IMG/VR virus record: IMGVR_UViG_3300011114_000231
Coordinates: 1 to 56,938 of that record
Length of the DNA: 56,938 nt
From: a virus
Direction: 5' to 3' (one strand)
Shown in pieces: positions 1 through 56,938 of this stretch. Under the pieces are notes generated by a model. That model saw only the letters and a program-made list of their open reading frames with translations. It searched no databases and was not told the origin of the DNA. Both the position numbers and the translations under genes were made by a program. Every line of letters begins with the position of its first letter. Position 1 is the stretch's first letter.

Positions 1-127
1 TCTGTGTTTTTTAATGTTATGCGTTCGTTTCCAAAATTGTATTCCCAATTATATGTAAAGTGCGGTACTAATTACTTAACATGTAAACTTATATATCCCC
101 ATACATTTAGCATCACATTATATTCAA
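1..127. repeat. 127-bp terminal direct repeat, left copy
   Basis: Bases 1-127 are identical to 56812-56938. The length equals the largest k-mer commonly used by the SPAdes assembler, so this is most simply the overlap left when a circular assembly graph is written as a line. The genome is then circular or circularly permuted with 56,811 unique bases. A true short terminal repeat is possible but less likely, because the sequence lies inside a repeat-rich noncoding region and not at the terminase end of an operon. Confidence 0.95.
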
Positions 128-150
128 AAACACAGATTTTACAGATTGTT
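126..150 (-). repeat. Inverted copy of the junction repeat
   Basis: Read on the - strand, this 25-mer starts AACAATCTGTA and ends AATCTGTGTTTTT. It matches 56798-56822 on the + strand with one mismatch. In the circular genome the two copies face each other about 114 bp apart. Such paired sites in AT-rich noncoding DNA suggest protein binding at an origin or operator; this role is inferred. Confidence 0.8.
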
Positions 151-265
151 GTGCCTAACATATTGATTTCATTGCACTTTCTTAATCTATTTTTTAGCTG
201 TTAAGTTAGATAAAACATCTTGACAATCTATATTTCCGCTAAACTTACAGCCCCAAACGGCAAAC

Positions 266-294
266 TTGACAGGCCGCCCGATCCGTGCTAGGAT
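266..294 (+). promoter_or_regulatory. Probable sigma70-type promoter of the early operon
   Basis: A perfect TTGACA (266-271) is followed after 17 bp by TAGGAT (289-294), which matches 4 of 6 bases of TATAAT. Transcription would start near 301 and give a leader of about 60 bases before the first gene at 363. The local GC rise around the spacer is unusual for this AT-rich stretch. A second CTTGAC lies at 219-224 without a good partner. Confidence 0.55.
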
Positions 295-362
295 GGTGGC
301 TCGGTAGGAATTTAACTACTGAATGTATATATAATTTAACTTAACATACGGAGCGTAAAGCT

Positions 363-722
363 ATGAAGCAAGTTAAGAACGTACTTAACAGTAATATGCG
401 TAAACTTGTAACGGCCCACATTCCATTCATCAATGGTAACAAGACTGTGTTTGCCCATCTGAAAGACAACGGTATCTATGTTGTGTATTCTTATGGCTAT
501 CACTACCCAATGTTAATTTGGGAGCCTGTCTCTGGTATGTGGTTTGCCAATGAGGACAAGTCTACCCGTACTACTTCCATGCACAAATCTAAGACCCGTC
601 CTTATAACATTACAAGTTATAACCTTCGTACTGATGCAATGATCGAACTGTCCTACAATGGTTATGCATCGTTAGCTAACAAGCGTATGAATGGTGGGTT
701 TATCTTAGTGGAGGCGGCATGA
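363..722 (+). CDS. Conserved phage hypothetical protein (119 aa)
   Basis: First gene of the early operon, starting at an ATG preceded by GGAG (350-353). The middle carries a VYSYGYHYPM stretch followed by a FANEDKST region rich in Thr and Ser. This resembles small proteins seen in many phages and plasmids with a 'YG.H.PM' signature (the DUF8033 group, recalled from memory). No catalytic motif, signal peptide or membrane segment is visible. The next gene starts inside its last codons, so the two are probably translationally coupled. Function unknown. Confidence 0.75.
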   Translation: MKQVKNVLNSNMRKLVTAHIPFINGNKTVFAHLKDNGIYVVYSYGYHYPMLIWEPVSGMWFANEDKSTRTTSMHKSKTRPYNITSYNLRTDAMIELSYNGYASLANKRMNGGFILVEAA

Positions 723-886
723 CACAAGAACTTATCTCACTAGCCAACGATCTGTTGGTTAAGTTGTTACGTAATCTTGATGAGGCTAAGAGTATCAATG
801 CTCCTACAATATATATTGATATGATTCAGTCTCAGATTGATGATGTTGTTGGTATTATATCAAATGGAGAGAATGAAAATGACTAA
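719..886 (+). CDS. Small acidic hypothetical protein (55 aa)
   Basis: The ATG at 719 overlaps the stop region of the preceding gene by 4 bp, and the frame stays open to a TAA at 884-886. The protein is acidic and leucine/isoleucine-rich (LANDLLVKLLRNLDEAKS), with a pattern that could form two amphipathic helices. It in turn overlaps the start of the next gene. The tight packing with both neighbours is the main evidence that it is real. No family recognised. Confidence 0.6.
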   Translation: MTQELISLANDLLVKLLRNLDEAKSINAPTIYIDMIQSQIDDVVGIISNGENEND

Positions 887-1061
887 GACAGCATTGAAAC
901 TATACATCTTGAGGGATGTTAGTGGAGCCGTAGTGAAAGACGCTAGTGGTTCCCCACTGTACTTTTCCGACAAGATGGTAGCCAAGGCTAATCGTGCTGT
1001 TGGTCAGCACGTTTCCTATGGTCCTGATCACAAGAAAACAACCAGCAAAAAGGGTAACTAA
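879..1061 (+). CDS. Small basic hypothetical protein (60 aa)
   Basis: I chose the ATG at 879 because GGAG (865-868) lies at a suitable distance upstream; an in-frame start at 837 lies deep inside the previous gene. The protein begins MTKTALKLYILRDVSG and ends in a lysine-rich tail (HKKTTSKKGN). It is short and basic and could bind nucleic acid, but no motif proves this. The stop overlaps by one base the spacing to the MoxR-like gene at 1063. Confidence 0.6.
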   Translation: MTKTALKLYILRDVSGAVVKDASGSPLYFSDKMVAKANRAVGQHVSYGPDHKKTTSKKGN

Positions 1062-1062
1062 C

Positions 1063-2055
1063 ATGCGTCCCAACCATATCAAAGATACTATCAAGTCACT
1101 TAACCCACTCCAGATTGCAGTGTGCATTGAGGGTGCTGTTGGTGTTGGTAAATCCAGCATTGTAAAGTCTGTTGCTAAAGACTTGGATGTTCACTGTGTC
1201 CTTAGAAACATGGCAACAATGCTCGTCGAGGACTTCGGTATTCCATCTATCTCTGATGATACTGTTAAGTATAAACTTATTGATTGGTATCCTGCCAAGG
1301 GTTCCAAGTGGGATGACGGTCGTGGTGGTATCCTGTGCTTCGATGATCGTAATCAGGCTGGTACTGATCAGCAGAAACTATTGGCCCATCTTATCCAAGA
1401 ACGTGATCTGCATGGTGTACCTATGGCTGACGGCTGGCAAGTTATCTCCACTGGTAACAGGCAGAGTGATCGTGCTGGTGCTAATCGTGTCTTGTCTCAT
1501 CTCCGTAATCGTGAAGCGTTGATTAACTATGACTTTCACCTTGATGACTGGACTGGTTGGGCATTGGAGAATGGTGTTAACCCTATCGTGGTTAGTTTCC
1601 TGCGTTTCAAACCAGACTTAGCCGCCGCTCATGATCCATCCAAAGATGTTAGCCCGACAATTCGTGGTTGGACTGAGCGTATTAGTCCTGCTGTTGGTGT
1701 TATACCATCAGACTGTGAGTTTGAGTATTTCACTGGTGTTGTTGGCGAGAGTGCCGCCGCTTACTTTACAACATATCTCAAGTTGTATCGTAAACTGCCT
1801 AATGTAGATGCTCTGTTGCTTAACCCGTCTAGTTACGATGTACCAACTGATCTTGGTGTACTCCATGCTATCTCTGGAGCCATTGCTCATCGTGCTACAG
1901 CGTCTAACTTTGATCGTGTTTGCTCTTTTGCAGAGCGTATGCCTCCAGAGTTCAGTGTTCTTACCATCAGCTATGCAACACGTAAGAACCCAGACTTGGC
2001 TAATACCAGTGCCTTCACTAACTGGGCAGTCAAGCACCAAGATGTTTTGTTTTAA
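1063..2055 (+). CDS. MoxR-family AAA+ ATPase (330 aa)
   Basis: An AAA+ ATPase of the MoxR/CbbQ/CobS type. Visible motifs: Walker A GAVGVGKS (residues 24-31), Walker B-like GGILCFDD (88-95), and a sensor-1 stretch VISTGNR (127-133). MoxR ATPases act as chaperones or remodelers, usually with a partner carrying a von Willebrand factor A (VWA) domain that binds a metal; that partner is encoded at 3001-4137. The start at 1063 (MRPNHIK) is preferred over an in-frame ATG at 994 inside the upstream gene. The intervening gene at 2139 completes a three-gene module. What the complex remodels in the phage cycle is unknown. Confidence 0.85.
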   Translation: MRPNHIKDTIKSLNPLQIAVCIEGAVGVGKSSIVKSVAKDLDVHCVLRNMATMLVEDFGIPSISDDTVKYKLIDWYPAKGSKWDDGRGGILCFDDRNQAGTDQQKLLAHLIQERDLHGVPMADGWQVISTGNRQSDRAGANRVLSHLRNREALINYDFHLDDWTGWALENGVNPIVVSFLRFKPDLAAAHDPSKDVSPTIRGWTERISPAVGVIPSDCEFEYFTGVVGESAAAYFTTYLKLYRKLPNVDALLLNPSSYDVPTDLGVLHAISGAIAHRATASNFDRVCSFAERMPPEFSVLTISYATRKNPDLANTSAFTNWAVKHQDVLF

Positions 2056-2062
2056 GGTCGAA

Positions 2063-2116
2063 ACAGGGGATTTATCCCCTGTCCACTGGTTAGTCCAGTG
2101 CTGATGAGACCATCAG
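2063..2116 (+). promoter_or_regulatory. Three back-to-back RNA hairpins between module genes
   Basis: Three perfect stems follow one another almost without gap: ACAGGGGA/TCCCCTGT (2063-2070 with 2075-2082, loop TTTA), CACTGG/CCAGTG (2084-2089 with 2095-2100), and CTGATG/CATCAG (2101-2106 with 2111-2116, loop AGAC). None is followed by a T-run, so this is not a standard terminator. Lying between the ATPase stop (2055) and the next ribosome binding site (2127), it could protect the mRNA from decay, mark a processing site or bind a protein. Confidence 0.75.
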
Positions 2117-2138
2117 TAACAATAGTGGAGTGAAAGCT

Positions 2139-2990
2139 ATGAACCTATCTGATCGTGCTTTGTTAGTACAACTTAACATCTCTCAGTGGACCGCTCGTAA
2201 GTATGACAAACGAGCCACACAGCAGGTTGCTGATAGCAACAATACAACTATGGCGGCTGGTCGCTATAATAAGTCTCTGTTGCCTATGAATGATTATCTT
2301 GATCGTGTTCACAAGAAAGCTACGGCTATCCGTACTAAGTATTACCAGAACACATTGCCTTGGGGCATTGAGGGTACACAGATGTTACCATCTGCTAATT
2401 ACCTTAGCTTTATGACAGAGTTTCGTAAGGAAAAGGCTGAGTGGGAGCGTTTAGTCCATGACTTTACCGATAACTACGATGACCTATGCCATAATGCTCA
2501 GCGTTTTCTGGGTGATCTGTTTAACCCTGCTGATTATCCAACTCGTTCAGAGATCGAACGTAAGTTCAAGATTGATATGGCTATCTTTCCTGTACCTTCT
2601 GCTGATTTTAGGGTGCAGTTGTCTAACTCAGAACTTGACACCATCCAGAGAGATGTTGAGGCAAGACTTCGTGAAGCTAGTGCTACCGCTATGAAAGATG
2701 TTTGGTCACGTTTGTTTGAACGTGTTCAGCATATGGCTGATAAGTTAGCTGATCCTACAGCTATCTTTCGTGACAGCATGATCGAAAATGCCAGAGAAAT
2801 CTGTGCCATGTTGCCACGTCTTAACTTTGCTGATGATGCTAACTTGGAGAATATGCGTCAGCAAGTTGAGAGTAAGATTGCCAAGTATCATCCTGATGCT
2901 TTGCGTAATGACCCTGACCTTCGTCGTGATACAGCGGCAGAAGCTAAGGCTATCATGGACAAAATGTCCGTATTCATGACTGGTATGTGA
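2139..2990 (+). CDS. DUF3150-like protein of the MoxR-VWA module (283 aa)
   Basis: A mainly helical, charged protein between the MoxR ATPase and the VWA protein. Proteins of the DUF3150 type commonly occupy this position in phage MoxR/VWA clusters; membership here rests on position and general character, not on a decisive motif. The C-terminal half has heptad-like helices (RLFERVQHMADKLADP). ATG at 2139 is chosen because GGAG at 2127-2130 lies 8 bases upstream; an in-frame GTG at 2130 overlaps that GGAG. It probably acts with its two neighbours as substrate adaptor or linker, by inference. Confidence 0.6.
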   Translation: MNLSDRALLVQLNISQWTARKYDKRATQQVADSNNTTMAAGRYNKSLLPMNDYLDRVHKKATAIRTKYYQNTLPWGIEGTQMLPSANYLSFMTEFRKEKAEWERLVHDFTDNYDDLCHNAQRFLGDLFNPADYPTRSEIERKFKIDMAIFPVPSADFRVQLSNSELDTIQRDVEARLREASATAMKDVWSRLFERVQHMADKLADPTAIFRDSMIENAREICAMLPRLNFADDANLENMRQQVESKIAKYHPDALRNDPDLRRDTAAEAKAIMDKMSVFMTGM

Positions 2991-3000
2991 GGAGATTACC

Positions 3001-4137
3001 ATGACACAAGAACTTTCACGTCGAGTTTCCAAGGCTAAAACAACCCTGTTGTTAGACCAAAAGAGTGCCTTCATTGGCTCTCTTGCTCTTGGTTTGCCTA
3101 CTGTTATCACAGATAAGGTCAAGACTGCCGCTACTGACGGCAGGGTTATCATGTTTAACCCAGAGTTCTGTGCTGATCTGACTGATGAGGAGATGGTATT
3201 CCTCATTGCTCATGAGACCATGCATCCAATGCTTGAGCATAACTATCGTTTGCAAGGCAGAGACCATGTTAGATGGAACAAAGCCGCTGATTACGTAATC
3301 AACCAGCTACTTGTTGAGGAAAAGATCGGTAAGTTCATTGATGGAGGCTGTCTTAACGACAGCCTCTACAAGTCTGGTAATGGTATTACCGACAACATCT
3401 ATGGCATGTTGCCAGATGAGAGCAATGGCAATGGCTCTGGATCAGGTAATGGCGGTATTGGTGATGATATTATCCCCAGTGAAGCCACTGGTGCTGATCA
3501 AGAGGCAGAGATCGGCGAGTGGAAACTCAAGGTAGCTAATGCGGCTCAAGCCGCTAAACTTATGGGTTCACTTAGTGCCAACATGGAGCGTTTTGTTGGT
3601 GAATTGCTTGAGCCAAAGGTAGATTGGCGTGATGTACTACGTGACTTTGTGTTCAAAGCTAAGACTGATGAGCGTAGTTTTGCACGACCTAACCGTAGGT
3701 TTATCAGCCAAGGTGTCTATCTGCCTTCTGTCACTGGTGAAACACTAGGCGATATTGTCATAGCTATTGATTGCTCTGGTTCTATTGGAGCCAAAGAGAT
3801 TGATATGTTTGCCGCAGAGATGAAGGCAATCAAATCTGACGGAAGTCCTACCGCTATGCACGTGGTCTATTTTGACCATGCTGTCTGTCACTATGACAAG
3901 TTCGGTCCTGATGAGGAACTTGTTGTTAAACCACGTGGTGGTGGCGGTACTGCGTTCAGTCCTGTGTTCAAATACATAGAGGACCATGACATAGAGCCTG
4001 TGGCTTGTGTGTTCCTTACTGATCTGTACTGTGATGATTACGGCCCAGCACCAGAGTATCCTGTACTCTGGGCTGTATTCAATGGCCCAAAAGAACCCGT
4101 TGCACCATTTGGTCGGGTAGTAAAGGCAGTAGCATGA
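3001..4137 (+). CDS. Metallopeptidase-like / VWA domain protein (378 aa)
   Basis: Two domains are visible. The N-terminal part has a zinc-peptidase motif HETMH (residues 71-75), as in the DUF2201 family, followed by a Gly/Asn/Ser-rich linker (about residues 139-155). The C-terminal part is a VWA domain with the metal-ion-dependent adhesion site D-x-S-x-S at D257, S259 and S261 (IAIDCSGSIG). Proteins of this layout pair with MoxR ATPases such as the one at 1063. Whether the peptidase site is active or only binds metal is not known. GGAG at 2990-2993 sits 7 bases upstream of the start. Confidence 0.85.
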   Translation: MTQELSRRVSKAKTTLLLDQKSAFIGSLALGLPTVITDKVKTAATDGRVIMFNPEFCADLTDEEMVFLIAHETMHPMLEHNYRLQGRDHVRWNKAADYVINQLLVEEKIGKFIDGGCLNDSLYKSGNGITDNIYGMLPDESNGNGSGSGNGGIGDDIIPSEATGADQEAEIGEWKLKVANAAQAAKLMGSLSANMERFVGELLEPKVDWRDVLRDFVFKAKTDERSFARPNRRFISQGVYLPSVTGETLGDIVIAIDCSGSIGAKEIDMFAAEMKAIKSDGSPTAMHVVYFDHAVCHYDKFGPDEELVVKPRGGGGTAFSPVFKYIEDHDIEPVACVFLTDLYCDDYGPAPEYPVLWAVFNGPKEPVAPFGRVVKAVA

Positions 4138-4307
4138 ACGAAATACTTATTGCTGGGTTAGTTGTTACTAACCTTATTCTGTGTGCTTGGATTATGCTAC
4201 TTGAGCGTAAACTTAGTTCACTTAATTACATTCTCTATAGCGTCGCCATTGGCGACGTTACTGTTACTGTAGTTGATGAATCTATTGTGATCAAAGAGGA
4301 GAAATGA
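4134..4307 (+). CDS. Small single-pass membrane protein (57 aa)
   Basis: Starts at an ATG overlapping the VWA gene by 4 bp (ATGA) and ends in a TGA at 4305-4307. Residues 3-23 form a hydrophobic helix (ILIAGLVVTNLILCAWIMLL) followed by ERK, predicting one membrane span with the remainder in the cytoplasm. Its coding sequence includes a perfect 7-bp hairpin (4241-4257) shortly before the next gene. Coupling to the MoxR/VWA module suggests it could anchor that complex at the membrane; this is inference. Confidence 0.65.
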   Translation: MNEILIAGLVVTNLILCAWIMLLERKLSSLNYILYSVAIGDVTVTVVDESIVIKEEK

Positions 4308-4309
4308 TC

Positions 4310-4960
4310 ATGGCTATTGTACGTTTTTCTAATGAGTTGCAGTCTGCTATACTTACCAAAGCAAGCCAAACATTTGTTCCCCGTATTACAGCGGCGACTA
4401 ACAATATCCCTATGTCTGCTGAAGAACTATATGACAGGATATTTTCACGTTACTTGCCGCATATGGGTATGCTTCCACCAGAGTTCTTTAACTCAACTAG
4501 TATGTTTGGCATACACTCTGTCCATGAAGTACTGTTAAACCATAACTTCAATCTAACAACACCTAAGTTGTTCCCATATAAACTTGGACCACAGCCACAC
4601 TTCAAAGCTACTTTTGACTTTGGTACAGGTGGTACTAGCTATAAACTTATACCAGATGGCACTGGTATATGGGATGATCTTGTCGAGATGGTTCAAACTC
4701 GTAATAATAATATCAAAGCTATAGAAGATCAGCTTAACAAGTTCAAAGATAACTTGCGTGTTATTATGACAACACATTCTACATTAGCACCAGCACTAAA
4801 GGCATGGCCCCCACTGTGGGACTTTGTGCCTGACTCATACAAAGATAAACATCGTGAGATTAAGGAGCGTAAGAAGAACGACAGCGTTAATCTGTCTGAG
4901 GTTATGGACTTGGACTCCATGACTTCTGTGGTTGTGGCAAGCAAATTCTTGGGGAAATAA
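4310..4960 (+). CDS. Hypothetical protein (216 aa)
   Basis: No family recognised. Two in-frame ATGs exist at 4304 and 4310; AGGAG at 4297-4301 is 8 bases from the second and only 2 from the first, so 4310 is preferred. The N-terminal third is helical (RFSNELQSAILTKASQTF), the middle is aromatic and proline-rich, and the C-terminal half has a long charged helix (about 118-140) and a lysine-rich segment (REIKERKKNDS). The layout loosely recalls small phage proteins linked to nucleotide modification, but I cannot support that assignment. It is adjacent to the MoxR module and probably co-transcribed. Confidence 0.6.
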   Translation: MAIVRFSNELQSAILTKASQTFVPRITAATNNIPMSAEELYDRIFSRYLPHMGMLPPEFFNSTSMFGIHSVHEVLLNHNFNLTTPKLFPYKLGPQPHFKATFDFGTGGTSYKLIPDGTGIWDDLVEMVQTRNNNIKAIEDQLNKFKDNLRVIMTTHSTLAPALKAWPPLWDFVPDSYKDKHREIKERKKNDSVNLSEVMDLDSMTSVVVASKFLGK

Positions 4961-4961
4961 C

Positions 4962-5807
4962 ATGCAAAAGTATCCACATCAGCGTAGTGGTAATCAGAAA
5001 CTTATCACAAGTTATACCATGTTGAATAATATGGTGAGTAAGTTGCGCTTTCCCCAAAAGGGGAAGGCGTTAAACCATACGTTCAGAGCGTTCAAAACTG
5101 GTGATACCATACAGGTATGGATTTGTGATGGTCCTAATAAGTCTGTCCACCTGTGTGACCTGACACCTGACAACGTGTTGACGTTTGTTGCTAGCACATT
5201 GAGTATTCGTAACAAAGCACAGACCATAGTTGGTTCGCTACATACCTATCTGCCTGTGTTCTTTACACGGTTCGGTATGGGTAAGTACCGCATAGCAAGC
5301 TATGAGATGGTATTTAATGAGCATAAATCGTTCTGGGATTATTGGAACAACGGTGGTAGCACAACATCGCCACAGTACTTTGCTGGTATACAGTTTGATA
5401 TGGCTAGTGGTGCGTGTCTTAATCGACGGCCTGATCTTAAACACCAAGTTGTATCGGAAGTACGGCGTCAATGGCTAAAAGATATTGCACAATGGCGCAA
5501 AGGCATTGCATTACGTAGCAAATTAGGTGTGCTAGATGCCATAGCACTGGAAGAAAACTTCTTTAAGAGGAACTATAGCAAGCGTTTGGATACTCTATTG
5601 CTTTGCAACCACGTTGTTAAGGCCATAAAGGAACAAGACTTTAGCAAAGATACTCTGGACGTTATCGTATTTAACCTTGGCGTGGCGTATAGGTCGGGGT
5701 TTAGCACGGCTCATCTAGATAATTTCTTTAAGGAACATAGCGTCCAACTGCGTATGGCGTATGGCGTGTTCGGCGAGCACAACAAAAATATTTTTATACA
5801 AACTTAA
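4962..5807 (+). CDS. Hypothetical protein (281 aa)
   Basis: Follows the previous gene after one base, starting MQKYPHQRSG at 4962; a longer in-frame start at 4932 would lie inside the neighbour. The protein is rich in aromatic and basic residues (DYWNNGGSTTS, RRQWLKDIAQWRKG) and has no signal peptide or obvious catalytic motif. It closes the first early transcription block, after which a promoter-like sequence appears. Function unknown. Confidence 0.6.
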   Translation: MQKYPHQRSGNQKLITSYTMLNNMVSKLRFPQKGKALNHTFRAFKTGDTIQVWICDGPNKSVHLCDLTPDNVLTFVASTLSIRNKAQTIVGSLHTYLPVFFTRFGMGKYRIASYEMVFNEHKSFWDYWNNGGSTTSPQYFAGIQFDMASGACLNRRPDLKHQVVSEVRRQWLKDIAQWRKGIALRSKLGVLDAIALEENFFKRNYSKRLDTLLLCNHVVKAIKEQDFSKDTLDVIVFNLGVAYRSGFSTAHLDNFFKEHSVQLRMAYGVFGEHNKNIFIQT

Positions 5808-5810
5808 CCC

Positions 5811-5840
5811 TTGCGTTAAGTATCTGCCTATGCCTATATG
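5811..5840 (+). promoter_or_regulatory. Possible promoter of the nucleotide-metabolism block
   Basis: TTGCGT (5811-5816) and TATATG (5835-5840) are separated by 18 bp, directly after the stop of the 281-residue protein and 27 bp before the next start. TATGAT at 5837-5842 is an alternative -10 with a long 20-bp spacer. This is one of the few intergenic spaces in the left arm, which makes a second promoter plausible, but the match is weak. Confidence 0.3.
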
Positions 5841-5866
5841 ATACACCTGTCACATAAGAGGTGGTC

Positions 5867-6130
5867 ATGAGAGTATACCAGAGGCAGAGAACACCAACAC
5901 TAAAGCCGCCCGTTAAAGGACGGGCGGTTCATCCCTTCGTTGTATGGATGTGGAAGGAGATTAACAACCAGAGAGCATCACAAGAGGACGTTGCTACTAG
6001 GTCTGGCATATCATCTAGTGCCATGAGGAAGTGGAGAACAGGATTACAAGCCCCAACCCTTGCCGCTATGGAGGCAATCATAAACACGTTGGGGTATGAT
6101 CTTGTTATTAGGAGCAAGAAAGATGAGTAG
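5867..6130 (+). CDS. XRE-type helix-turn-helix DNA-binding protein (87 aa)
   Basis: The C-terminal two thirds form a Cro/CI-like helix-turn-helix: a first helix ending ASQEDVATRSG, then ISSSAMRKWRTG as turn and recognition helix, followed by LAAMEAIINTLGYDL. Such proteins are usually small transcriptional regulators. AAGAGG (5856-5861) lies 5 bases before the ATG at 5867; a GTG at 5861 overlaps it and is less likely. First gene after an intergenic promoter-like stretch, so it may control its own operon. No other lysogeny gene is present, so a prophage repressor role is unlikely. Confidence 0.75.
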   Translation: MRVYQRQRTPTLKPPVKGRAVHPFVVWMWKEINNQRASQEDVATRSGISSSAMRKWRTGLQAPTLAAMEAIINTLGYDLVIRSKKDE

Positions 6131-6611
6131 AACTAAATTCAAACATCACGTACTGACCAAGTACTTTATCGAGAACCCACTAGCTACACCCAGAGAAGCG
6201 GCGGCGGCATGTGGAACATCGTGGCAGTATGCCTACTATGTTATCTCTAAGAGGCAGACACCTAAAGAAGTGTTTGTTGCTGAGTCAAAAGCAAAGACAG
6301 ACAAAGATGTTTTTGTGAAGCACGACAAGAACAAGTTACCTTGGCACTTGCTACCCACTGATGCAGTAGAGGAAGTGTTGAAGGTGCTAGCCTACGGGGC
6401 CAAGAAATACTCAGCTAATAATTGGTGCGCTGGTGCTGACTGGAGCCGCTACTATGACGCTATGCAAAGACACCTGTGGTCATGGTGGGCTGGAGAAAAC
6501 TTAGATGAGGAGACTAGGAAGTCGCATCTGGCACATGCCGCATGTTGCTTGTTGTTCCTCATTGCCTACGAGAAACGTAACATTGGAACAGATGATAGGA
6601 GCAAGCCATGA
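6123..6611 (+). CDS. HTH-dATP/dGTP pyrophosphohydrolase-like fusion (162 aa)
   Basis: Residues 1-50 look like a helix-turn-helix (PREAAAACGTSWQYAYYVIS). Residues 65-152 match the dATP/dGTP diphosphohydrolase family (formerly DUF5664, related to MazZ): KHDKNKLPWHLLP, AYGAKKYSANNW (90-101), a conserved RHL (116-118), WWAGENLDEE (121-130) and SHLAHAA (134-140). Known relatives cleave dATP or dGTP to monophosphates, as in phages that alter purine pools. No purZ-like gene is seen, so a 2-aminoadenine genome is not indicated. The start at 6123 overlaps the preceding stop by 8 bp; an upstream in-frame ATG (6096) lies deep in that gene. Confidence 0.7.
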   Translation: MSRTKFKHHVLTKYFIENPLATPREAAAACGTSWQYAYYVISKRQTPKEVFVAESKAKTDKDVFVKHDKNKLPWHLLPTDAVEEVLKVLAYGAKKYSANNWCAGADWSRYYDAMQRHLWSWWAGENLDEETRKSHLAHAACCLLFLIAYEKRNIGTDDRSKP

Positions 6612-6994
6612 AATCCAGTGACGTACTTAGCAATGCAATGCACACATTGCGTGAAAGACAGCGCATATTCGGGGATGCTACCTCGGTGTATGCACGTGGT
6701 GCTGTAATAGCAACTGCGTTACGTGACACAAACACAAACACGTTTGACGTTGTTGTGTCAGAGATCAGTAACAAGTTTAGTAAGCTGTCACAAAACCGTA
6801 TGCACTTGGAGACATGGGTAGAACTATGTCTGGATGTAGCTATCGCGGCTGAACTTGCAATGGAACTGAACATTGTAAATCCTTCTGTGACTATGGCAAA
6901 TTTCAAAGATGATGTTGCCCGTGAACTTGAGGCACAGATTGCTGAAGAAGCAAAGCAGATGGCTCAGAGTATCCATAACATGGATAGGCAATGA
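6608..6994 (+). CDS. DUF6378-like, all-helical nucleotide-hydrolase-like protein (128 aa)
   Basis: Overlaps the previous gene by 4 bp (ATGA). The order of segments, RERQRIFGDATSVYARGA, then a kinase-like spacing, then KFSKLSQNRMHLETWVELCLDVAIAAELA, is typical of phage DUF6378 proteins. Those resemble the all-alpha MazG/NTP pyrophosphatase fold. Standing beside a dNTP pyrophosphohydrolase and a dCMP deaminase, a role in nucleotide-pool control is likely but inferred. A charged helix (DVARELEAQIAEEAKQM) forms the C-terminus. Confidence 0.6.
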   Translation: MKSSDVLSNAMHTLRERQRIFGDATSVYARGAVIATALRDTNTNTFDVVVSEISNKFSKLSQNRMHLETWVELCLDVAIAAELAMELNIVNPSVTMANFKDDVARELEAQIAEEAKQMAQSIHNMDRQ

Positions 6995-7218
6995 AGATTG
7001 ACCCAATCATAAAGAAAGCACTGGAAGAAATTCCAGTGCCATACACACTGGTCAAATCTAAAGACCATTACTTTGTACAAGTTGAAGGTTATCCGCGAGT
7101 TATTATTGCGGGTAATCACCAGAGAACTAAGTGGCACGAAGTACGTGGCACAGTAACAAATATAAATAGATTGGTGCGATCTATAAGTGGAGGTTGTGAT
7201 GATGTACCCACCAAGTAA
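6991..7218 (+). CDS. Small hypothetical protein, possibly dsRBD/HicA-like fold (75 aa)
   Basis: Overlaps the upstream gene by 4 bp. The sequence KSKDHYFVQVEGYPRVII followed by NHQRTKWHEVRGTVTNINRLVR alternates a strand pair with a helix, and has a histidine on the first strand (DHYF). That arrangement recalls HicA-type toxins with a double-stranded RNA-binding-like fold. No HicB-like antitoxin is adjacent, so a toxin role is unproven. It may instead be a small RNA-binding protein. Confidence 0.55.
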   Translation: MKIDPIIKKALEEIPVPYTLVKSKDHYFVQVEGYPRVIIAGNHQRTKWHEVRGTVTNINRLVRSISGGCDDVPTK

Positions 7219-7435
7219 TATATCTAATAATCCATTCGTTGTTTCTGGAGGAACATCTAATCTGATTAGGATTACTGATGGTAAGGATAAACATGTTGAT
7301 ATAACTATGGAGGATTACAAAGAACTATTATTTATCAAAGACTTTATGCACCTGTTTATCCAGCACAATGAGCAAGCCAATAAGATTTGGGTAGCAATGA
7401 AAGCGCAACGCTTATTCTTGGGAGAAAATAAATGA
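7199..7435 (+). CDS. Small hypothetical protein (78 aa)
   Basis: GGAGG (7189-7193) precedes adjacent in-frame ATGs at 7199 and 7202; the exact start is uncertain by one codon. The gene begins within the previous coding region. The N-terminus is polar (PPSNISNNPFVVSGG); the rest contains a strand-like segment (NLIRITDGKDKHVDITM) and a helix (YKELLFIKDFMHLFIQHNEQ). No recognised family. Confidence 0.55.
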   Translation: MMYPPSNISNNPFVVSGGTSNLIRITDGKDKHVDITMEDYKELLFIKDFMHLFIQHNEQANKIWVAMKAQRLFLGENK

Positions 7436-7686
7436 ACAAGGTAGAACGTAAAAGTATGGACCCTGTGTTGTCGGCGGCTGTCGAGTGGACCACAGCACGT
7501 TGGCATATACAACAATCCCCACCAGAGAACCAGCACGAGGCTGATCTATTGAACAGTGCAGAAACCTTATTGCGTAATAGGTTTGAGAGCCTATTGAAGG
7601 ACTATTATAAAGATGTTGCAGAGCATGAGGCTTTGCAGGACCAACTCGTCAAAGACATCAGTGAACTGTTGGGAGAAGTAAAATGA
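7432..7686 (+). CDS. Small helical acidic protein (84 aa)
   Basis: Overlaps the preceding gene by 4 bp. Mostly helical and acidic, ending in a segment with coiled-coil character (DYYKDVAEHEALQDQLVK). No recognised family or catalytic motif. It belongs to the chain of overlapping small genes leading to dCMP deaminase. Confidence 0.55.
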   Translation: MNKVERKSMDPVLSAAVEWTTARWHIQQSPPENQHEADLLNSAETLLRNRFESLLKDYYKDVAEHEALQDQLVKDISELLGEVK

Positions 7687-7802
7687 AATATGTTGTGGTG
7701 TTGCTGGCACTGATGCTTTCAGGGTGCAGTGTGGTTGTGTATAGGGGCGAACCAGTTGATCCCCTCACCCGCAGTACGTACCCACCTGTGGTGAGCAAAT
7801 GA
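7683..7802 (+). CDS. Small lipoprotein (39 aa)
   Basis: A short hydrophobic signal peptide (MKYVVVLLALMLSGC) ends in a lipobox, LMLSGC, with the lipid-modified cysteine at residue 15; the mature chain is only 25 residues and proline-containing. It overlaps both neighbours by 4 bp. Outer-membrane spanins (Rz1-like) are small lipoproteins of this size, but this gene lies in the early arm and far from the lysis cassette at 34082-35905. A superinfection-exclusion or early membrane role is equally possible. Confidence 0.65.
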   Translation: MKYVVVLLALMLSGCSVVVYRGEPVDPLTRSTYPPVVSK

Positions 7803-8236
7803 CTTGGGATAACAGGTTCTTTGATCTAGCAGACATGGTTGGATCATGGTCTAAAGACCCATCAACAAAGGTCGGGGCGGTGATTGTTCGCCCTGATCGT
7901 ACCATTGCAAGCGTTGGGTACAATGGTTTCCCCCGTGGCGTGGATGATAGCCCTGAGATTTATGATGATAGACCAAAGAAGTATATGCGTGTCGTTCACG
8001 CAGAGGCTAATGCTATCCTGTCTGCACGTGAGCCGTTGCACGGTTATACTCTTTACGTAACACCACTGCACCCATGTGCAACATGTTCTGGATTGATCAT
8101 CCAGTCGGGGATCAAGGTTGTTAACTACGCAATGACCAAAGACAACACTCGTAATGAAGCGTGGACTGAACACTTCAACACAATGACAGATATGTTTCTG
8201 CAAGCTGGCATTAGATATTATGGGAGATACAGATAA
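7799..8236 (+). CDS. Deoxycytidylate (dCMP) deaminase (145 aa)
   Basis: A zinc-dependent deaminase that converts dCMP to dUMP, supplying the thymidylate pathway. The catalytic H-A-E is at residues 67-69 and the zinc pair P-C-A-T-C at 92-96; TKVGAVIV and YNGFPRG segments are also typical. Length matches the family. It overlaps the lipoprotein gene by 4 bp. No thymidylate synthase was recognised in the window, so the dUMP product would have to be used by the host enzyme. Confidence 0.92.
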   Translation: MTWDNRFFDLADMVGSWSKDPSTKVGAVIVRPDRTIASVGYNGFPRGVDDSPEIYDDRPKKYMRVVHAEANAILSAREPLHGYTLYVTPLHPCATCSGLIIQSGIKVVNYAMTKDNTRNEAWTEHFNTMTDMFLQAGIRYYGRYR

Positions 8237-8427
8237 TGGAAATTTTATTGGCGGCGTTTCTTATGGCGGCATCGCCAGCCCCATGCAAGACTGTCGTAGC
8301 TATCAAACAAGTGGTCGCTACTAATGAATGGTTTATCAAGCGTACTGAGTCAGGTCCGTGGGTTAGGGTGGACCAGAACTATATCGTTGGACTGAAGTGC
8401 TTCGTCGAGAACGTGGAGATGGTGTGA
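8236..8427 (+). CDS. Small exported or membrane-associated protein (63 aa)
   Basis: Begins one base inside the deaminase stop (TAATG). Residues 1-16 are hydrophobic (MEILLAAFLMAASPAP) and end in small residues, like a signal peptide. The remainder (KTVVAIKQVVATNEWFIKR) is strand-rich with two cysteines that could pair outside the cytoplasm. Function unknown. Confidence 0.55.
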   Translation: MEILLAAFLMAASPAPCKTVVAIKQVVATNEWFIKRTESGPWVRVDQNYIVGLKCFVENVEMV

Positions 8428-8711
8428 TGAACCCGATACAACTAACACACACCTTATATGGGGTGGTATATATGTCGCAAGGTATTGATAACCTTATCAA
8501 TACTATCAACAACAACAATGCAAACGCGAGTAAGACAGAGCAAGATATAATCGTTTGCCTTAGAGATATGTATCAAAACATGACTATTATAGCTAAATCA
8601 TTGGCTCCCATGTTGGAACTGGCAGAGCATGTGATGAAACATCACCCGCAAATAGCAAGTGACTTCGCTACTACAAAAGGTGCGACTAACAAAATACTGG
8701 GGGGCAAGTGA
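8427..8711 (+). CDS. Small helical hypothetical protein (94 aa)
   Basis: ATG at 8427 overlaps the previous stop (ATGA) and has GGAG at 8416-8419; an internal ATG at 8472 is a possible alternative. The protein is helical and Asn-rich (INTINNNNANASKTEQD), with later LAPMLELAEHVMKHH. No recognised family. It ends one base into the polymerase start codon. Confidence 0.5.
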   Translation: MNPIQLTHTLYGVVYMSQGIDNLINTINNNNANASKTEQDIIVCLRDMYQNMTIIAKSLAPMLELAEHVMKHHPQIASDFATTKGATNKILGGK

Positions 8712-10588
8712 TGGATATTGTAACGATTGACTTTGAAACATACTACGACAAGGACTATTCCCTGTCCAAGATGACGACTGAAGCCTATGTAAGAGACCCT
8801 CGCTTCGAGGTTATCGGTGTAGGCATCAAGGTCAATGATCACCCCACTGACTGGTACAGTGGGGATAATGTCGGCAGATTTTTGAAGTCTCTTGACTACA
8901 CCAAGCGGGCTATACTCTGCCACAACACAGCGTTCGATGGTGCTATCCTATCGTGGCACTACGGTATCAAGCCAGCGTTCTGGTTGGACACTCTGTCGAT
9001 GGCTCGACCATTGCACAACATATCTGTAGGTGGTTCGCTCAAGAACCTAGTCGCGTACTACAAGCTGGGCGAGAAGGGCGACGAAGTTATTAACGCTATG
9101 GGTATGCGACGGTCTGACTTCACGACGGAAGGGCTTGCGCGGTACGCATCCTACTGTGTCAACGATGTGGAGTTAACCTACAAGTTGTTCCGTAAGATGG
9201 TTAAGGGGTTTCCATCCAGTGAGTTGCGGCTGATTGACCAGACGTTACGTATGTACACTGAGCCTACGCTTGAGATCGACACGACAGTCTTACACAAACA
9301 TCTTGAGGATATTCTGGAGAACAAGACCACACTAGTGGAGACCCTCGAACTTGGGTGCAGTGAGGATGAAGCTAAGTCTATCCTTATGTCCAACTTTAAG
9401 TTTGCAGATTTTCTACGGGCTATCGGGGTTGAGCCACCGACTAAGCATAGCAAGGCGACAGGTCAGGAGGCATATGCTTTCAGCAAGTCAGACAAAGCGT
9501 TTACTGATCTGTTGGATCACCCCAATATACGTGTTGCCAATGCAGTGGCGGCTAGGCTTGGCGTGAAGTCTACCATTGAAGAGACCCGCACTCGGTCTCT
9601 GTTAGGTGTAGCTGAGCGTGGCACTCTCCCGATCATGCTTAATTACTACGGCGCACACACTGGTCGGTTCAGTGGCGGGGATAAGATGAACCTTCAGAAC
9701 CTACCGAGAGGTGGTTTGCTACGCCGCAGTATAACAGCACCCAACGGTAAAGTTCTTATAGCTTGTGACTCCGCCCAGATCGAAGCCCGTGTTGTTGCGT
9801 GGTTGGCTGGACAAAAGGACTTAATTGCCGCCTTTGCCGAAGGCCGCGATGTCTACTGCGAGTTCGCATCAGAGGTGTATGGTCGCCAGATAACCAAGGC
9901 TGATAAGGTCGAGCGGTTTGTCGGCAAGACTTGTATCTTGGGGCTTGGCTACGGCATGGGTTCGCTCAAGTTCGAAAACACTCTAGCCATAGGGCAAGCT
10001 GGTATCAGCGTTAAGATGGACTCAGATGAGGCTAAGAACGCAGTCAATCTATACAGAACAAAATACCACAAGGTCGCTAGACTTTGGTCCAGATGCAGTG
10101 TCGCGTTGGGTAACATGATTAATGGTCAGGAGTTCTGGTTGAACGATGACATACCTATCATCAAGACGGGCAAGGACTGCATAATTCTCCCCAATAAGTT
10201 GGCAGTTCGTTACCCTCTACTAACCAGGGGTGAGAACTACTCATACGCAGGTGACATAAGAGTGTACAAAGACGCAATTAAAGACCGCGTTATGGGCAAA
10301 CCAATAAACACAGACAAGTTTACACATATTTACGGTGGCAAGGTGACAGAAAATGTCGTGCAAGCTATCGCTAGGATTGTCGTGTCCGAACAGATGACCA
10401 AGATAGGCCATAGATATAAGGTTGTGTTGCAAGTACACGACGAGGTGGTCGTTCTTGTGGATGAGCATGAAGCTGAGAGAGCCAAGGCATACATGATTGA
10501 GGTCATGTCAACGCCGCCATCATGGGCGTTGGATTTGCCAGTGGCTTGCGAAGCTACCATTGGTAACAACTATGCGGAGTGTAAGTGA
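8711..10588 (+). CDS. polA: Family A DNA polymerase with 3'-5' exonuclease (625 aa)
   Basis: The phage replicative polymerase. The N-terminal DnaQ-like proofreading domain starts IDFETYYD (D7, E9). Polymerase motif A is DSAQIEARVV with catalytic D353; motif B is RFVGKTCILGLGYG (402-415); motif C is VHDEVV with D577. There is no 5'-3' exonuclease domain. In motif B the residue equivalent to Phe762 of E. coli Pol I is Leu410, a class common in environmental viral PolA sequences. ATG at 8711 follows a G-rich stretch; an in-frame GTG at 8708 overlaps the previous stop. It heads the replisome gene set. Confidence 0.95.
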   Translation: MDIVTIDFETYYDKDYSLSKMTTEAYVRDPRFEVIGVGIKVNDHPTDWYSGDNVGRFLKSLDYTKRAILCHNTAFDGAILSWHYGIKPAFWLDTLSMARPLHNISVGGSLKNLVAYYKLGEKGDEVINAMGMRRSDFTTEGLARYASYCVNDVELTYKLFRKMVKGFPSSELRLIDQTLRMYTEPTLEIDTTVLHKHLEDILENKTTLVETLELGCSEDEAKSILMSNFKFADFLRAIGVEPPTKHSKATGQEAYAFSKSDKAFTDLLDHPNIRVANAVAARLGVKSTIEETRTRSLLGVAERGTLPIMLNYYGAHTGRFSGGDKMNLQNLPRGGLLRRSITAPNGKVLIACDSAQIEARVVAWLAGQKDLIAAFAEGRDVYCEFASEVYGRQITKADKVERFVGKTCILGLGYGMGSLKFENTLAIGQAGISVKMDSDEAKNAVNLYRTKYHKVARLWSRCSVALGNMINGQEFWLNDDIPIIKTGKDCIILPNKLAVRYPLLTRGENYSYAGDIRVYKDAIKDRVMGKPINTDKFTHIYGGKVTENVVQAIARIVVSEQMTKIGHRYKVVLQVHDEVVVLVDEHEAERAKAYMIEVMSTPPSWALDLPVACEATIGNNYAECK

Positions 10589-10674
10589 TGGATAGGGATG
10601 ACAAGATCGCGTGGATCAAGATCATTATCGTATATATCTTAATAACAATCTTAGCTATATGGGTGAGCCTATGA
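10588..10674 (+). CDS. Mini membrane protein (28 aa)
   Basis: An ATG overlaps the polymerase stop by one base (TGATG), and the stop overlaps the next start. The peptide is MDRDDKIAWIK followed by a hydrophobic segment (IIIVYILITILAIWVSL), a single membrane helix. The exact overlaps at both ends and the clean TM pattern argue that it is translated. Function unknown. Confidence 0.5.
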   Translation: MDRDDKIAWIKIIIVYILITILAIWVSL

Positions 10675-11177
10675 ACGTAGAGAAACTTATTGAGATGTGG
10701 AGAGCAGGTGCTAGCGGCGCTGTTATTGCGGCAAGCCTTGGCGTAACTAGAAGCGCAGTGCTTGGTAAAGTATATAGGCTACGGGAGCAGGGCATACTTG
10801 CTTATAGAAATGCTGAGAAGTCCAAGGTCAAGGTTAAAGAGATCAAAGAACCCAAGGAAGATACCACAAATGTGGTTAGACTGGAACGTAAAGTCCCCCA
10901 TACAACACAGGGAGGGAGCATGTTACGCATACGCCCAGAAGAACCAGAGCAAAAGCCAGTGGTTCCACCACCAATTCCCCAGTATGACCCAGACAAACCA
11001 TACCTAAACATACTGCAACTTAACTTTAATAAGTGTCGGTATATTATGACGGATGATACGTCGGTCAACGCATTTTATTGTGGCGAAACGGTACACCGTA
11101 GGTCATACTGCAAGGCTCACGCAGATATATGTTTAGTGCCAGCACCGAAAAAAGTTAGGGACACAAATGCAGCTTAG
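10671..11177 (+). CDS. gcrA: GcrA-family cell-cycle regulator homologue (168 aa)
   Basis: The N-terminus (EKLIEMWRAGASGAVIAASLG, then VTRSAVLGKVYRL) has the arrangement of the GcrA helix-turn-helix, and the C-terminus has the GcrA-type block KCRYIMTD...FYCGETV...SYCKAHA. Length is close to Caulobacter GcrA (about 173 aa). GcrA binds sigma70-RNA polymerase and activates promoters that carry CcrM-methylated GANTC. A phage copy could redirect host transcription or time it to the cell cycle. The start at 10671 overlaps the preceding stop (ATGA). Between the two domains lies a lysine-rich and proline-rich linker. It strongly points to an alphaproteobacterial host. Confidence 0.85.
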   Translation: MNVEKLIEMWRAGASGAVIAASLGVTRSAVLGKVYRLREQGILAYRNAEKSKVKVKEIKEPKEDTTNVVRLERKVPHTTQGGSMLRIRPEEPEQKPVVPPPIPQYDPDKPYLNILQLNFNKCRYIMTDDTSVNAFYCGETVHRRSYCKAHADICLVPAPKKVRDTNAA

Positions 11178-11826
11178 CCATTCCTTCTCATCTATCAAGT
11201 TGTACGAAAACTGCCCACTCAGGTACTACCATCAGCGCGTTACCAAGAGCGTGGTAGATAAGGGCGGGGAAGCAAGCCAGTATGGGGAACGCATCCATAA
11301 ATTTCTTGAGGAAAGATTGCTCGGAGGAGAGTTGTCCTCAGAGATCGCACACCTTGAGCCGACAGTGGAAGCTATCCTAAAACTTACTGGAAGCGGTGCG
11401 CTTGAGGTTGAGAAGGAACTAACTCTCAATAAGGAACTTACACCCACAGGGTGGTGGGATAAGGACGCATGGATGAGGTCCAAGCTGGACGTGCTGATCC
11501 TGCACAAGAACTCTGCCATAGTTATGGATTGGAAAACAGGCAAGCGTAGACCAGACTTCTCCCAGTTAGAACTGTTTGCTTTGCAGGTGTTCTCCCACTA
11601 CCCTGAGATCGAAACTGTACGCACAAGTTTTGTTTGGATACAGGATAAGGCTATGGACAAAGACACTTACAAGCGGTCTCATGCCCCTGATATGTGGCGT
11701 AAATTGATGAGCCGTATCAATAGGATAGAGCAATCTTTAGAGAAAGATGTATGGCCAGCTAGGCCAAGTGGCTTGTGTAAATTTTGCCCTTGCAAAAACT
11801 TTTGTGATTTTGCACCTAATACTTGA
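11167..11826 (+). CDS. Cas4/RecB-like PD-(D/E)XK nuclease (219 aa)
   Basis: A single-domain nuclease with likely 4Fe-4S cluster. The active site is D108 (SKLDVLIL), D121 and K123 (VMDWKTGK), with Q133 beyond. Cysteines for the cluster are C16 (YENCPLRY) and C204, C207 and C213 at the end; C209 is extra. This is the Cas4/AddB type, and phage members such as DUF2800 occur beside PolA and an SNF2-type helicase in many phages. It overlaps the gcrA-like gene by 11 bp. Likely role: processing of DNA ends in replication or recombination. Confidence 0.87.
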   Translation: MQLSHSFSSIKLYENCPLRYYHQRVTKSVVDKGGEASQYGERIHKFLEERLLGGELSSEIAHLEPTVEAILKLTGSGALEVEKELTLNKELTPTGWWDKDAWMRSKLDVLILHKNSAIVMDWKTGKRRPDFSQLELFALQVFSHYPEIETVRTSFVWIQDKAMDKDTYKRSHAPDMWRKLMSRINRIEQSLEKDVWPARPSGLCKFCPCKNFCDFAPNT

Positions 11827-11852
11827 CACTGATGTAAAGTAGGGGTATATAG

Positions 11853-12197
11853 ATGGCTACACCAGAGGCTAAGGTCAAAGCCAAGATTGATAAGATGTTA
11901 TCCCAGTTCAAAGGTCTGTGGTTCTATAGTCCACAGTCAGGTGTTTATGGGGTAGCGGGGATACCTGATCGTATTGCCTGTGTGGACGGGCATTTCGTAG
12001 GGATAGAAGCCAAAGCAGACAGAACAAAGAAGCCTACCGCCTTGCAACGGCAGTGTATGGCTAAGATAGAAGCGGCAGGGGGCAAGTGCTTCGTCGTGTA
12101 TGATGACGAGACACTAGAGATAGCCAGAGAATACATTTCGGGAGTGCTAAATGTTAGTTATAGAACAAGCCAAGGCTCTAGCCCTAAAGTTGAATAG
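11853..12197 (+). CDS. VRR-NUC domain nuclease (114 aa)
   Basis: A small restriction-fold nuclease. GIPDRIAC holds D39, followed by GIEAKA with E52 and K54, then Q65 in LQRQCMAKI; this is the VRR-NUC arrangement. Family members can cut branched DNA and are frequent in phage replication modules. The 3' end overlaps the helicase gene by 47 bp. The short C-terminal extension (RTSQGSSPKVE) lies in that overlap. Confidence 0.85.
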   Translation: MATPEAKVKAKIDKMLSQFKGLWFYSPQSGVYGVAGIPDRIACVDGHFVGIEAKADRTKKPTALQRQCMAKIEAAGGKCFVVYDDETLEIAREYISGVLNVSYRTSQGSSPKVE

Positions 12198-13713
12198 CCC
12201 TGCACGGGTTCTGGATACTATCCGTGACTCCAAGATGGTCACGCTTCGCGGACAACAAGTTGTTGTAACACCCCATGACATTGATAGTGTGATTGCGCTT
12301 AACGATCTCGGTATCAGTGCGCCTTCTCCTATCCTGCATTACTATGACTGGCCCAGTCAGTTCAAACCATACGACCATCAGCGCAAGACAGCCGCCTTTC
12401 TAACAACCCACAAGAAGTGTCTGGTTCTTAATGAGATCGGCACTGGCAAGACGCAGAGTGCGTTATGGGCGGCTGACTATCTGATGAGTGAGGGCATCGT
12501 TAACAAAGTGCTTATCATCTCTCCGCTCTCTACACTGGAGCGGGTGTGGGGTGACGCTATTTTCAAGGGGTTCTACGAGCGCAGAGCCATTGTCCTGCGT
12601 GGTACGGCTGAGCGTAGGAAGCGGCTGATCCAGAAGGATGCTGACTTCTATATCGTAAACCATGATGGGTTCTCTATCATTGCTACTGAAGCTATCAATA
12701 TGTTTGATCTTGTTATCGTTGATGAGGCGGCTGTGCTTCGCAATGGGCAGACGCAAAGGTTCAAACAGTTCTACAAATGGATGGAGAAGAATCCACAAGC
12801 TAGGCTTTGGTTGATGACAGGTACACCCACTCCCAATGCACCAACAGATGCGTGGGCGTTGGCTAAGCTAGTTGAAAGTCCGTATATCACTGAGCGTTGG
12901 ACTGCGTTCAGAGACCAGACCATGTACAAATACAAGATGCACACGTGGATTGCGCGTCAGGATAGTGTTGACATAGTGCAACACGTTCTCCAGCCAGCTA
13001 TCAGATATACGAGAGATGATTGTTTCGACCTACCTGATACCGTTGTGCAGACACGTAGCGTTGATCTTACACCAGAGCAAGTCAAACACTTCAACGCCAT
13101 GATGAAACATCTTGTGGTGGAGATGAAGAAGTCAGGTGATGAGTCAACCATCAGTGCGGTTAATGAAGCAGTCAAACTCCAGAAGCTGGTGCAGATTGCA
13201 TGTGGTGTGGCATACGACGACAATGGAAACGATGTGGAGGTTGACTGTTCCCCTCGTGTTAATGCTGTCAAAGAGATCATAGACCTCTGTGACGAGAAGA
13301 TTATTATCTTTGTGCCTCTGACAGGAACTCTACATATGTTGGAGCGTGAGTTATCGAAGCACTGGACAGTCGGTGTGGTCAATGGCGCGGTCTCATCTAC
13401 CAAGCGAGATGTGATTTTTGATAACTTCCAGAACCACAAAGACCCGCGTATTCTCATCGCTCATCCAGCTACGATGGCGCATGGGTTAACGCTGACATCT
13501 GCCAGCACAATCATATGGTACGGCCCGATAAACAGTAACGAGCAATACACACAGGCCAATGGTCGCATTGAGCGTATTGGTAAGCGTCACATATCGAACG
13601 TGATCCATATAGAGTCTACAACAGTCGAGCATAAAATGTATGAGCGGCTGTCTAACAAACAGAAACTACAGGGACTTCTATTAGATTTGATAAAGGAGCA
13701 AACATATGACTGA
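12151..13713 (+). CDS. SNF2-type superfamily 2 helicase (520 aa)
   Basis: An ATP-dependent DNA translocase of the SNF2-like group. Visible motifs: Walker A NEIGTGKT (94-101), motif II DEAA (191-194) in place of the usual DEAH, motif III LMTGTP, and a C-terminal motif VI ANGRIERIGKRH. A region rich in charged helices lies between the two RecA-like lobes. It starts inside the VRR-NUC gene, an order (VRR-NUC then SNF2 helicase) well known in phage replication modules. Probable role: fork or recombination intermediate remodelling. Confidence 0.88.
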   Translation: MLVIEQAKALALKLNSPARVLDTIRDSKMVTLRGQQVVVTPHDIDSVIALNDLGISAPSPILHYYDWPSQFKPYDHQRKTAAFLTTHKKCLVLNEIGTGKTQSALWAADYLMSEGIVNKVLIISPLSTLERVWGDAIFKGFYERRAIVLRGTAERRKRLIQKDADFYIVNHDGFSIIATEAINMFDLVIVDEAAVLRNGQTQRFKQFYKWMEKNPQARLWLMTGTPTPNAPTDAWALAKLVESPYITERWTAFRDQTMYKYKMHTWIARQDSVDIVQHVLQPAIRYTRDDCFDLPDTVVQTRSVDLTPEQVKHFNAMMKHLVVEMKKSGDESTISAVNEAVKLQKLVQIACGVAYDDNGNDVEVDCSPRVNAVKEIIDLCDEKIIIFVPLTGTLHMLERELSKHWTVGVVNGAVSSTKRDVIFDNFQNHKDPRILIAHPATMAHGLTLTSASTIIWYGPINSNEQYTQANGRIERIGKRHISNVIHIESTTVEHKMYERLSNKQKLQGLLLDLIKEQTYD

Positions 13714-14113
13714 GCCTAATGTCGATCAGGTTATCGCGGCTTACGTGAAGATGCGGGAGAAGAAGTCACGCATGGAAGCTGAGGTTAAAGCTGAAGTTGC
13801 AAAGATCAATGAGAAACTTATGAAGCTGGAAGGATGGCTTCGTGAGAAAGCAGATGAGCAAGGTGTAACATCCTTCAAAACTAATCATGGTACTGCGTTC
13901 ATGACCACTGTGGACTTCGCGTCCGTTGCTGATTGGGATGCTGTGCTTAACTTCATCAAAGAGAACGATGCGTATGACATGCTGGAACGTCGTGTGAGTA
14001 AGACGGCAGTGCGTGGGTACATCGAGGCTAACAAATCTATTCCTGCTGGTATTAACTATGGGACCAAGCTGGAAGTTAATGTACGTAAACCAACTGCGAA
14101 AGTGGAGGACTAA
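13706..14113 (+). CDS. Coiled-coil hypothetical protein, Gam-like in form (135 aa)
   Basis: Overlaps the helicase end by 8 bp. Residues about 12-55 form a heptad-like coiled coil (REKKSRMEAEVKAEVAKINE). The C-terminal half is folded (NHGTAFMTTVDFASV; RRVSKTAVRGYIEAN). The layout resembles phage proteins sometimes labelled Gam-like host-nuclease inhibitors; I cannot confirm this from sequence alone. The replication-module location supports a DNA-associated function. Confidence 0.55.
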   Translation: MTEPNVDQVIAAYVKMREKKSRMEAEVKAEVAKINEKLMKLEGWLREKADEQGVTSFKTNHGTAFMTTVDFASVADWDAVLNFIKENDAYDMLERRVSKTAVRGYIEANKSIPAGINYGTKLEVNVRKPTAKVED

Positions 14114-14114
14114 T

Positions 14115-14423
14115 ATGTTTGGGTCTTGGGTACGCAAACAAGTAGCTGACGCTATGTATGAGAACAGCATGGACCAAAAAACACCTGCTACTAAACTTGG
14201 TCTATATGGTGAATCATATATAAGTGTACATACTATTTCCAATGGTTACTTATTACAGGTCAACAGTATTAATATAGGGGGTCCAACGATAGTTTATTGT
14301 AAGGACCAACAGGAAATCTCTGACCAGATTGTTACACTCCATGCTCGTGAACGCATGGGTATATCACCTAACGTCAAGATAGGGCCATTCATGTCTTCTG
14401 GCTCTGCCCAATCTTCTATTTAA
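14115..14423 (+). CDS. Hypothetical protein (102 aa)
   Basis: Starts MFGSWVRKQVADAMYEN one base after the preceding stop. A longer reading of the same frame from 14013 lies inside the neighbour and is rejected. Contains a strand-rich middle (YISVHTISNGYLLQVNS) and a terminal helix. No recognised family. Confidence 0.5.
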   Translation: MFGSWVRKQVADAMYENSMDQKTPATKLGLYGESYISVHTISNGYLLQVNSINIGGPTIVYCKDQQEISDQIVTLHARERMGISPNVKIGPFMSSGSAQSSI

Positions 14424-14446
14424 CCCGCTCAACACAGGAGAATCCT

Positions 14447-15415
14447 ATGAGCAATATCGTACCAGCTAACCTTAAAATTCCTGCACACCTTGCAGATCGT
14501 ATTGGTAAGCCTTCAGCACTATCCGTCGCATTGGCTAGCGGCCTTGGTGGCAATGGCGGTCCAAGTTTTCCTCGCATCTCCATCAAAGGGTCACGCTTTC
14601 GTATCGTAGAGGACGGAACTGAGACCGTAGTGGACAGCACATCTCTGGCTGTCATTATTGTCGGTGCTAATCCACGTGCCTCTAAAGTATGGTACGCAAA
14701 GGCATGGGATGGCAACGCAGAACCAGCCGCTCCAGATTGCTACTCCCTTGATGGCACTGGCCCACATCCTGATAGCACTTCTCCGCAGAATGATATGTGT
14801 GCTACCTGCCCTCATAACGCTTGGGGTTCCAAGACTTCTCCTACTGGCTCCCCAATCAAGGCTTGCTCTGACCGTAAACGTCTAGCTGTTGTGGCCGCAG
14901 ATGATCCATCTGGTCCTGTATACTTGTTGGAGGTTACTCCAGCGGCTATGAAGGGTCTTAACTCCTACCATAAAGAACTTGCACATCGCGGTATTGATCC
15001 AGAGATCGTGATTACCAAGCTGTCGTTTGATACTGATGCGTCTTTCCCCAAGCTTCAGTTTAGTTTGGGCGGCTTCATCGACGTGGGTACGCTTGAAGCT
15101 ATTGAGGGTCTGTTCGACTCTGATAGTGTTAAGGATGTTATTGGTGTGTCCCAACCTAAAGTTGCCGCACTTCCTGCTCCTACGCCACGCCCATCTCCAG
15201 TGAAACAGGTTGCGGCTCCAGTACAAGAGCCAGAGCCAGAGCCTGTTGTCGAAGAAAAACCTGCTCCAAAGCGTGGATTTGGTGCGGCTAAAGCCGTCGC
15301 TCCTGCTCCAGTTAAGGAAAAGCCAGCACCTAAAGCCGCTCCTGTGGTAGCAGATGGTGGTCTGTCTGATGAGATCATGGGTTTGTTGGATGAGGTAGAA
15401 GCTGATGACGCATAA
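14447..15415 (+). CDS. Putative ssDNA-binding protein with Cys cluster (322 aa)
   Basis: Residues 1-230 form a compact domain with cysteines (APDCYSLDG, MCATCPHN, KACSDRK) that could bind zinc. A proline/alanine-rich linker (about 240-300) leads to an acidic tail, DEIMGLLDEVEADDA. An acidic C-terminal tail after a flexible linker is the hallmark of single-stranded DNA-binding proteins, used to recruit partners. The position in the replisome set is that usually taken by DUF2815-type SSB analogues. AGGAG (14436-14440) lies 6 bases before the ATG. The SSB role is inferred. Confidence 0.6.
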   Translation: MSNIVPANLKIPAHLADRIGKPSALSVALASGLGGNGGPSFPRISIKGSRFRIVEDGTETVVDSTSLAVIIVGANPRASKVWYAKAWDGNAEPAAPDCYSLDGTGPHPDSTSPQNDMCATCPHNAWGSKTSPTGSPIKACSDRKRLAVVAADDPSGPVYLLEVTPAAMKGLNSYHKELAHRGIDPEIVITKLSFDTDASFPKLQFSLGGFIDVGTLEAIEGLFDSDSVKDVIGVSQPKVAALPAPTPRPSPVKQVAAPVQEPEPEPVVEEKPAPKRGFGAAKAVAPAPVKEKPAPKAAPVVADGGLSDEIMGLLDEVEADDA

Positions 15416-15686
15416 GCCACTCGACTTTCATAAGGTTGAGGCTTTGCGTAAGCACATGATACTAACGTCGTCTGACATGGCTAAAGTACTCGGAGTTTCT
15501 CGCGTGACCTACTACGGTTGGTTGCGCGGGAAAGCGGTTCGCCGCAAGAACGAGGATGAAGCTAAGAAGGCAGTGCGTAAACTGTTGGCTATCATGACTG
15601 ATCATAGCTGGCCCTCACCTGAGACCGTAGCCCTCGATCAAAAGCAGAGAAGCGAAAGATTGTTTGCTTTGCTAGGGCAGTATTAG
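15405..15686 (+). CDS. Helix-turn-helix protein (93 aa)
   Basis: Overlaps the SSB-like gene by 11 bp. The N-terminal region reads DMAKVLGVSRVTYYGWLRGK, a clear helix-turn-helix with WLRGK after the recognition helix. A lysine/arginine-rich segment (RRKNEDEAKKAVRKLL) follows. Probably a regulator or a DNA-binding accessory factor; its stop precedes a strongly structured leader for the primase gene. Confidence 0.65.
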   Translation: MTHKPLDFHKVEALRKHMILTSSDMAKVLGVSRVTYYGWLRGKAVRRKNEDEAKKAVRKLLAIMTDHSWPSPETVALDQKQRSERLFALLGQY

Positions 15687-15697
15687 TAGACTGGATA

Positions 15698-15729
15698 GAC
15701 AGGGGGTAGGGAACTCCCTGTCACCCCCT
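15698..15729 (+). promoter_or_regulatory. Competing hairpins in the primase-helicase leader
   Basis: Two alternative foldings can be drawn. GACAGGG (15698-15704) pairs with CCCTGTC (15716-15722). Alternatively AGGGGGT (15701-15707) pairs with ACCCCCT (15723-15729), with AGGG/CCCT (15708-15711 with 15716-15719) inside. The two cannot form together. The ribosome binding site GGGAG (15730-15734) begins one base after the second stem. This could tune translation of the primase-helicase; the effect is inferred. Confidence 0.6.
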
Positions 15730-15741
15730 TGGGAGAGTAAT

Positions 15742-18591
15742 ATGAATACGCTGGATTTTCTTCGGCGAGTTTTGCCGACTGAAGGCTTATATGTTTCTGT
15801 AGTTGTTAATGCTAAATATACCAGACAGGGGTTCTACGATTCCATAGATAAGTTGTCAGATGCCGTCACCGCATTGAGTGATAGTGGCAACAATGTTTAT
15901 TATGCTGTGGCTTCTTTTGCTGATCGTGCTGGTGGTCGCAAGCAACCAAACGTGCATTTGCTGAAGGCTCTTTACCTCGACGTTGACTGTGGTGAGGACA
16001 AACCGTTCTTCGATTGGAAGGACGGCCTTAAAGCTATTGGTAAGTTTATCGCAGACACTGGTCTGCCCAAGCCTATGATTGTTCGATCAGGCAATGGACT
16101 TCATGTGTACTGGGTATTAGACCGTGAGTACTCCAGAGCCGAGTGGCAACCAGTAGCCGAGATGCTCAAAGCCTCCACATCTGCACATAACTTTGAGGTT
16201 GATCCAGCAGTCCCTGCCGACAGCGCACGTGTTCTTAGAGCAGTGGGGACTATCAATCCAAAGGGCGGCAACACGGTAACGAAAATCATAGACGCTAGTC
16301 CAGTTGATTTAGAAACACTTAAAAACATATTGTCAAAGTACGTACCGACCACACGGGTATTCACAACCAAGCCTAAGACAAGTTCCTTGCTGGATAATCT
16401 AGCAGTTAAGTCTGACTACCCAGAGGCAGACCCCTCCATCATTGTAAACAAGTGCGCTCAGTTAACGCATATAACCACCAACCAGAAAGATATTTCTGAG
16501 CCACTGTGGTACGCCGCCCTGGGAGTAGCCGCGTATTGTATCAACCCAGAACAAACTGCCATAGAGTGGAGTCAGTATCATCCTAGCTTCGACCCGAACG
16601 AAACCATTCGGAAGATGGAGCAAGCCAAGGCCAACACCACTGGACCGTCTCTATGCTCAAGGTTTGAGAGTGAGAACCCCAATGGATGTAAGGGTTGTGT
16701 ATTCAAAGATAGAGTGAGTACCCCCGCCAGACTGAGCGTTAACTACGCCGCTATTGACCCAGATGACAATGCCCCAGACGACATAGTTAAAACTATAGCA
16801 GTGCCTTGGCCCTTCAAGCGCACGGCAAGCGGCATGAAGATGACGATCAATGACGTTGATACAGACGTTTGCAAGTTCGATATATACCCAGTTGGCTATG
16901 GTAGGGATGAAACCCTTGGATATGAGACTGTGCGTTATAGGTGGAACCGTCCTCATGTGGGATGGCAACCTCTTATCTTTAGGCAAGCCTACCTCAACGA
17001 CACAAGCAGAGAGTTTGCTGGGTGCATAGCTGACCAAGGTATTGTGCTACAGAACAGGAAGCAGACGGAGAATTTTCAGTACATGCTCAGATCATATATG
17101 GACGAACTGCGGCAGTTACGTTCTATGAGTAACCTGTACGCATCAATGGGGTGGAAGGAAGGCAACACTCAATTCCTCCTTGGTGACAACTTGTTTAAGC
17201 AAGACGCAACTGGTTCCGCAGTGCAAGAGCAAGCGTCATTCGCGGCTAATACCCACCGCACTGTCGAGCCTATGTTCATAAGTGCTGGCAGCGTAGATGG
17301 GTGGGCTAAGTTCACATCTCTTATCGAAAAAGCAAACATGCCTATTCACGGGTTCGCTTTGCTCGTGTCCATGTCATCGCCGCTGTACAAATTTACTGGG
17401 CTAAAAGGCCTGACAATAAATCTATATGGACCAACAGGTGCTGGTAAAACTCTAGCGCAGTACTGGCAACAGTCCGTGTGGGGTGATCCAGAGAAGCTAC
17501 ACTACACAGCCAAGTTCACACAGAACGCTTTGTATGCACGTATGGGGCTGTACAATAACCTGCCAGTCACCATCGACGAAACTACTATGATGCAGTCTAA
17601 AGATGTCGGGGACTTTCTGTACTCCGTATCACAGGGCAAAGAGAAGGCCAGACTTAACCGCAACGCTGAAGAGCGCGACACAAAAACGTGGAGTACTGTG
17701 GTAACAACGTCATCAAATAGGTCGATGAGTTCCATGCTCGTAGCCTCTGGACTTGAGACCGATGCACAGATGGCGCGTCTGCTTGAGATCACAGTGGAGA
17801 AGCATCCACTTCTGGTGCGTAGCACAGAAGCTGGTCAAAAGATGTATGAGTTCATTACAACTAACTACGGTACGGTTGGCCCAGCTATCATAAAACATCT
17901 TATGGAGCTAGGCGAAGATAACATACGGCTTTCTATCCAGAACCATAAGGCCATGTTCTATGCCCAATATAATTGTGAGTTTACTGGTAGTGAGCGCTAC
18001 TGGGAACAGGCTATTCTCCTAGCAGATTATATTGGTAAGATCGCCAAGAGCCTTGATCTAATCCAGTTCAACCATTCTAAGTGCATAGAGCATGTCCTCA
18101 AACAGATCGGAGCGATGCGTAAGGCTGTGAAGGAGAATAGCGTGGATGCGTTTGATGTGATCACGGAATACATCAACGAACATTCTGGCAATACAATCAC
18201 GGTCATGCACACTGGAACCAATAAGCCTCAACCTAACTCAAACCGTATACCTAGAGGTAGCGTATGCATTAGGTTCGACCTTTACCGTCCAACACAGATT
18301 GCCCCATTTGATAGAGGCACTGTGCTGTTTGACCGTAAGCATTTCAGAATGTGGCTAGCCACAAAGGGCGGAGACTATCGCTCTCTTGTCCGCGAGATCA
18401 CAATGGCTGGGGTGCAAGCTACGCCCCAATCAGAGAAAGCGTTCCTCGGTAAAGACACTGACATCAAGCTTGGACAGCAATACGTGTTGGGAGTTAGCCT
18501 CAACCATCCTCGCCTTGCTGGTGTGTTGAATGACGCAGACGATGCCGCCATGTCTGCGCCACTTAATGTTATACAGGGTGGTAAGAATTAA
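15742..18591 (+). CDS. Primase-helicase with AEP-like primase (949 aa)
   Basis: The N-terminal third resembles archaeo-eukaryotic primases: LYLDVDCGED supplies D80 and D82, and SGNGLHVYWVL and PADSARVLRAVG follow, as in RepB/prim-pol-type primases. A cysteine segment (NPNGCKGCVF) follows. The helicase part has Walker A GPTGAGKT (563-570) and an acidic Walker B-like NLPVTIDETT, as in DUF927/D5-like phage helicases. It would prime and unwind at the fork with PolA. It is the last gene of the left arm and ends in the 4-bp TTAA shared with the convergent giant-protein gene, with no terminator between. Confidence 0.85.
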   Translation: MNTLDFLRRVLPTEGLYVSVVVNAKYTRQGFYDSIDKLSDAVTALSDSGNNVYYAVASFADRAGGRKQPNVHLLKALYLDVDCGEDKPFFDWKDGLKAIGKFIADTGLPKPMIVRSGNGLHVYWVLDREYSRAEWQPVAEMLKASTSAHNFEVDPAVPADSARVLRAVGTINPKGGNTVTKIIDASPVDLETLKNILSKYVPTTRVFTTKPKTSSLLDNLAVKSDYPEADPSIIVNKCAQLTHITTNQKDISEPLWYAALGVAAYCINPEQTAIEWSQYHPSFDPNETIRKMEQAKANTTGPSLCSRFESENPNGCKGCVFKDRVSTPARLSVNYAAIDPDDNAPDDIVKTIAVPWPFKRTASGMKMTINDVDTDVCKFDIYPVGYGRDETLGYETVRYRWNRPHVGWQPLIFRQAYLNDTSREFAGCIADQGIVLQNRKQTENFQYMLRSYMDELRQLRSMSNLYASMGWKEGNTQFLLGDNLFKQDATGSAVQEQASFAANTHRTVEPMFISAGSVDGWAKFTSLIEKANMPIHGFALLVSMSSPLYKFTGLKGLTINLYGPTGAGKTLAQYWQQSVWGDPEKLHYTAKFTQNALYARMGLYNNLPVTIDETTMMQSKDVGDFLYSVSQGKEKARLNRNAEERDTKTWSTVVTTSSNRSMSSMLVASGLETDAQMARLLEITVEKHPLLVRSTEAGQKMYEFITTNYGTVGPAIIKHLMELGEDNIRLSIQNHKAMFYAQYNCEFTGSERYWEQAILLADYIGKIAKSLDLIQFNHSKCIEHVLKQIGAMRKAVKENSVDAFDVITEYINEHSGNTITVMHTGTNKPQPNSNRIPRGSVCIRFDLYRPTQIAPFDRGTVLFDRKHFRMWLATKGGDYRSLVREITMAGVQATPQSEKAFLGKDTDIKLGQQYVLGVSLNHPRLAGVLNDADDAAMSAPLNVIQGGKN

Positions 18592-21500
18592 TCTGTTAGG
18601 GATTCAAACAACCTACGAATATCTTCTTGCGACCCCTTTGGTGCGGCTTTGATTGTTCTCTCACCTGCTGGACGAGAAGCTTCCTTCTTCATACGCTGGT
18701 AGCTTCTTTCAAAGTTACGCATCTCATATACAGTGCCACGTGTTTGCTCGTTCCAGTTAGCTACAGCCTCTCTGACGGCGGCGGCACGATCTGTGTCGCC
18801 CGTCATCTCAGCTTTGAGCAGTGCTATGCGCCATGCCGAAGTAACTTCTTTCTGGTAGCCAGTCATGCGGTTGGAAATCTTGATGACTTCGTACTGCTCT
18901 GCGGCCTTAGATGGGTAGAACCCCAAGAGCCTAGCGATGGACACACCTACAGACATATCTGGACTTACCACATAGCCACGGCGGTCAACGATTGCACCGT
19001 TCTGGTTATAGGCTACAGCATCACCGACGGTTCTAAGGAACGTGACAGGTGAGGAACGTGCTATATCGACAAGGCTTTTCTTTTCAGAGAACGGAAGCAT
19101 AACTATATCTCTGGCAGTAGCCGCCGCATCCATAGCAAATGAACCCATTGGACCAGTCAGGTCTTTTCCTTCGATGGCTGTCTTTGCACCTGCCAAGAAT
19201 ATGCCTGTTCCTGGTACCATATTACCCATAGAGAACTTAGCACCAACATCTCCTGACAAACCAAACTGATGCACCACGCCATTGATAACGAGCGAAGCAA
19301 GTCCAGGATGAATGTCATCTAATACCTTAGTGAACTCTGCCCTAACACTACCAGACTTCATGCCAAGTTGTTGCATCAGAGTATCAGCCAAGTCCTCCAT
19401 ATCCTCGGCAAATGGAAGCCCCTTGGCCCCAGCCATAACATACATCATCCCAAGCACCATGATCTTGCCAGTCGTATCCAAGTTCTTGATCAGTTGGATG
19501 GTAGTGACTGGGAACACCTTATACATATACAGCAGTGACGGAAGACCCTGCCTCCATGCTGGTGGGCGGTTGAGAATAGAATAGTCACCGATAGTTTCGT
19601 CAAGAGATTTACCAGCGAACAGACGGGCAGCGGCATCTGCTTCCACTGCGGTACGACCAGCGGCAATGCTACGTGCATAGTCAAGGCGATACGCAGCCAG
19701 ACCTGCTGAGCGACGAGATGCCTGCTCAGTCAAGTTAAATGGAGCCATCATTATGTTGACAGCTTTCTGCGCCCAAGGTGCCTGGATATGATCAAGTGCA
19801 ACAGACAGCAAGTTGTTGATAGATGCTGGCTGCATACGACCGCCGTTGATTTCGTCGGCTAGATACTTAGCCTCATTGGCTGTGATTTGCTTTTGAAGTT
19901 CAGCATTGTTTTCGTAGTTATCATAGTATGCGGCAGTGTTGACTTCCGCGTTGGTTAGACCACTAAGCCCGACCTGCCCGAAGGCAGTATGGTATTCAGA
20001 CATAGCCTTACCGTAGCCGAAACCACCGCCGAAATTATTCTTTTCATTATACGTAGCCATCCACGGACCCCAGTTCGTATAGATACTGGTCAAGTTCATG
20101 ATGCCTTGGACGGGAGTCATACCTAATTGCGCGGTTGTAGCAAACGCTTTGAACATGGAAATCTTTTTACCAGACTCCAAGTCAGAAGAATCTACGTACT
20201 TATTGTTCTCAAGCATGGCCAAGGTACGACCAGCCATATTGTAAAACTCGTTGGCACGTGAGTACCCCCGCTGTCCCGCAGGCGGGAGTGTTTCTTCGCT
20301 ACCATTCCAGCCTTTCATATCTGGGTATGTCTGCTTATACATATACAACGCGCTGTTGAGTTCACGTTGCATAAGATTTTTACGTTCTGGATCAGTCTGA
20401 GCATCAACTTCTTTTTTCAGAGCGATGATATATTTCTCATTGCCGTTCCACAGCTCCATGCTCTTTGGATTGCTACGATCCAAGAGTTCACGCATAGCGG
20501 GGCGACTCTCCGTCTTGGAGATGATAGACGCACGACCACGAATATGTTGTGCTACTCCAACCAGTGCATCTTTTGGGTTATATCCAGGGGTCTCGGAGTA
20601 AGCCAACTTGCTACGCGCACTATTACTGGTCTCAGTAAGAGTTGTAATGATGTCAGCCATTACGTCAGGGGTCGGGTTAATACCGAACAGGCGCAACCCA
20701 TGCAGGAACGTATCCAAGTTGAGGCTTGGGTCTGTGGATATTTGTTCAATCGCACTACCGTAGCTGGCTACCAAACGCACGTCCTTAGTCTCAACCTGAC
20801 CTTCATCGCCTTCGACTAAAGCACTATAGGTTGAATCTTTGAACTTGTTATTAAACGCATCGGATGCGTTTTTTGCGTCAGATGGGTTTTCAAATAAAGA
20901 GAACACCAACATATCCTGATGCTCTTGAGATAGGCGCACAGGCTTATCACCAATATATGCGGTGATACGCATCTGATGATTGCCTTCACGGTAGATAGGT
21001 GTGTAGCCCTCTACAATTTTTTCTTTAGTCTCGCGCTCTGCTTTGTCGAAGTTGGCTTCAGATGTAATGATCCTTTTGATTTCATTCTGGAGGATGTATG
21101 CTTTATTAGGGCTGCGATCCAGTTCCTCTCTGGTTATACGGCGCGACTTGAAGTCATCCAGCATACCCAAGAAATCATCAGCTTGCTTCTGGTTATTGAA
21201 GAACTGATTTAGACTTGCATTTTTATCACTCTCACGTGCAATCATTGCTTCATTGAGGAGTGCAGCAAACTCATTACTTTTGCTTACAGAGTTATTATTG
21301 AGAGATAACCTACCACGCGCATCTTTAGTCATGCCATCAGTATATATTTGTTTATATATACGAGTAGCTTCGGCGAGGAACCTAGAGTCAGCCGCAGTGA
21401 AGTCGCCTGTTTTCATCAGGCGTTTAATCGACTCTCTGGATATGTCTTGATCAGATAGTACACTTGTGTACTTAGCCATGAGAAGATCAACTTCAATGTC

Positions 21501-24500
21501 GTTCATAGCCTTAGCTAATTCAACATAGGCGTTGTATTGCGCTTCAGTCAGGTTAGGGATGCCCTTAAAAGTACGATCTTCTTTGGCATTAGAGTTTAGA
21601 AAAGCAGGTACATTCTTAACTGTTATACCATCCTTGGCTTCGTCATATGTCATAATGCCGTATTTACGCAGACGATCAACCTCTGCCTTATTTATGGTTG
21701 GGTTACCATCTTTGTCGGTAGTAATAAGTTTGGCAGTACCAAAATCTATTTCAGTAGTACGTGTTTTCCAGATGGCTAAGTCACGACCAGCATACAGCAA
21801 CTTAGATGCAGACTCTCTAAGTTCTTGTTTCCCGCCAAAGATAGCACCAATCCTAGCGTTATAGGTATTAAGAACCTGAGCATCACGCTGAGACACTGTT
21901 TTGGTCAGGTTAACAAATGCGTTAAGTCCAGCGTTCTCGTTCGATGTGAACGTAGCCAACGATAGATATTTATTAGAAAAGTTATTCCACTTCTCACGGG
22001 TATTAATATCCTGCCCAGTGATCATCTTCAACGCAGCATCTAGATTAAGGTCTTGGGTTTTGTCATGAATCCAGTGGCTGAAGTCGCTCATATCCACACG
22101 AAGCGGACCCTGTGCGAAACGCCCAGTACCTGTGTTACCAGAATCAATCTGGTTGATACGACGGCCTATAGCTTCCGCATCAAACGCTGAGCTTGTCTGC
22201 CCAGTGCGCACATAGCGACGAGCCTGATCAAGCACGTAGCGCATAGCCTCATCACCAAAGCGGATGCCGACGTTGTTCAAGAAACCCTTGATGGAGTTCC
22301 AGATACGGCGAAGCAGGCTGGTGTCTAGCAGGCCAGCATAGTCAGACAGGTATTCTTCAACAGCTTCTGCTGTAGACATACCTTCGTTAGCCATCATGGC
22401 AGCATCGACTTCTGCCTTGATGTATGGGTTCTCGTTATACAGAGACTCCATGATGGAATCGAAATTGCTCTGCGGCATAATGCCACGCAAGCCAAAGTGT
22501 CCAAGCGTTTCATGTGCTACAACAAATTGCAGGTGCTGCTGATGTGCAATGCGATCAGAGAATATAACAACATGCTGAGTGCCGTTGTGGGTAAACGAGT
22601 ATCCTGCTGCATTGGCTTTATCAAAGTCACCTTGAGGACGAGCAGCTACCGCCTGTGCATAGAGCGTAGGATTAGATGCTTTCATATCCGCTTGGTTGCG
22701 GAACACATGTGTGTTTGGTTTAACAGCAAACTTGGCGATGATGTTATTAACTAACATACGCACACGCCCAACACTCATAGGTGTCGTAGGCGCACCGCTC
22801 TGCGTATCAACTGAACCGCCAGTTGTGTTCCAATCAGCCAGAGAATACTTGCCGGTACCAGGGGCTGTATTATTTACAGCCTGTGCATTTGCTGTAGCTT
22901 GTGCTCTAGCCATACCATCTTGAGCGGCTTTGATGTCAGCCTCTAGTTTGGTAGCGCGTTTGTTGTACACATCAGGGTCTAAAGAACCTGCCATATTCTG
23001 CAAGTTGTTCAGATTATTTTGTGCAAGTGCTAGGGCTTTTTCAAACTTACTGATAACCGCTGCCGTCTCACCAGTGATGGTGCTTGGGCCAAATGACGTT
23101 TCAATAGGAACCTCTATGGTTGGAGGTGCCGTAGTAACAGCTACTTCTGGTTGCGTTACCCGTCTATTGTGCAGTTCAGCAAGACGCTTAGCCCCTTCGG
23201 TGAGGCTAGTTGTTCTGCCAGTAGTTGTTGCCACATTTGGATTCGCAATAGAACCACCAGCCCCAGTTAAATTACCTTCTGAGGATGTTTGGTTTTGCGT
23301 TGGGCTTTGGTTTTGTGCGGTTGAGGGGGCGGTTGCGACCACCCCTTCCGGCTTTGGGGGCGTTACTTCCCCTTGCGAGGCCGCGCCTTGCTGAGTGCGA
23401 TTGCCACCGCCTGTTTGACCGCCGCCTGCTTGTTCTTGGGGTGCGACGTTCCGATTTTGTGACTGCCCTTCCAGTCGTCCACTAGCGTTTTGACGTTTGC
23501 GGAGATTGTTTTTTGGCTCTTGCCCGCCTTGAGTGGCATTGGGTGTCCCTTTCTGTAATAGTCTAGCTAGTGGAGTTCCTTTTTTAGTAAACATTTCCAT
23601 CTGGCCAGATGGAACACTCTGAGTGGTCATAGGTACTTCTGCCAAGTTACCCCGCCCACGCGCTGCCATATCCTGCTGGCTAGCAAGTTGACTTTGTGTT
23701 TGCGCTGGCAAAACTCCAGGTACGGCAGGGCGCACCTTGCTGCGCAGATATTCAGCACGAGCAGACCGCTGCTTCCCTTCTGTTTTCCCTGCCCGCCCTG
23801 GAACAAACAACGGAAGTTGTTCTGGCATAACAGCAGGTGCTGGACCAGCTTGAGGAATACCTGCAGCAGCAAGCGTACCCTGTGGAAGAGTATCAGCCTG
23901 TGCCTGTGCATCTTGACCTAGCTGCGCCTCAACTTGTGCAAGGCTCTTATCAAGAACTTTCTGCAAGCGATTGCGTTCACGTTGGGTAGGAGCAGAATCC
24001 CTATTAGCCTTATCCTGCTGCGCACGAAGAAGTGCCGCACCCAGTGCAGTATTTGCTGCAGGCATCGGCATCGGCATCGGCATCGGTGCAGGAGCTGGTG
24101 CAGCAGGAGCTACTTGAGGTGCAGGAGGAGCAAGCGGAAGTTCTAACTGCTGGCCACCAAGAGGTAGGTTTAGTTGCTGAGGCTCGTAATATTTAGTTGG
24201 AGCAGTCTGCTGTGGACCACCTGGGAATAACTCACCCTGCCTAGGAGCACCTTCAAACATGGGTAAGCCAGTGAAGTCTGGCGGCATCGAAGGTGGAAGT
24301 GGGCGTGGAGGTGCCGCAGGACGTTGTGGAAGCCCCGTATCAAACGGAAGCTCCATCTGCCCCGTTGGTGCAGGTGGATAGATAGGGGACAGTTCTGCTG
24401 GAGCACGGCGTGGTGTAGTTCCACCTGTAATGCCAAGCAATTCGGGGAATAATTCACCCTGCGTCCCAACAGATTTCGGCAGGAATGGTGCTGGGGCATC

Positions 24501-25874
24501 AGGAGGTGCAAGTGCTGGGGCAGTAGTATCAGCCTTTGCCTTATCCCCAGCGTTCTTATTTAGATCAACTGGGGTGAACATCCCAGTGACACCACCGGTA
24601 CCAAAGCCAAGAACAGCGCCAACGCCAGCAGCCATAGCAATATCATAGCCGTACTTATCAATGATGTACGGAGCCAGCATCTTCATGTCGTTGACATTCA
24701 GCTTGCTACGGAACTCAGGATCAAATGTAGCCTTCTGAATAAGTTCCGCTGTGCCTTCGGCAAAGGCTTCGCTAAATGCGCCCATGCTAGCCTGTCTACC
24801 AATAGCTGCTTTGCGGGTAGCATAACTGGCAACGCCCTCAAGTTCTTTACGAAATACCATAGACATGCCTTTAGCCAGACCGTGATCTGCCCAAGACTGA
24901 ATGGCTGTGCTGCTGGCAGCGGCGGCTAAGATTTGCGCACGAACTGCTGGGTCTTCTACGTTGTATGCTGGTGTTCCGTCTGCGTTCTTAGCATTAGCTG
25001 CTGCTTCATACAGACCTTTGACTTCACCAGGGAATGTAGTTGCCACTACGCCAGTGAGCGAGCCAATGTTACGCGCACGATTAAGTGCTGCTGCAGCTGA
25101 AGCAACTTCAGCTGTTGTTGCGCCAGCGGCGGCTGTTACTCCTGCAAGTCCAGCACGGGTAGCGATGTTACCAGCAAGGGCAGCGCCCCCCACACCCCCA
25201 ATAACGGAAGTTGCTAAGGATGGGATTGCTTGAACAACAGCATCAAAGAAATTTTGTGTGCCAGACTGGCGGCTAGCAATAAGCGCAGACCTAGCCTGTT
25301 CGTTCTGAGATGGTTCGATATATTTATCAGAGAACCCAGCAATGGCCTTACCCGTATCAGGTGCGATACCCGTGGTTTCCAATACACGACCAACACCACC
25401 AACCAATGCTCCAGCGGTATTCTGCACCCCCTGCATAAAGTTGCCACCAAACCCGCGGTTAGATGCAAGTTGGTTTAGATAATCATTATATCCTTCTGGT
25501 GTCAGTCTAGTTCCTGTGAATCCCTGCGGCGGAGGAGTAGGATCACCTAGACGTTGAGCAGCAGTGAACGCAGCGTTGACATCACCAGGATCAAATACAG
25601 AACCACCAGCAAACATCTTGTTAGATGCTTGATCAAACAGGATTTGACCACCAGACTGCTGCGGTGTTTTCTCTATAGCCTGCCTACCAATTTGTGCGCC
25701 AGCAGCACTAAAAGCATCTGCCATAGACCGTTGAGCAGCTTGTAACTGAACAGCAGCATCAGCAGAGGAAGGAGCTAAATTGCCTAACCCATTGGCTTGA
25801 GTGACGCTACCTGGGTCACGAGCTGCGCCATAAGCAAGTTCAATATCATTGCTTGGATAAAGTAAGCCAGCCAT
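18588..25874 (-). CDS. Giant internal/ejected virion protein (2,428 aa) with zincin motif
   Basis: Last gene of the structural arm and by far the largest. Glycine/alanine-rich hydrophobic stretches near the N-terminus (about 150-300) could insert in membranes. A proline/glutamine-rich region follows (about 440-900), including a PMPMPMPMP run. At residues 1121-1126 is HETLGH followed by FGLRG, and about 50 residues later E-E-Y (1173-1175): a zincin metallopeptidase signature as in phage polyvalent proteins. At 1626-1631 PIYREG resembles a degenerate PLxRFG motif, and the C-terminal 800 residues are helix-rich. Such proteins are thought to be packaged and injected into the host. The role of the peptidase is unknown. 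Confidence 0.75.
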   Translation of the reverse strand: MAGLLYPSNDIELAYGAARDPGSVTQANGLGNLAPSSADAAVQLQAAQRSMADAFSAAGAQIGRQAIEKTPQQSGGQILFDQASNKMFAGGSVFDPGDVNAAFTAAQRLGDPTPPPQGFTGTRLTPEGYNDYLNQLASNRGFGGNFMQGVQNTAGALVGGVGRVLETTGIAPDTGKAIAGFSDKYIEPSQNEQARSALIASRQSGTQNFFDAVVQAIPSLATSVIGGVGGAALAGNIATRAGLAGVTAAAGATTAEVASAAAALNRARNIGSLTGVVATTFPGEVKGLYEAAANAKNADGTPAYNVEDPAVRAQILAAAASSTAIQSWADHGLAKGMSMVFRKELEGVASYATRKAAIGRQASMGAFSEAFAEGTAELIQKATFDPEFRSKLNVNDMKMLAPYIIDKYGYDIAMAAGVGAVLGFGTGGVTGMFTPVDLNKNAGDKAKADTTAPALAPPDAPAPFLPKSVGTQGELFPELLGITGGTTPRRAPAELSPIYPPAPTGQMELPFDTGLPQRPAAPPRPLPPSMPPDFTGLPMFEGAPRQGELFPGGPQQTAPTKYYEPQQLNLPLGGQQLELPLAPPAPQVAPAAPAPAPMPMPMPMPAANTALGAALLRAQQDKANRDSAPTQRERNRLQKVLDKSLAQVEAQLGQDAQAQADTLPQGTLAAAGIPQAGPAPAVMPEQLPLFVPGRAGKTEGKQRSARAEYLRSKVRPAVPGVLPAQTQSQLASQQDMAARGRGNLAEVPMTTQSVPSGQMEMFTKKGTPLARLLQKGTPNATQGGQEPKNNLRKRQNASGRLEGQSQNRNVAPQEQAGGGQTGGGNRTQQGAASQGEVTPPKPEGVVATAPSTAQNQSPTQNQTSSEGNLTGAGGSIANPNVATTTGRTTSLTEGAKRLAELHNRRVTQPEVAVTTAPPTIEVPIETSFGPSTITGETAAVISKFEKALALAQNNLNNLQNMAGSLDPDVYNKRATKLEADIKAAQDGMARAQATANAQAVNNTAPGTGKYSLADWNTTGGSVDTQSGAPTTPMSVGRVRMLVNNIIAKFAVKPNTHVFRNQADMKASNPTLYAQAVAARPQGDFDKANAAGYSFTHNGTQHVVIFSDRIAHQQHLQFVVAHETLGHFGLRGIMPQSNFDSIMESLYNENPYIKAEVDAAMMANEGMSTAEAVEEYLSDYAGLLDTSLLRRIWNSIKGFLNNVGIRFGDEAMRYVLDQARRYVRTGQTSSAFDAEAIGRRINQIDSGNTGTGRFAQGPLRVDMSDFSHWIHDKTQDLNLDAALKMITGQDINTREKWNNFSNKYLSLATFTSNENAGLNAFVNLTKTVSQRDAQVLNTYNARIGAIFGGKQELRESASKLLYAGRDLAIWKTRTTEIDFGTAKLITTDKDGNPTINKAEVDRLRKYGIMTYDEAKDGITVKNVPAFLNSNAKEDRTFKGIPNLTEAQYNAYVELAKAMNDIEVDLLMAKYTSVLSDQDISRESIKRLMKTGDFTAADSRFLAEATRIYKQIYTDGMTKDARGRLSLNNNSVSKSNEFAALLNEAMIARESDKNASLNQFFNNQKQADDFLGMLDDFKSRRITREELDRSPNKAYILQNEIKRIITSEANFDKAERETKEKIVEGYTPIYREGNHQMRITAYIGDKPVRLSQEHQDMLVFSLFENPSDAKNASDAFNNKFKDSTYSALVEGDEGQVETKDVRLVASYGSAIEQISTDPSLNLDTFLHGLRLFGINPTPDVMADIITTLTETSNSARSKLAYSETPGYNPKDALVGVAQHIRGRASIISKTESRPAMRELLDRSNPKSMELWNGNEKYIIALKKEVDAQTDPERKNLMQRELNSALYMYKQTYPDMKGWNGSEETLPPAGQRGYSRANEFYNMAGRTLAMLENNKYVDSSDLESGKKISMFKAFATTAQLGMTPVQGIMNLTSIYTNWGPWMATYNEKNNFGGGFGYGKAMSEYHTAFGQVGLSGLTNAEVNTAAYYDNYENNAELQKQITANEAKYLADEINGGRMQPASINNLLSVALDHIQAPWAQKAVNIMMAPFNLTEQASRRSAGLAAYRLDYARSIAAGRTAVEADAAARLFAGKSLDETIGDYSILNRPPAWRQGLPSLLYMYKVFPVTTIQLIKNLDTTGKIMVLGMMYVMAGAKGLPFAEDMEDLADTLMQQLGMKSGSVRAEFTKVLDDIHPGLASLVINGVVHQFGLSGDVGAKFSMGNMVPGTGIFLAGAKTAIEGKDLTGPMGSFAMDAAATARDIVMLPFSEKKSLVDIARSSPVTFLRTVGDAVAYNQNGAIVDRRGYVVSPDMSVGVSIARLLGFYPSKAAEQYEVIKISNRMTGYQKEVTSAWRIALLKAEMTGDTDRAAAVREAVANWNEQTRGTVYEMRNFERSYQRMKKEASRPAGERTIKAAPKGSQEDIRRLFESLTD
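24061..24084 (-). repeat. 6-bp tandem repeat (4 copies) in the giant gene
   Basis: GGCATC occurs four times in a row on the + strand. On the coding - strand it encodes alternating Pro-Met (PMPMPMPMP) in the low-complexity linker of the giant protein. Such runs can change length by slippage. Confidence 0.9.
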
Positions 25875-25889
25875 TGGTTATGCCTCTAG

Positions 25890-27938
25890 TTATCTTTGAG
25901 TCCACTGAATTGTGCCAGGGATTTTTCTGCCGGTCTTTTTGCCTTGGGCGTCTTTCTCATCTTCAAGATTAACAACACCAAGCCTATTTAGGTTTTTCTT
26001 GTCGTGGATATACGCAATGTTCGGGTTATTAGGATCAAGTTGGATTTGAATATCCTGTTCCTTACCCTTATACCCTTCCTTCTGCATCTCTAAATAGATT
26101 TTAGCAGCGTTCTCGTTTAAGATTTTTGTAGTATCTCTAGCAGTTTCTGCCGTTAACTCAGCTTGTTTCTGCCTAATAGCAGCATTGGTGTCGATATTTT
26201 TCTCAAGGAGTCTCTTGTACATTTCTGCATTGAGTGCAGTCATAGCAGCTTCCTGCTGTTTGCGGGTAAAGTCAAACATAGAAGCGGCTGTGTCAGATAA
26301 ATCTTTGCGGCTGACGTTTTTGTTAACTACTTTGCCACCTTCAATGACATTGAATGTACCATCTTGGTTCTGCTGCAGTTGGATTTGAAACCCACTACGA
26401 GCACCAATCTCAGCAATCTGTTTAGCCAGTGGTGCAGCATCGCCCATGTTAAAAGCAATGACCGCACGTTCCTGCCCGATAACAGATGATTCAAACTGCA
26501 GGTTCCTAAGATTTTTATCAGCTTCAAAAAATACCTGCCCATTACGGGTACGCGCAGCAAAGTCACGCATACGAGTGTAGTACTCTATATCACTCTGAGC
26601 TTTTCTTGTGCGCTCATCAAATGCAGCAAGCTTAAATACAGCTGGGTTCTGTGACTCTACAACCTTCTGCACTTCAGTTTTTACTGCTGCTGGCGGCAAA
26701 ACTATAGGAGCCTGAGTCATACCGCGATTGAGGCCAACACCAGAAAGATTATCTGCACCTAACTGATTAGGATCAGACTGTCCTGTGGATACGTTAATAG
26801 AGACCGGCTTACCATCGGCACCAGTAATAGTGATAGGTTGCTGGGCAGCAGTTGAGGTAGCCGTTGGAGTCGCTGCTTCAGGAGTAGCGGCAGGAGCCGC
26901 AGGAGCCGCAGGAGCCGCAGGAGCAGACGCCCACCAAGCGTCAGAATTCCACCAAGTGGCAGGGGCCGCGGGAGCCGCGGGAGCCGCAGCCGGGAGCATA
27001 GATGCTGCGTTCTGCCTATAGAACTCAATAGGATTCCGTATAGCATACTGTGCAAGCGCAGGATCGCTATTAAGATATTGTTGGACTTCTGGGTTACGAT
27101 AGAAGTCAAAAACCTTTTGTGTTTCGGCACGAACGCCTTGGCGCTGCGCAATTTGCGCTTCAGTAAATCTATTAACTTCACGAGCATCTTGTTGAAGTGG
27201 AACACCAAGGTACTGACCTAGTGCTATATTACGTGCAATATTTCCTACGTCTGTGGCTACTTCTTGCTGACGAATACCGGCTTGCGCCCTTGACTGTGCT
27301 GCAGGTAAATTAGGATTAACATTCATATAAGGCACAACTGTGCCTTGCATCGGTTCTGATGCTGGCTGATAAGGGTAATTTGCCTCAACACTTTCTGGAC
27401 GCGCACCTACTGGTCCAGTACCACGGGGGATATAAAATCCACCGGGAGCATTAGATGGATTAACTTGCTGTGCAATATTAGCCCTTACACCAGGAAGATC
27501 AGCTTCTGGGTTATATGCAGCTTGTGGACCGGGAGGAGGAGCAGGAGGAGGGAACTCATTACCCCCGCCAACAGCGGAAGGATTTGCCTGCGGCACTGCT
27601 GGCTGCATGACAAGTGGATTGAAGTTAAGAGACGGCGAGCCTGCCTGTGGAGCAGTGCCGCCCTTAGCTAATGCGGCAAAGGCAGCAACAGAGTTTGCCC
27701 TATCACCTTGGCTTTGCTGAAACAGAAGCTGCTTACGGCGTTCTTCAGCATCCCTAAGACGCATCAACTGGTCATTAGTACGCTGCGCCTGTTGCGCAGT
27801 GTCCATGGCAATGCGGTTTGCCTCTTGAGTTTGAGCAGACCCATACCCTTCGTTAAACTGCTTGGATAGACCACCGCCAGCGTCTACTACTGATGGGTAG
27901 TACTCGTAGGGTGACCGTTGAATAGGGTCCAAAGCCAT
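25890..27938 (-). CDS. Large virion-associated protein with Pro-Ala repeats (682 aa)
   Basis: Lies between the giant protein and the glycine-rich internal protein, a place usually filled by internal virion (ejection) proteins. The N-terminus is Gln/Arg-rich and helical (TAQQAQRTNDQLMRLRDAEE). The middle has repeated PAA triplets interrupted by WWNSDAWW. The C-terminal third has long charged helices (QKQAELTAETARDTTKIL) and ends in a compact domain. No catalytic motif was seen. Probably a core or ejected protein, by position and composition. Confidence 0.6.
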   Translation of the reverse strand: MALDPIQRSPYEYYPSVVDAGGGLSKQFNEGYGSAQTQEANRIAMDTAQQAQRTNDQLMRLRDAEERRKQLLFQQSQGDRANSVAAFAALAKGGTAPQAGSPSLNFNPLVMQPAVPQANPSAVGGGNEFPPPAPPPGPQAAYNPEADLPGVRANIAQQVNPSNAPGGFYIPRGTGPVGARPESVEANYPYQPASEPMQGTVVPYMNVNPNLPAAQSRAQAGIRQQEVATDVGNIARNIALGQYLGVPLQQDAREVNRFTEAQIAQRQGVRAETQKVFDFYRNPEVQQYLNSDPALAQYAIRNPIEFYRQNAASMLPAAAPAAPAAPATWWNSDAWWASAPAAPAAPAAPAATPEAATPTATSTAAQQPITITGADGKPVSINVSTGQSDPNQLGADNLSGVGLNRGMTQAPIVLPPAAVKTEVQKVVESQNPAVFKLAAFDERTRKAQSDIEYYTRMRDFAARTRNGQVFFEADKNLRNLQFESSVIGQERAVIAFNMGDAAPLAKQIAEIGARSGFQIQLQQNQDGTFNVIEGGKVVNKNVSRKDLSDTAASMFDFTRKQQEAAMTALNAEMYKRLLEKNIDTNAAIRQKQAELTAETARDTTKILNENAAKIYLEMQKEGYKGKEQDIQIQLDPNNPNIAYIHDKKNLNRLGVVNLEDEKDAQGKKTGRKIPGTIQWTQR
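26891..26986 (-). repeat. 9-bp tandem repeats encoding Pro-Ala-Ala
   Basis: Near-identical 9-bp units (CAGGAGCCG) occur four times at 26891-26926 and, with G-rich variants, three times at 26960-26986, flanking a unique segment. They encode PAA runs in the 682-residue virion protein. The two blocks look like independent expansions. Confidence 0.8.
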
Positions 27939-27962
27939 GTGCCGCTCCTATTAGAAACTAGA

Positions 27963-29474
27963 TTAGGCGTAACGCCCACTGCTACCACCGAACATACCAC
28001 CGAACATACCGCCAGCCGCATTAGAAAGGTCTCTAGCATATTCAGCGCGACGCTTATCAAGCGCAGCGTAGATGGGCAGAGCTAGACCAGCAGCTCCAGT
28101 TGGTGCAGTGGTTGGCAATGCATTCATGGCAGTCTGACGAGCAGCGCGTGAACGGGCAGCGTCTTCGGACACAGCAAGAGTACCCAAGCGAGTACCTTCG
28201 ATAGCTGCGCGACGAGCCTCTGCTGTCTGCATTGAAGGTGCTTTACCACGCTGTGCATCCATCAGGCGGCGCTCAACAGTCATACCAGTTTGGGCAAAGG
28301 CTTGCTCTGGCTTAGGTGTACCCTCAGACCACATCGAACGAGCTTCTTCCACACGCTTGGCAAACAGTGCTTGGTTTTCAGAAGCCAGACGCTGTGCGTC
28401 TTGAACCGCTGCCTGTTCCGCTGCTGTCAACTGCTGAGGTGCCTTGTTAAACATAGTCATACCCAGTTTAGCTGCGTTACCAGCAAGGCTGAGTATGTCC
28501 TTCATGCCCATGTCACCAAAGATACCCTTGGAACCGGAAGCTGTTACACCACCTGAATCTGTCAGCTTCACGCCGCTCATGTCTTTTAGATCAGCAGCAG
28601 TATAGGATTGGCCAGGGAATAAACCTGCGTCAGGACTACCAGTGTATGGGGTAGCTTGCCCTTTAGGTATAGGCAGGCGATTGTTGTAGTTTGCAGGGTT
28701 GTATCCCTCCTGCCCTGATACACCAGTGCCGGTAGCAGTGTTAGTATTCTTGGGTATATATTTATCAAAAGAAGATACAGACTCATCAGCACCATACGGT
28801 GTGGAACTTACAGTAGTGGCACCTGCATCTGTAACAGCAGGCTGTACAGAAGCAACTTGAGTATTGGGTAAGTAGCCCCCAGCATCAGACATAACACTAG
28901 CGTTCTGCAATCCTGCAACCTGAGTTGGATCACCCGCACTTCCTACAGTTTGGAAATTAAAGTCAGGAGTTTGCATACCAGTAAAGGTATCAAAACTTCC
29001 TATATCAGCAAACTGTTGCGGTGGCGGTGCTACGTCCATACTTATAAAGTTATTGACTGGAGTTTGCATACCGGTGAAGTTATCAAAACCTCCTATATCG
29101 TACGCAGGAGTTGAAGTAAGTCCCGCAGTCTGTGTTACAGGCGAACTAAAATCTCCCCCTATCATTGGGTTGCCCGCTATCTCAGTTGGCGCTCCATCAA
29201 ATAAACCTCCGAACATACTCTTGCCAGCGCCAGCTACCTGGTCCCAGCCGCCATTAGCCATATAGCCCCCGAAGGCTCCGCCTACTGCACCGAGCAACGG
29301 GTTACCCCCTGTTGCAGCGGAACTAGCAGCGCCCAATCCAGCACCTACAAGGGCAGCGCCAGCAGATTCACCGATAGCTGCGCTAAGCCCAATCGCCCCA
29401 GCAATAGGACCGGCAACAAAAGGAACAACAATAGCGGCAACAATACCGAGGATTTGACCAACGCCTTTACCCAT
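27963..29474 (-). CDS. Glycine-rich internal virion protein, membrane-insertion type (503 aa)
   Basis: The first 75 residues are glycine/alanine-rich and hydrophobic (IVAAIVVPFVAGPIAGAIG), suited to membrane insertion after ejection. A low-complexity middle carries a duplicated motif, DIG(G/S)FD(N/T)FTGMQTP. The last third is helical and arginine-rich (RRAAIEGTRLGTLAVSEDA) and the end is glycine-rich (GGMFGGMFGGSSGRYA). In podoviruses proteins of this kind form the core and cross the cell envelope. ATG at 29474 has a purine-rich ribosome binding site. Confidence 0.6.
   Translation of the reverse strand: MGKGVGQILGIVAAIVVPFVAGPIAGAIGLSAAIGESAGAALVGAGLGAASSAATGGNPLLGAVGGAFGGYMANGGWDQVAGAGKSMFGGLFDGAPTEIAGNPMIGGDFSSPVTQTAGLTSTPAYDIGGFDNFTGMQTPVNNFISMDVAPPPQQFADIGSFDTFTGMQTPDFNFQTVGSAGDPTQVAGLQNASVMSDAGGYLPNTQVASVQPAVTDAGATTVSSTPYGADESVSSFDKYIPKNTNTATGTGVSGQEGYNPANYNNRLPIPKGQATPYTGSPDAGLFPGQSYTAADLKDMSGVKLTDSGGVTASGSKGIFGDMGMKDILSLAGNAAKLGMTMFNKAPQQLTAAEQAAVQDAQRLASENQALFAKRVEEARSMWSEGTPKPEQAFAQTGMTVERRLMDAQRGKAPSMQTAEARRAAIEGTRLGTLAVSEDAARSRAARQTAMNALPTTAPTGAAGLALPIYAALDKRRAEYARDLSNAAGGMFGGMFGGSSGRYA
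28966..29099 (-). repeat. 41-bp direct repeat pair within the internal protein gene
   Basis: Copies at 28966-29006 and 29059-29099 match at 37 of 41 bases. They encode the two DIG-FD-FTGMQTP motifs. Three of the four changes lie at a spacing consistent with silent or mild coding changes, suggesting a duplication under selection. Confidence 0.85.
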
Positions 29475-29483
29475 TTCGATCTC

Positions 29484-29912
29484 CTATAGAACCATTCGCA
29501 CATACGTGCATGACAGAGTAAAACCAAACTTTTTCATGTACACCTTTGCTAACTCAGGCGTACCGTATGCGCTAACGAACTCTACATCATTTGCTCGGAA
29601 CCAGTCCAGTATGGGTTTCCAGAACAGTGACTTGAACTTCAGTAGATTGCGACCAGCTAGTACAATAATCTCTACACCCTTTTTACCGTTAGTAGAAGTA
29701 AATTGTATAGTTAGTACTGTAGAAACTTTACCTTCACTAAACCCTACAAACATAGTAGCAAGATCAAGTTGGGTTAGGTTGTAGACATCTTGTGGGGTAA
29801 TGTCTGTTAGCCCCACCTCATTACTTTTACATGATTGCTCAACTAAAGGTTCTATATCTACCCATAGTTCAGTTACTCTTTCAGGAGTCAGTAGTGCTAT
29901 CGTCTCCGCCAT
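29484..29912 (-). CDS. GNAT-like protein, possibly a T7 gp13-like virion component (142 aa)
   Basis: The C-terminal half (FVSAYGTPELAKVYMKKFGFTLS) has the pattern of a GNAT acetyltransferase end, where a helix and strand follow the acyl-CoA site. T7 gene 13 product has a similar GNAT-like fold and position in the internal-core gene cluster. The start at 29912 (MAETIALL) is used because an upstream in-frame start at 29927 overlaps the neighbour further. Overlaps the preceding gene by 32 bp. Enzyme activity unproven. Confidence 0.5.
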   Translation of the reverse strand: MAETIALLTPERVTELWVDIEPLVEQSCKSNEVGLTDITPQDVYNLTQLDLATMFVGFSEGKVSTVLTIQFTSTNGKKGVEIIVLAGRNLLKFKSLFWKPILDWFRANDVEFVSAYGTPELAKVYMKKFGFTLSCTYVRMVL

Positions 29913-30858
29913 TCTGGTCCTCAGCATACTTCTTTATCAGTGCGTCAAAAAACTCTGTGCCTTTAGCTTTTACAACATGCGCGGGGATAACGAACTCACC
30001 TTCATGCGCTTGAATAATAACGGGATCGCTCTTTGAACTACCCTGATTAGGAATATGCCCGCCGCCCTTCATAGAAGGAATAGGCCGAGGTGGCTGTTGA
30101 CCACCCGATTGAAGCGACTGTCCTACGGTAACAAGCACAAACAGTAACCCCTGATCATACTGCTGGCTGATGTCCTGCTCTGTTGCCAATCCATTCTGGA
30201 TAGCCAGTTTGCGAAGCTGAGGATACATCTCTGGATTCTGCAGTGCCACAGTAGCCAGTTGCACCATCATGTTAAGCTGCTGCTGCGTAAGCTGCCCAGA
30301 CTGCATGGCCTGTTGGATGACCATCTGAATCTTTTGCACTTGCTGGGGATGCTGCTGTACAAACTGCTGAGCTGCAGCTTGAAGCTGCTGTGGGTTCATC
30401 TGCCTCTGGGCAGCACCTGGAGCTGCAAGCCCCGCACCCCCTGGCATTTGACCCGGCTGAGGATTAGTAGGCATACCGCCCATACCAATTTGACCGCCGA
30501 CTTCATAGGAGTACAACGACTCCATAATATTATTACGGCGGTTATCAGCCCAAGCTGCATTGCTGTTTTGCTGCTGAGGTTCAAACTGGGGAGCGCTTGA
30601 CTGAGAACTTGCAATACCACCAGCAAGGCTAGGATTCATTGGAATAGGAGACGCGCTCATATTTAGCAACGCGGTAAGCGAAGGAGGTGTGCTTGGACCA
30701 GGACCGCCCATACTCTGCTGTATAAAAGATTCAGTAGGATTAAATCCTACTTGCTGCGGTTGTAAGTTTCTACCCATGACCGCATCTGCTGCGTTCATAA
30801 ATACTGGGTTATTAGCAGAAACATTTTCTAAAGCACCGGGTTTGAAAACGGAAGCCAT
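29881..30858 (-). CDS. Gln-rich virion-associated protein (325 aa)
   Basis: Central region is glutamine-rich (QLQAAAQQFVQQHPQQVQKI) with predicted helices; proline/glycine-rich linkers flank it. The C-terminus carries a block, PVIIQAHEGEFVIPAHVV, followed by KAKGTEFFDALIKKY, that recurs in phage structural and tape-measure-like proteins. Lies within the internal-protein gene cluster. Probably packaged in the virion; exact role not known. Confidence 0.6.
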   Translation of the reverse strand: MASVFKPGALENVSANNPVFMNAADAVMGRNLQPQQVGFNPTESFIQQSMGGPGPSTPPSLTALLNMSASPIPMNPSLAGGIASSQSSAPQFEPQQQNSNAAWADNRRNNIMESLYSYEVGGQIGMGGMPTNPQPGQMPGGAGLAAPGAAQRQMNPQQLQAAAQQFVQQHPQQVQKIQMVIQQAMQSGQLTQQQLNMMVQLATVALQNPEMYPQLRKLAIQNGLATEQDISQQYDQGLLFVLVTVGQSLQSGGQQPPRPIPSMKGGGHIPNQGSSKSDPVIIQAHEGEFVIPAHVVKAKGTEFFDALIKKYAEDQNGGDDSTTDS

Positions 30859-30860
30859 GG

Positions 30861-31214
30861 TTAAGTCCTCAACTGGTTGATTAGCGAGTTAATAGTCGCA
30901 CGTAGTTGCGCCACATCCCGCGCTAAAGAAGCTACATCCTGCAACAGATTTGCATAGTCAGTGTACGCCGGAACCTGTCCTACGTTGGTGATATTAAACC
31001 CAGCACCTTTAGCGGTTAGCCCGCGAAAGTTATAGTCAGTAACCTGAGAGGTTGTAATGCTAGACTTCAAAAGAGCCACGCTGGCTCCGTCAGTTTCACC
31101 ACGGGTTCCGGTTAACAGTTCCACATTCTGTTTCAAAGCATCCAGCAGACGAGCGTTCCACTCGTCAACACCAGACTGTGGTAGTGCAGGAATACCAGTA
31201 AACCTACCAGCCAT
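30861..31214 (-). CDS. Small structural protein (117 aa)
   Basis: Overlaps the end of the upstream 878-residue tail protein gene by one base. Opens MAGRFTGIPALPQSG and ends in a heptad-like helix (LLQDVASLARDVAQLRATIN) suited to trimerisation. Probably a small tail component or trimeric adaptor. No enzymatic motif. Confidence 0.55.
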   Translation of the reverse strand: MAGRFTGIPALPQSGVDEWNARLLDALKQNVELLTGTRGETDGASVALLKSSITTSQVTDYNFRGLTAKGAGFNITNVGQVPAYTDYANLLQDVASLARDVAQLRATINSLINQLRT

Positions 31215-33850
31215 TAGGATGTCCTCAGAGATATTGGGGTTTCCCCCAGATGCACGGCTCTTACCCTTACAAGACTTTCAAGCTCAACTTCAAATGTATC
31301 CGATCTGTAACCACTAGGCAACCGGAAGACATTACTATTGGAACACTCAGTCGTAAAGATAAGGTTTTTATTTACGTATAGTTTGAATACGATTGGCTCC
31401 ACAGCGTTCCATAACTGCTGGGATTCGCTCCAAACATCATCCGTAAAATTCCAGACAGTAGTATACTCTTCATCAGTGTAGTCAGCAACGACACGCGCTG
31501 CCCCAAGATTGGTGAAGTCCTTTGTAACCAGCGTCTTGGACTTCCACTGCATAGTACTATAGGGCTGAGTTAGATCGTCCCACTGGTAGATGTCACCGTT
31601 TTCGCCAACAGCCAAATACAAGTTATTGGTTATTGGATCATACCATGCGGCACTAAATGTAAAATCAGAATCAACAAACGTTGGCCCTGTCGTATCGTAG
31701 GCAGAAGTCTTTGCTGGGTTCTCAAATATAATGGACCCCGTATCAGAAGAAGCAAAGTACAAATCTTTGTAGGTCACACCAACTAGCTGGGATGGATCAA
31801 GTGATGCGTTCCATGTATCGCTACTATGTACCTGCCTAGTTAGCAACTGACCAGCAATGGACGGGGCATAAACAGCAAGTCCGTCATGGGTTGCATACAC
31901 AACGCCAAAGCTGGTTTCGACAATACTCTTACGGTTGAGGCATGGATACCTAGACGAAAGTCTGGCTATAGACAGCACTGCTGGATCAGTACCGGCTACC
32001 ACATATGGGTATGTTTCTGTAAGCACCAAAAGGCTACCGCCAATCTGGGCAAGGCCAACAATCGGGCTATCAAACGACCGCTTGTACTTCTCTGGCCAGG
32101 CATGGAAGATTCCTGAATCTGTGAGGTACAACTCATTACCAACGAATCCAGCCAGAATGTTGTTCTGAATAGACACAAGCCCCTTCATCCCTATAGGAGG
32201 AGGATCATTCTCGTTAGAGATAAGTGTGCTAAGCAGGCTGCGATAGTTGAAATCATCTATGAAGATAAAAATTTCTGCCTCAACCAATCCGCTAGTGGTA
32301 GTGGACGTAGCAGCGGTTACGGTAAAAGTTGTAGCTGTAGCAGTCACAACCGTATAGGTACCATCAACTCCGTCACCAGTAAGGAAGTCAAGCACTACAG
32401 AATCGCCAGCAATACGCCCATGCCCTGCCATGGTCACAGTGATAGTAGTAGATGCTGTTTGGGTATATGTACCGGATACCACCCCAAAATATCTAGCTGT
32501 GCTGTCTGGAGGATTTTCAGATACATCATGGTACAACGTGCCAGTAGCATCAGTGATACTAATATCAGAAGCTACTTGATCGTACTCAAACGTATAGTCA
32601 TCAACAATACTGGTTACGATTTGACCGCTAACATTAAATGTGTTGACGCTGCAGTTCTTAATACGGAACCTATCCCCAACAATGAAGCTGTGAGGAGTAT
32701 CAAGAGTAACAGTTGATACCCCGCTAGAACGCTCCACCTTGGTTACATTCATAGGGAACCATAGGGTGTTCAGCCTAAAGTAGTCAGCATCAGTCGTACC
32801 GGCTAATGTACGATATAGCCTGATACCACGGATAAAGTTGTTGCCATCTGGTGGCTGAGTGGGAAGGTTTGATACAGAAACAATCTGACCCTCTTTAATG
32901 AACAGAGCTTCTGATGGTTCCGATCCAATAGACTCCTCTAGCCATGGTGTATACCATGTATACAAATAACTGCGGGACTGAATCTGCCCACCAAGATCAA
33001 GTTTACCAGTGGTGTTAGCTGTAGTTTGCACCTGTGGACCAGATGAATAGTAGCTAATAGTGGTATCGTTGATGACTGTTATTTCTGTAGTAGTGTTGAG
33101 ATCACGAATATCCCAGCGCACGTTGCCACTAGTAGCTCCGCTTGCACCATCATTACATGTAAAATTGTCGGCATCAGTTACAGTTACGCTATAGTTGTTT
33201 GTGGTTGCAGTACCAGATGTAAACTCAAGCAGAATTTCTGCGCCAGTAGCAAGGCCATGTCCTGTAATGGTTACTGTAATCAGCGTACCAGTGCGGCTAT
33301 ATGTACCAGTGCGATACGAGAAGTTCGATATAGTGGCAGTCGCACCATTTTTAAGGTTGTGGTTAGAACCCATAACCAAAGTCACGTTGTTACCAGCATC
33401 ACGGGCAAACGACGCAGATGTAGCTGGAGTAAACGCAGTAGCAGCCGCTACTGGCTTAATGGTAGGAAGCTGCAACCCAAGATCATAGTAGTTGTTTGGG
33501 TATGGTGGAACACCCTCTGTGGCAAGGGCATAGTTACTCACCTTGGGAACGCCATCTCCAGTGTAATAGAACCTCTGGTCACCGGCATCAGTGGCGGGAG
33601 TAGCAATATCAACCTGCGTGTTCCAGGTCAGCCACTTTAATTCAAACGTGTCTGGATCAGTGAGTGCGTACAATGTACGTACAACACCTTCACGCATAGA
33701 GTTATCAACAATGGTAGCTTGTGGGTATGGAATAAGATCACCAGAATATAGTTTACAATTCCGCGCAATCTGAGCTGCTGTATCTGGCAACAACTCAGAT
33801 GATGTTTTAGGAGAAGTACCTAGAAACTTGGTGATCTTTACAGATGACAT
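31214..33850 (-). CDS. Large beta-rich tail protein, nozzle/stabilisation type (878 aa)
   Basis: Starts MSSVKITKFLGTSPKTSSEL. Contains several related modules of about 50 residues with the pattern TVT..GHG...GD.V.L.F (for example ITVTITGHGLATGAEILLEF and ITVTMAGHGRIAGDSVVLDF). The rest is strand-rich, with a propeller-like second half. Position after the adaptor proteins and lysis cassette, plus size, suits a podoviral tail hub or nozzle (P22 gp10 or T7 gp12-like role). Assignment is by context. Confidence 0.6.
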   Translation of the reverse strand: MSSVKITKFLGTSPKTSSELLPDTAAQIARNCKLYSGDLIPYPQATIVDNSMREGVVRTLYALTDPDTFELKWLTWNTQVDIATPATDAGDQRFYYTGDGVPKVSNYALATEGVPPYPNNYYDLGLQLPTIKPVAAATAFTPATSASFARDAGNNVTLVMGSNHNLKNGATATISNFSYRTGTYSRTGTLITVTITGHGLATGAEILLEFTSGTATTNNYSVTVTDADNFTCNDGASGATSGNVRWDIRDLNTTTEITVINDTTISYYSSGPQVQTTANTTGKLDLGGQIQSRSYLYTWYTPWLEESIGSEPSEALFIKEGQIVSVSNLPTQPPDGNNFIRGIRLYRTLAGTTDADYFRLNTLWFPMNVTKVERSSGVSTVTLDTPHSFIVGDRFRIKNCSVNTFNVSGQIVTSIVDDYTFEYDQVASDISITDATGTLYHDVSENPPDSTARYFGVVSGTYTQTASTTITVTMAGHGRIAGDSVVLDFLTGDGVDGTYTVVTATATTFTVTAATSTTTSGLVEAEIFIFIDDFNYRSLLSTLISNENDPPPIGMKGLVSIQNNILAGFVGNELYLTDSGIFHAWPEKYKRSFDSPIVGLAQIGGSLLVLTETYPYVVAGTDPAVLSIARLSSRYPCLNRKSIVETSFGVVYATHDGLAVYAPSIAGQLLTRQVHSSDTWNASLDPSQLVGVTYKDLYFASSDTGSIIFENPAKTSAYDTTGPTFVDSDFTFSAAWYDPITNNLYLAVGENGDIYQWDDLTQPYSTMQWKSKTLVTKDFTNLGAARVVADYTDEEYTTVWNFTDDVWSESQQLWNAVEPIVFKLYVNKNLIFTTECSNSNVFRLPSGYRSDTFEVELESLVRVRAVHLGETPISLRTS

Positions 33851-33853
33851 TGG

Positions 33854-34063
33854 TTAGCAGCCTTTGCGTCCCTTAACCATTCCGCCCTTTTTGTAGCTAC
33901 CCATACCTTCCATCTTCTCTTTCTTCATACCCTCCATGCCTTCGTGCTTTTTCATCGCACCTTTGGATGGGTACTTTTCTTTACCGCCGTATTCGGAAAT
34001 CATTCCGCCCTTCTTGTAGCTCTTGTTCATCTTGTCTTTACCGGACATAGCTGGCTTTTTCAT
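33854..34063 (-). CDS. Met/Lys/Gly-rich small protein with SYKKGG repeats (69 aa)
   Basis: Two copies of the motif SYKKGGM occur (KSYKKGGMISEYGG and GSYKKGGMVKGRKGC), separated by KKHEGMEGMKKEKMEG. The protein is highly basic and methionine-rich. Similar short proteins are common in aquatic phages. The same motif occurs in the protein at 52955-53392, hinting at a shared structural partner. Function unknown. Confidence 0.65.
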   Translation of the reverse strand: MKKPAMSGKDKMNKSYKKGGMISEYGGKEKYPSKGAMKKHEGMEGMKKEKMEGMGSYKKGGMVKGRKGC

Positions 34064-34081
34064 TTCACTCTCCTGTTGTGC

Positions 34082-34675
34082 CTATGCAAACTTATTATAG
34101 GCTTCTGCTAATTTAACATCGTATGCGTTCTTTGCATAGCCTGGACCATTATATCCACGCGCAAATCCTGCCCAGTTCTTAGCTTGGAGTTCATCCAGCA
34201 AACCAGCTGACTTAATAAAATTAGCCATATGCCTAAGCTGGTTGGCTTCGGAAGTCATTGCTTCTTCCACCATTTGGTTGACACTGCTGCAGCCAGCAAG
34301 CTTGAAGTTATTTCCCATAATCTGACCAAGACCCCAAGAAACAGATAACAAAGCTGCGTTAGTGTTGATACCGCAAGCGGCTTCAATTTCTGCGTATACA
34401 GCGTCCGAGCCTTTTGGGTAAGGCTTTTCGCCCCACTTTGGATAAGCGAGACCAGCATCAACAGCTTGTTGTAAATCATCTGGGTTATCCTTTAGCATCT
34501 TGTAGAAGTAGTGGCGTTCAAATAAAGCCTTTGGCCTACCAGCTTTATCAAAGCCTGAGCCGGACGATTCAACTGTAAGGACTGCACGTAGTGCAGCAGA
34601 CTCTACACCAATCTCATATGCAATAGCAGGAATTTCTTCTGCCTGCATTGGGAGAGCTTCACCATGAAAGTTCAT
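34082..34675 (-). CDS. N-acetylmuramidase endolysin (DUF3380 type, 197 aa)
   Basis: Degrades peptidoglycan at lysis. The N-acetylmuramidase signature is seen: TVESSGSGF with likely catalytic E36, then GRPKALFERHYF (47-58), and later SWGLGQIMG. Length is typical of a single-domain enzyme; there is no signal peptide or binding domain. The start at 34675 overlaps the holin stop (ATGA), whereas an upstream start lies inside the holin gene. Export presumably relies on the holin. Confidence 0.87.
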   Translation of the reverse strand: MNFHGEALPMQAEEIPAIAYEIGVESAALRAVLTVESSGSGFDKAGRPKALFERHYFYKMLKDNPDDLQQAVDAGLAYPKWGEKPYPKGSDAVYAEIEAACGINTNAALLSVSWGLGQIMGNNFKLAGCSSVNQMVEEAMTSEANQLRHMANFIKSAGLLDELQAKNWAGFARGYNGPGYAKNAYDVKLAEAYNKFA

Positions 34676-35190
34676 TTCTTCTCTCCAACCATAGCATCGG
34701 TTTTGGCTTTGCTGCCAGCCGACGACCCGAAGTAGAACTGCACAATACCGGTCCATGCTGTTCCAAGCGCACCAAGCATATAGATCAGTGTTTCAGAACC
34801 TGTTGGTGGGACACCCTTAGTCAATAACCAGGTCAGGATACCAAAGAAACCAAACGTGACCAAGATAGCCATTGCGCGAGGAATCCAATCATTGGTGTGC
34901 ATCTGCATGTTTCTTGCAGAGTCACGGTCCCCAGCTGCAATCTTCTCAAGATCAATGTCCAGCTCCTTCATTTTTAACTTGAAGGTGGCGTCTGTCTCTT
35001 TCAACTTCTGCAACTGCTCTGGCGTGGCGTTCATTAGAGCGGCTGACACATCGGATTCGTTTGCATCCTGATGACCAAACATCGCTTCTGAAAGAGTTTT
35101 CACTGCCAGCCCTGCGAGGGGACCACCAAGTGCTGTCGCTACTGTTGGAGCTACCTGGGCCAAAAGGCCACCGATTTTTGAAAGGTCCAT
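34672..35190 (-). CDS. Holin of the 3-TM gene-transfer-agent type (172 aa)
   Basis: Three hydrophobic segments: about 6-30 (amphipathic, LLAQVAPTVATALGGPLAG), 105-124 (RAMAILVTFGFFGILTWLLT) and 134-154 (LIYMLGALGTAWTGIVQFYF). An acidic linker (EQLQKLKETDATFKLKMKEL) separates the first from the others. This matches GTA-type 3-TM holins (GTA_holin_3TM), which form pores timed for lysis. Directly upstream of the muramidase with 4-bp overlap. Confidence moderate to high. Confidence 0.75.
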   Translation of the reverse strand: MDLSKIGGLLAQVAPTVATALGGPLAGLAVKTLSEAMFGHQDANESDVSAALMNATPEQLQKLKETDATFKLKMKELDIDLEKIAAGDRDSARNMQMHTNDWIPRAMAILVTFGFFGILTWLLTKGVPPTGSETLIYMLGALGTAWTGIVQFYFGSSAGSKAKTDAMVGEKK

Positions 35191-35195
35191 TCACA

Positions 35196-35666
35196 TTACC
35201 CTCTCGCTAAAAGAGCTACACCAATAAGTCCAATGCCAGTGATAATGCCAAGAACTATGGCAGTAACAACAGCGGCATCTTTGACCTGCTCTATCTTTTC
35301 ATTCCGCTCTTTCTCAGCCATGTATCTCTCTCGCTCGATCTCTTTACGTATATTGATAACTTCCCGTTGAACTTGATCCCACGCAGCTAATCCGTATTGC
35401 CCTACAAACATATTCCTAGCTTTAAGGGCTAGGTCTTGAGCTTCTGCTCGTGCAGTATAGCGTTCAATAGCAATCTGTTCAGCCGATTTTCTATTGAATA
35501 TAGTCTTTTTAGGGGGGTCTGCCGCAAGCTGTGTTAGTTTAGCAAGGCTTCCCCATAGTTCCGAAAGGTCTTTAGCCATGTGCTGGATTTCTTTTCCAGC
35601 AGCAATGCCTACTTTCAATCCGCTATATGCAGTCTGTGCAACAGCAAGGATTGTTAACGGGTCCAT
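35196..35666 (-). CDS. Membrane protein with C-terminal TM and long coiled coil (156 aa)
   Basis: N-terminus MDPLTILAVAQTAYSGLKVG. The central part is a long charged helix (REVINIRKEIERERYMAEKE), and the C-terminus has a single hydrophobic span (AAVVTAIVLGIITGIGLIG). Similar proteins occur beside lysis or structural genes in aquatic phages. A spanin-like role is possible because of the coiled coil plus one TM, but in inner spanins the TM is N-terminal. Function unproven. Confidence 0.55.
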   Translation of the reverse strand: MDPLTILAVAQTAYSGLKVGIAAGKEIQHMAKDLSELWGSLAKLTQLAADPPKKTIFNRKSAEQIAIERYTARAEAQDLALKARNMFVGQYGLAAWDQVQREVINIRKEIERERYMAEKERNEKIEQVKDAAVVTAIVLGIITGIGLIGVALLARG

Positions 35667-35905
35667 TACTTGTCCATCTTGTTTTCAAGGCGGTCAAATA
35701 TCTTTCCAAGGATGTCTTTAATTTCCTTCATCTCGCTCTTGAACTCATCCTTGCGGATATAGTTCGCAGGAAGATCAACTTCGATCTGATGTACATCCTT
35801 ACGTAGTTCAGCAACAGCATCCCACAATGCCTTACCAAACCAGCCAAGGCCGGACATAACAATACCTGCGAGGATGTTAACAATAAACTGAGCGTCCATG
35901 ATCAT
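35666..35905 (-). CDS. Small membrane protein of the lysis cassette (79 aa)
   Basis: An N-terminal hydrophobic segment (FIVNILAGIVMSGLGWFG) is followed by a charged helix (ELRKDVHQIEVDLP ... KSEMKEIKDILGKI). Two ATGs (35905 and 35899) and a GTG (35911) are possible starts; 35905 is taken because its ATGA overlaps the upstream stop. The type, one TM plus coiled coil, suits a holin-like or inner spanin-like protein. It is the best spanin candidate in the window. Confidence 0.55.
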   Translation of the reverse strand: MIMDAQFIVNILAGIVMSGLGWFGKALWDAVAELRKDVHQIEVDLPANYIRKDEFKSEMKEIKDILGKIFDRLENKMDK

Positions 35906-37452
35906 GTCCACGAGCCTACATTTACGATTCCAGAAGAAGCGATAGGAGCAATACGGAAGTACGATCCTGCCGTAGTGGAATATGCGCCGCCTGGGCCAGC
36001 ACTTAGTGTGTACTGCGGAATGAAAGTTCCAGCATTGTTGATAGATACAGTACCCCTAATGATGTACCCATTAGATATTGTAGCTGATGTGATAGCTGCG
36101 GTTGTTACTGTATTAGTTGCAGTAGCAATAATGGCCGACTTAGCTGCTGTGTCTAGTACCGGCAAAGCGGTAGTGGCAGAGCCAATAGCCAGCTCATACA
36201 AGATGTTGTTGAGGGTAGCAGTGCCACCAAATCCTAGACCAATAGTATGAGAAGTTGTACCTGCGGTCTTGGTTAGGACAAACAATCCTTCAAACTCGTA
36301 GACAGTACCAGCAATAAGAGAAATGCCTACACCAAGAATATTCTGCGCACCTGTACCTGTGCTACCAACAAGGTCAGTATTCAATCTGTAATACATGTGA
36401 GACGCAATGCGCCCTGTGTTATTTCCGTTAGGTGTGCCTTGCACATACCCACTGGAGTCCACAGTCACACGGGTGAACCCGTTTGTACCGATTGTTACGT
36501 TGTTTGCACTATTGGTCTCAAGCGCAAGATTCACCCCACTACCTACCAGAGACGCAGCAATGGATGTGGCGCGAATGTATCCTTTATTAGTGTTGCCAGA
36601 TTGCAACCATAGAGTGCTATCGGTTGAGCCATTGATAGTAACACCAATACGACCAGCACCAAGAGCATTTGGAGACGCTGTGTTTACGCCAATATTGCCA
36701 GATGTGTCTTTGTAAATTTGACCAGAGCCAATATTGATAAGGCCAGTTCCGCCCGTCACAGTACCGGTGTAGACAAGATCAGCGAGAGTTGTACCTCCGG
36801 TTACCGCAGTAGTACCGGTTACAATCAGGTTATCATCAACTGTAGTAGTTCCATTCAGAGTAGCCGCACCAGTGGTGACAAGCGTTCCACCTACAGAGAC
36901 GTTACCACCTAGCGTAGCATTTCCTGATGTTGATAGTGAGGTAAGCGACGTAGTACCTGTAACACCCAGTGTGCCAGATGCTGTTACTGCAGCGAGAGAA
37001 GAAGCCCCGCTAACCGTCAGGCTAGTAGCAGTAGCTCCAGCAAGTGTGCTTGCTCCAGATACATTGAGTGTTCCCGTAGCAGTGAGCGTAGTGAATCTTC
37101 CTGATGCCGCAGTTGTAGCCCCGATAGTGCTATTGTCGATAGTTGTATTGTTAACAACATCCAATACGTTCTGGGATGTTACACGAAGTTCAAACCTAGA
37201 CCCGGCTCCAAACGACTGGGCAGTAGTACCTTCCTGCGCACGAGCGATAGTGAACCCATCGCTAGCACGTGCGGTTACCTTGATAACTTCATACGTTCCA
37301 CCGGAACTTGTAATGGTGGCATAGAAATAGTCACCCGTGCTCAGCGTTGGAAACGCTGCGCCTTGGCCTGCCTGAAGAGTAAGACCTATGTCGCTTGCTG
37401 TTACTACAGCAGCTAAATATCCTACTGCGTTATTCTTTAGTTTGAGGGCCAT
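35902..37452 (-). CDS. Tail fibre protein with adhesin-like repeats (516 aa)
   Basis: N-terminal 100 residues (MALKLKNNAVGYLAAVV ... SRFELRVTSQNVLDVVNN) form an anchoring domain that recurs in the next gene upstream. Then come about 16 short repeats rich in Gly, Thr, Ser and Ala (LTATGTLNVSGASTLAG), typical of beta-solenoid or triple-helix fibres. The C-terminal part is a mixed beta domain. Probably a receptor-binding fibre. Last fibre-like gene before the lysis cassette. Confidence 0.7.
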   Translation of the reverse strand: MALKLKNNAVGYLAAVVTASDIGLTLQAGQGAAFPTLSTGDYFYATITSSGGTYEVIKVTARASDGFTIARAQEGTTAQSFGAGSRFELRVTSQNVLDVVNNTTIDNSTIGATTAASGRFTTLTATGTLNVSGASTLAGATATSLTVSGASSLAAVTASGTLGVTGTTSLTSLSTSGNATLGGNVSVGGTLVTTGAATLNGTTTVDDNLIVTGTTAVTGGTTLADLVYTGTVTGGTGLINIGSGQIYKDTSGNIGVNTASPNALGAGRIGVTINGSTDSTLWLQSGNTNKGYIRATSIAASLVGSGVNLALETNSANNVTIGTNGFTRVTVDSSGYVQGTPNGNNTGRIASHMYYRLNTDLVGSTGTGAQNILGVGISLIAGTVYEFEGLFVLTKTAGTTSHTIGLGFGGTATLNNILYELAIGSATTALPVLDTAAKSAIIATATNTVTTAAITSATISNGYIIRGTVSINNAGTFIPQYTLSAGPGGAYSTTAGSYFRIAPIASSGIVNVGSWT

Positions 37453-37460
37453 TGGTCATC

Positions 37461-37787
37461 TCACAACAAAAGGAAGTTAAGATCGTTAACCGCACTAAGT
37501 AAGTTGGCGGCGGTAACACGGAGCTGCACACGGCTTCCTGCAGAGAATGGCAAAGCAATGGTATTTTCTTGAGCGCGAACGATAGTCATAACATCGTCGA
37601 TACGTGCGGTACATTTAACAATTTCAAATGTACTGGAGTTTGATTCCAACGTCACGTAAAAATAATCAGAAGCCCCAAGTACTGGGAACAATGCTCCGTC
37701 ACCGCTTGATACAGTTAAGCTAGTAGCTACACTGTCTAGGTCATTAAGCAGTAGTGACTGCGCATTGTTTGTAAGTTGGACAGCCAT
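37461..37787 (-). CDS. Stub paralogue of the fibre anchor domain (108 aa)
   Basis: MAVQLTNNAQSLLLNDLDSV and AGSRVQLRVTAANLL correspond, position for position, to the first 100 residues of the 516-residue fibre next to it (AGSRFELRVTSQNVL). The two genes are separated by 8 bp. It ends soon after the shared domain, without fibre repeats. This looks like a tandem duplication in which one copy kept only the anchor. It may cap or mix with the full fibre. Confidence 0.75.
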   Translation of the reverse strand: MAVQLTNNAQSLLLNDLDSVATSLTVSSGDGALFPVLGASDYFYVTLESNSSTFEIVKCTARIDDVMTIVRAQENTIALPFSAGSRVQLRVTAANLLSAVNDLNFLLL

Positions 37788-37796
37788 GGTCTACTC

Positions 37797-38564
37797 CTAT
37801 GCAAACTTTGGGCTACGGGCAGTTACAGCACCGCGCATGTTACCAAGGTTGGCCCGACTACGCCGCTCGGATGCGGAGAACAGATACTGCTTGGCATGAT
37901 ACGATGCTAAATCTCTGTCAGTCCAAGCTACATTGGGCATGACTAGCAGTTGCTGCAATGCAGCATGAGTGATCACATCCTCAAGTTCATCAAAGATATT
38001 AGAATCCATACCAGTGGCAGTGCGCTTTGGTTTCAGCGCATAGAACATACGCATTGTGTATGTCTTCTGATTATCTGGAAGCGGGAGTATGATGTATTTA
38101 TTTGGAGTAATCTGACACACAGCTCGTGGCTCGCTTGCATCTGCTAAAGCCGCATCAGATAGGGTAAACGTAGACCCTTCGTTTAGCACAAAGCTATTAT
38201 AGACATTAGTGTTATAGATGCTTCTTGCACTTTCCCACATGCTAGCTGGAGATTCTCCACTATAGAGATCAGCCCATGCTGGATATAGACCAATGGCTTG
38301 CTCAAGTGTGAGTTTATCCAGTGGCTGATTATTTACCAGTGCATCAAAAATTACGTGGACATCAGACTCATCTGGCTTGTTGTATGCATACTCAGATACA
38401 CCAGGTGTAAGATTGAACTTAGGCTCAACATATCTCCAGATGAGGGTGCGCTCACATGCGTTGATTGCTGCATCCCGAATATACTGGATAAGCAAAGGCT
38501 GTGGGCAACCAGGTGTGCTGGAGCTGATTTTAGGCAATAAGGTTGTGAAGGCTCTGTCAACCAT
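37797..38564 (-). CDS. Adaptor-like head/tail protein A (255 aa)
   Basis: Begins with a helical segment (FTTLLPKISSSTPGCPQPLL ... AINACERTLIWR), a phage adaptor pattern seen in podoviral connector-type proteins, then a strand-rich core and C-terminal helices. Overlaps its neighbour at 38564 by one base. With the next gene it is a two-member adaptor pair that probably sits between portal and tail. Role inferred from type and location. Confidence 0.55.
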   Translation of the reverse strand: MVDRAFTTLLPKISSSTPGCPQPLLIQYIRDAAINACERTLIWRYVEPKFNLTPGVSEYAYNKPDESDVHVIFDALVNNQPLDKLTLEQAIGLYPAWADLYSGESPASMWESARSIYNTNVYNSFVLNEGSTFTLSDAALADASEPRAVCQITPNKYIILPLPDNQKTYTMRMFYALKPKRTATGMDSNIFDELEDVITHAALQQLLVMPNVAWTDRDLASYHAKQYLFSASERRSRANLGNMRGAVTARSPKFA

Positions 38565-39229
38565 TAGATTACCTCACCGATCTTGGCTGTCGTGGATGAC
38601 GGTTTTAGCCCTGCAGCTTTAGTATCTGTAACAGTATGACTTTGTAAAGAGGCTCCAAGAGCTGATGTGAACGAATCAAAATACAGCTTGGCGCGTCCAG
38701 AGTTAACGTGTTCAGCGTCTACAGACTCAGCCATATAGACAGCTCCGTCTATGATAATTGGCTTAAATGCTTGCGGTGGAGATGTAATAGTATCGTTTAA
38801 GTCGTAGTCTGGTGGCGTCTTGGCATACTCACCAACGAGGACGATACCTGCCTCTGGTTTAGGATATAGAAAATATTTCTCACCATTTTTAACATGGCGC
38901 ATAAAGTTGATGGGAGTTCCCGCAGCTTCTGTAGCCCACCCAGGATAACTACGGCTGAGGGATTCCCGGTCTGCTTCCAGAACTGCATCACCATCCTGCA
39001 CATAGAAGATGTCAATAAGCCTAATACCATCTGTAGGTATAGTCTGGATTGGGGTGTTTGGAGTAGTAGTCAATTCGCCAAGTTCCGCAAACAGATCAGG
39101 GCGCAGAACTGCCATACGCTTCAGCGCAAGATTAACAAAGCTAAGCATTTCCTCATCAGTGAACCGATAAGGAACTAGCGTGTCTTGTATGACATGCCGA
39201 GCGTCAGCTATGATCTCTGCTGGTGTCAC
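38564..39229 (-). CDS. Adaptor-like head/tail protein B, DUF6682-like (221 aa)
   Basis: The opening MTPAEIIADARHVIQDTLVP followed by RFTDEEMLSFVNLALKRM resembles phage adaptor domain DUF6682. The core has strands (FYVQDGDAVLEADRE) and a later helical pair. One-base overlap with protein A and 4-base overlap with the following gene suggest translational coupling. Expected role: connector between portal and tail. Confidence 0.6.
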   Translation of the reverse strand: MTPAEIIADARHVIQDTLVPYRFTDEEMLSFVNLALKRMAVLRPDLFAELGELTTTPNTPIQTIPTDGIRLIDIFYVQDGDAVLEADRESLSRSYPGWATEAAGTPINFMRHVKNGEKYFLYPKPEAGIVLVGEYAKTPPDYDLNDTITSPPQAFKPIIIDGAVYMAESVDAEHVNSGRAKLYFDSFTSALGASLQSHTVTDTKAAGLKPSSTTAKIGEVI

Positions 39230-39492
39230 TTGTTCAATCCCCTTGAAGCCTCAGCATTAAGCTCTGGATTAGTATAATCTGGTTCAGTAGGAACATCGTC
39301 TGTGTGCAGATTAATAGGTTCGCGCTTCTTACGACCACGCTTTTCTTCTGCTTTCTCGGCCACAATAGCAGGAATAAACCGTTCTGGATAGGCTTCTTCC
39401 TCAGTAACTTCCTCACATAAAGGGTTCTTGGAGAGGATTTCATTCCACTCGTAGATGAATCCATCACGTTTATTGCGAAGATACATAGTCAT
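39226..39492 (-). CDS. Small hypothetical protein (88 aa)
   Basis: Overlaps the adaptor gene by 4 bp. N-terminus MTMYLRNKRDGFIYEWNEIL; C-terminal half is charged and probably disordered (EKAEEKRGRKKREPINLHTD). The basic patch could bind DNA or a virion partner. No recognised family. Confidence 0.5.
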   Translation of the reverse strand: MTMYLRNKRDGFIYEWNEILSKNPLCEEVTEEEAYPERFIPAIVAEKAEEKRGRKKREPINLHTDDVPTEPDYTNPELNAEASRGLNK

Positions 39493-39504
39493 GTTGTAAA
39501 TCCT

Positions 39505-39759
39505 TTAGCAGTTCCACGCTCTAAGCGACTTGTTGATGCGGGAGTTAGGGTCGTTTGCAGTCTTAGCAGATGTAAGTTTTTTCTTCATACCCTTCATACG
39601 GGCGCAGAAACTATCACGGCGGGGTCCGCCTTCTGGTTGTGGAGCTTTCAACCCAGGCTTACCTGGGTTGGCCTTATTGTAAGCAGCGCGACCCTTAGCG
39701 TTCAATCCACCTTCTGGGTCTTTGCCTTCTTTACGTTGCCATGCTGGAGATTTTGCCAT
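39505..39759 (-). CDS. Basic small protein, DUF6321-like (84 aa)
   Basis: Starts MAKSPAWQRKEGKDPEGGLN, followed by a PGLKAPQPEGGPRRDSFCARM segment; this arrangement is characteristic of short aquatic-phage proteins I recall as DUF6321. It is strongly basic and carries two cysteines. Likely a virion or DNA-associated protein. Function unknown. Confidence 0.6.
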   Translation of the reverse strand: MAKSPAWQRKEGKDPEGGLNAKGRAAYNKANPGKPGLKAPQPEGGPRRDSFCARMKGMKKKLTSAKTANDPNSRINKSLRAWNC

Positions 39760-40703
39760 TATGTAAGCCTTATAACAGTAACAATAATAGATGGCATTGC
39801 TGGACGTGTTGGAGAAGTTTGAGCGGCAAGAGTTTTAATAGTGTTAGTAGCCGCAGGAGTAGACCACCATATTTCAATATAATCGCCAGCAGCTAACGAC
39901 AGGATGAATGGGACTGTGCATACTCCAATACCATCTACAGTGCCTGACTTAGCTGGAATAGAAAGGTCTGTATTTGATGCAGCAATATCAGTTCCATTCT
40001 TGCGTAACCAGAAACTAACTGTACTTGCACCGGCTGCACTATTAGCGAACAAGATGCTAACATCAAACTTATAGACACCAGCATTAGCTGCGGTCATACG
40101 ACTGTTTGATATAAGAGAGATATTGCTAGTGATGTCAGTGCTATTCATAGTCACTACAGTTGCAGTATTGATAGTAGCTGACTGCGTTGTAGTGTCCGAG
40201 AACTGCGCGTATGTGGCGGTAGGTAAGCCGCTGATGTCAGAGTATGGAATTGTGGCAGACGCACTCATGTTAGACGCGCCGTTTGCTTTCACGTATCCAG
40301 TCAGTGATGGAACTTTCAAAGTGGTAGCGCTAATGTCACCGCCTGTAATAGCAATAGCATTAGCGTTTTGAACAGCTATATCACCAAGTCCAAGGCTAAC
40401 TCTCGCGTCAGCCGGAGTAGAGGCACCAGTACCGCCATCAGCAACAGCCAAATCGGTAATGCCTGTAATTGTCCCGCTCGTAATAGCTACGTTCTGGATG
40501 CCAACGGTGCCTGTGATAGGCGAGATTACGTTAGACTCAATGCGGATATTGCCAGACGAGATAGAGTTCGTCCCCACAAGGAGGGCCGTACCTATACCAG
40601 TGGCACTATACACAACCTTTTCCGTAGCCGATGGACCCCCATCGACATGGAGTATCTGGCTATACGTGTCTTTAATTTTACTACCGGTAAGGTTAGCTGA
40701 CAT
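39759..40703 (-). CDS. Fibre-like protein with C1q-like C-terminal domain (314 aa)
   Basis: The N-terminal half is of Gly/Thr/Ser-rich fibre type (SPITGTVGIQNVAITSGTIT, VADGGTGASTP). The C-terminal 140 residues (ATVVTMNSTDITSNISLISN ... GVYKFDVSILFANS) have a C1q/TNF-like jelly-roll pattern used by phage receptor-binding proteins. The start at 40703 follows from the 40706 stop of its neighbour; an in-frame start further upstream is rejected. Confidence 0.65.
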   Translation of the reverse strand: MSANLTGSKIKDTYSQILHVDGGPSATEKVVYSATGIGTALLVGTNSISSGNIRIESNVISPITGTVGIQNVAITSGTITGITDLAVADGGTGASTPADARVSLGLGDIAVQNANAIAITGGDISATTLKVPSLTGYVKANGASNMSASATIPYSDISGLPTATYAQFSDTTTQSATINTATVVTMNSTDITSNISLISNSRMTAANAGVYKFDVSILFANSAAGASTVSFWLRKNGTDIAASNTDLSIPAKSGTVDGIGVCTVPFILSLAAGDYIEIWWSTPAATNTIKTLAAQTSPTRPAMPSIIVTVIRLT

Positions 40704-40705
40704 GA

Positions 40706-41809
40706 TTATAGCTCCGCTGATGCAGCCCAATCCGCATTAAAATAAACAAGTGTTCCTGTACCGCCAAGAGTTAAATTAAACCCTTTTTCAAGAGCAGTAT
40801 TTATAGTTGCCGTCCCACCGTTATTCCAACCTGTTGTATAGTATGAATTTTTACCAGATGTCCCCGCATTATCATACGAAACAACAGTTGGGGATGCGCG
40901 TTTTGATACTGCAAAATTTACCGTATTAACAGTTGCACCACTTGCAATAGCGTTAACAAACAACTGTCCTGTTCCAGCGGTAACTGCCGTTGGGACAGCA
41001 ACACTATTATTATACGACTTCTCGTAATACCGCTGACACAGTGCAAGCTCCTGCCCATACAGCCGCCGTTCAAATGGCGTGGCAACGGAGCCTACCTCAA
41101 GCTGTACGCCTGTGACAAGGAATGTGGCAGCACCCGTTGCTGTAGCATAAATGATGATCTGTAAGCCGTTTGCGATTGCGGAATTAACGCTAGCAAAGGT
41201 AACGCTGTATTGGGTCCATGTCGCCGCGCCGGTAAAAACTGAACTACCGATTGCAGTTGTGGATGCATAGTTATCGGTAGCAGTCGGAGCGGCAAGCGAA
41301 ACAGCTAGGCTCCCAGCGCCAGCTCCAACAGATTGTTTAGCCCAAAATGAAAGTGTAATGCTTTGCCCAGATAGGTCAGTGCAGTTAATGCCTTCAATGC
41401 GTTGGTATGTTTGCGGAAGATTAGTGCCAGCAAGTGAAAGAGAATATTTATATCCAGTTGGCACATCACTTGATTGCGTCGCAGTGACACTTGTTCCAGC
41501 GGTGACAGCCCAGCGATCAGCGACATATCCTGTCGTGCCTGTTGTGCCTCGCTGCCAAATTTGCATTGCACCATTGATGATGCGGTTGCGCATAGCTAGA
41601 GAGCTAGGGAAACTTGGGACGTTAGAGAACGTAGGATTGCCAGTAAACGATGGATTGCCACTGAGTGTGGGATTACCAGCAATGGTAGGAAGTGTAGCTG
41701 ACCCAGTTACAGTCAGATTTGCGCCAGCCGTAACGTTACCGCTAGTGTCGAGCGTCAGATTAGATACAGCTGACGTAACGTTTTTAATCTCGTCAACTAA
41801 TAGCGTCAT
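40706..41809 (-). CDS. Fibre-like protein with carbohydrate-binding-type domain (367 aa)
   Basis: A short fibre stalk (GNPTLSGNPSFTGNPTF) leads into RNRIINGAMQIWQRGTTGTT, an arrangement typical of phage tail fibres. A jelly-roll (CBM-like) region follows (ITLSFWAKQSVGAGAGSLAV) and ends FERRLYGQELALCQRYYEKS, a signature often seen at the junction to a variable receptor domain. Probably a receptor-binding or side fibre protein. Confidence 0.7.
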   Translation of the reverse strand: MTLLVDEIKNVTSAVSNLTLDTSGNVTAGANLTVTGSATLPTIAGNPTLSGNPSFTGNPTFSNVPSFPSSLAMRNRIINGAMQIWQRGTTGTTGYVADRWAVTAGTSVTATQSSDVPTGYKYSLSLAGTNLPQTYQRIEGINCTDLSGQSITLSFWAKQSVGAGAGSLAVSLAAPTATDNYASTTAIGSSVFTGAATWTQYSVTFASVNSAIANGLQIIIYATATGAATFLVTGVQLEVGSVATPFERRLYGQELALCQRYYEKSYNNSVAVPTAVTAGTGQLFVNAIASGATVNTVNFAVSKRASPTVVSYDNAGTSGKNSYYTTGWNNGGTATINTALEKGFNLTLGGTGTLVYFNADWAASAEL

Positions 41810-42252
41810 GACTGACTCCCGCTAGGCACTGCTGGCCACTCTACACCGATAACAGCAGAGATCAAAGATTCGACATCAGTAGCCGAGGCGACTGCGGTTT
41901 TAATTTCTGCGGCTTTAATTCTAACCACACTACGATATGTTGTCCAGTCCGAGGGTGCTGGAGTAGATGTTTCCATGCTACGAACAATCATCCAGTCTGA
42001 TGGAAACAACAGTGTATATGCAGTCTGAGAAATCTGCGCCGACCATACAGCCTTGAGACCATCCAAATCTTTTGGAAGACCGACACCCCAATAGAAACGA
42101 TCATCATATGTTTCTGGCTCAGCTTCTTCGGTGATGCCGAGGGCTGCGCGTTCCTCAACTGTAGCGAGGCGCAACCAGTTTGCTGGGTACTGAATCTCGT
42201 TATGCTCGAACGGCACGTCCAATGGTAGTGGTTTATTATCCAGGATAAACAT
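41806..42252 (-). CDS. Probable tail-fibre assembly chaperone (148 aa)
   Basis: Lies between two fibre genes and overlaps both by 1-4 bp. The C-terminal helix-rich domain (RIKAAEIKTAVASATDVESL) resembles DUF4376-type fibre assembly proteins; the N-terminus is strand-like (IQYPANWLRLATVEERAALG). Such chaperones help fold or trimerise the adjacent fibre. The match is by context and pattern. Confidence 0.55.
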   Translation of the reverse strand: MFILDNKPLPLDVPFEHNEIQYPANWLRLATVEERAALGITEEAEPETYDDRFYWGVGLPKDLDGLKAVWSAQISQTAYTLLFPSDWMIVRSMETSTPAPSDWTTYRSVVRIKAAEIKTAVASATDVESLISAVIGVEWPAVPSGSQS

Positions 42253-44600
42253 TATCTAGCCCTCGATATGTTGAAGGGATTTTCTGCAAAGGCGGCGTAG
42301 ATGTAAGTTCCACCAGAGACGTTTGGATCAATAGTGCCGCGCAACTTGAACCCATTTGATAGAATGTCAAGAGACGTTGATGCAGTGTCAACGTTGGTAA
42401 GGTTTGGGTACAACAAACGGTCAGCAACATTGTACGTATTGCGAGAGGAGTCTATAATGAACCATTGGGATATAGCATCTGTACGCTTTGTAAGGATAAA
42501 CCGTGGTCTAAAACCAAGGTGTATAAACGTGCCATCCGCAGACCCATTGCCTGTATAACTGCCAAACTTGGAATAGCCAGCTACTTCTGACCAGCAATAG
42601 GCGACGTATGTCGTGCCGCTAGCATTGATGTCGCTGTTTGTATTTACCCCTGATATTTGAACAGCAGAACTATTTAGTGTTCCAATGTATCCATTTAACC
42701 CAGATGCAGCGGCGGTTGTTTCGTTTAGTGCTAATACGTTTGTTCCAGTAATGCTTGGTGCTTTAACCAACCAACGAGTTGCAGAACTTCTTGATTTGAT
42801 GATAACGAAACTTGGAGTAGCACCAAGGCCATGGCCAACCGTAGACCCAGATGTGTTGTTCCCCGTATATGTCACAATGCTAAACCCAGCGGTGCGGTTA
42901 ACGCTGACAGTACTGAAGATGCTACCTTCACCGTTAAGTACACTCGTGCCTTGTCCCGCTTGCCATTGCCAGCCGATTAAGGTTTCCGCTGATTGGTTTG
43001 TTGCAGCAGATGTTCCGGTAACGGTAAAACCGTTTGAATTGATTGAACTGAAATATGGGGTCGCACTGACTTCTGCGTCGGTCAGATCACTTACCGATAG
43101 AACCGCGCCACGAACCGAGTCGATCAATACGTTGTTTGATACAACGTTTCGGCCCTTGATCCAGACCAAATCAGGCTTAAACGATGTCGCCGCAGCATTG
43201 TTGCTACTATTAGCAATGCTTTGCGTTGCTCCTGTACCCGTATACGTTGTTGCAGCCATAACCGTTGCACCATTAGGAATGGTTGGCGCTGGTAGGTTAT
43301 ACGTATTTAGAGCTACGTATCCTGTTGGTGGGGTGTACGAGAATGGGCGCTGACCAAAATTAACACTGCCCTGTGCGTTATTATTGCCGCCGAACCAGCA
43401 AGGAAAATAGTTATTATTACCCGTTGCACCAGAAACTAACGTGCCAAGGCTTGTATTGTTTTTATAGACAACAAGGTCTCCCGCCGTTGCGTCATACGCA
43501 AAACCAATGATGTCATTTGCCGCCCATGCAGTTGCATAAGCAGTTGTTGTCCCGCCGATAGATTTTGTCCCATCATTGTTATACCCAATAACGCCAGATT
43601 GTGATGGGGCTGTTTGGAATGAAACAGAGTCAATACAAATGCCCATCAAACAATTTTGCGTATTTGCAGGGGTAACTTCCCAGTACCATTTTCCGTTTGC
43701 TGGGATAATAATATTGCCACGCGCCGAGGCCCATGTGGTGGTGCTACCAAGAGCATATGTAAGATTGGCATTGGATACCGCCCAAACTGACTGGGTGCTA
43801 CCACTTAGGGGATTAATGACAGGGTAATTTGATGAAGCTGCACTAACAGTCGGGCTATCAATCATGCTGTCATATGTAACGCCAGCCGTGACGGAGATGT
43901 TGTTAGGGGTCCAGTTGTTGCCGTTCCCGCTATAATCTTTACCGATTGCTGCAGCTGTGGCAGCACTGTTATCTGAAAAGTTTAGATAGAACCCATTAGT
44001 CCCGTATGTACCTGTGTACTTAATAGGTTGCCAAATGCCGTTGCTATCGGTGAACCCAAAGCTGGACGGAGTAAGTTGCTGCCCATCAACAAAGTTAATT
44101 TCCGCAAGATACCCATCAAGATAGTTAGATGGTGTTTGTAAATACAAACCTATGCCGTGAGCAATAGCCGTATTTATATTTGTTGTGGTAAGAGATGAAC
44201 GGTTATCCGTTGTAAATGATGTTACTTCACTTCCGTTAACATATAAACGGACTTTGTTTGATGCCGCGCCTCCACTGAAAGCAAGTACAATATGATACCA
44301 AGCCGATGGGTCACGGAAGACTTGGGTTGTTGTAAATACTTGCGTGACATTGTTAAACAAATTTAATGTGTTGTCGTTGTTGAAATAAAATTGATTATTT
44401 TGCCCAGTTACGGATAATCCGATATTGTTAACGGCTGTTAAATTTCCCCGTTTGACCCAAACACTGTAAGTCCAAATGTTTTGTGATGTCGGCGTTATAA
44501 ATGTCCGGCCCAGATAAGCACTAGCCGACGACCGAAGCCGTACACTACGGTTGACCTGATAGTCCTGTCCTACAAAGAGAAGGCTGGGGGACACGCTCAT
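42252..44600 (-). CDS. Large receptor-binding/fibre protein with LamG-like domain (782 aa)
   Basis: The N-terminal third is a concanavalin A/LamG-like region (IWTYSVWVKRGNLTAVNNIG ... WYHIVLAFSGGAASNKVRLY ... LDGYLAEINFVDGQ), a sugar-binding fold. A SPRY-like or similar beta domain follows (GNIIIPANGKWYWEVTPA), then blocks of Thr/Ser-rich repeats with GLGATPSFVIIKSRS that resemble DUF7483. Length and composition fit a receptor-recognition protein. Overlaps its neighbours by one base on both sides. Confidence 0.65.
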   Translation of the reverse strand: MSVSPSLLFVGQDYQVNRSVRLRSSASAYLGRTFITPTSQNIWTYSVWVKRGNLTAVNNIGLSVTGQNNQFYFNNDNTLNLFNNVTQVFTTTQVFRDPSAWYHIVLAFSGGAASNKVRLYVNGSEVTSFTTDNRSSLTTTNINTAIAHGIGLYLQTPSNYLDGYLAEINFVDGQQLTPSSFGFTDSNGIWQPIKYTGTYGTNGFYLNFSDNSAATAAAIGKDYSGNGNNWTPNNISVTAGVTYDSMIDSPTVSAASSNYPVINPLSGSTQSVWAVSNANLTYALGSTTTWASARGNIIIPANGKWYWEVTPANTQNCLMGICIDSVSFQTAPSQSGVIGYNNDGTKSIGGTTTAYATAWAANDIIGFAYDATAGDLVVYKNNTSLGTLVSGATGNNNYFPCWFGGNNNAQGSVNFGQRPFSYTPPTGYVALNTYNLPAPTIPNGATVMAATTYTGTGATQSIANSSNNAAATSFKPDLVWIKGRNVVSNNVLIDSVRGAVLSVSDLTDAEVSATPYFSSINSNGFTVTGTSAATNQSAETLIGWQWQAGQGTSVLNGEGSIFSTVSVNRTAGFSIVTYTGNNTSGSTVGHGLGATPSFVIIKSRSSATRWLVKAPSITGTNVLALNETTAAASGLNGYIGTLNSSAVQISGVNTNSDINASGTTYVAYCWSEVAGYSKFGSYTGNGSADGTFIHLGFRPRFILTKRTDAISQWFIIDSSRNTYNVADRLLYPNLTNVDTASTSLDILSNGFKLRGTIDPNVSGGTYIYAAFAENPFNISRAR

Positions 44601-45295
44601 TATTTAACATCCGTAATAAGCCGTGCTGTTATGCGGGAAGCGCTCTCTACATAGTACGCCAGAACGTCAACAGCACCGGCTGTTAAGGTAAGAGTTGGTG
44701 CGCCGCCGGAAGAAAACTTCCAGTTAGACCCATATGCCAAAGTGCGGGAGCCTGTTGCATCTTGCGTAATAACGATAACGCCGCTCTGCCCAGCCGTGAG
44801 GTTAGTTGGGTTAGCGAGAGTGCGGTTACCGCCAAGTGTGACAGAAAAGAAGTTAGCCGCGTCAAAATCGGGAGTGATAGTAGCACCGTCAGTCAGGGCT
44901 ACAACAACACCGTTAGCGGCTTTGTTCGTAGTGAACCGACCAGATGTAGCGATACGAGCACGTTCTGACCCCCCAGTGTAGAAGGTCATAGGCAGATATG
45001 TGCCAGTGCCTGTCCGTGTTCCTTCAAGCTGATATTCAGCGTTTGTATTTGCGATGCGGAGTAAAGAAGTATTTGCTGGATCAGAAGATGAACCATATAA
45101 ATCTACGCCAGTAGTCGTACTTGTTCCATTTGGTAAAGCGGATATGTTTGTGCGACCATTTGCAACACTATTTTGGAACATCACACGGTTGACAAAGGTA
45201 GCATTGCTGAAGTCACCGGTGATGCGGCCACCAGTTCCTGTGAATGTCAAATTGGGCTGGGACGTGCCTGTAGAACCTTCAACTGTTACTGTCAT
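44600..45295 (-). CDS. Fibre-like protein (231 aa)
   Basis: Gly/Asn/Thr-rich fibre repeats (VEGSTGTSQPNLTFTGTGGR), with a middle part resembling a tail-fibre spike segment (MTFYTGGSERARIATSGRF) and a compact C-terminal domain (FFSVTLGGNRTLANPTNLTA). One-base overlap with the LamG-like gene. Probably another small receptor-associated protein. Confidence 0.6.
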   Translation of the reverse strand: MTVTVEGSTGTSQPNLTFTGTGGRITGDFSNATFVNRVMFQNSVANGRTNISALPNGTSTTTGVDLYGSSSDPANTSLLRIANTNAEYQLEGTRTGTGTYLPMTFYTGGSERARIATSGRFTTNKAANGVVVALTDGATITPDFDAANFFSVTLGGNRTLANPTNLTAGQSGVIVITQDATGSRTLAYGSNWKFSSGGAPTLTLTAGAVDVLAYYVESASRITARLITDVK

Positions 45296-45296
45296 G

Positions 45297-45770
45297 TTAC
45301 AGTCCCCGTATCCATGCTGCGTTGAAGTATGTACTACGAATATTAGCGTTTGTGTTAATAGCAGCGCCGGTATTTTGGTATATTCTAATATCTATATAAT
45401 CGCTTCCGCCATTTAGCGCAACTAAAGACGATACTAAAGTATTGAACTGATTCATAACACTGGTACCGTTTAGGTCAACACCATTTTTATATATTACACC
45501 GCTCTTAAAAATAGCAATATATGCTTCTGCTGCGCTAAATGATGGTGAACCTACACATGCGTTTACTTGGTATATACCGGCTACTTTAGGCTGAAATACC
45601 CCAGTAACTGCGTTAAACGCATAATCAGTATCAAACTCTTTTGTTTGATAATTTACTACGGTGTTAGCGCCAGTTGGTAGCGATTGCGCAGTTGATTGAT
45701 AATAGGAAACCGCAGGGCCACCCCCGTGCTGAAAGGCATTAACCGGAAAAGCGGGGGAGGTCGCGCTCAT
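45297..45770 (-). CDS. C1q-like small fibre tip protein (157 aa)
   Basis: After a short N-terminal tail the whole protein has the order of a C1q/TNF-type trimeric jelly-roll: FQPKVAGIYQVNACVGSP, YIAIFKSGVIYKNGVDLN and SDYIDIRIYQNTGAAINT. It is nearly a free-standing version of the tip domain of the 314-residue protein. Likely sits at a fibre end. One-base overlap with the next gene. Confidence 0.65.
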   Translation of the reverse strand: MSATSPAFPVNAFQHGGGPAVSYYQSTAQSLPTGANTVVNYQTKEFDTDYAFNAVTGVFQPKVAGIYQVNACVGSPSFSAAEAYIAIFKSGVIYKNGVDLNGTSVMNQFNTLVSSLVALNGGSDYIDIRIYQNTGAAINTNANIRSTYFNAAWIRGL

Positions 45771-46210
45771 CAGTAATCTCCGCCTACTGCAGTCACATGG
45801 AATCCAGCGGCAACAGCCGTACCAAAGGTTACGTACACTTTATACCCAGCTGGCAGGGATACGTTCATTGGGATTGTAATTTCAGCGAGTGCTGCAACTT
45901 CCGATAACGTAGTAGCCGCGCATGTAAATTCTGTGAACAACGTATTATTGGCTGCTGTTGTAGTTACGCCACCGTTATTGATCCACACGCGGCAAGCAGT
46001 TGCTACGTTAGTTCCAAGGGCGCGAAGGCGGAGATAATCAATACGCGACCCATTTGCCCCTGCTGTTTCAACTGGGCCATAGATAGTTCCAGATGAACCG
46101 TCTTTGGTTGTGTTTGCAGTAACACCGGGAGTTGCAGCACTTGCTGCTGCCCCAGAAAGCCAGGACGTAAACGGTGTTAATGGAAAAATAGGAGTGGTAT
46201 TGGCGGGCAT
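45770..46210 (-). CDS. Small beta-rich fibre-like protein (146 aa)
   Basis: Starts MPANTTPIFPLTPFTSWLSG. Strand-rich throughout, with an alanine/threonine-rich central region and no helix. Similar openings (TSPAFPVNAF) occur in the C1q-like neighbour, suggesting a shared docking peptide. Function likely structural. Confidence 0.55.
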   Translation of the reverse strand: MPANTTPIFPLTPFTSWLSGAAASAATPGVTANTTKDGSSGTIYGPVETAGANGSRIDYLRLRALGTNVATACRVWINNGGVTTTAANNTLFTEFTCAATTLSEVAALAEITIPMNVSLPAGYKVYVTFGTAVAAGFHVTAVGGDY

Positions 46211-46512
46211 CAGAAACCTCCAAGAGTGTTAGCTAGGGTCAATGTTGTCCCCACTGGTATAGCCACGATGGCGTTTATAGTAACAGAACCAGCACCATTT
46301 GAAATAGAAATATTAGTACCTGCTGTCAGTGTAGATGGTACATACGACGATCCATTACCAATAGGAATCTGACCATTGGTTGGAGAAGCAGTTGTAGTCT
46401 GCTGTACCAGTGTGCCAGTACCAGATGGCAGTGTGATAGTATTATTAGCTGCCGCAGCTGCAGCCTGCAGTTGAGTATAGCCAGATGTGGAACCATTAAG
46501 TTTAAGCGGCAT
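46210..46512 (-). CDS. Small fibre-like protein (100 aa)
   Basis: Starts MPLKLNGSTSGYTQLQAAAA and continues with Gly/Thr/Ser-rich strands (IPIGNGSSYVPSTLTAGTNI). The N-terminus resembles the first residues of the neighbouring fibre anchor (LKLKNN). One-base overlap with the gene before it. Probably a minor fibre component. Confidence 0.5.
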   Translation of the reverse strand: MPLKLNGSTSGYTQLQAAAAAANNTITLPSGTGTLVQQTTTASPTNGQIPIGNGSSYVPSTLTAGTNISISNGAGSVTINAIVAIPVGTTLTLANTLGGF

Positions 46513-46520
46513 AGGTCACC

Positions 46521-47210
46521 TCACACAATGGTCCATGTTGACCCAGTAGGGATTGTAACAGTTACCCCACCATTGATAGTAATTGGGCCAGCAGTCATAG
46601 CGTTCCAGCTACCTGTCTTACTGCCGCCAATAGAGTAATCAGTTGTAACAGTCGTCTGGTTCTCCCAGAAAATCTGATCAGTACCAGCGCCTGATGCACC
46701 ACTACCTACTGCCGACCATACGGACCCATTATACCCTTCAAACGAAGAGTTTGTGGTATTGAATCTAATCATACCTGGCAGTGAGATACCGCCTGATGGC
46801 TGCTGAGCAGTAGTACCTGCTGGCAAGCGAATAGCATCTGTAGCGGTTATATCTACGGAAACGACTGGCGTTGTCTTACCAATGCCAAGTTTACCGGTAC
46901 TGTCCACTACGACTGGAGAGGAATCTGGGTTAGCAGAATCCTCAATGAGAATGGCATTACCTGCACCAGTCTGAGTGACCCTAAGTGCGGTACTAGCCGA
47001 TGCCACGGACACTACGGTTGCACCTGTAAGAGTGCCGCCAGTTAGCGGAAGAAACGTGGATGTGAGATCAGTAGCAAGAGCAAGAGATAGCTGACTGCGG
47101 GTGATACGTTTAGTTGTATCTTCGCTAGTATCAAAGATAACCAGGCTATCGTCACTTGATGACGCAGCGCCTGTAAGCGGATCAAGACCTGGAATACGTT
47201 TAGCTGTCAT
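46521..47210 (-). CDS. Fibre-like protein with virion-anchoring N-terminus (229 aa)
   Basis: The first 40 residues (AKRIPGLDPLTGAASSSDDS ... VIFDTSEDTTKRITRSQL) are a pattern common at the N-termini of phage fibres that attach to the tail. Beta-solenoid-type repeats follow (TLTGATVVSVASASTALRVT), then a short C-terminal domain. First fibre-type gene after the terminator at 47227-47250. Confidence 0.65.
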   Translation of the reverse strand: MTAKRIPGLDPLTGAASSSDDSLVIFDTSEDTTKRITRSQLSLALATDLTSTFLPLTGGTLTGATVVSVASASTALRVTQTGAGNAILIEDSANPDSSPVVVDSTGKLGIGKTTPVVSVDITATDAIRLPAGTTAQQPSGGISLPGMIRFNTTNSSFEGYNGSVWSAVGSGASGAGTDQIFWENQTTVTTDYSIGGSKTGSWNAMTAGPITINGGVTVTIPTGSTWTIV

Positions 47211-47226
47211 CTCAGACTCCTATGGG

Positions 47227-47250
47227 AAAAGCAGGGGTCGTAACCCCTGC
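47227..47250 (-). terminator. Terminator-like hairpin after the 122-aa gene
   Basis: On the - strand, GCAGGGG (47250-47244), a loop of six and CCCCTGC (47237-47231) form a perfect 7-bp stem followed by TTTT (47230-47227). The short T-run makes it a moderate terminator or attenuator between the 122-residue gene and the fibre array; read-through is likely. The + strand side also has a T-rich stretch, so it could act in both directions. Confidence 0.6.
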
Positions 47251-47257
47251 CTTATTT

Positions 47258-47626
47258 TTACGAAGCCATAACTACCCAGTTAGTGCCGTCGCTAACAAGT
47301 TCAACCCAAGCCCCAGCAGAAGCGGCAAGGATTGCCGTACCTGCGGTAGCGGAGCCAATGGGAACTACGTTGCTAGACGCAGACACAACAGTAAACGCAG
47401 CAATAGTCTTGATAGTAAGAGCACGACCAGGAGCCGAAGAAGCCGCTGGAAGCGTCACAGTGATAGAAGCCGTACCATTGCACACAATGAAACGGTCAGT
47501 AGATGCTACTGTGAACGATGCAGTCTTTGTAACAGGTGCTGCACCGGTAACAGTCAGGGTATTGAGGGTAGCTTTTCCGCTGTTAATGATAACATTATCC
47601 AACGCAACGCCAGTATAAAGACCCAT
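47258..47626 (-). CDS. Small virion protein, decoration/fibre-like (122 aa)
   Basis: Starts MGLYTGVALDNVIINSGKAT behind an AGGAGG ribosome binding site. Strand-rich with alanine/threonine (TVASTDRFIVCNGTASITVT). It resembles the C-terminal segment of phage fibres or capsid-decoration proteins. Lies between two terminators. Function inferred from context. Confidence 0.55.
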   Translation of the reverse strand: MGLYTGVALDNVIINSGKATLNTLTVTGAAPVTKTASFTVASTDRFIVCNGTASITVTLPAASSAPGRALTIKTIAAFTVVSASSNVVPIGSATAGTAILAASAGAWVELVSDGTNWVVMAS

Positions 47627-47637
47627 TTCTGCCTCCT

Positions 47638-47665
47638 AAAAAGGAGGTGGGGCCAAAGCCCCACC
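47638..47665 (-). terminator. Terminator-like hairpin after the head genes
   Basis: On the - strand, GGTGGGGC (47665-47658), a four-base loop and GCCCCACC (47653-47646) form an 8-bp stem, followed three bases later by TTTTT (47642-47638). It sits right after the gene at 47669 and before the 122-residue gene's ribosome binding site. Likely partial termination to keep capsid mRNA above fibre mRNA. Confidence 0.7.
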
Positions 47666-47668
47666 GTT

Positions 47669-48136
47669 TTATGCGCTAGGAATGGTACCGAGATCGGCAC
47701 CCAGGTTAATAACAGCGATAGACACCTTCATGCTGGCAACGTCAATGCTGTTGGTATTGACAGTCATCACAATGTTGGTGTTAGCCGTAGTGTACGCTGG
47801 AGTAGTAGCAGCGGCAGTCGTCAGGGCAGCAGCGTTCAGGTTGAACGCCGAAGCGAACAACGTAGTAGAACCTGTGATACCAAGGTCAACAGTACCGGTT
47901 GCGCCTTCTGCAGTGATCAGCGTAGCACCGCCACCCAGGATGAGAGCACCTTTCGGGATCACACCAAGAACGAGAGTGTCGGTAGAAGCCAGAGCTGCTA
48001 CACCTGCTGCAGAACGTGCTGCTGCAATCTTAGCGAAATCAACGGTGATTTCGTAGACTGTGACACGGTTCGTATAAGGAGCTGTAAAGCCAGCGGAACC
48101 CTTATTGAACCCATAGGAATCGGTATATGCGGTCAT
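47669..48136 (-). CDS. Capsid-associated or decoration protein (155 aa)
   Basis: Directly downstream of the major capsid gene (12-bp gap). Alanine/threonine-rich strands (DTLVLGVIPKGALILGGGAT) and an alanine-rich central helix (AKIAAARSAAGVAAL). Its place and size fit a head decoration or stabilisation protein made in comparable amounts to the capsid. No direct family proof. Confidence 0.6.
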   Translation of the reverse strand: MTAYTDSYGFNKGSAGFTAPYTNRVTVYEITVDFAKIAAARSAAGVAALASTDTLVLGVIPKGALILGGGATLITAEGATGTVDLGITGSTTLFASAFNLNAAALTTAAATTPAYTTANTNIVMTVNTNSIDVASMKVSIAVINLGADLGTIPSA

Positions 48137-48148
48137 AATAGGTTCTCC

Positions 48149-49075
48149 TTATGCGAAGGTGCAAACAGCTTGTGCGAGGGCTTCAGGCTTCACAACCTTA
48201 TAGCCATACACCTGCAAGCCACGGATGATGTCACCGAAGGTGGTTTCCGAACGAATGGTTTCCATCTCAGTCATCTGAGAAGCAAACGTCAGACCCATCT
48301 TAGTGCCAGCGACAAGGCTGTACTTAGCGGACGAAACGTTGAGGTTGTGGCTCACATAGAGAGTGAAACGATCAACCATACCGAGACGACCATTGCGGAT
48401 TGGCGACATGCTGTCACCAGTGATGGAAGCGTCCTTCAGTTCCGACTTCTTGATCAGACCAGCCATACGGGCAGGAATGACAACGAAGCGACCCTGCTCA
48501 GGGCAGTTGGCTTCATCAAGAACGGTACCCAGATCGACGAGAAGGTCAACCACGGAGGTCGTGCCACCAGCGCCGTCCTTAGTGACGGTAAGCGGAGAAG
48601 CAGTAGTACCGAGGTTGAACGCGCCAGACTGCTGACCAGCGGTAGCACCCTTGTTGTAGGTACCAATGTCAGGCAGCATGTCGGTCAGAACGCGCTGGTC
48701 GATTTTGATCTTCATCTGCTCGGAAGCATCTTTAGACCACATATCCATCAGCTTAACATCCGACTGGACTTTATCAATGTCGTCCTCAACGCAAGCGAAG
48801 TACTCGCCCTTGTCGATGAGCAGCTGCAGCTTTGGCTTATCTGGGTTTTCGACAACGAGATTCTGACCCTTCACGTAATCACGGATCGTGATGTTTGGCT
48901 GGGTACGAATGTTAACAGTGTCACCCTGATTGCGGATTTCACCTTCGTAGTCGGTGTTGGAGATAGCAGCCAACACGGTTGCATCGTAGAAGTTTTCGAT
49001 CAATTTGCCGGACCAAATTTCGGGGATGAAGTTACCCGAATAATTGGGACGGCCTGGTGCGACAGGATACGCCAT
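48149..49075 (-). CDS. Major capsid protein (308 aa)
   Basis: The N-terminus reads FIPEIWSGKLIENFYDATVL, with a domain including TVNIRTQPNITIRDYVKGQN; these are features of HK97-fold major capsid proteins of the P22-like/aquatic podovirus kind. About 308 residues and no visible cleavage peptide. Preceded by the scaffold gene and followed by a decoration-like gene, the usual head order. Forms the head shell. Confidence 0.88.
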   Translation of the reverse strand: MAYPVAPGRPNYSGNFIPEIWSGKLIENFYDATVLAAISNTDYEGEIRNQGDTVNIRTQPNITIRDYVKGQNLVVENPDKPKLQLLIDKGEYFACVEDDIDKVQSDVKLMDMWSKDASEQMKIKIDQRVLTDMLPDIGTYNKGATAGQQSGAFNLGTTASPLTVTKDGAGGTTSVVDLLVDLGTVLDEANCPEQGRFVVIPARMAGLIKKSELKDASITGDSMSPIRNGRLGMVDRFTLYVSHNLNVSSAKYSLVAGTKMGLTFASQMTEMETIRSETTFGDIIRGLQVYGYKVVKPEALAQAVCTFA

Positions 49076-49090
49076 GGTTTTTAACTCCGT

Positions 49091-50083
49091 TTAACCGTTA
49101 GCGACTATGCGATTTTCCCGCTGTGCGGAGAAAATATCGCGTTCGATTCGGTCGCGTTCAGCTTCCTTACCCTTAAAAGCACCCTTCCGAACATCATCAA
49201 AGAACTTAGCAATGTCCTTTGACGAGTAAGTCTTAGCCTGTTGTTCTGCAGGAGCACTGCCCCCACGGCTACGACCTGGAGATACTTGCTTATCGAGTTC
49301 GGACGCTGCTGCGTTCCGAGGTGATTGAGCAACAAGTTGGCCATTAATGTCCTGCCAAGTGTAGAAGAACGAAGCCACGCGCCTAACATCCATGTTACGC
49401 TGAGCGTCCTCAAGATATGTCTGACGGGAGATTCCTGTCAGCGGATCAATCTCAAGTAACCAGTTCTGGAAGTTTCTGTCTGCGTTAACTTCTTTCCACT
49501 GAGGGAAAGCCGCCGACAAGTCATACCAGAAACTCTGCTCTGCGCTAACTGCCTGCCTATGGGCTACCTGTTCAACCTTTGGAACTACGCTAGTCTGCAC
49601 CTGACGAATCATGTGCTCCAGTTCTGCGATGCGATTTTGGTAAACCGCAGTCTCTTCTTTAGTCACGCGCCGCATGACATCAATGGAGTCGCCGTATTCC
49701 TCAACGTCTTTATCAGTAACAATTCTATCAAGCGTCTGCTGCTGTTGGGCAGGTTGGCTTGCCATAGTAGACAGCAACTGTTCTAGTTGCGATAACCTAT
49801 TGTTCAACTGCTGATTTTCCATCCGAAGACGGGCAGTATCAGCGTTGTACATGCCTTGCAGAGTACGGTATCTCTGCTCAGCCGTGTCTTCCGACCCAGT
49901 GTCCGAACGCGCTTGCTCGTTACGCTTGGACTCAGGTGCAACTTTCTCGGCACTGTTGGCTTGCGAAGTCTGCTCTTGTGTTTCGCCCGCTGCTTCTACT
50001 TTAGCTTCAGCGTCGGCGTTAACATCTTCGTACAGTTTTGCGATAGCCTCAGACTGACGACGAACTTGCTCTGGAATAGCCAT
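49091..50083 (-). CDS. Scaffold protein (330 aa)
   Basis: Acidic and glutamine-rich with a long coiled coil (YRTLQGMYNADTARLRMENQ through QLEQLLSTMASQP), characteristic of capsid scaffolds. It starts MAIPEQVRRQSEAIAKLYED and ends in a basic helix segment (FFDDVRKGAFKGKEAERDRI), where scaffolds bind the capsid. It lies between portal and capsid genes. It directs head assembly and is not in the mature head. Confidence 0.8.
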   Translation of the reverse strand: MAIPEQVRRQSEAIAKLYEDVNADAEAKVEAAGETQEQTSQANSAEKVAPESKRNEQARSDTGSEDTAEQRYRTLQGMYNADTARLRMENQQLNNRLSQLEQLLSTMASQPAQQQQTLDRIVTDKDVEEYGDSIDVMRRVTKEETAVYQNRIAELEHMIRQVQTSVVPKVEQVAHRQAVSAEQSFWYDLSAAFPQWKEVNADRNFQNWLLEIDPLTGISRQTYLEDAQRNMDVRRVASFFYTWQDINGQLVAQSPRNAAASELDKQVSPGRSRGGSAPAEQQAKTYSSKDIAKFFDDVRKGAFKGKEAERDRIERDIFSAQRENRIVANG

Positions 50084-50127
50084 TAGAACGCTCCTCTCGG
50101 TATGCGTAGGTTAAAAGGTCAGCTACC

Positions 50128-50349
50128 TCAGCGAGGTTTTGCTGTTAGTTCTGGTGAATCTTGTAATAACTTATATAGCTCTGTCAAGACCTGACAACGA
50201 CCTTGTGCCACTTGAACACTAGAATTACCTGCGTTTGGTAGCTGTCTAAGTTCGTGTTGGTACCAATTCTGCACCCAATCAGTGAATACAGGATTGTACT
50301 TAGCTACATTTGCTATGGCTGCAACTTGCTCTGGGGTAGGCCGAATCAT
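50128..50349 (-). CDS. Small hypothetical protein (73 aa)
   Basis: Overlaps the portal gene end by 4 bp. Helical, beginning MIRPTPEQVAAIANVAKYNP, with QVLTELYKLLQDSPE near the end. Its position between portal and scaffold suggests a minor head protein. No family recognised. Confidence 0.55.
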   Translation of the reverse strand: MIRPTPEQVAAIANVAKYNPVFTDWVQNWYQHELRQLPNAGNSSVQVAQGRCQVLTELYKLLQDSPELTAKPR

Positions 50350-52427
50350 GCTGCCCCTGTTTGCTGGTTGCTCACCGTATTCATACCACCTGCAGGTCCA
50401 CCTGACATACTCACCTTAGCTGGTGCAGCCTGCTGTCCTTGAGGGCCAGCCTGTGGCTGTTGTGGTTGCTGTTGCTGCTGAGCTTGTGCCTGCAGCTGCT
50501 TTAACTGTGTGGTATAGTTTAACTTATCACGGCTGGGTACGATCTGGTCTACAGGCATCTGCAGACCTTTAGCCACTTCACGGAGGATAGCAGCGCGACC
50601 ATCAATACCAATGATGCTCATATCTACTTCGTTGCCGGTAGCATTAAGGAACTCGACACGGCGAACGTTGACAGTCTCACGAACAGCAAGGTTAGTAGCG
50701 CCACGTGGAATAATCTGCAGATCACCCTTGATCTCGTCGTCTGGATCGTACCGCATGTTGTACACAAACTGACGTTCAACAATCGGTTTAGTGATGTCCA
50801 TGTCAATATGCATGACAACCTGGCGGATACCCTTACCAGCTGACCCCATGAGCATGGAAAGCCCAGACGCAGTACGACCTGCACCCTGCACGTTGGTATC
50901 ACCATAGATGTAAGCAGGGATACCGGAGTGGTCATCAGCCATGCGGCTGAACTTTTCATACACAGCCATCAGAGTGGTGGAGTTATCAGTAGGCTGATTG
51001 AACCGCACAGCTGGCGCAGAAGAGCCAAGCGGGTCATTCAAGACCTGCCAAATCTTCCACGGATGCATTTGTGTGATGTCTTCGTTAGGAGGTATGCGTT
51101 CTAGATTGACTTCGACCTGGGGACCAGACGCAATCCCCATGTTATTAACCAATGCACGAGCAGAAGCATTACAAATACTCTGTAAATCTTCGATAATTTC
51201 GGGGATAGACCGACCCCAAAATGCGCCTGGCATCTTAATAAACGAGGTTTTTGCGTAGGGTTTTTCGCCCAATGGGTCATAGTTTAGGATAGATTTGATG
51301 ATATAATTGCCTACCATCCACACATTTGCGTCGTATTCGCGGTCCTCATCAGGGATTTCCTCTTCAGTCATACCCCATTCGCGCAACATTCTGCCGCTGA
51401 CTTTGCCCCAGAACTCAAGCGCATCATACAAATCAGTCGGACGCATCTCGGTATAGAACTTACGCTCTTCCTGTTCGCGCTCGATATAGGTAGTATCAGC
51501 TACCCACGACTGAGATGGACCTTCCTCAAGAACTTTGCGAACAGCCTGATCATCGTAACCGGGAGCACCGATAAGATCAGCCAGATCAGTACGGGTCAAC
51601 TTATGGTGCTCAAACAAATACCCATCATTGATGCGGGTAATGCCAGGCTCAGGATACATATTAAACGGACTAACACGCTCAAACTCAGGAGCAAGCCGTT
51701 CTGCTGGTTCTACCAGCATTTTGCCGTCAGGACCACGATTATAGATTAGATGCCGCTGGCGGCGTACCACTGGCCCTTTAACAAACGCACAAGGGAACGT
51801 CACAAGATCAGTGATAAACTCATTGAACGCATCGACCCAGCCACCTTGGGCAAACTGATCATCAATGCGAATCTTCATACGCTCGGCACGGTTAGTAGCC
51901 GCCTGCAAGAGTTTGAACCTGAACTCCTGCTGTACAAGTTCTTTCATCTCAAGCATCTGAGCTTTAGACGGTGCCTGCCCAGTTGACTGGATCATCTGCA
52001 TCACCTGCTCGGCAAATGCGGACTTCACTTGATCCATTTGGTCTGGGGATAAATCAGGGATTGGCGTTGGCTGAATATCCCACGGAGGGGTACCAGCATC
52101 CAAGAGAATGTCACGCAGCCAGCTCTCAGCGGCTCGGCACTTGATCTCGGTCAACATCATATAGACATCTGACCCGCCTTGATCACGGATAGCTTTCAGT
52201 TTATCAGGATCATACTCCCCGTTACGCTGACGCATTGCGCGTAGCATAATCTGTTCGATTGGCTGTTTGGCAATACGTGCTGCATCCCAGCACTCACGCA
52301 AATAAGCGCCTAGCCCAAGGAGAACATCACTCTGCTGCCTGGCTTGAAGTTCAGCATCCAGCCTTTGCTTCTCAGCACGATCAAGTTGTTCGTTGCTTAC
52401 AACACGCAAAACGCTGAGACCAGCCAT
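50346..52427 (-). CDS. Portal protein (693 aa)
   Basis: Forms the 12-fold DNA gate at one head vertex. Size matches P22-type portals (about 700-725 residues). Recognisable pieces: SPFNMYPEPGITRINDGYLF, KMPGAFWGRSIPEIIEDLQ and a PAYIYGDTNVQGAGRTASGL segment. The C-terminal part is glutamine-rich (QLKQLQAQAQQQQQPQQPQ), as in portals with a flexible barrel end. Downstream of the terminases, upstream of scaffold and capsid. Starts at 52427 (MAGLSVLRV). Confidence 0.9.
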   Translation of the reverse strand: MAGLSVLRVVSNEQLDRAEKQRLDAELQARQQSDVLLGLGAYLRECWDAARIAKQPIEQIMLRAMRQRNGEYDPDKLKAIRDQGGSDVYMMLTEIKCRAAESWLRDILLDAGTPPWDIQPTPIPDLSPDQMDQVKSAFAEQVMQMIQSTGQAPSKAQMLEMKELVQQEFRFKLLQAATNRAERMKIRIDDQFAQGGWVDAFNEFITDLVTFPCAFVKGPVVRRQRHLIYNRGPDGKMLVEPAERLAPEFERVSPFNMYPEPGITRINDGYLFEHHKLTRTDLADLIGAPGYDDQAVRKVLEEGPSQSWVADTTYIEREQEERKFYTEMRPTDLYDALEFWGKVSGRMLREWGMTEEEIPDEDREYDANVWMVGNYIIKSILNYDPLGEKPYAKTSFIKMPGAFWGRSIPEIIEDLQSICNASARALVNNMGIASGPQVEVNLERIPPNEDITQMHPWKIWQVLNDPLGSSAPAVRFNQPTDNSTTLMAVYEKFSRMADDHSGIPAYIYGDTNVQGAGRTASGLSMLMGSAGKGIRQVVMHIDMDITKPIVERQFVYNMRYDPDDEIKGDLQIIPRGATNLAVRETVNVRRVEFLNATGNEVDMSIIGIDGRAAILREVAKGLQMPVDQIVPSRDKLNYTTQLKQLQAQAQQQQQPQQPQAGPQGQQAAPAKVSMSGGPAGGMNTVSNQQTGAA

Positions 52428-52429
52428 GC

Positions 52430-52780
52430 TTATCCCCTCAGAGTCAGGATTACGTTAATGCTATTACCTGTACCGGCTGTCACGACTGGCTTGAGATATG
52501 CCGCGCTAGACTGAAACTCAAAGATAGCTGCGGCTGTAGCACTGAGTGCCGTACCAGCAGCAGACCGGTCCTTCATAGCAAAGAACGTCGTATTGTCATT
52601 AGATGAGTTAAGCGCAACGGTAGCGCCACCAAAAGTACCTGAAATCTGTACTGCAGCGTTACGAGCCTGCCCATCGCGCACAGCAAATGCAACAAGAGTA
52701 TCACCAGTAACAATGCCAGACCAGATTACGTAAGGCACACCGTCTGCGGTCACTTTAACCGAGGGGGTAACTGTCGCCAT
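52430..52780 (-). CDS. Small beta-rich virion protein (116 aa)
   Basis: First gene after the terminator-promoter pair, 2 bp before the portal gene. Strand-rich (VKVTADGVPYVIWSGIVTGD), with a C-terminal TAGTGNSINVILTLRG. Preceded by AGGAGG. Probably a small head-associated protein; no family recognised. Confidence 0.6.
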   Translation of the reverse strand: MATVTPSVKVTADGVPYVIWSGIVTGDTLVAFAVRDGQARNAAVQISGTFGGATVALNSSNDNTTFFAMKDRSAAGTALSATAAAIFEFQSSAAYLKPVVTAGTGNSINVILTLRG

Positions 52781-52808
52781 GGAAATCCTCCTATTGCGCG
52801 ATTAGCGA

Positions 52809-52837
52809 ACAATAGACCAAATTACATAATATCGCAA
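52809..52837 (-). promoter_or_regulatory. Probable promoter of the head-gene operon
   Basis: On the - strand TTGCGA (52837-52832) and TATTGT (52814-52809) are separated by exactly 17 bp. It lies immediately after the terminator at 52844-52883 and 29 bp before the first gene of the head operon. The CTATTG-type -10 recurs in the promoter-like sites near 55451 and 55685. Confidence 0.5.
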
Positions 52838-52843
52838 CACCAT

Positions 52844-52883
52844 AAAAAGGTTCCCTGTGCGGATGGGCTTAGCACAGGGAACC
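52844..52883 (-). terminator. Strong rho-independent terminator after the packaging operon
   Basis: On the - strand, GGTTCCCTGTGC (52883-52872), an 11-base loop and GCACAGGGAACC (52860-52849) form a perfect 12-bp stem, directly followed by TTTTT (52848-52844). This is a textbook intrinsic terminator. It separates the terminase/145-residue gene unit from the head genes. Confidence 0.88.
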
Positions 52884-52899
52884 AAGTCTGGGAGTGGAG

Positions 52900-52920
52900 C
52901 AGGGCGGGGAGAACGCCCTG
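52900..52920 (-). other. Hairpin upstream of the terminator
   Basis: CAGGGCG (52900-52906) and CGCCCTG (52914-52920) form a 7-bp stem with a 7-base loop. It sits between the 52955 stop and the terminator. It has no T-run and probably protects the 3' end or reinforces termination. Confidence 0.6.
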
Positions 52921-52954
52921 AGTCAATATGGCACAACATAACACGCTGTGCAAG

Positions 52955-53392
52955 TTAGAATTTCCTAGAGTATCCAATGCTCAACGAGTGACTAGCCTTA
53001 CCCTCTTCTTTGTTTCGCCCATATGTGAGCGACACATTAGAGTCATTACCCAAGTCACGGCTAACAGATACTTCGTTAACGCCGCCGCGAGTGATGTTCT
53101 TATTACCCGATGGTGTCTGCACTTTGACCTTAGAGTAATCTACACCCACGCCAATATTATAGTCCCCAACAGGAATGTTCACGTTGCCACCACCGGCTAC
53201 GCCTGAAATCCTGCTAGTATTTCCAGGGCCAGAAGTTCCAGATGGAATAGACCCACCGCTAACAGAAACAGACTGCCCGCCAGAATCTTCTTCGGAGGAA
53301 TTATCACTCTCGACAACCCCGCCCTTCTTATAGGACTTGAGCTTGCCGCTGCTGCAAACCCGCGACAGTGACTTGTTAGAATAGGTTTTCAT
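52955..53392 (-). CDS. Small protein with SYKKGG motif and Gly-rich linker (145 aa)
   Basis: ATG at 53392 is chosen because GGAGG lies just upstream; an in-frame start at 53431 would overlap the terminase end. The N-terminus contains KLKSYKKGGVVES, sharing SYKKGG with the small gene at 33854. A Gly/Ser-rich linker follows, then strand repeats (SVSRDLGNDSNVSLTYG) ending GYSRKF, as in the last strand of a barrel. Between large terminase and the terminator. Function unknown; could be a head or portal partner. Confidence 0.6.
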   Translation of the reverse strand: MKTYSNKSLSRVCSSGKLKSYKKGGVVESDNSSEEDSGGQSVSVSGGSIPSGTSGPGNTSRISGVAGGGNVNIPVGDYNIGVGVDYSKVKVQTPSGNKNITRGGVNEVSVSRDLGNDSNVSLTYGRNKEEGKASHSLSIGYSRKF

Positions 53393-53421
53393 GCCAACCT
53401 CCGTGTGATATGCTACGCATA

Positions 53422-54810
53422 TCATGTCCAACCAAACGAAGCAATCGGCTTAATATCCCTACGTGTCACGACATACCCACCATCACTCACGGTAGAAATA
53501 TGCAACATAAGATACTGAAGTGCCTCGGCTACGTGACTGTGTTTGTTCTTATCAATGTCACTGTCGCCCTTGGGCTTGAACCTGTACCCACCCATCATGG
53601 CAGCTTTAAGCTGAGTGCAACTAGGGTCCACAAGGAACGCAGGGTCACCGTCAACCTGCCGCATCAGGTAGTCGTCAACGGAGCTTATCCGCGCAGACAC
53701 GTTGTTGGTCTTAGCCGGTATTACTTTGAACCCTTCAGCTTTAATAATATCGACTGCGCTCCGTTCGTCGGTCTGCGCCCTCTGAACCCCAGCCGGGTCA
53801 GTTACTATAAGGACTGGTGCGCCGCTGAACTTCTCGAAGAGCAACGGTTTCAAAATCGTCCTTACGAAACGCTGTATCCCCATGTCAAAGCTTACAGCCT
53901 CCGCTAGCACTAGTGCGCGACCACGCGCATCCTGCTGACCGATGACCGCAGCTGGCGTTAGCCCCAAGTCCATCCCGATCACGATGGGACGAACCCCTGT
54001 TGATATATAACGCAACTTCTCCTTAGCCATGTGGTAGTCCGGCCTAAAGTATTTATACACAGGCATACCGGCAGAACTCAGTCCATACTCACCGTCGATG
54101 TACACGCGGATATACTCTTCCGACCGACCCTGTGTATCGTAGTATCCCTCTGGCAAGTTCTCGATATTCTCAGCTATATGCGTCCGACCGGACGGCTGCT
54201 TGAAAACATCCCACCCATTATTAGCAGGAGACACCCCATCTTTGGGATCAAGCCCCTCCATCTGGTAATACCACCACGTATCCATAGTCGGCGGGTTCGT
54301 ATCACCCCACATTCCATGCCAAGTCGGACCTCCGTCCTTCTTAGACGGGAAACGTCCAATACGCTTTGACATAGCGTCCACAATATCAGGGTGAATGTCT
54401 CTACACTCGTTGAACCAAGCGAACGTCAACTCCAACGAGTTCAAATTTGCCACATCATCCGCGTCATCAAGCGCACGGAACATAATCTCGCACTCAACAT
54501 CCCCTACTTTGAAGAAATATGTCTTGGTTGTGCGCATATAGTCGCCACATTCCCCCGGTGGGAACCAATCCAGGAACGTTTTGATGGTCGTATCCTGCAG
54601 CTGACGCGCAGTTTCGCGCACCACAGCCGCTCTGGTCTTGCGAATCCCGTTTTTGTTGGGCTCCTGCATAGTTGCACGTCGGATAACCTCAAAACTGCAC
54701 GTAACTGACTTGCCAGACCCCACTGGACCCATCAAAACACGCATCTTTTTGTCAGATTTCATGAACTTCTTGCCTGTAGTAGGCGGTGTATAGTCAATTT
54801 CCAGTGCCAT
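53422..54810 (-). CDS. terL: Terminase large subunit (462 aa)
   Basis: The DNA-packaging motor. The ATPase has Walker A GPVGSGKS (residues 28-35) and Walker B ELTFAWFNE (127-135). The nuclease has VIGMDLGLTPAAVI and LIVTDPAG, the acidic residues of the RNase H-like site. Length is typical. Start at 54810 (MALEIDYTPP), overlapping the 53-residue gene by 17 bp. It follows the small subunit in the usual order. Confidence 0.93.
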   Translation of the reverse strand: MALEIDYTPPTTGKKFMKSDKKMRVLMGPVGSGKSVTCSFEVIRRATMQEPNKNGIRKTRAAVVRETARQLQDTTIKTFLDWFPPGECGDYMRTTKTYFFKVGDVECEIMFRALDDADDVANLNSLELTFAWFNECRDIHPDIVDAMSKRIGRFPSKKDGGPTWHGMWGDTNPPTMDTWWYYQMEGLDPKDGVSPANNGWDVFKQPSGRTHIAENIENLPEGYYDTQGRSEEYIRVYIDGEYGLSSAGMPVYKYFRPDYHMAKEKLRYISTGVRPIVIGMDLGLTPAAVIGQQDARGRALVLAEAVSFDMGIQRFVRTILKPLLFEKFSGAPVLIVTDPAGVQRAQTDERSAVDIIKAEGFKVIPAKTNNVSARISSVDDYLMRQVDGDPAFLVDPSCTQLKAAMMGGYRFKPKGDSDIDKNKHSHVAEALQYLMLHISTVSDGGYVVTRRDIKPIASFGWT

Positions 54811-54955
54811 CTGCTACTCCAAGTACGTTAATTACGTAAAATAGACCCTTCTTACGGGTCTTTACTATACGAGTCTGGTAGGAAATGCCCTGTGCAGCCA
54901 GTTTTTTCTCAATTTCCCTGGCTTCTGTGGCACTTCTGACCTCAATCTTCGTCAT
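54794..54955 (-). CDS. Small protein between the terminase subunits (53 aa)
   Basis: ATG at 54955 (MTKIEVRSATEAREIEKKLA) begins in the small-terminase gene, overlapping it by 14 bp, and the stop overlaps the large-terminase start. A compact alpha-beta pattern ends YVINVLGVADGTGN. Frequently seen small genes at this position are of unknown role. It has no recognised motif. Confidence 0.6.
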   Translation of the reverse strand: MTKIEVRSATEAREIEKKLAAQGISYQTRIVKTRKKGLFYVINVLGVADGTGN

Positions 54956-55418
54956 CTGCCAACTCTTTTGTAGCAACATGCTCTACAATATTAGCAGAAC
55001 CAAGGGACTCACCACCAAGATTGATCATGATACGTACCCCACCAGCTACACCGGAGTCCCCAGAATCATTCTTAGGCTCAAGACCTGCCCACTTAACAGT
55101 GGATTTTATCAGATCAGCCTTCACTGCGGCGCTTACATCAGGACTATGTATTAACAACCAAGATGTTTTTAGAAGCTCTTCAGCCTGCGACTTAGCCTTC
55201 ATCTTGAAGGTAACGCCCTTATCACGAATCTCGTCGCGGAATGCACCAACCTTCTTGAGGAATATCGGATCACCATTAAACGCAACAAGGTCTGTTGTGG
55301 CTATACCATGACGAGTCATGATCTCCACGATGTCCTCCCCACTACCTTCAAGGCGCAGGGCAATATCAAACGCAAGGCGATCTGACCACTTGGTCGTATC
55401 TAAAAACGTAGCGCTCAT
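54942..55418 (-). CDS. terS: Terminase small subunit (158 aa)
   Basis: First gene of the packaging operon. Helical N-terminus with a helix-turn-helix-like segment (ALRLEGSGEDIVEIMTRHG), a long helix (KMKAKSQAEELLKTSWLLIH) and an acidic C-terminus (ELADDED), typical of small terminase subunits that recognise pac or cos DNA. Its own start region and the noncoding hub beyond could hold that site. Assignment by type and by being next to terL. Confidence 0.75.
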   Translation of the reverse strand: MSATFLDTTKWSDRLAFDIALRLEGSGEDIVEIMTRHGIATTDLVAFNGDPIFLKKVGAFRDEIRDKGVTFKMKAKSQAEELLKTSWLLIHSPDVSAAVKADLIKSTVKWAGLEPKNDSGDSGVAGGVRIMINLGGESLGSANIVEHVATKELADDED

Positions 55419-55450
55419 CCTAGTACATCTCCGTGATTGATGTCTCTATA

Positions 55451-55478
55451 CAATAGTGTGTAAAAAATTACAGTCAAG
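55451..55478 (-). promoter_or_regulatory. Probable promoter of the packaging operon
   Basis: On the - strand CTTGACT (55478-55472) is followed after 15 bp by CTATTG (55456-55451). The arrangement resembles alphaproteobacterial sigma70 promoters (CTTGAC-N17-CTATAT), with a slightly short spacer. It lies 33 bp before the small terminase start. Confidence 0.5.
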
Positions 55479-55494
55479 TAAAGTAAAACTTGAC
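55473..55494. promoter_or_regulatory. Palindrome of two back-to-back -35-like boxes
   Basis: GTCAAGT (55473-55479) and ACTTGAC (55488-55494) form a perfect 7-bp inverted repeat around an 8-bp centre. Each arm is a CTTGAC -35 box pointing outwards, one to each arm of the genome. It may be a shared activator or repressor site setting the balance of the two directions. Confidence 0.7.
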
Positions 55495-55535
55495 ACGTGC
55501 TTTTTTGGGGTTGTGGTTTAAGAGGTATACTACGC

Positions 55536-55578
55536 GACCGGGGGCCGCGGCTGAGCGCTGTCCATGTGGCCCCCCGTC
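55536..55578. other. Long GC-rich hairpin
   Basis: GACCGGGGGCC (55536-55546) and GGCCCCCCGTC (55568-55578) pair over 11 positions with one C-C mismatch, around a 21-base loop. It is the most GC-rich spot in an AT-rich region. A TATACT (55526-55531) lies 4 bases upstream, so a transcript from there would start at the stem. No T-run on either strand follows, so it is not a standard terminator. Candidate structured RNA or packaging signal. Confidence 0.7.
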
Positions 55579-55660
55579 ATGCTTGCGCGCAACAAAACAA
55601 AAGAACAAAACAAGAACTAGGATTAAATAAAATAAAGGGAATTTAATTAATTTGGGACAG

Positions 55661-55690
55661 TTGACACGAATAGCCGAATGTGCTCTATTG
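55661..55690 (+). promoter_or_regulatory. Promoter of the right-end + strand operon
   Basis: TTGACA (55661-55666) is a perfect -35 element. A CTATTG (55685-55690) follows after 18 bp; TCTATT (55684-55689) is an alternative at 17 bp. It leads into two leader hairpins and the gene at 55768. Confidence 0.5.
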
Positions 55691-55696
55691 ATTAGG

Positions 55697-55731
55697 CCAG
55701 ATCAAACGGTCTGGTGGGCGAGGTTCTCGCC
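55697..55731 (+). promoter_or_regulatory. Two leader hairpins before the 133-aa gene
   Basis: CCAGA (55697-55701) pairs with TCTGG (55710-55714). GGCGAG (55717-55722) pairs with CTCGCC (55726-55731) around a GTT loop. They end 25 bases before the GGAGG at 55756-55760 and could stabilise the 5' end of this mRNA. Confidence 0.6.
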
Positions 55732-55767
55732 TCGCTCTTTGACAGTGTAAAACATGGAGGTGCCATC

Positions 55768-56169
55768 ATGGCATCAGTATTTCAGGGTGGCGTTGCCCTT
55801 AAAATCGACGCAAAGACTGGCTTTGTCGCGGTTTCGGTCGGCGCGGATTATGGCGCGGAAGAAGTGGAAACCATCGCTTCGGATATGGCATATTTCGCGG
55901 CGCAAAATAAAACCTTTGTTCAGGCTTTCATTCCTGAAACTAAGGGCGACAAAGTGGTCAAGATTGGCCTTCGGAACGGCGGAGAGTTTGCGGTTTCTGG
56001 CTTCAAGCCAGCGACTATTGAAAAACTCTTAACCACACACACTCCTCGAATATTGGTTAATTTCGCAGGACGTGCGCCAATGCCCTTCTTGGCCTTCTTC
56101 AAGAAAGAGGACGCCAAGCCTGTGATTGCAGGCAAAAAAGCATCCCCCTTCTTGGGACGCCGGTCCTAA
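55768..56169 (+). CDS. Hypothetical protein of the right-end operon (133 aa)
   Basis: ATG at 55768 has GGAGG (55756-55760) at the right distance; an in-frame GTG at 55714 overlaps the leader hairpin and is rejected. Starts MASVFQGGVALKIDAKTGFV, alpha-beta in character, with a lysine-rich tail. First of three small genes that run up to the terminator at 56515, and so likely an early host-takeover protein. No family recognised. Confidence 0.6.
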   Translation: MASVFQGGVALKIDAKTGFVAVSVGADYGAEEVETIASDMAYFAAQNKTFVQAFIPETKGDKVVKIGLRNGGEFAVSGFKPATIEKLLTTHTPRILVNFAGRAPMPFLAFFKKEDAKPVIAGKKASPFLGRRS

Positions 56170-56226
56170 CAACAAAGGTGGCGGGAATAATCCCGCCACC
56201 ACCTTCTAACCTTTATGGAGCGCACA

Positions 56227-56385
56227 ATGCGTGTTGAAGTAAAACGTGTGACCGTCCAGCGCGGACGGAACAAGCCCCGCCAGATTATGGTCGAGTATCG
56301 TCCAAGTAAGGACAAGAACAAGACCAAGCGGTTCGAGAACAGACTAGAAACAGTCTGGAACCAAATCTGGAAACCCGCAACCTAA
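56227..56385 (+). CDS. Small basic protein (52 aa)
   Basis: Begins MRVEVKRVTVQRGRNKPRQI after GGAG at 56217-56220. Very basic, with 15 Lys/Arg in 52 residues, and a short aromatic C-terminus (ETVWNQIWKPAT). Possible RNA- or DNA-binding protein. Reading frame and ribosome binding site are clear. Confidence 0.6.
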   Translation: MRVEVKRVTVQRGRNKPRQIMVEYRPSKDKNKTKRFENRLETVWNQIWKPAT

Positions 56386-56432
56386 GCGAACGGGAGAGGC
56401 GCAAGCCTCTCCCACAACCACAGGAGAGAAAC

Positions 56433-56510
56433 ATGCAACGATATTGGGAACCAAGCTGGCTGGAACTAACAGCCTTTGTGATTGCAATCTTCCTGATTGC
56501 TGGACTCTAA
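56433..56510 (+). CDS. Mini membrane protein (25 aa)
   Basis: Preceded by AGGAGAGA (56422-56429). MQRYWEPSWLELTAFVIAIF and a hydrophobic end make one membrane helix. It ends 5 bp before the terminator stem. Small membrane peptides of this kind occur among phage early genes. Confidence 0.5.
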   Translation: MQRYWEPSWLELTAFVIAIFLIAGL

Positions 56511-56514
56511 GACT

Positions 56515-56537
56515 AGCCCGCCGCAAGGCGGGTTTTT
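56515..56537 (+). terminator. Rho-independent terminator of the right-end operon
   Basis: CCCGCC (56517-56522), GCAA loop (56523-56526) and GGCGGG (56527-56532) are followed by TTTTT (56533-56537); A-T and G-T pairs can extend the stem by two. The GCAA tetraloop is of the stable GNRA type. It ends the three-gene + strand unit. Confidence 0.92.
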
Positions 56538-56811
56538 CTTTGCCCTTAATCTGTCTCCACTACGCATCTAATCACGCTCACGTCTAGGTATGTATATATA
56601 CCATACGTCGGGGGGATATAGCTCGTCTATTCAGTCCATAAGTTAACATGCAAGGTGTATAGCTTTGAACAATCTGCATAATCTAAACAATCTATACCAA
56701 ACTTAAATGTGTTTATGGCCTGATACTTTACACTTTACACCAAGAAAAGTGAGTAAAACCAATATGTTATGTTAATACTATACATATAAATAATCTAAAC
56801 AATCTGTATAA
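56538..56811. other. AT-rich noncoding region before the junction
   Basis: No gene is seen. It contains a near-palindrome (GGTATGTATATATACC at 56587-56602) and the ACAATCT repeats listed separately. In the circular genome it continues directly into position 1. Confidence 0.7.
56668..56696 (+). repeat. ACAATCT iteron pair
   Basis: AACAATCTGCATAATCT (56668-56684) is immediately followed by AAACAATCTATA. A third copy, AACAATCTGTATAATCT, is at 56798. Also shared is a 16-mer beginning ATAATCTAA, at 56679 and 56790. Spaced direct repeats of this kind are typical of initiator or regulator binding arrays. Confidence 0.75.
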
Positions 56812-56822
56812 TCTGTGTTTTT
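56798..56822 (+). repeat. Junction repeat, + strand copy
   Basis: A 25-mer starting AACAATCTGTAT whose reverse complement recurs at 126-150 with one mismatch. It runs into the 127-base overlap, so it crosses the circular junction. Together with the inverted copy it gives two facing sites. Confidence 0.8.
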
Positions 56823-56938
56823 TAATGTTATGCGTTCGTTTCCAAAATTGTATTCCCAATTATATGTAAAGTGCGGTACTAATTACTTAACATGTAAACT
56901 TATATATCCCCATACATTTAGCATCACATTATATTCAA
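56812..56938. repeat. 127-bp terminal direct repeat, right copy
   Basis: Identical to 1-127; see the left copy. It contributes no unique sequence. Confidence 0.95.

Follow-up and report, generated by a model that had tools for sequence, protein, structure and literature searches.

GcrA, an alphaproteobacterial protein that switches on cell-cycle genes at methylated DNA, makes the connection between DNA methylation and the cell cycle in these bacteria. A reading frame in a viral genome record (IMG/VR IMGVR_UViG_3300011114_000231, analysed over its 56,938 nucleotides and called the window here) raises the question of whether a phage can carry a complete GcrA of its own and, if so, which promoters such a protein would serve.

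Family identity and residue changes

The reading frame at 10671-11177 (plus strand, ATG start, TAG stop) encodes 168 amino acids, and its product matches the Pfam GcrA profile PF07750 with 65.6 bits (E 8.8e-18), where the curated cut-off is 26.9 bits. The alignment takes residues 3-157 of the product to positions 8-147 of the 155 in the profile and covers both profile halves, which led us to reject a chance match to a helix-turn-helix as the explanation of the score. In phmmer searches, Caulobacter crescentus GcrA (7ye1_G) aligned over residues 3-163 (E 2.3e-10), and the DNA-binding domain (5yiu) and the sigma-interaction domain (5yix), which were crystallised separately, were both matched. 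No second GcrA was found in the whole record. These comparisons confirm, at the level of sequence, a full-length but strongly diverged GcrA homologue. A reading of the window made from its sequence alone had claimed both GcrA halves at near-normal length; the profile, PDB and structure comparisons bear this out, as does the length of 173 residues in C. crescentus GcrA.

The product and C. crescentus GcrA (7ye1, 5yix, 5yiu) have the same order of parts: a helix-turn-helix, a disordered linker and a Cys-rich sigma domain. The structure was modelled with AF2 from an alignment of 76 rows that combines GcrAs of viruses and hosts; this model replaced a single-sequence one whose C-terminal half had a pLDDT of ~45. 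The N-terminal helix-turn-helix (residues ~1-42; 10671-10796, plus strand) is modelled with pLDDT 94-97 as three helices at residues 3-11, 16-23 and 27-39, and matches 5yiu with an E of 0.0027. The charged, proline-containing linker that follows (residues ~47-108; 10809-10994, plus strand) has low pLDDT over most of its length and is probably disordered; in C. crescentus GcrA, residues 46-107 form an unstructured linker (PMC7403470). The C-terminal sigma-interaction domain (residues 109-156; 10995-11138, plus strand) has a pLDDT of ~74-94, and Foldseek ranks 5yix_B first among the matches of the model. 5yix_B is the sigma-interaction domain of GcrA in complex with domain 2 of sigma70, and the match has a prob of 1.00, a TMt of 0.77 and an rmsd of 2.1 A over 48 columns, with an E of only 0.077 as the domain is small. 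With VIA-align, residues 109-156 score a Z of 6.0. As host GcrAs are part of the alignment behind the model, this likeness depends in part on the sequence evidence and serves as a consistency check.

Compared with 80 host GcrAs, the window protein retains the conserved C/C/C/H of the C-terminal block (C122, C137, C147, H150), the DNA-binding core TRxAVxGKxxR (T26, R27, A29, V30, G32, K33, R36), and also G138 and Y146. It shares the Cys/His block and the TRxAVxGK core with C. crescentus GcrA, to which it is ~30% identical. Other residues that are invariant in the 80 host proteins are changed: at the N-terminus the W of WTDE is absent, LGG is reduced to LG by loss of its second G, and N28 is S (TRN to TRS); at the C-terminus W124 and P125 are replaced (WP to YI), G127 is T, P129 is D and F134 is A, so that the host motif CKWPIGDP (CxWPxGDP) reads CRYIMTDD. 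The protein thus lacks the host-invariant W, LGG, TRN and CxWPxGDP that mark canonical cellular GcrA. A number of these substitutions and losses are also seen in other viral GcrAs, and some could abolish the reading of methylated GANTC or the contact with sigma70.

Operon context and the gcrA slot in related phages

The gene lies where the earlier reading had placed it, between a polymerase and a nuclease. Upstream is a family-A DNA polymerase (8708-10588, plus strand; PF00476, 1.7e-35) and downstream a PD-(D/E)XK or RecB-like exonuclease (11167-11826, plus strand; PF12705, 1.4e-16; phrog_69 exonuclease, 2.3e-21), whose start is overlapped by the last 11 nt of gcrA. A 28-codon frame, read directly from the sequence, may encode a hydrophobic peptide of 28 residues at 10588-10674 (plus strand); its start overlaps the polymerase stop (TGATG) and its stop overlaps the gcrA start (ATGA). 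Since this frame overlaps both neighbours, the ATG at 10671 is favoured over a longer GTG start at 10611, and polymerase, 28-codon frame, gcrA and nuclease look like one translationally coupled unit. They belong to a rightward replication arm (1-18591) that also encodes an AAA ATPase, a VWA/metallopeptidase DUF2201 protein, a dATP/dGTP pyrophosphohydrolase, a dCMP deaminase, an endonuclease matching phrog_93, a SNF2-like helicase, so named after an annotated homologue in Rhizobium phage RHph_TM3_14A, and a DUF927 protein. A mainly leftward structural arm (tail, portal, terminase) occupies 18592-55418; near relatives of the window phage (L270-L273) have a portal with 96% identity to its own. 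No tRNA was found in the record.

The function that we propose, and give an even chance, is that of an early sigma70 cofactor, most likely for methylated-GANTC promoters of the host, that secures S-phase functions. Expression would come early in infection, together with that of the phage polymerase, from the operon that the two genes share. Binding of the C-terminal domain to domain 2 of the host sigma70 is expected from what is known of the family, and the helix-turn-helix would direct the holoenzyme to some promoters only, most likely those of the host with methylated GANTC (the biochemistry of C. crescentus GcrA is summarised in PMC7403470). Activation of these promoters could make replication, nucleotide supply and other S-phase functions available at any stage of the cell cycle. 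The same role has been proposed for gp222 of phiCbK (PMC3556154) and for Agrobacterium phage Atu_ph08 (PMC6630229).

The slot between polymerase and nuclease varies across the 14 related loci that we inspected, where it holds a dCMP deaminase, a lone Bac_DnaA_C domain, a sigma-region-4-like helix-turn-helix (alike in L008 and L010), or little. The lone DnaA C-terminal DNA-binding domain stands in the gcrA slot of two sister phages (L006, 10424-10711; L007, 10292-10576), and a further genome, L046, has a gcrA together with a weaker DnaA-C match. A GcrA-like gene is present in three of the 37 polymerase-related records, a lower bound because many of these are fragments. Two (L045 and L046) score over the cut-off, both at positions other than that of the window gcrA; the third, in RHph_TM3_14A, is a weaker match that consists of the sigma domain alone. 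Among the relatives of the window phage, gcrA is an accessory gene.

The protein of RHph_TM3_14A (L004, 10939-11154), 71 residues long and called hypothetical, consists of a GcrA sigma-interaction domain without the DNA-binding half; it keeps the C, C, C, H and RWPIGE, and is identical in TM27A, TM27B and TM29. Such a protein fits a competitor for sigma, the more so as the genome of RHph_TM3_14A has 0 GANTC where ~164 are expected. The window protein might likewise be a decoy or competitor: bound to sigma70 domain 2 or to GcrA sites but activating nothing, it would uncouple the GcrA-dependent transcription of the host during infection. The altered residues of its own sigma domain (WP to YI, GDP to TDD) point the same way, but it has both halves and the DNA-binding core, which fit an activator better, and we regard a decoy as unlikely.

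GANTC content and the likely promoter targets

We counted GANTC in the window against expectation. The whole record has 110 sites where an order-2 Markov model expects ~153 +/- 14. Markov nulls were complemented by a shuffle of synonymous codons in gene models picked by hand from the list of open reading frames, and under this shuffle the depletion is found mainly in the replication arm: its coding sequence has 14 sites against 44.1 +/- 4.8 (z -6.2; 0.32 of expectation), that of the structural arm 86 against 97.8 +/- 7.5 (z -1.6; 0.88 of expectation). CCNGG is also scarce, with 2 sites against 22 expected in the replication arm (0.09) and 52 against 89 in the structural arm (0.59). The contrast between the arms in GANTC is unlike what we saw in the relatives checked, where avoidance is either genome-wide or nearly absent; a mosaic origin, a host shift and selection on the first-entering arm are candidate causes.

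Depletion of GANTC is not a trait of GcrA carriers, an idea that we considered and rejected. The polymerase relatives split into some that are near GANTC-free throughout the genome, such as RHph_TM3_14A and G011 (4 sites against ~169), and others with normal content; and the pooled ratio of observed to expected sites is 0.35 at 74 viral GcrA loci and 0.35 at 64 host gcrA loci. Given this equal depletion and the split among relatives, depletion is likelier a mark of the kind of host than of the gene, and since most of the depleted relatives have no gcrA, the gene is dispensable, which counts against the proposed function. GANTC depletion in pelagiphages was published earlier (PMC9516812).

Between the genes of the window, no significant concentration of GANTC was found. 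The ratio of intergenic to coding density is 2.93 near host gcrA genes, which may overstate the genome-wide value as these loci are all centred on gcrA, and 1.22 in the GcrA-bearing viral loci. In the window it is 1.52, with 10 intergenic sites against ~6.6 expected, which is non-significant. Sites outside large reading frames lie at 823, 4278, 14440, 52920, 54871 and 56503, and most intergenic gaps have none. These few sites and the ratio above 1 would suit a protein that activates the phage's own GANTC promoters once the host CcrM has methylated the incoming DNA. The earlier reading had suggested a take-over of the phage's own methylated promoters, but the three-fold depletion in the replication arm and the non-significant intergenic excess speak against it, as does the failure to find a methylase of the N6_N4_Mtase family in the record in a search by that family name; we hold this to be quite improbable. 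Host promoters are the likelier targets, because the replication arm avoids GANTC and viral GcrA loci hardly concentrate it between genes.

The protein may also have left methylated GANTC altogether. It could be a sigma70 cofactor that is independent of methylation and acts at middle or late promoters of the phage through another site. The gaps without GANTC and the altered recognition region (LGG to LG, N28S), which about one viral GcrA in four shares, argue for this, although the core TRxAVxGK is kept, and we consider it possible but rather improbable. Doubtful, too, is a version in which DNA reading was rewired off methylated GANTC, with the sigma70-recruiting half directed to unmethylated or other sites of the phage itself while the replication arm was purged of GANTC.

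The sequence content bears also on the host, whose class the earlier reading took the gene to name. Nearly all cellular GcrA matches are alphaproteobacterial, the replication arm is depleted of GANTC as are other GcrA-bearing phages and host gcrA loci, and on this indirect evidence an alphaproteobacterial host is likely; the structural arm, which lacks this depletion, does not fit as well. Nor do two public GcrA phages listed under a cyanobacterial host, the Synechococcus phages Ssp-JY42 (H21) and Yong-M4-211 (H22), in which GcrA is annotated; for these, the host label may be wrong, or phage GcrA may be less specific to one class than assumed.

Phage-borne GcrAs and their relation to host copies

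Phage-borne GcrA is already known, and the window gene adds a divergent member. A homologue was published in phiCbK-like phages in 2012 (PMC3556154), and GcrA-like genes are on record in Agrobacterium phage Atu_ph08, in brucellaphage Y17 (PMC11836647) and in a coral Rhizobiales virus (PMC11309003). Like the window protein, phiCbK gp222 and its homologues in other Caulobacter phages have both GcrA halves, and gp222 also adjoins a polymerase-type gene, gp221, annotated with a Pol I palm domain. Their sequences are distant from the window protein, and the phiCbK-like genomes exceed 200 kb, whereas the window record has 57 kb and is kin to RHph_TM3_14A. The C. crescentus gcrA differs from the window gene in its setting, which here is a phage replication operon.

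Single-sequence scans with the window protein returned no relatives in public phages or viral contigs, and its highest identity to any sequence found is ~37%. A tblastn search with C. crescentus GcrA matched 34 public phage records, and the scan of viral sequences gave 97 related stretches, from which 80 loci were kept (one being the L046 record again). IMG/VR viral GcrAs such as L098, L094 and L092 are at most ~37% identical to the window protein; L098 shares with it GVTRSAVLGKVFRL and CRYP, and L094, which is likewise without the N-terminal W motif, is located near VRR-NUC-like and SNF2-like genes. In a quick, weakly supported tree of viral and host GcrAs, the viral and host labels change 4 times, against 23.4 times when shuffled. 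Most phage copies stand apart from host copies in this tree, and for that reason they are probably not recent captures. For the window gcrA, whose branch is long (2.01) and which falls in none of the groups starred for support, recent capture from a host is likewise not favoured, given the low identity and the largely separate rows of viral and host proteins.

This diversity makes phage GcrAs a set of natural variants for finding the residues that read methylated GANTC and those that touch sigma70, for which the lone sigma domain of the Rhizobium phages would be a particularly clean probe. A protein of Phaeobacter phage MD18 (L087, 1480-1854) has a near-host GcrA DNA-binding domain (WTD, LGGVTRNAVLGK) joined to a C-terminus that is unrelated to GcrA and has no Cys block.
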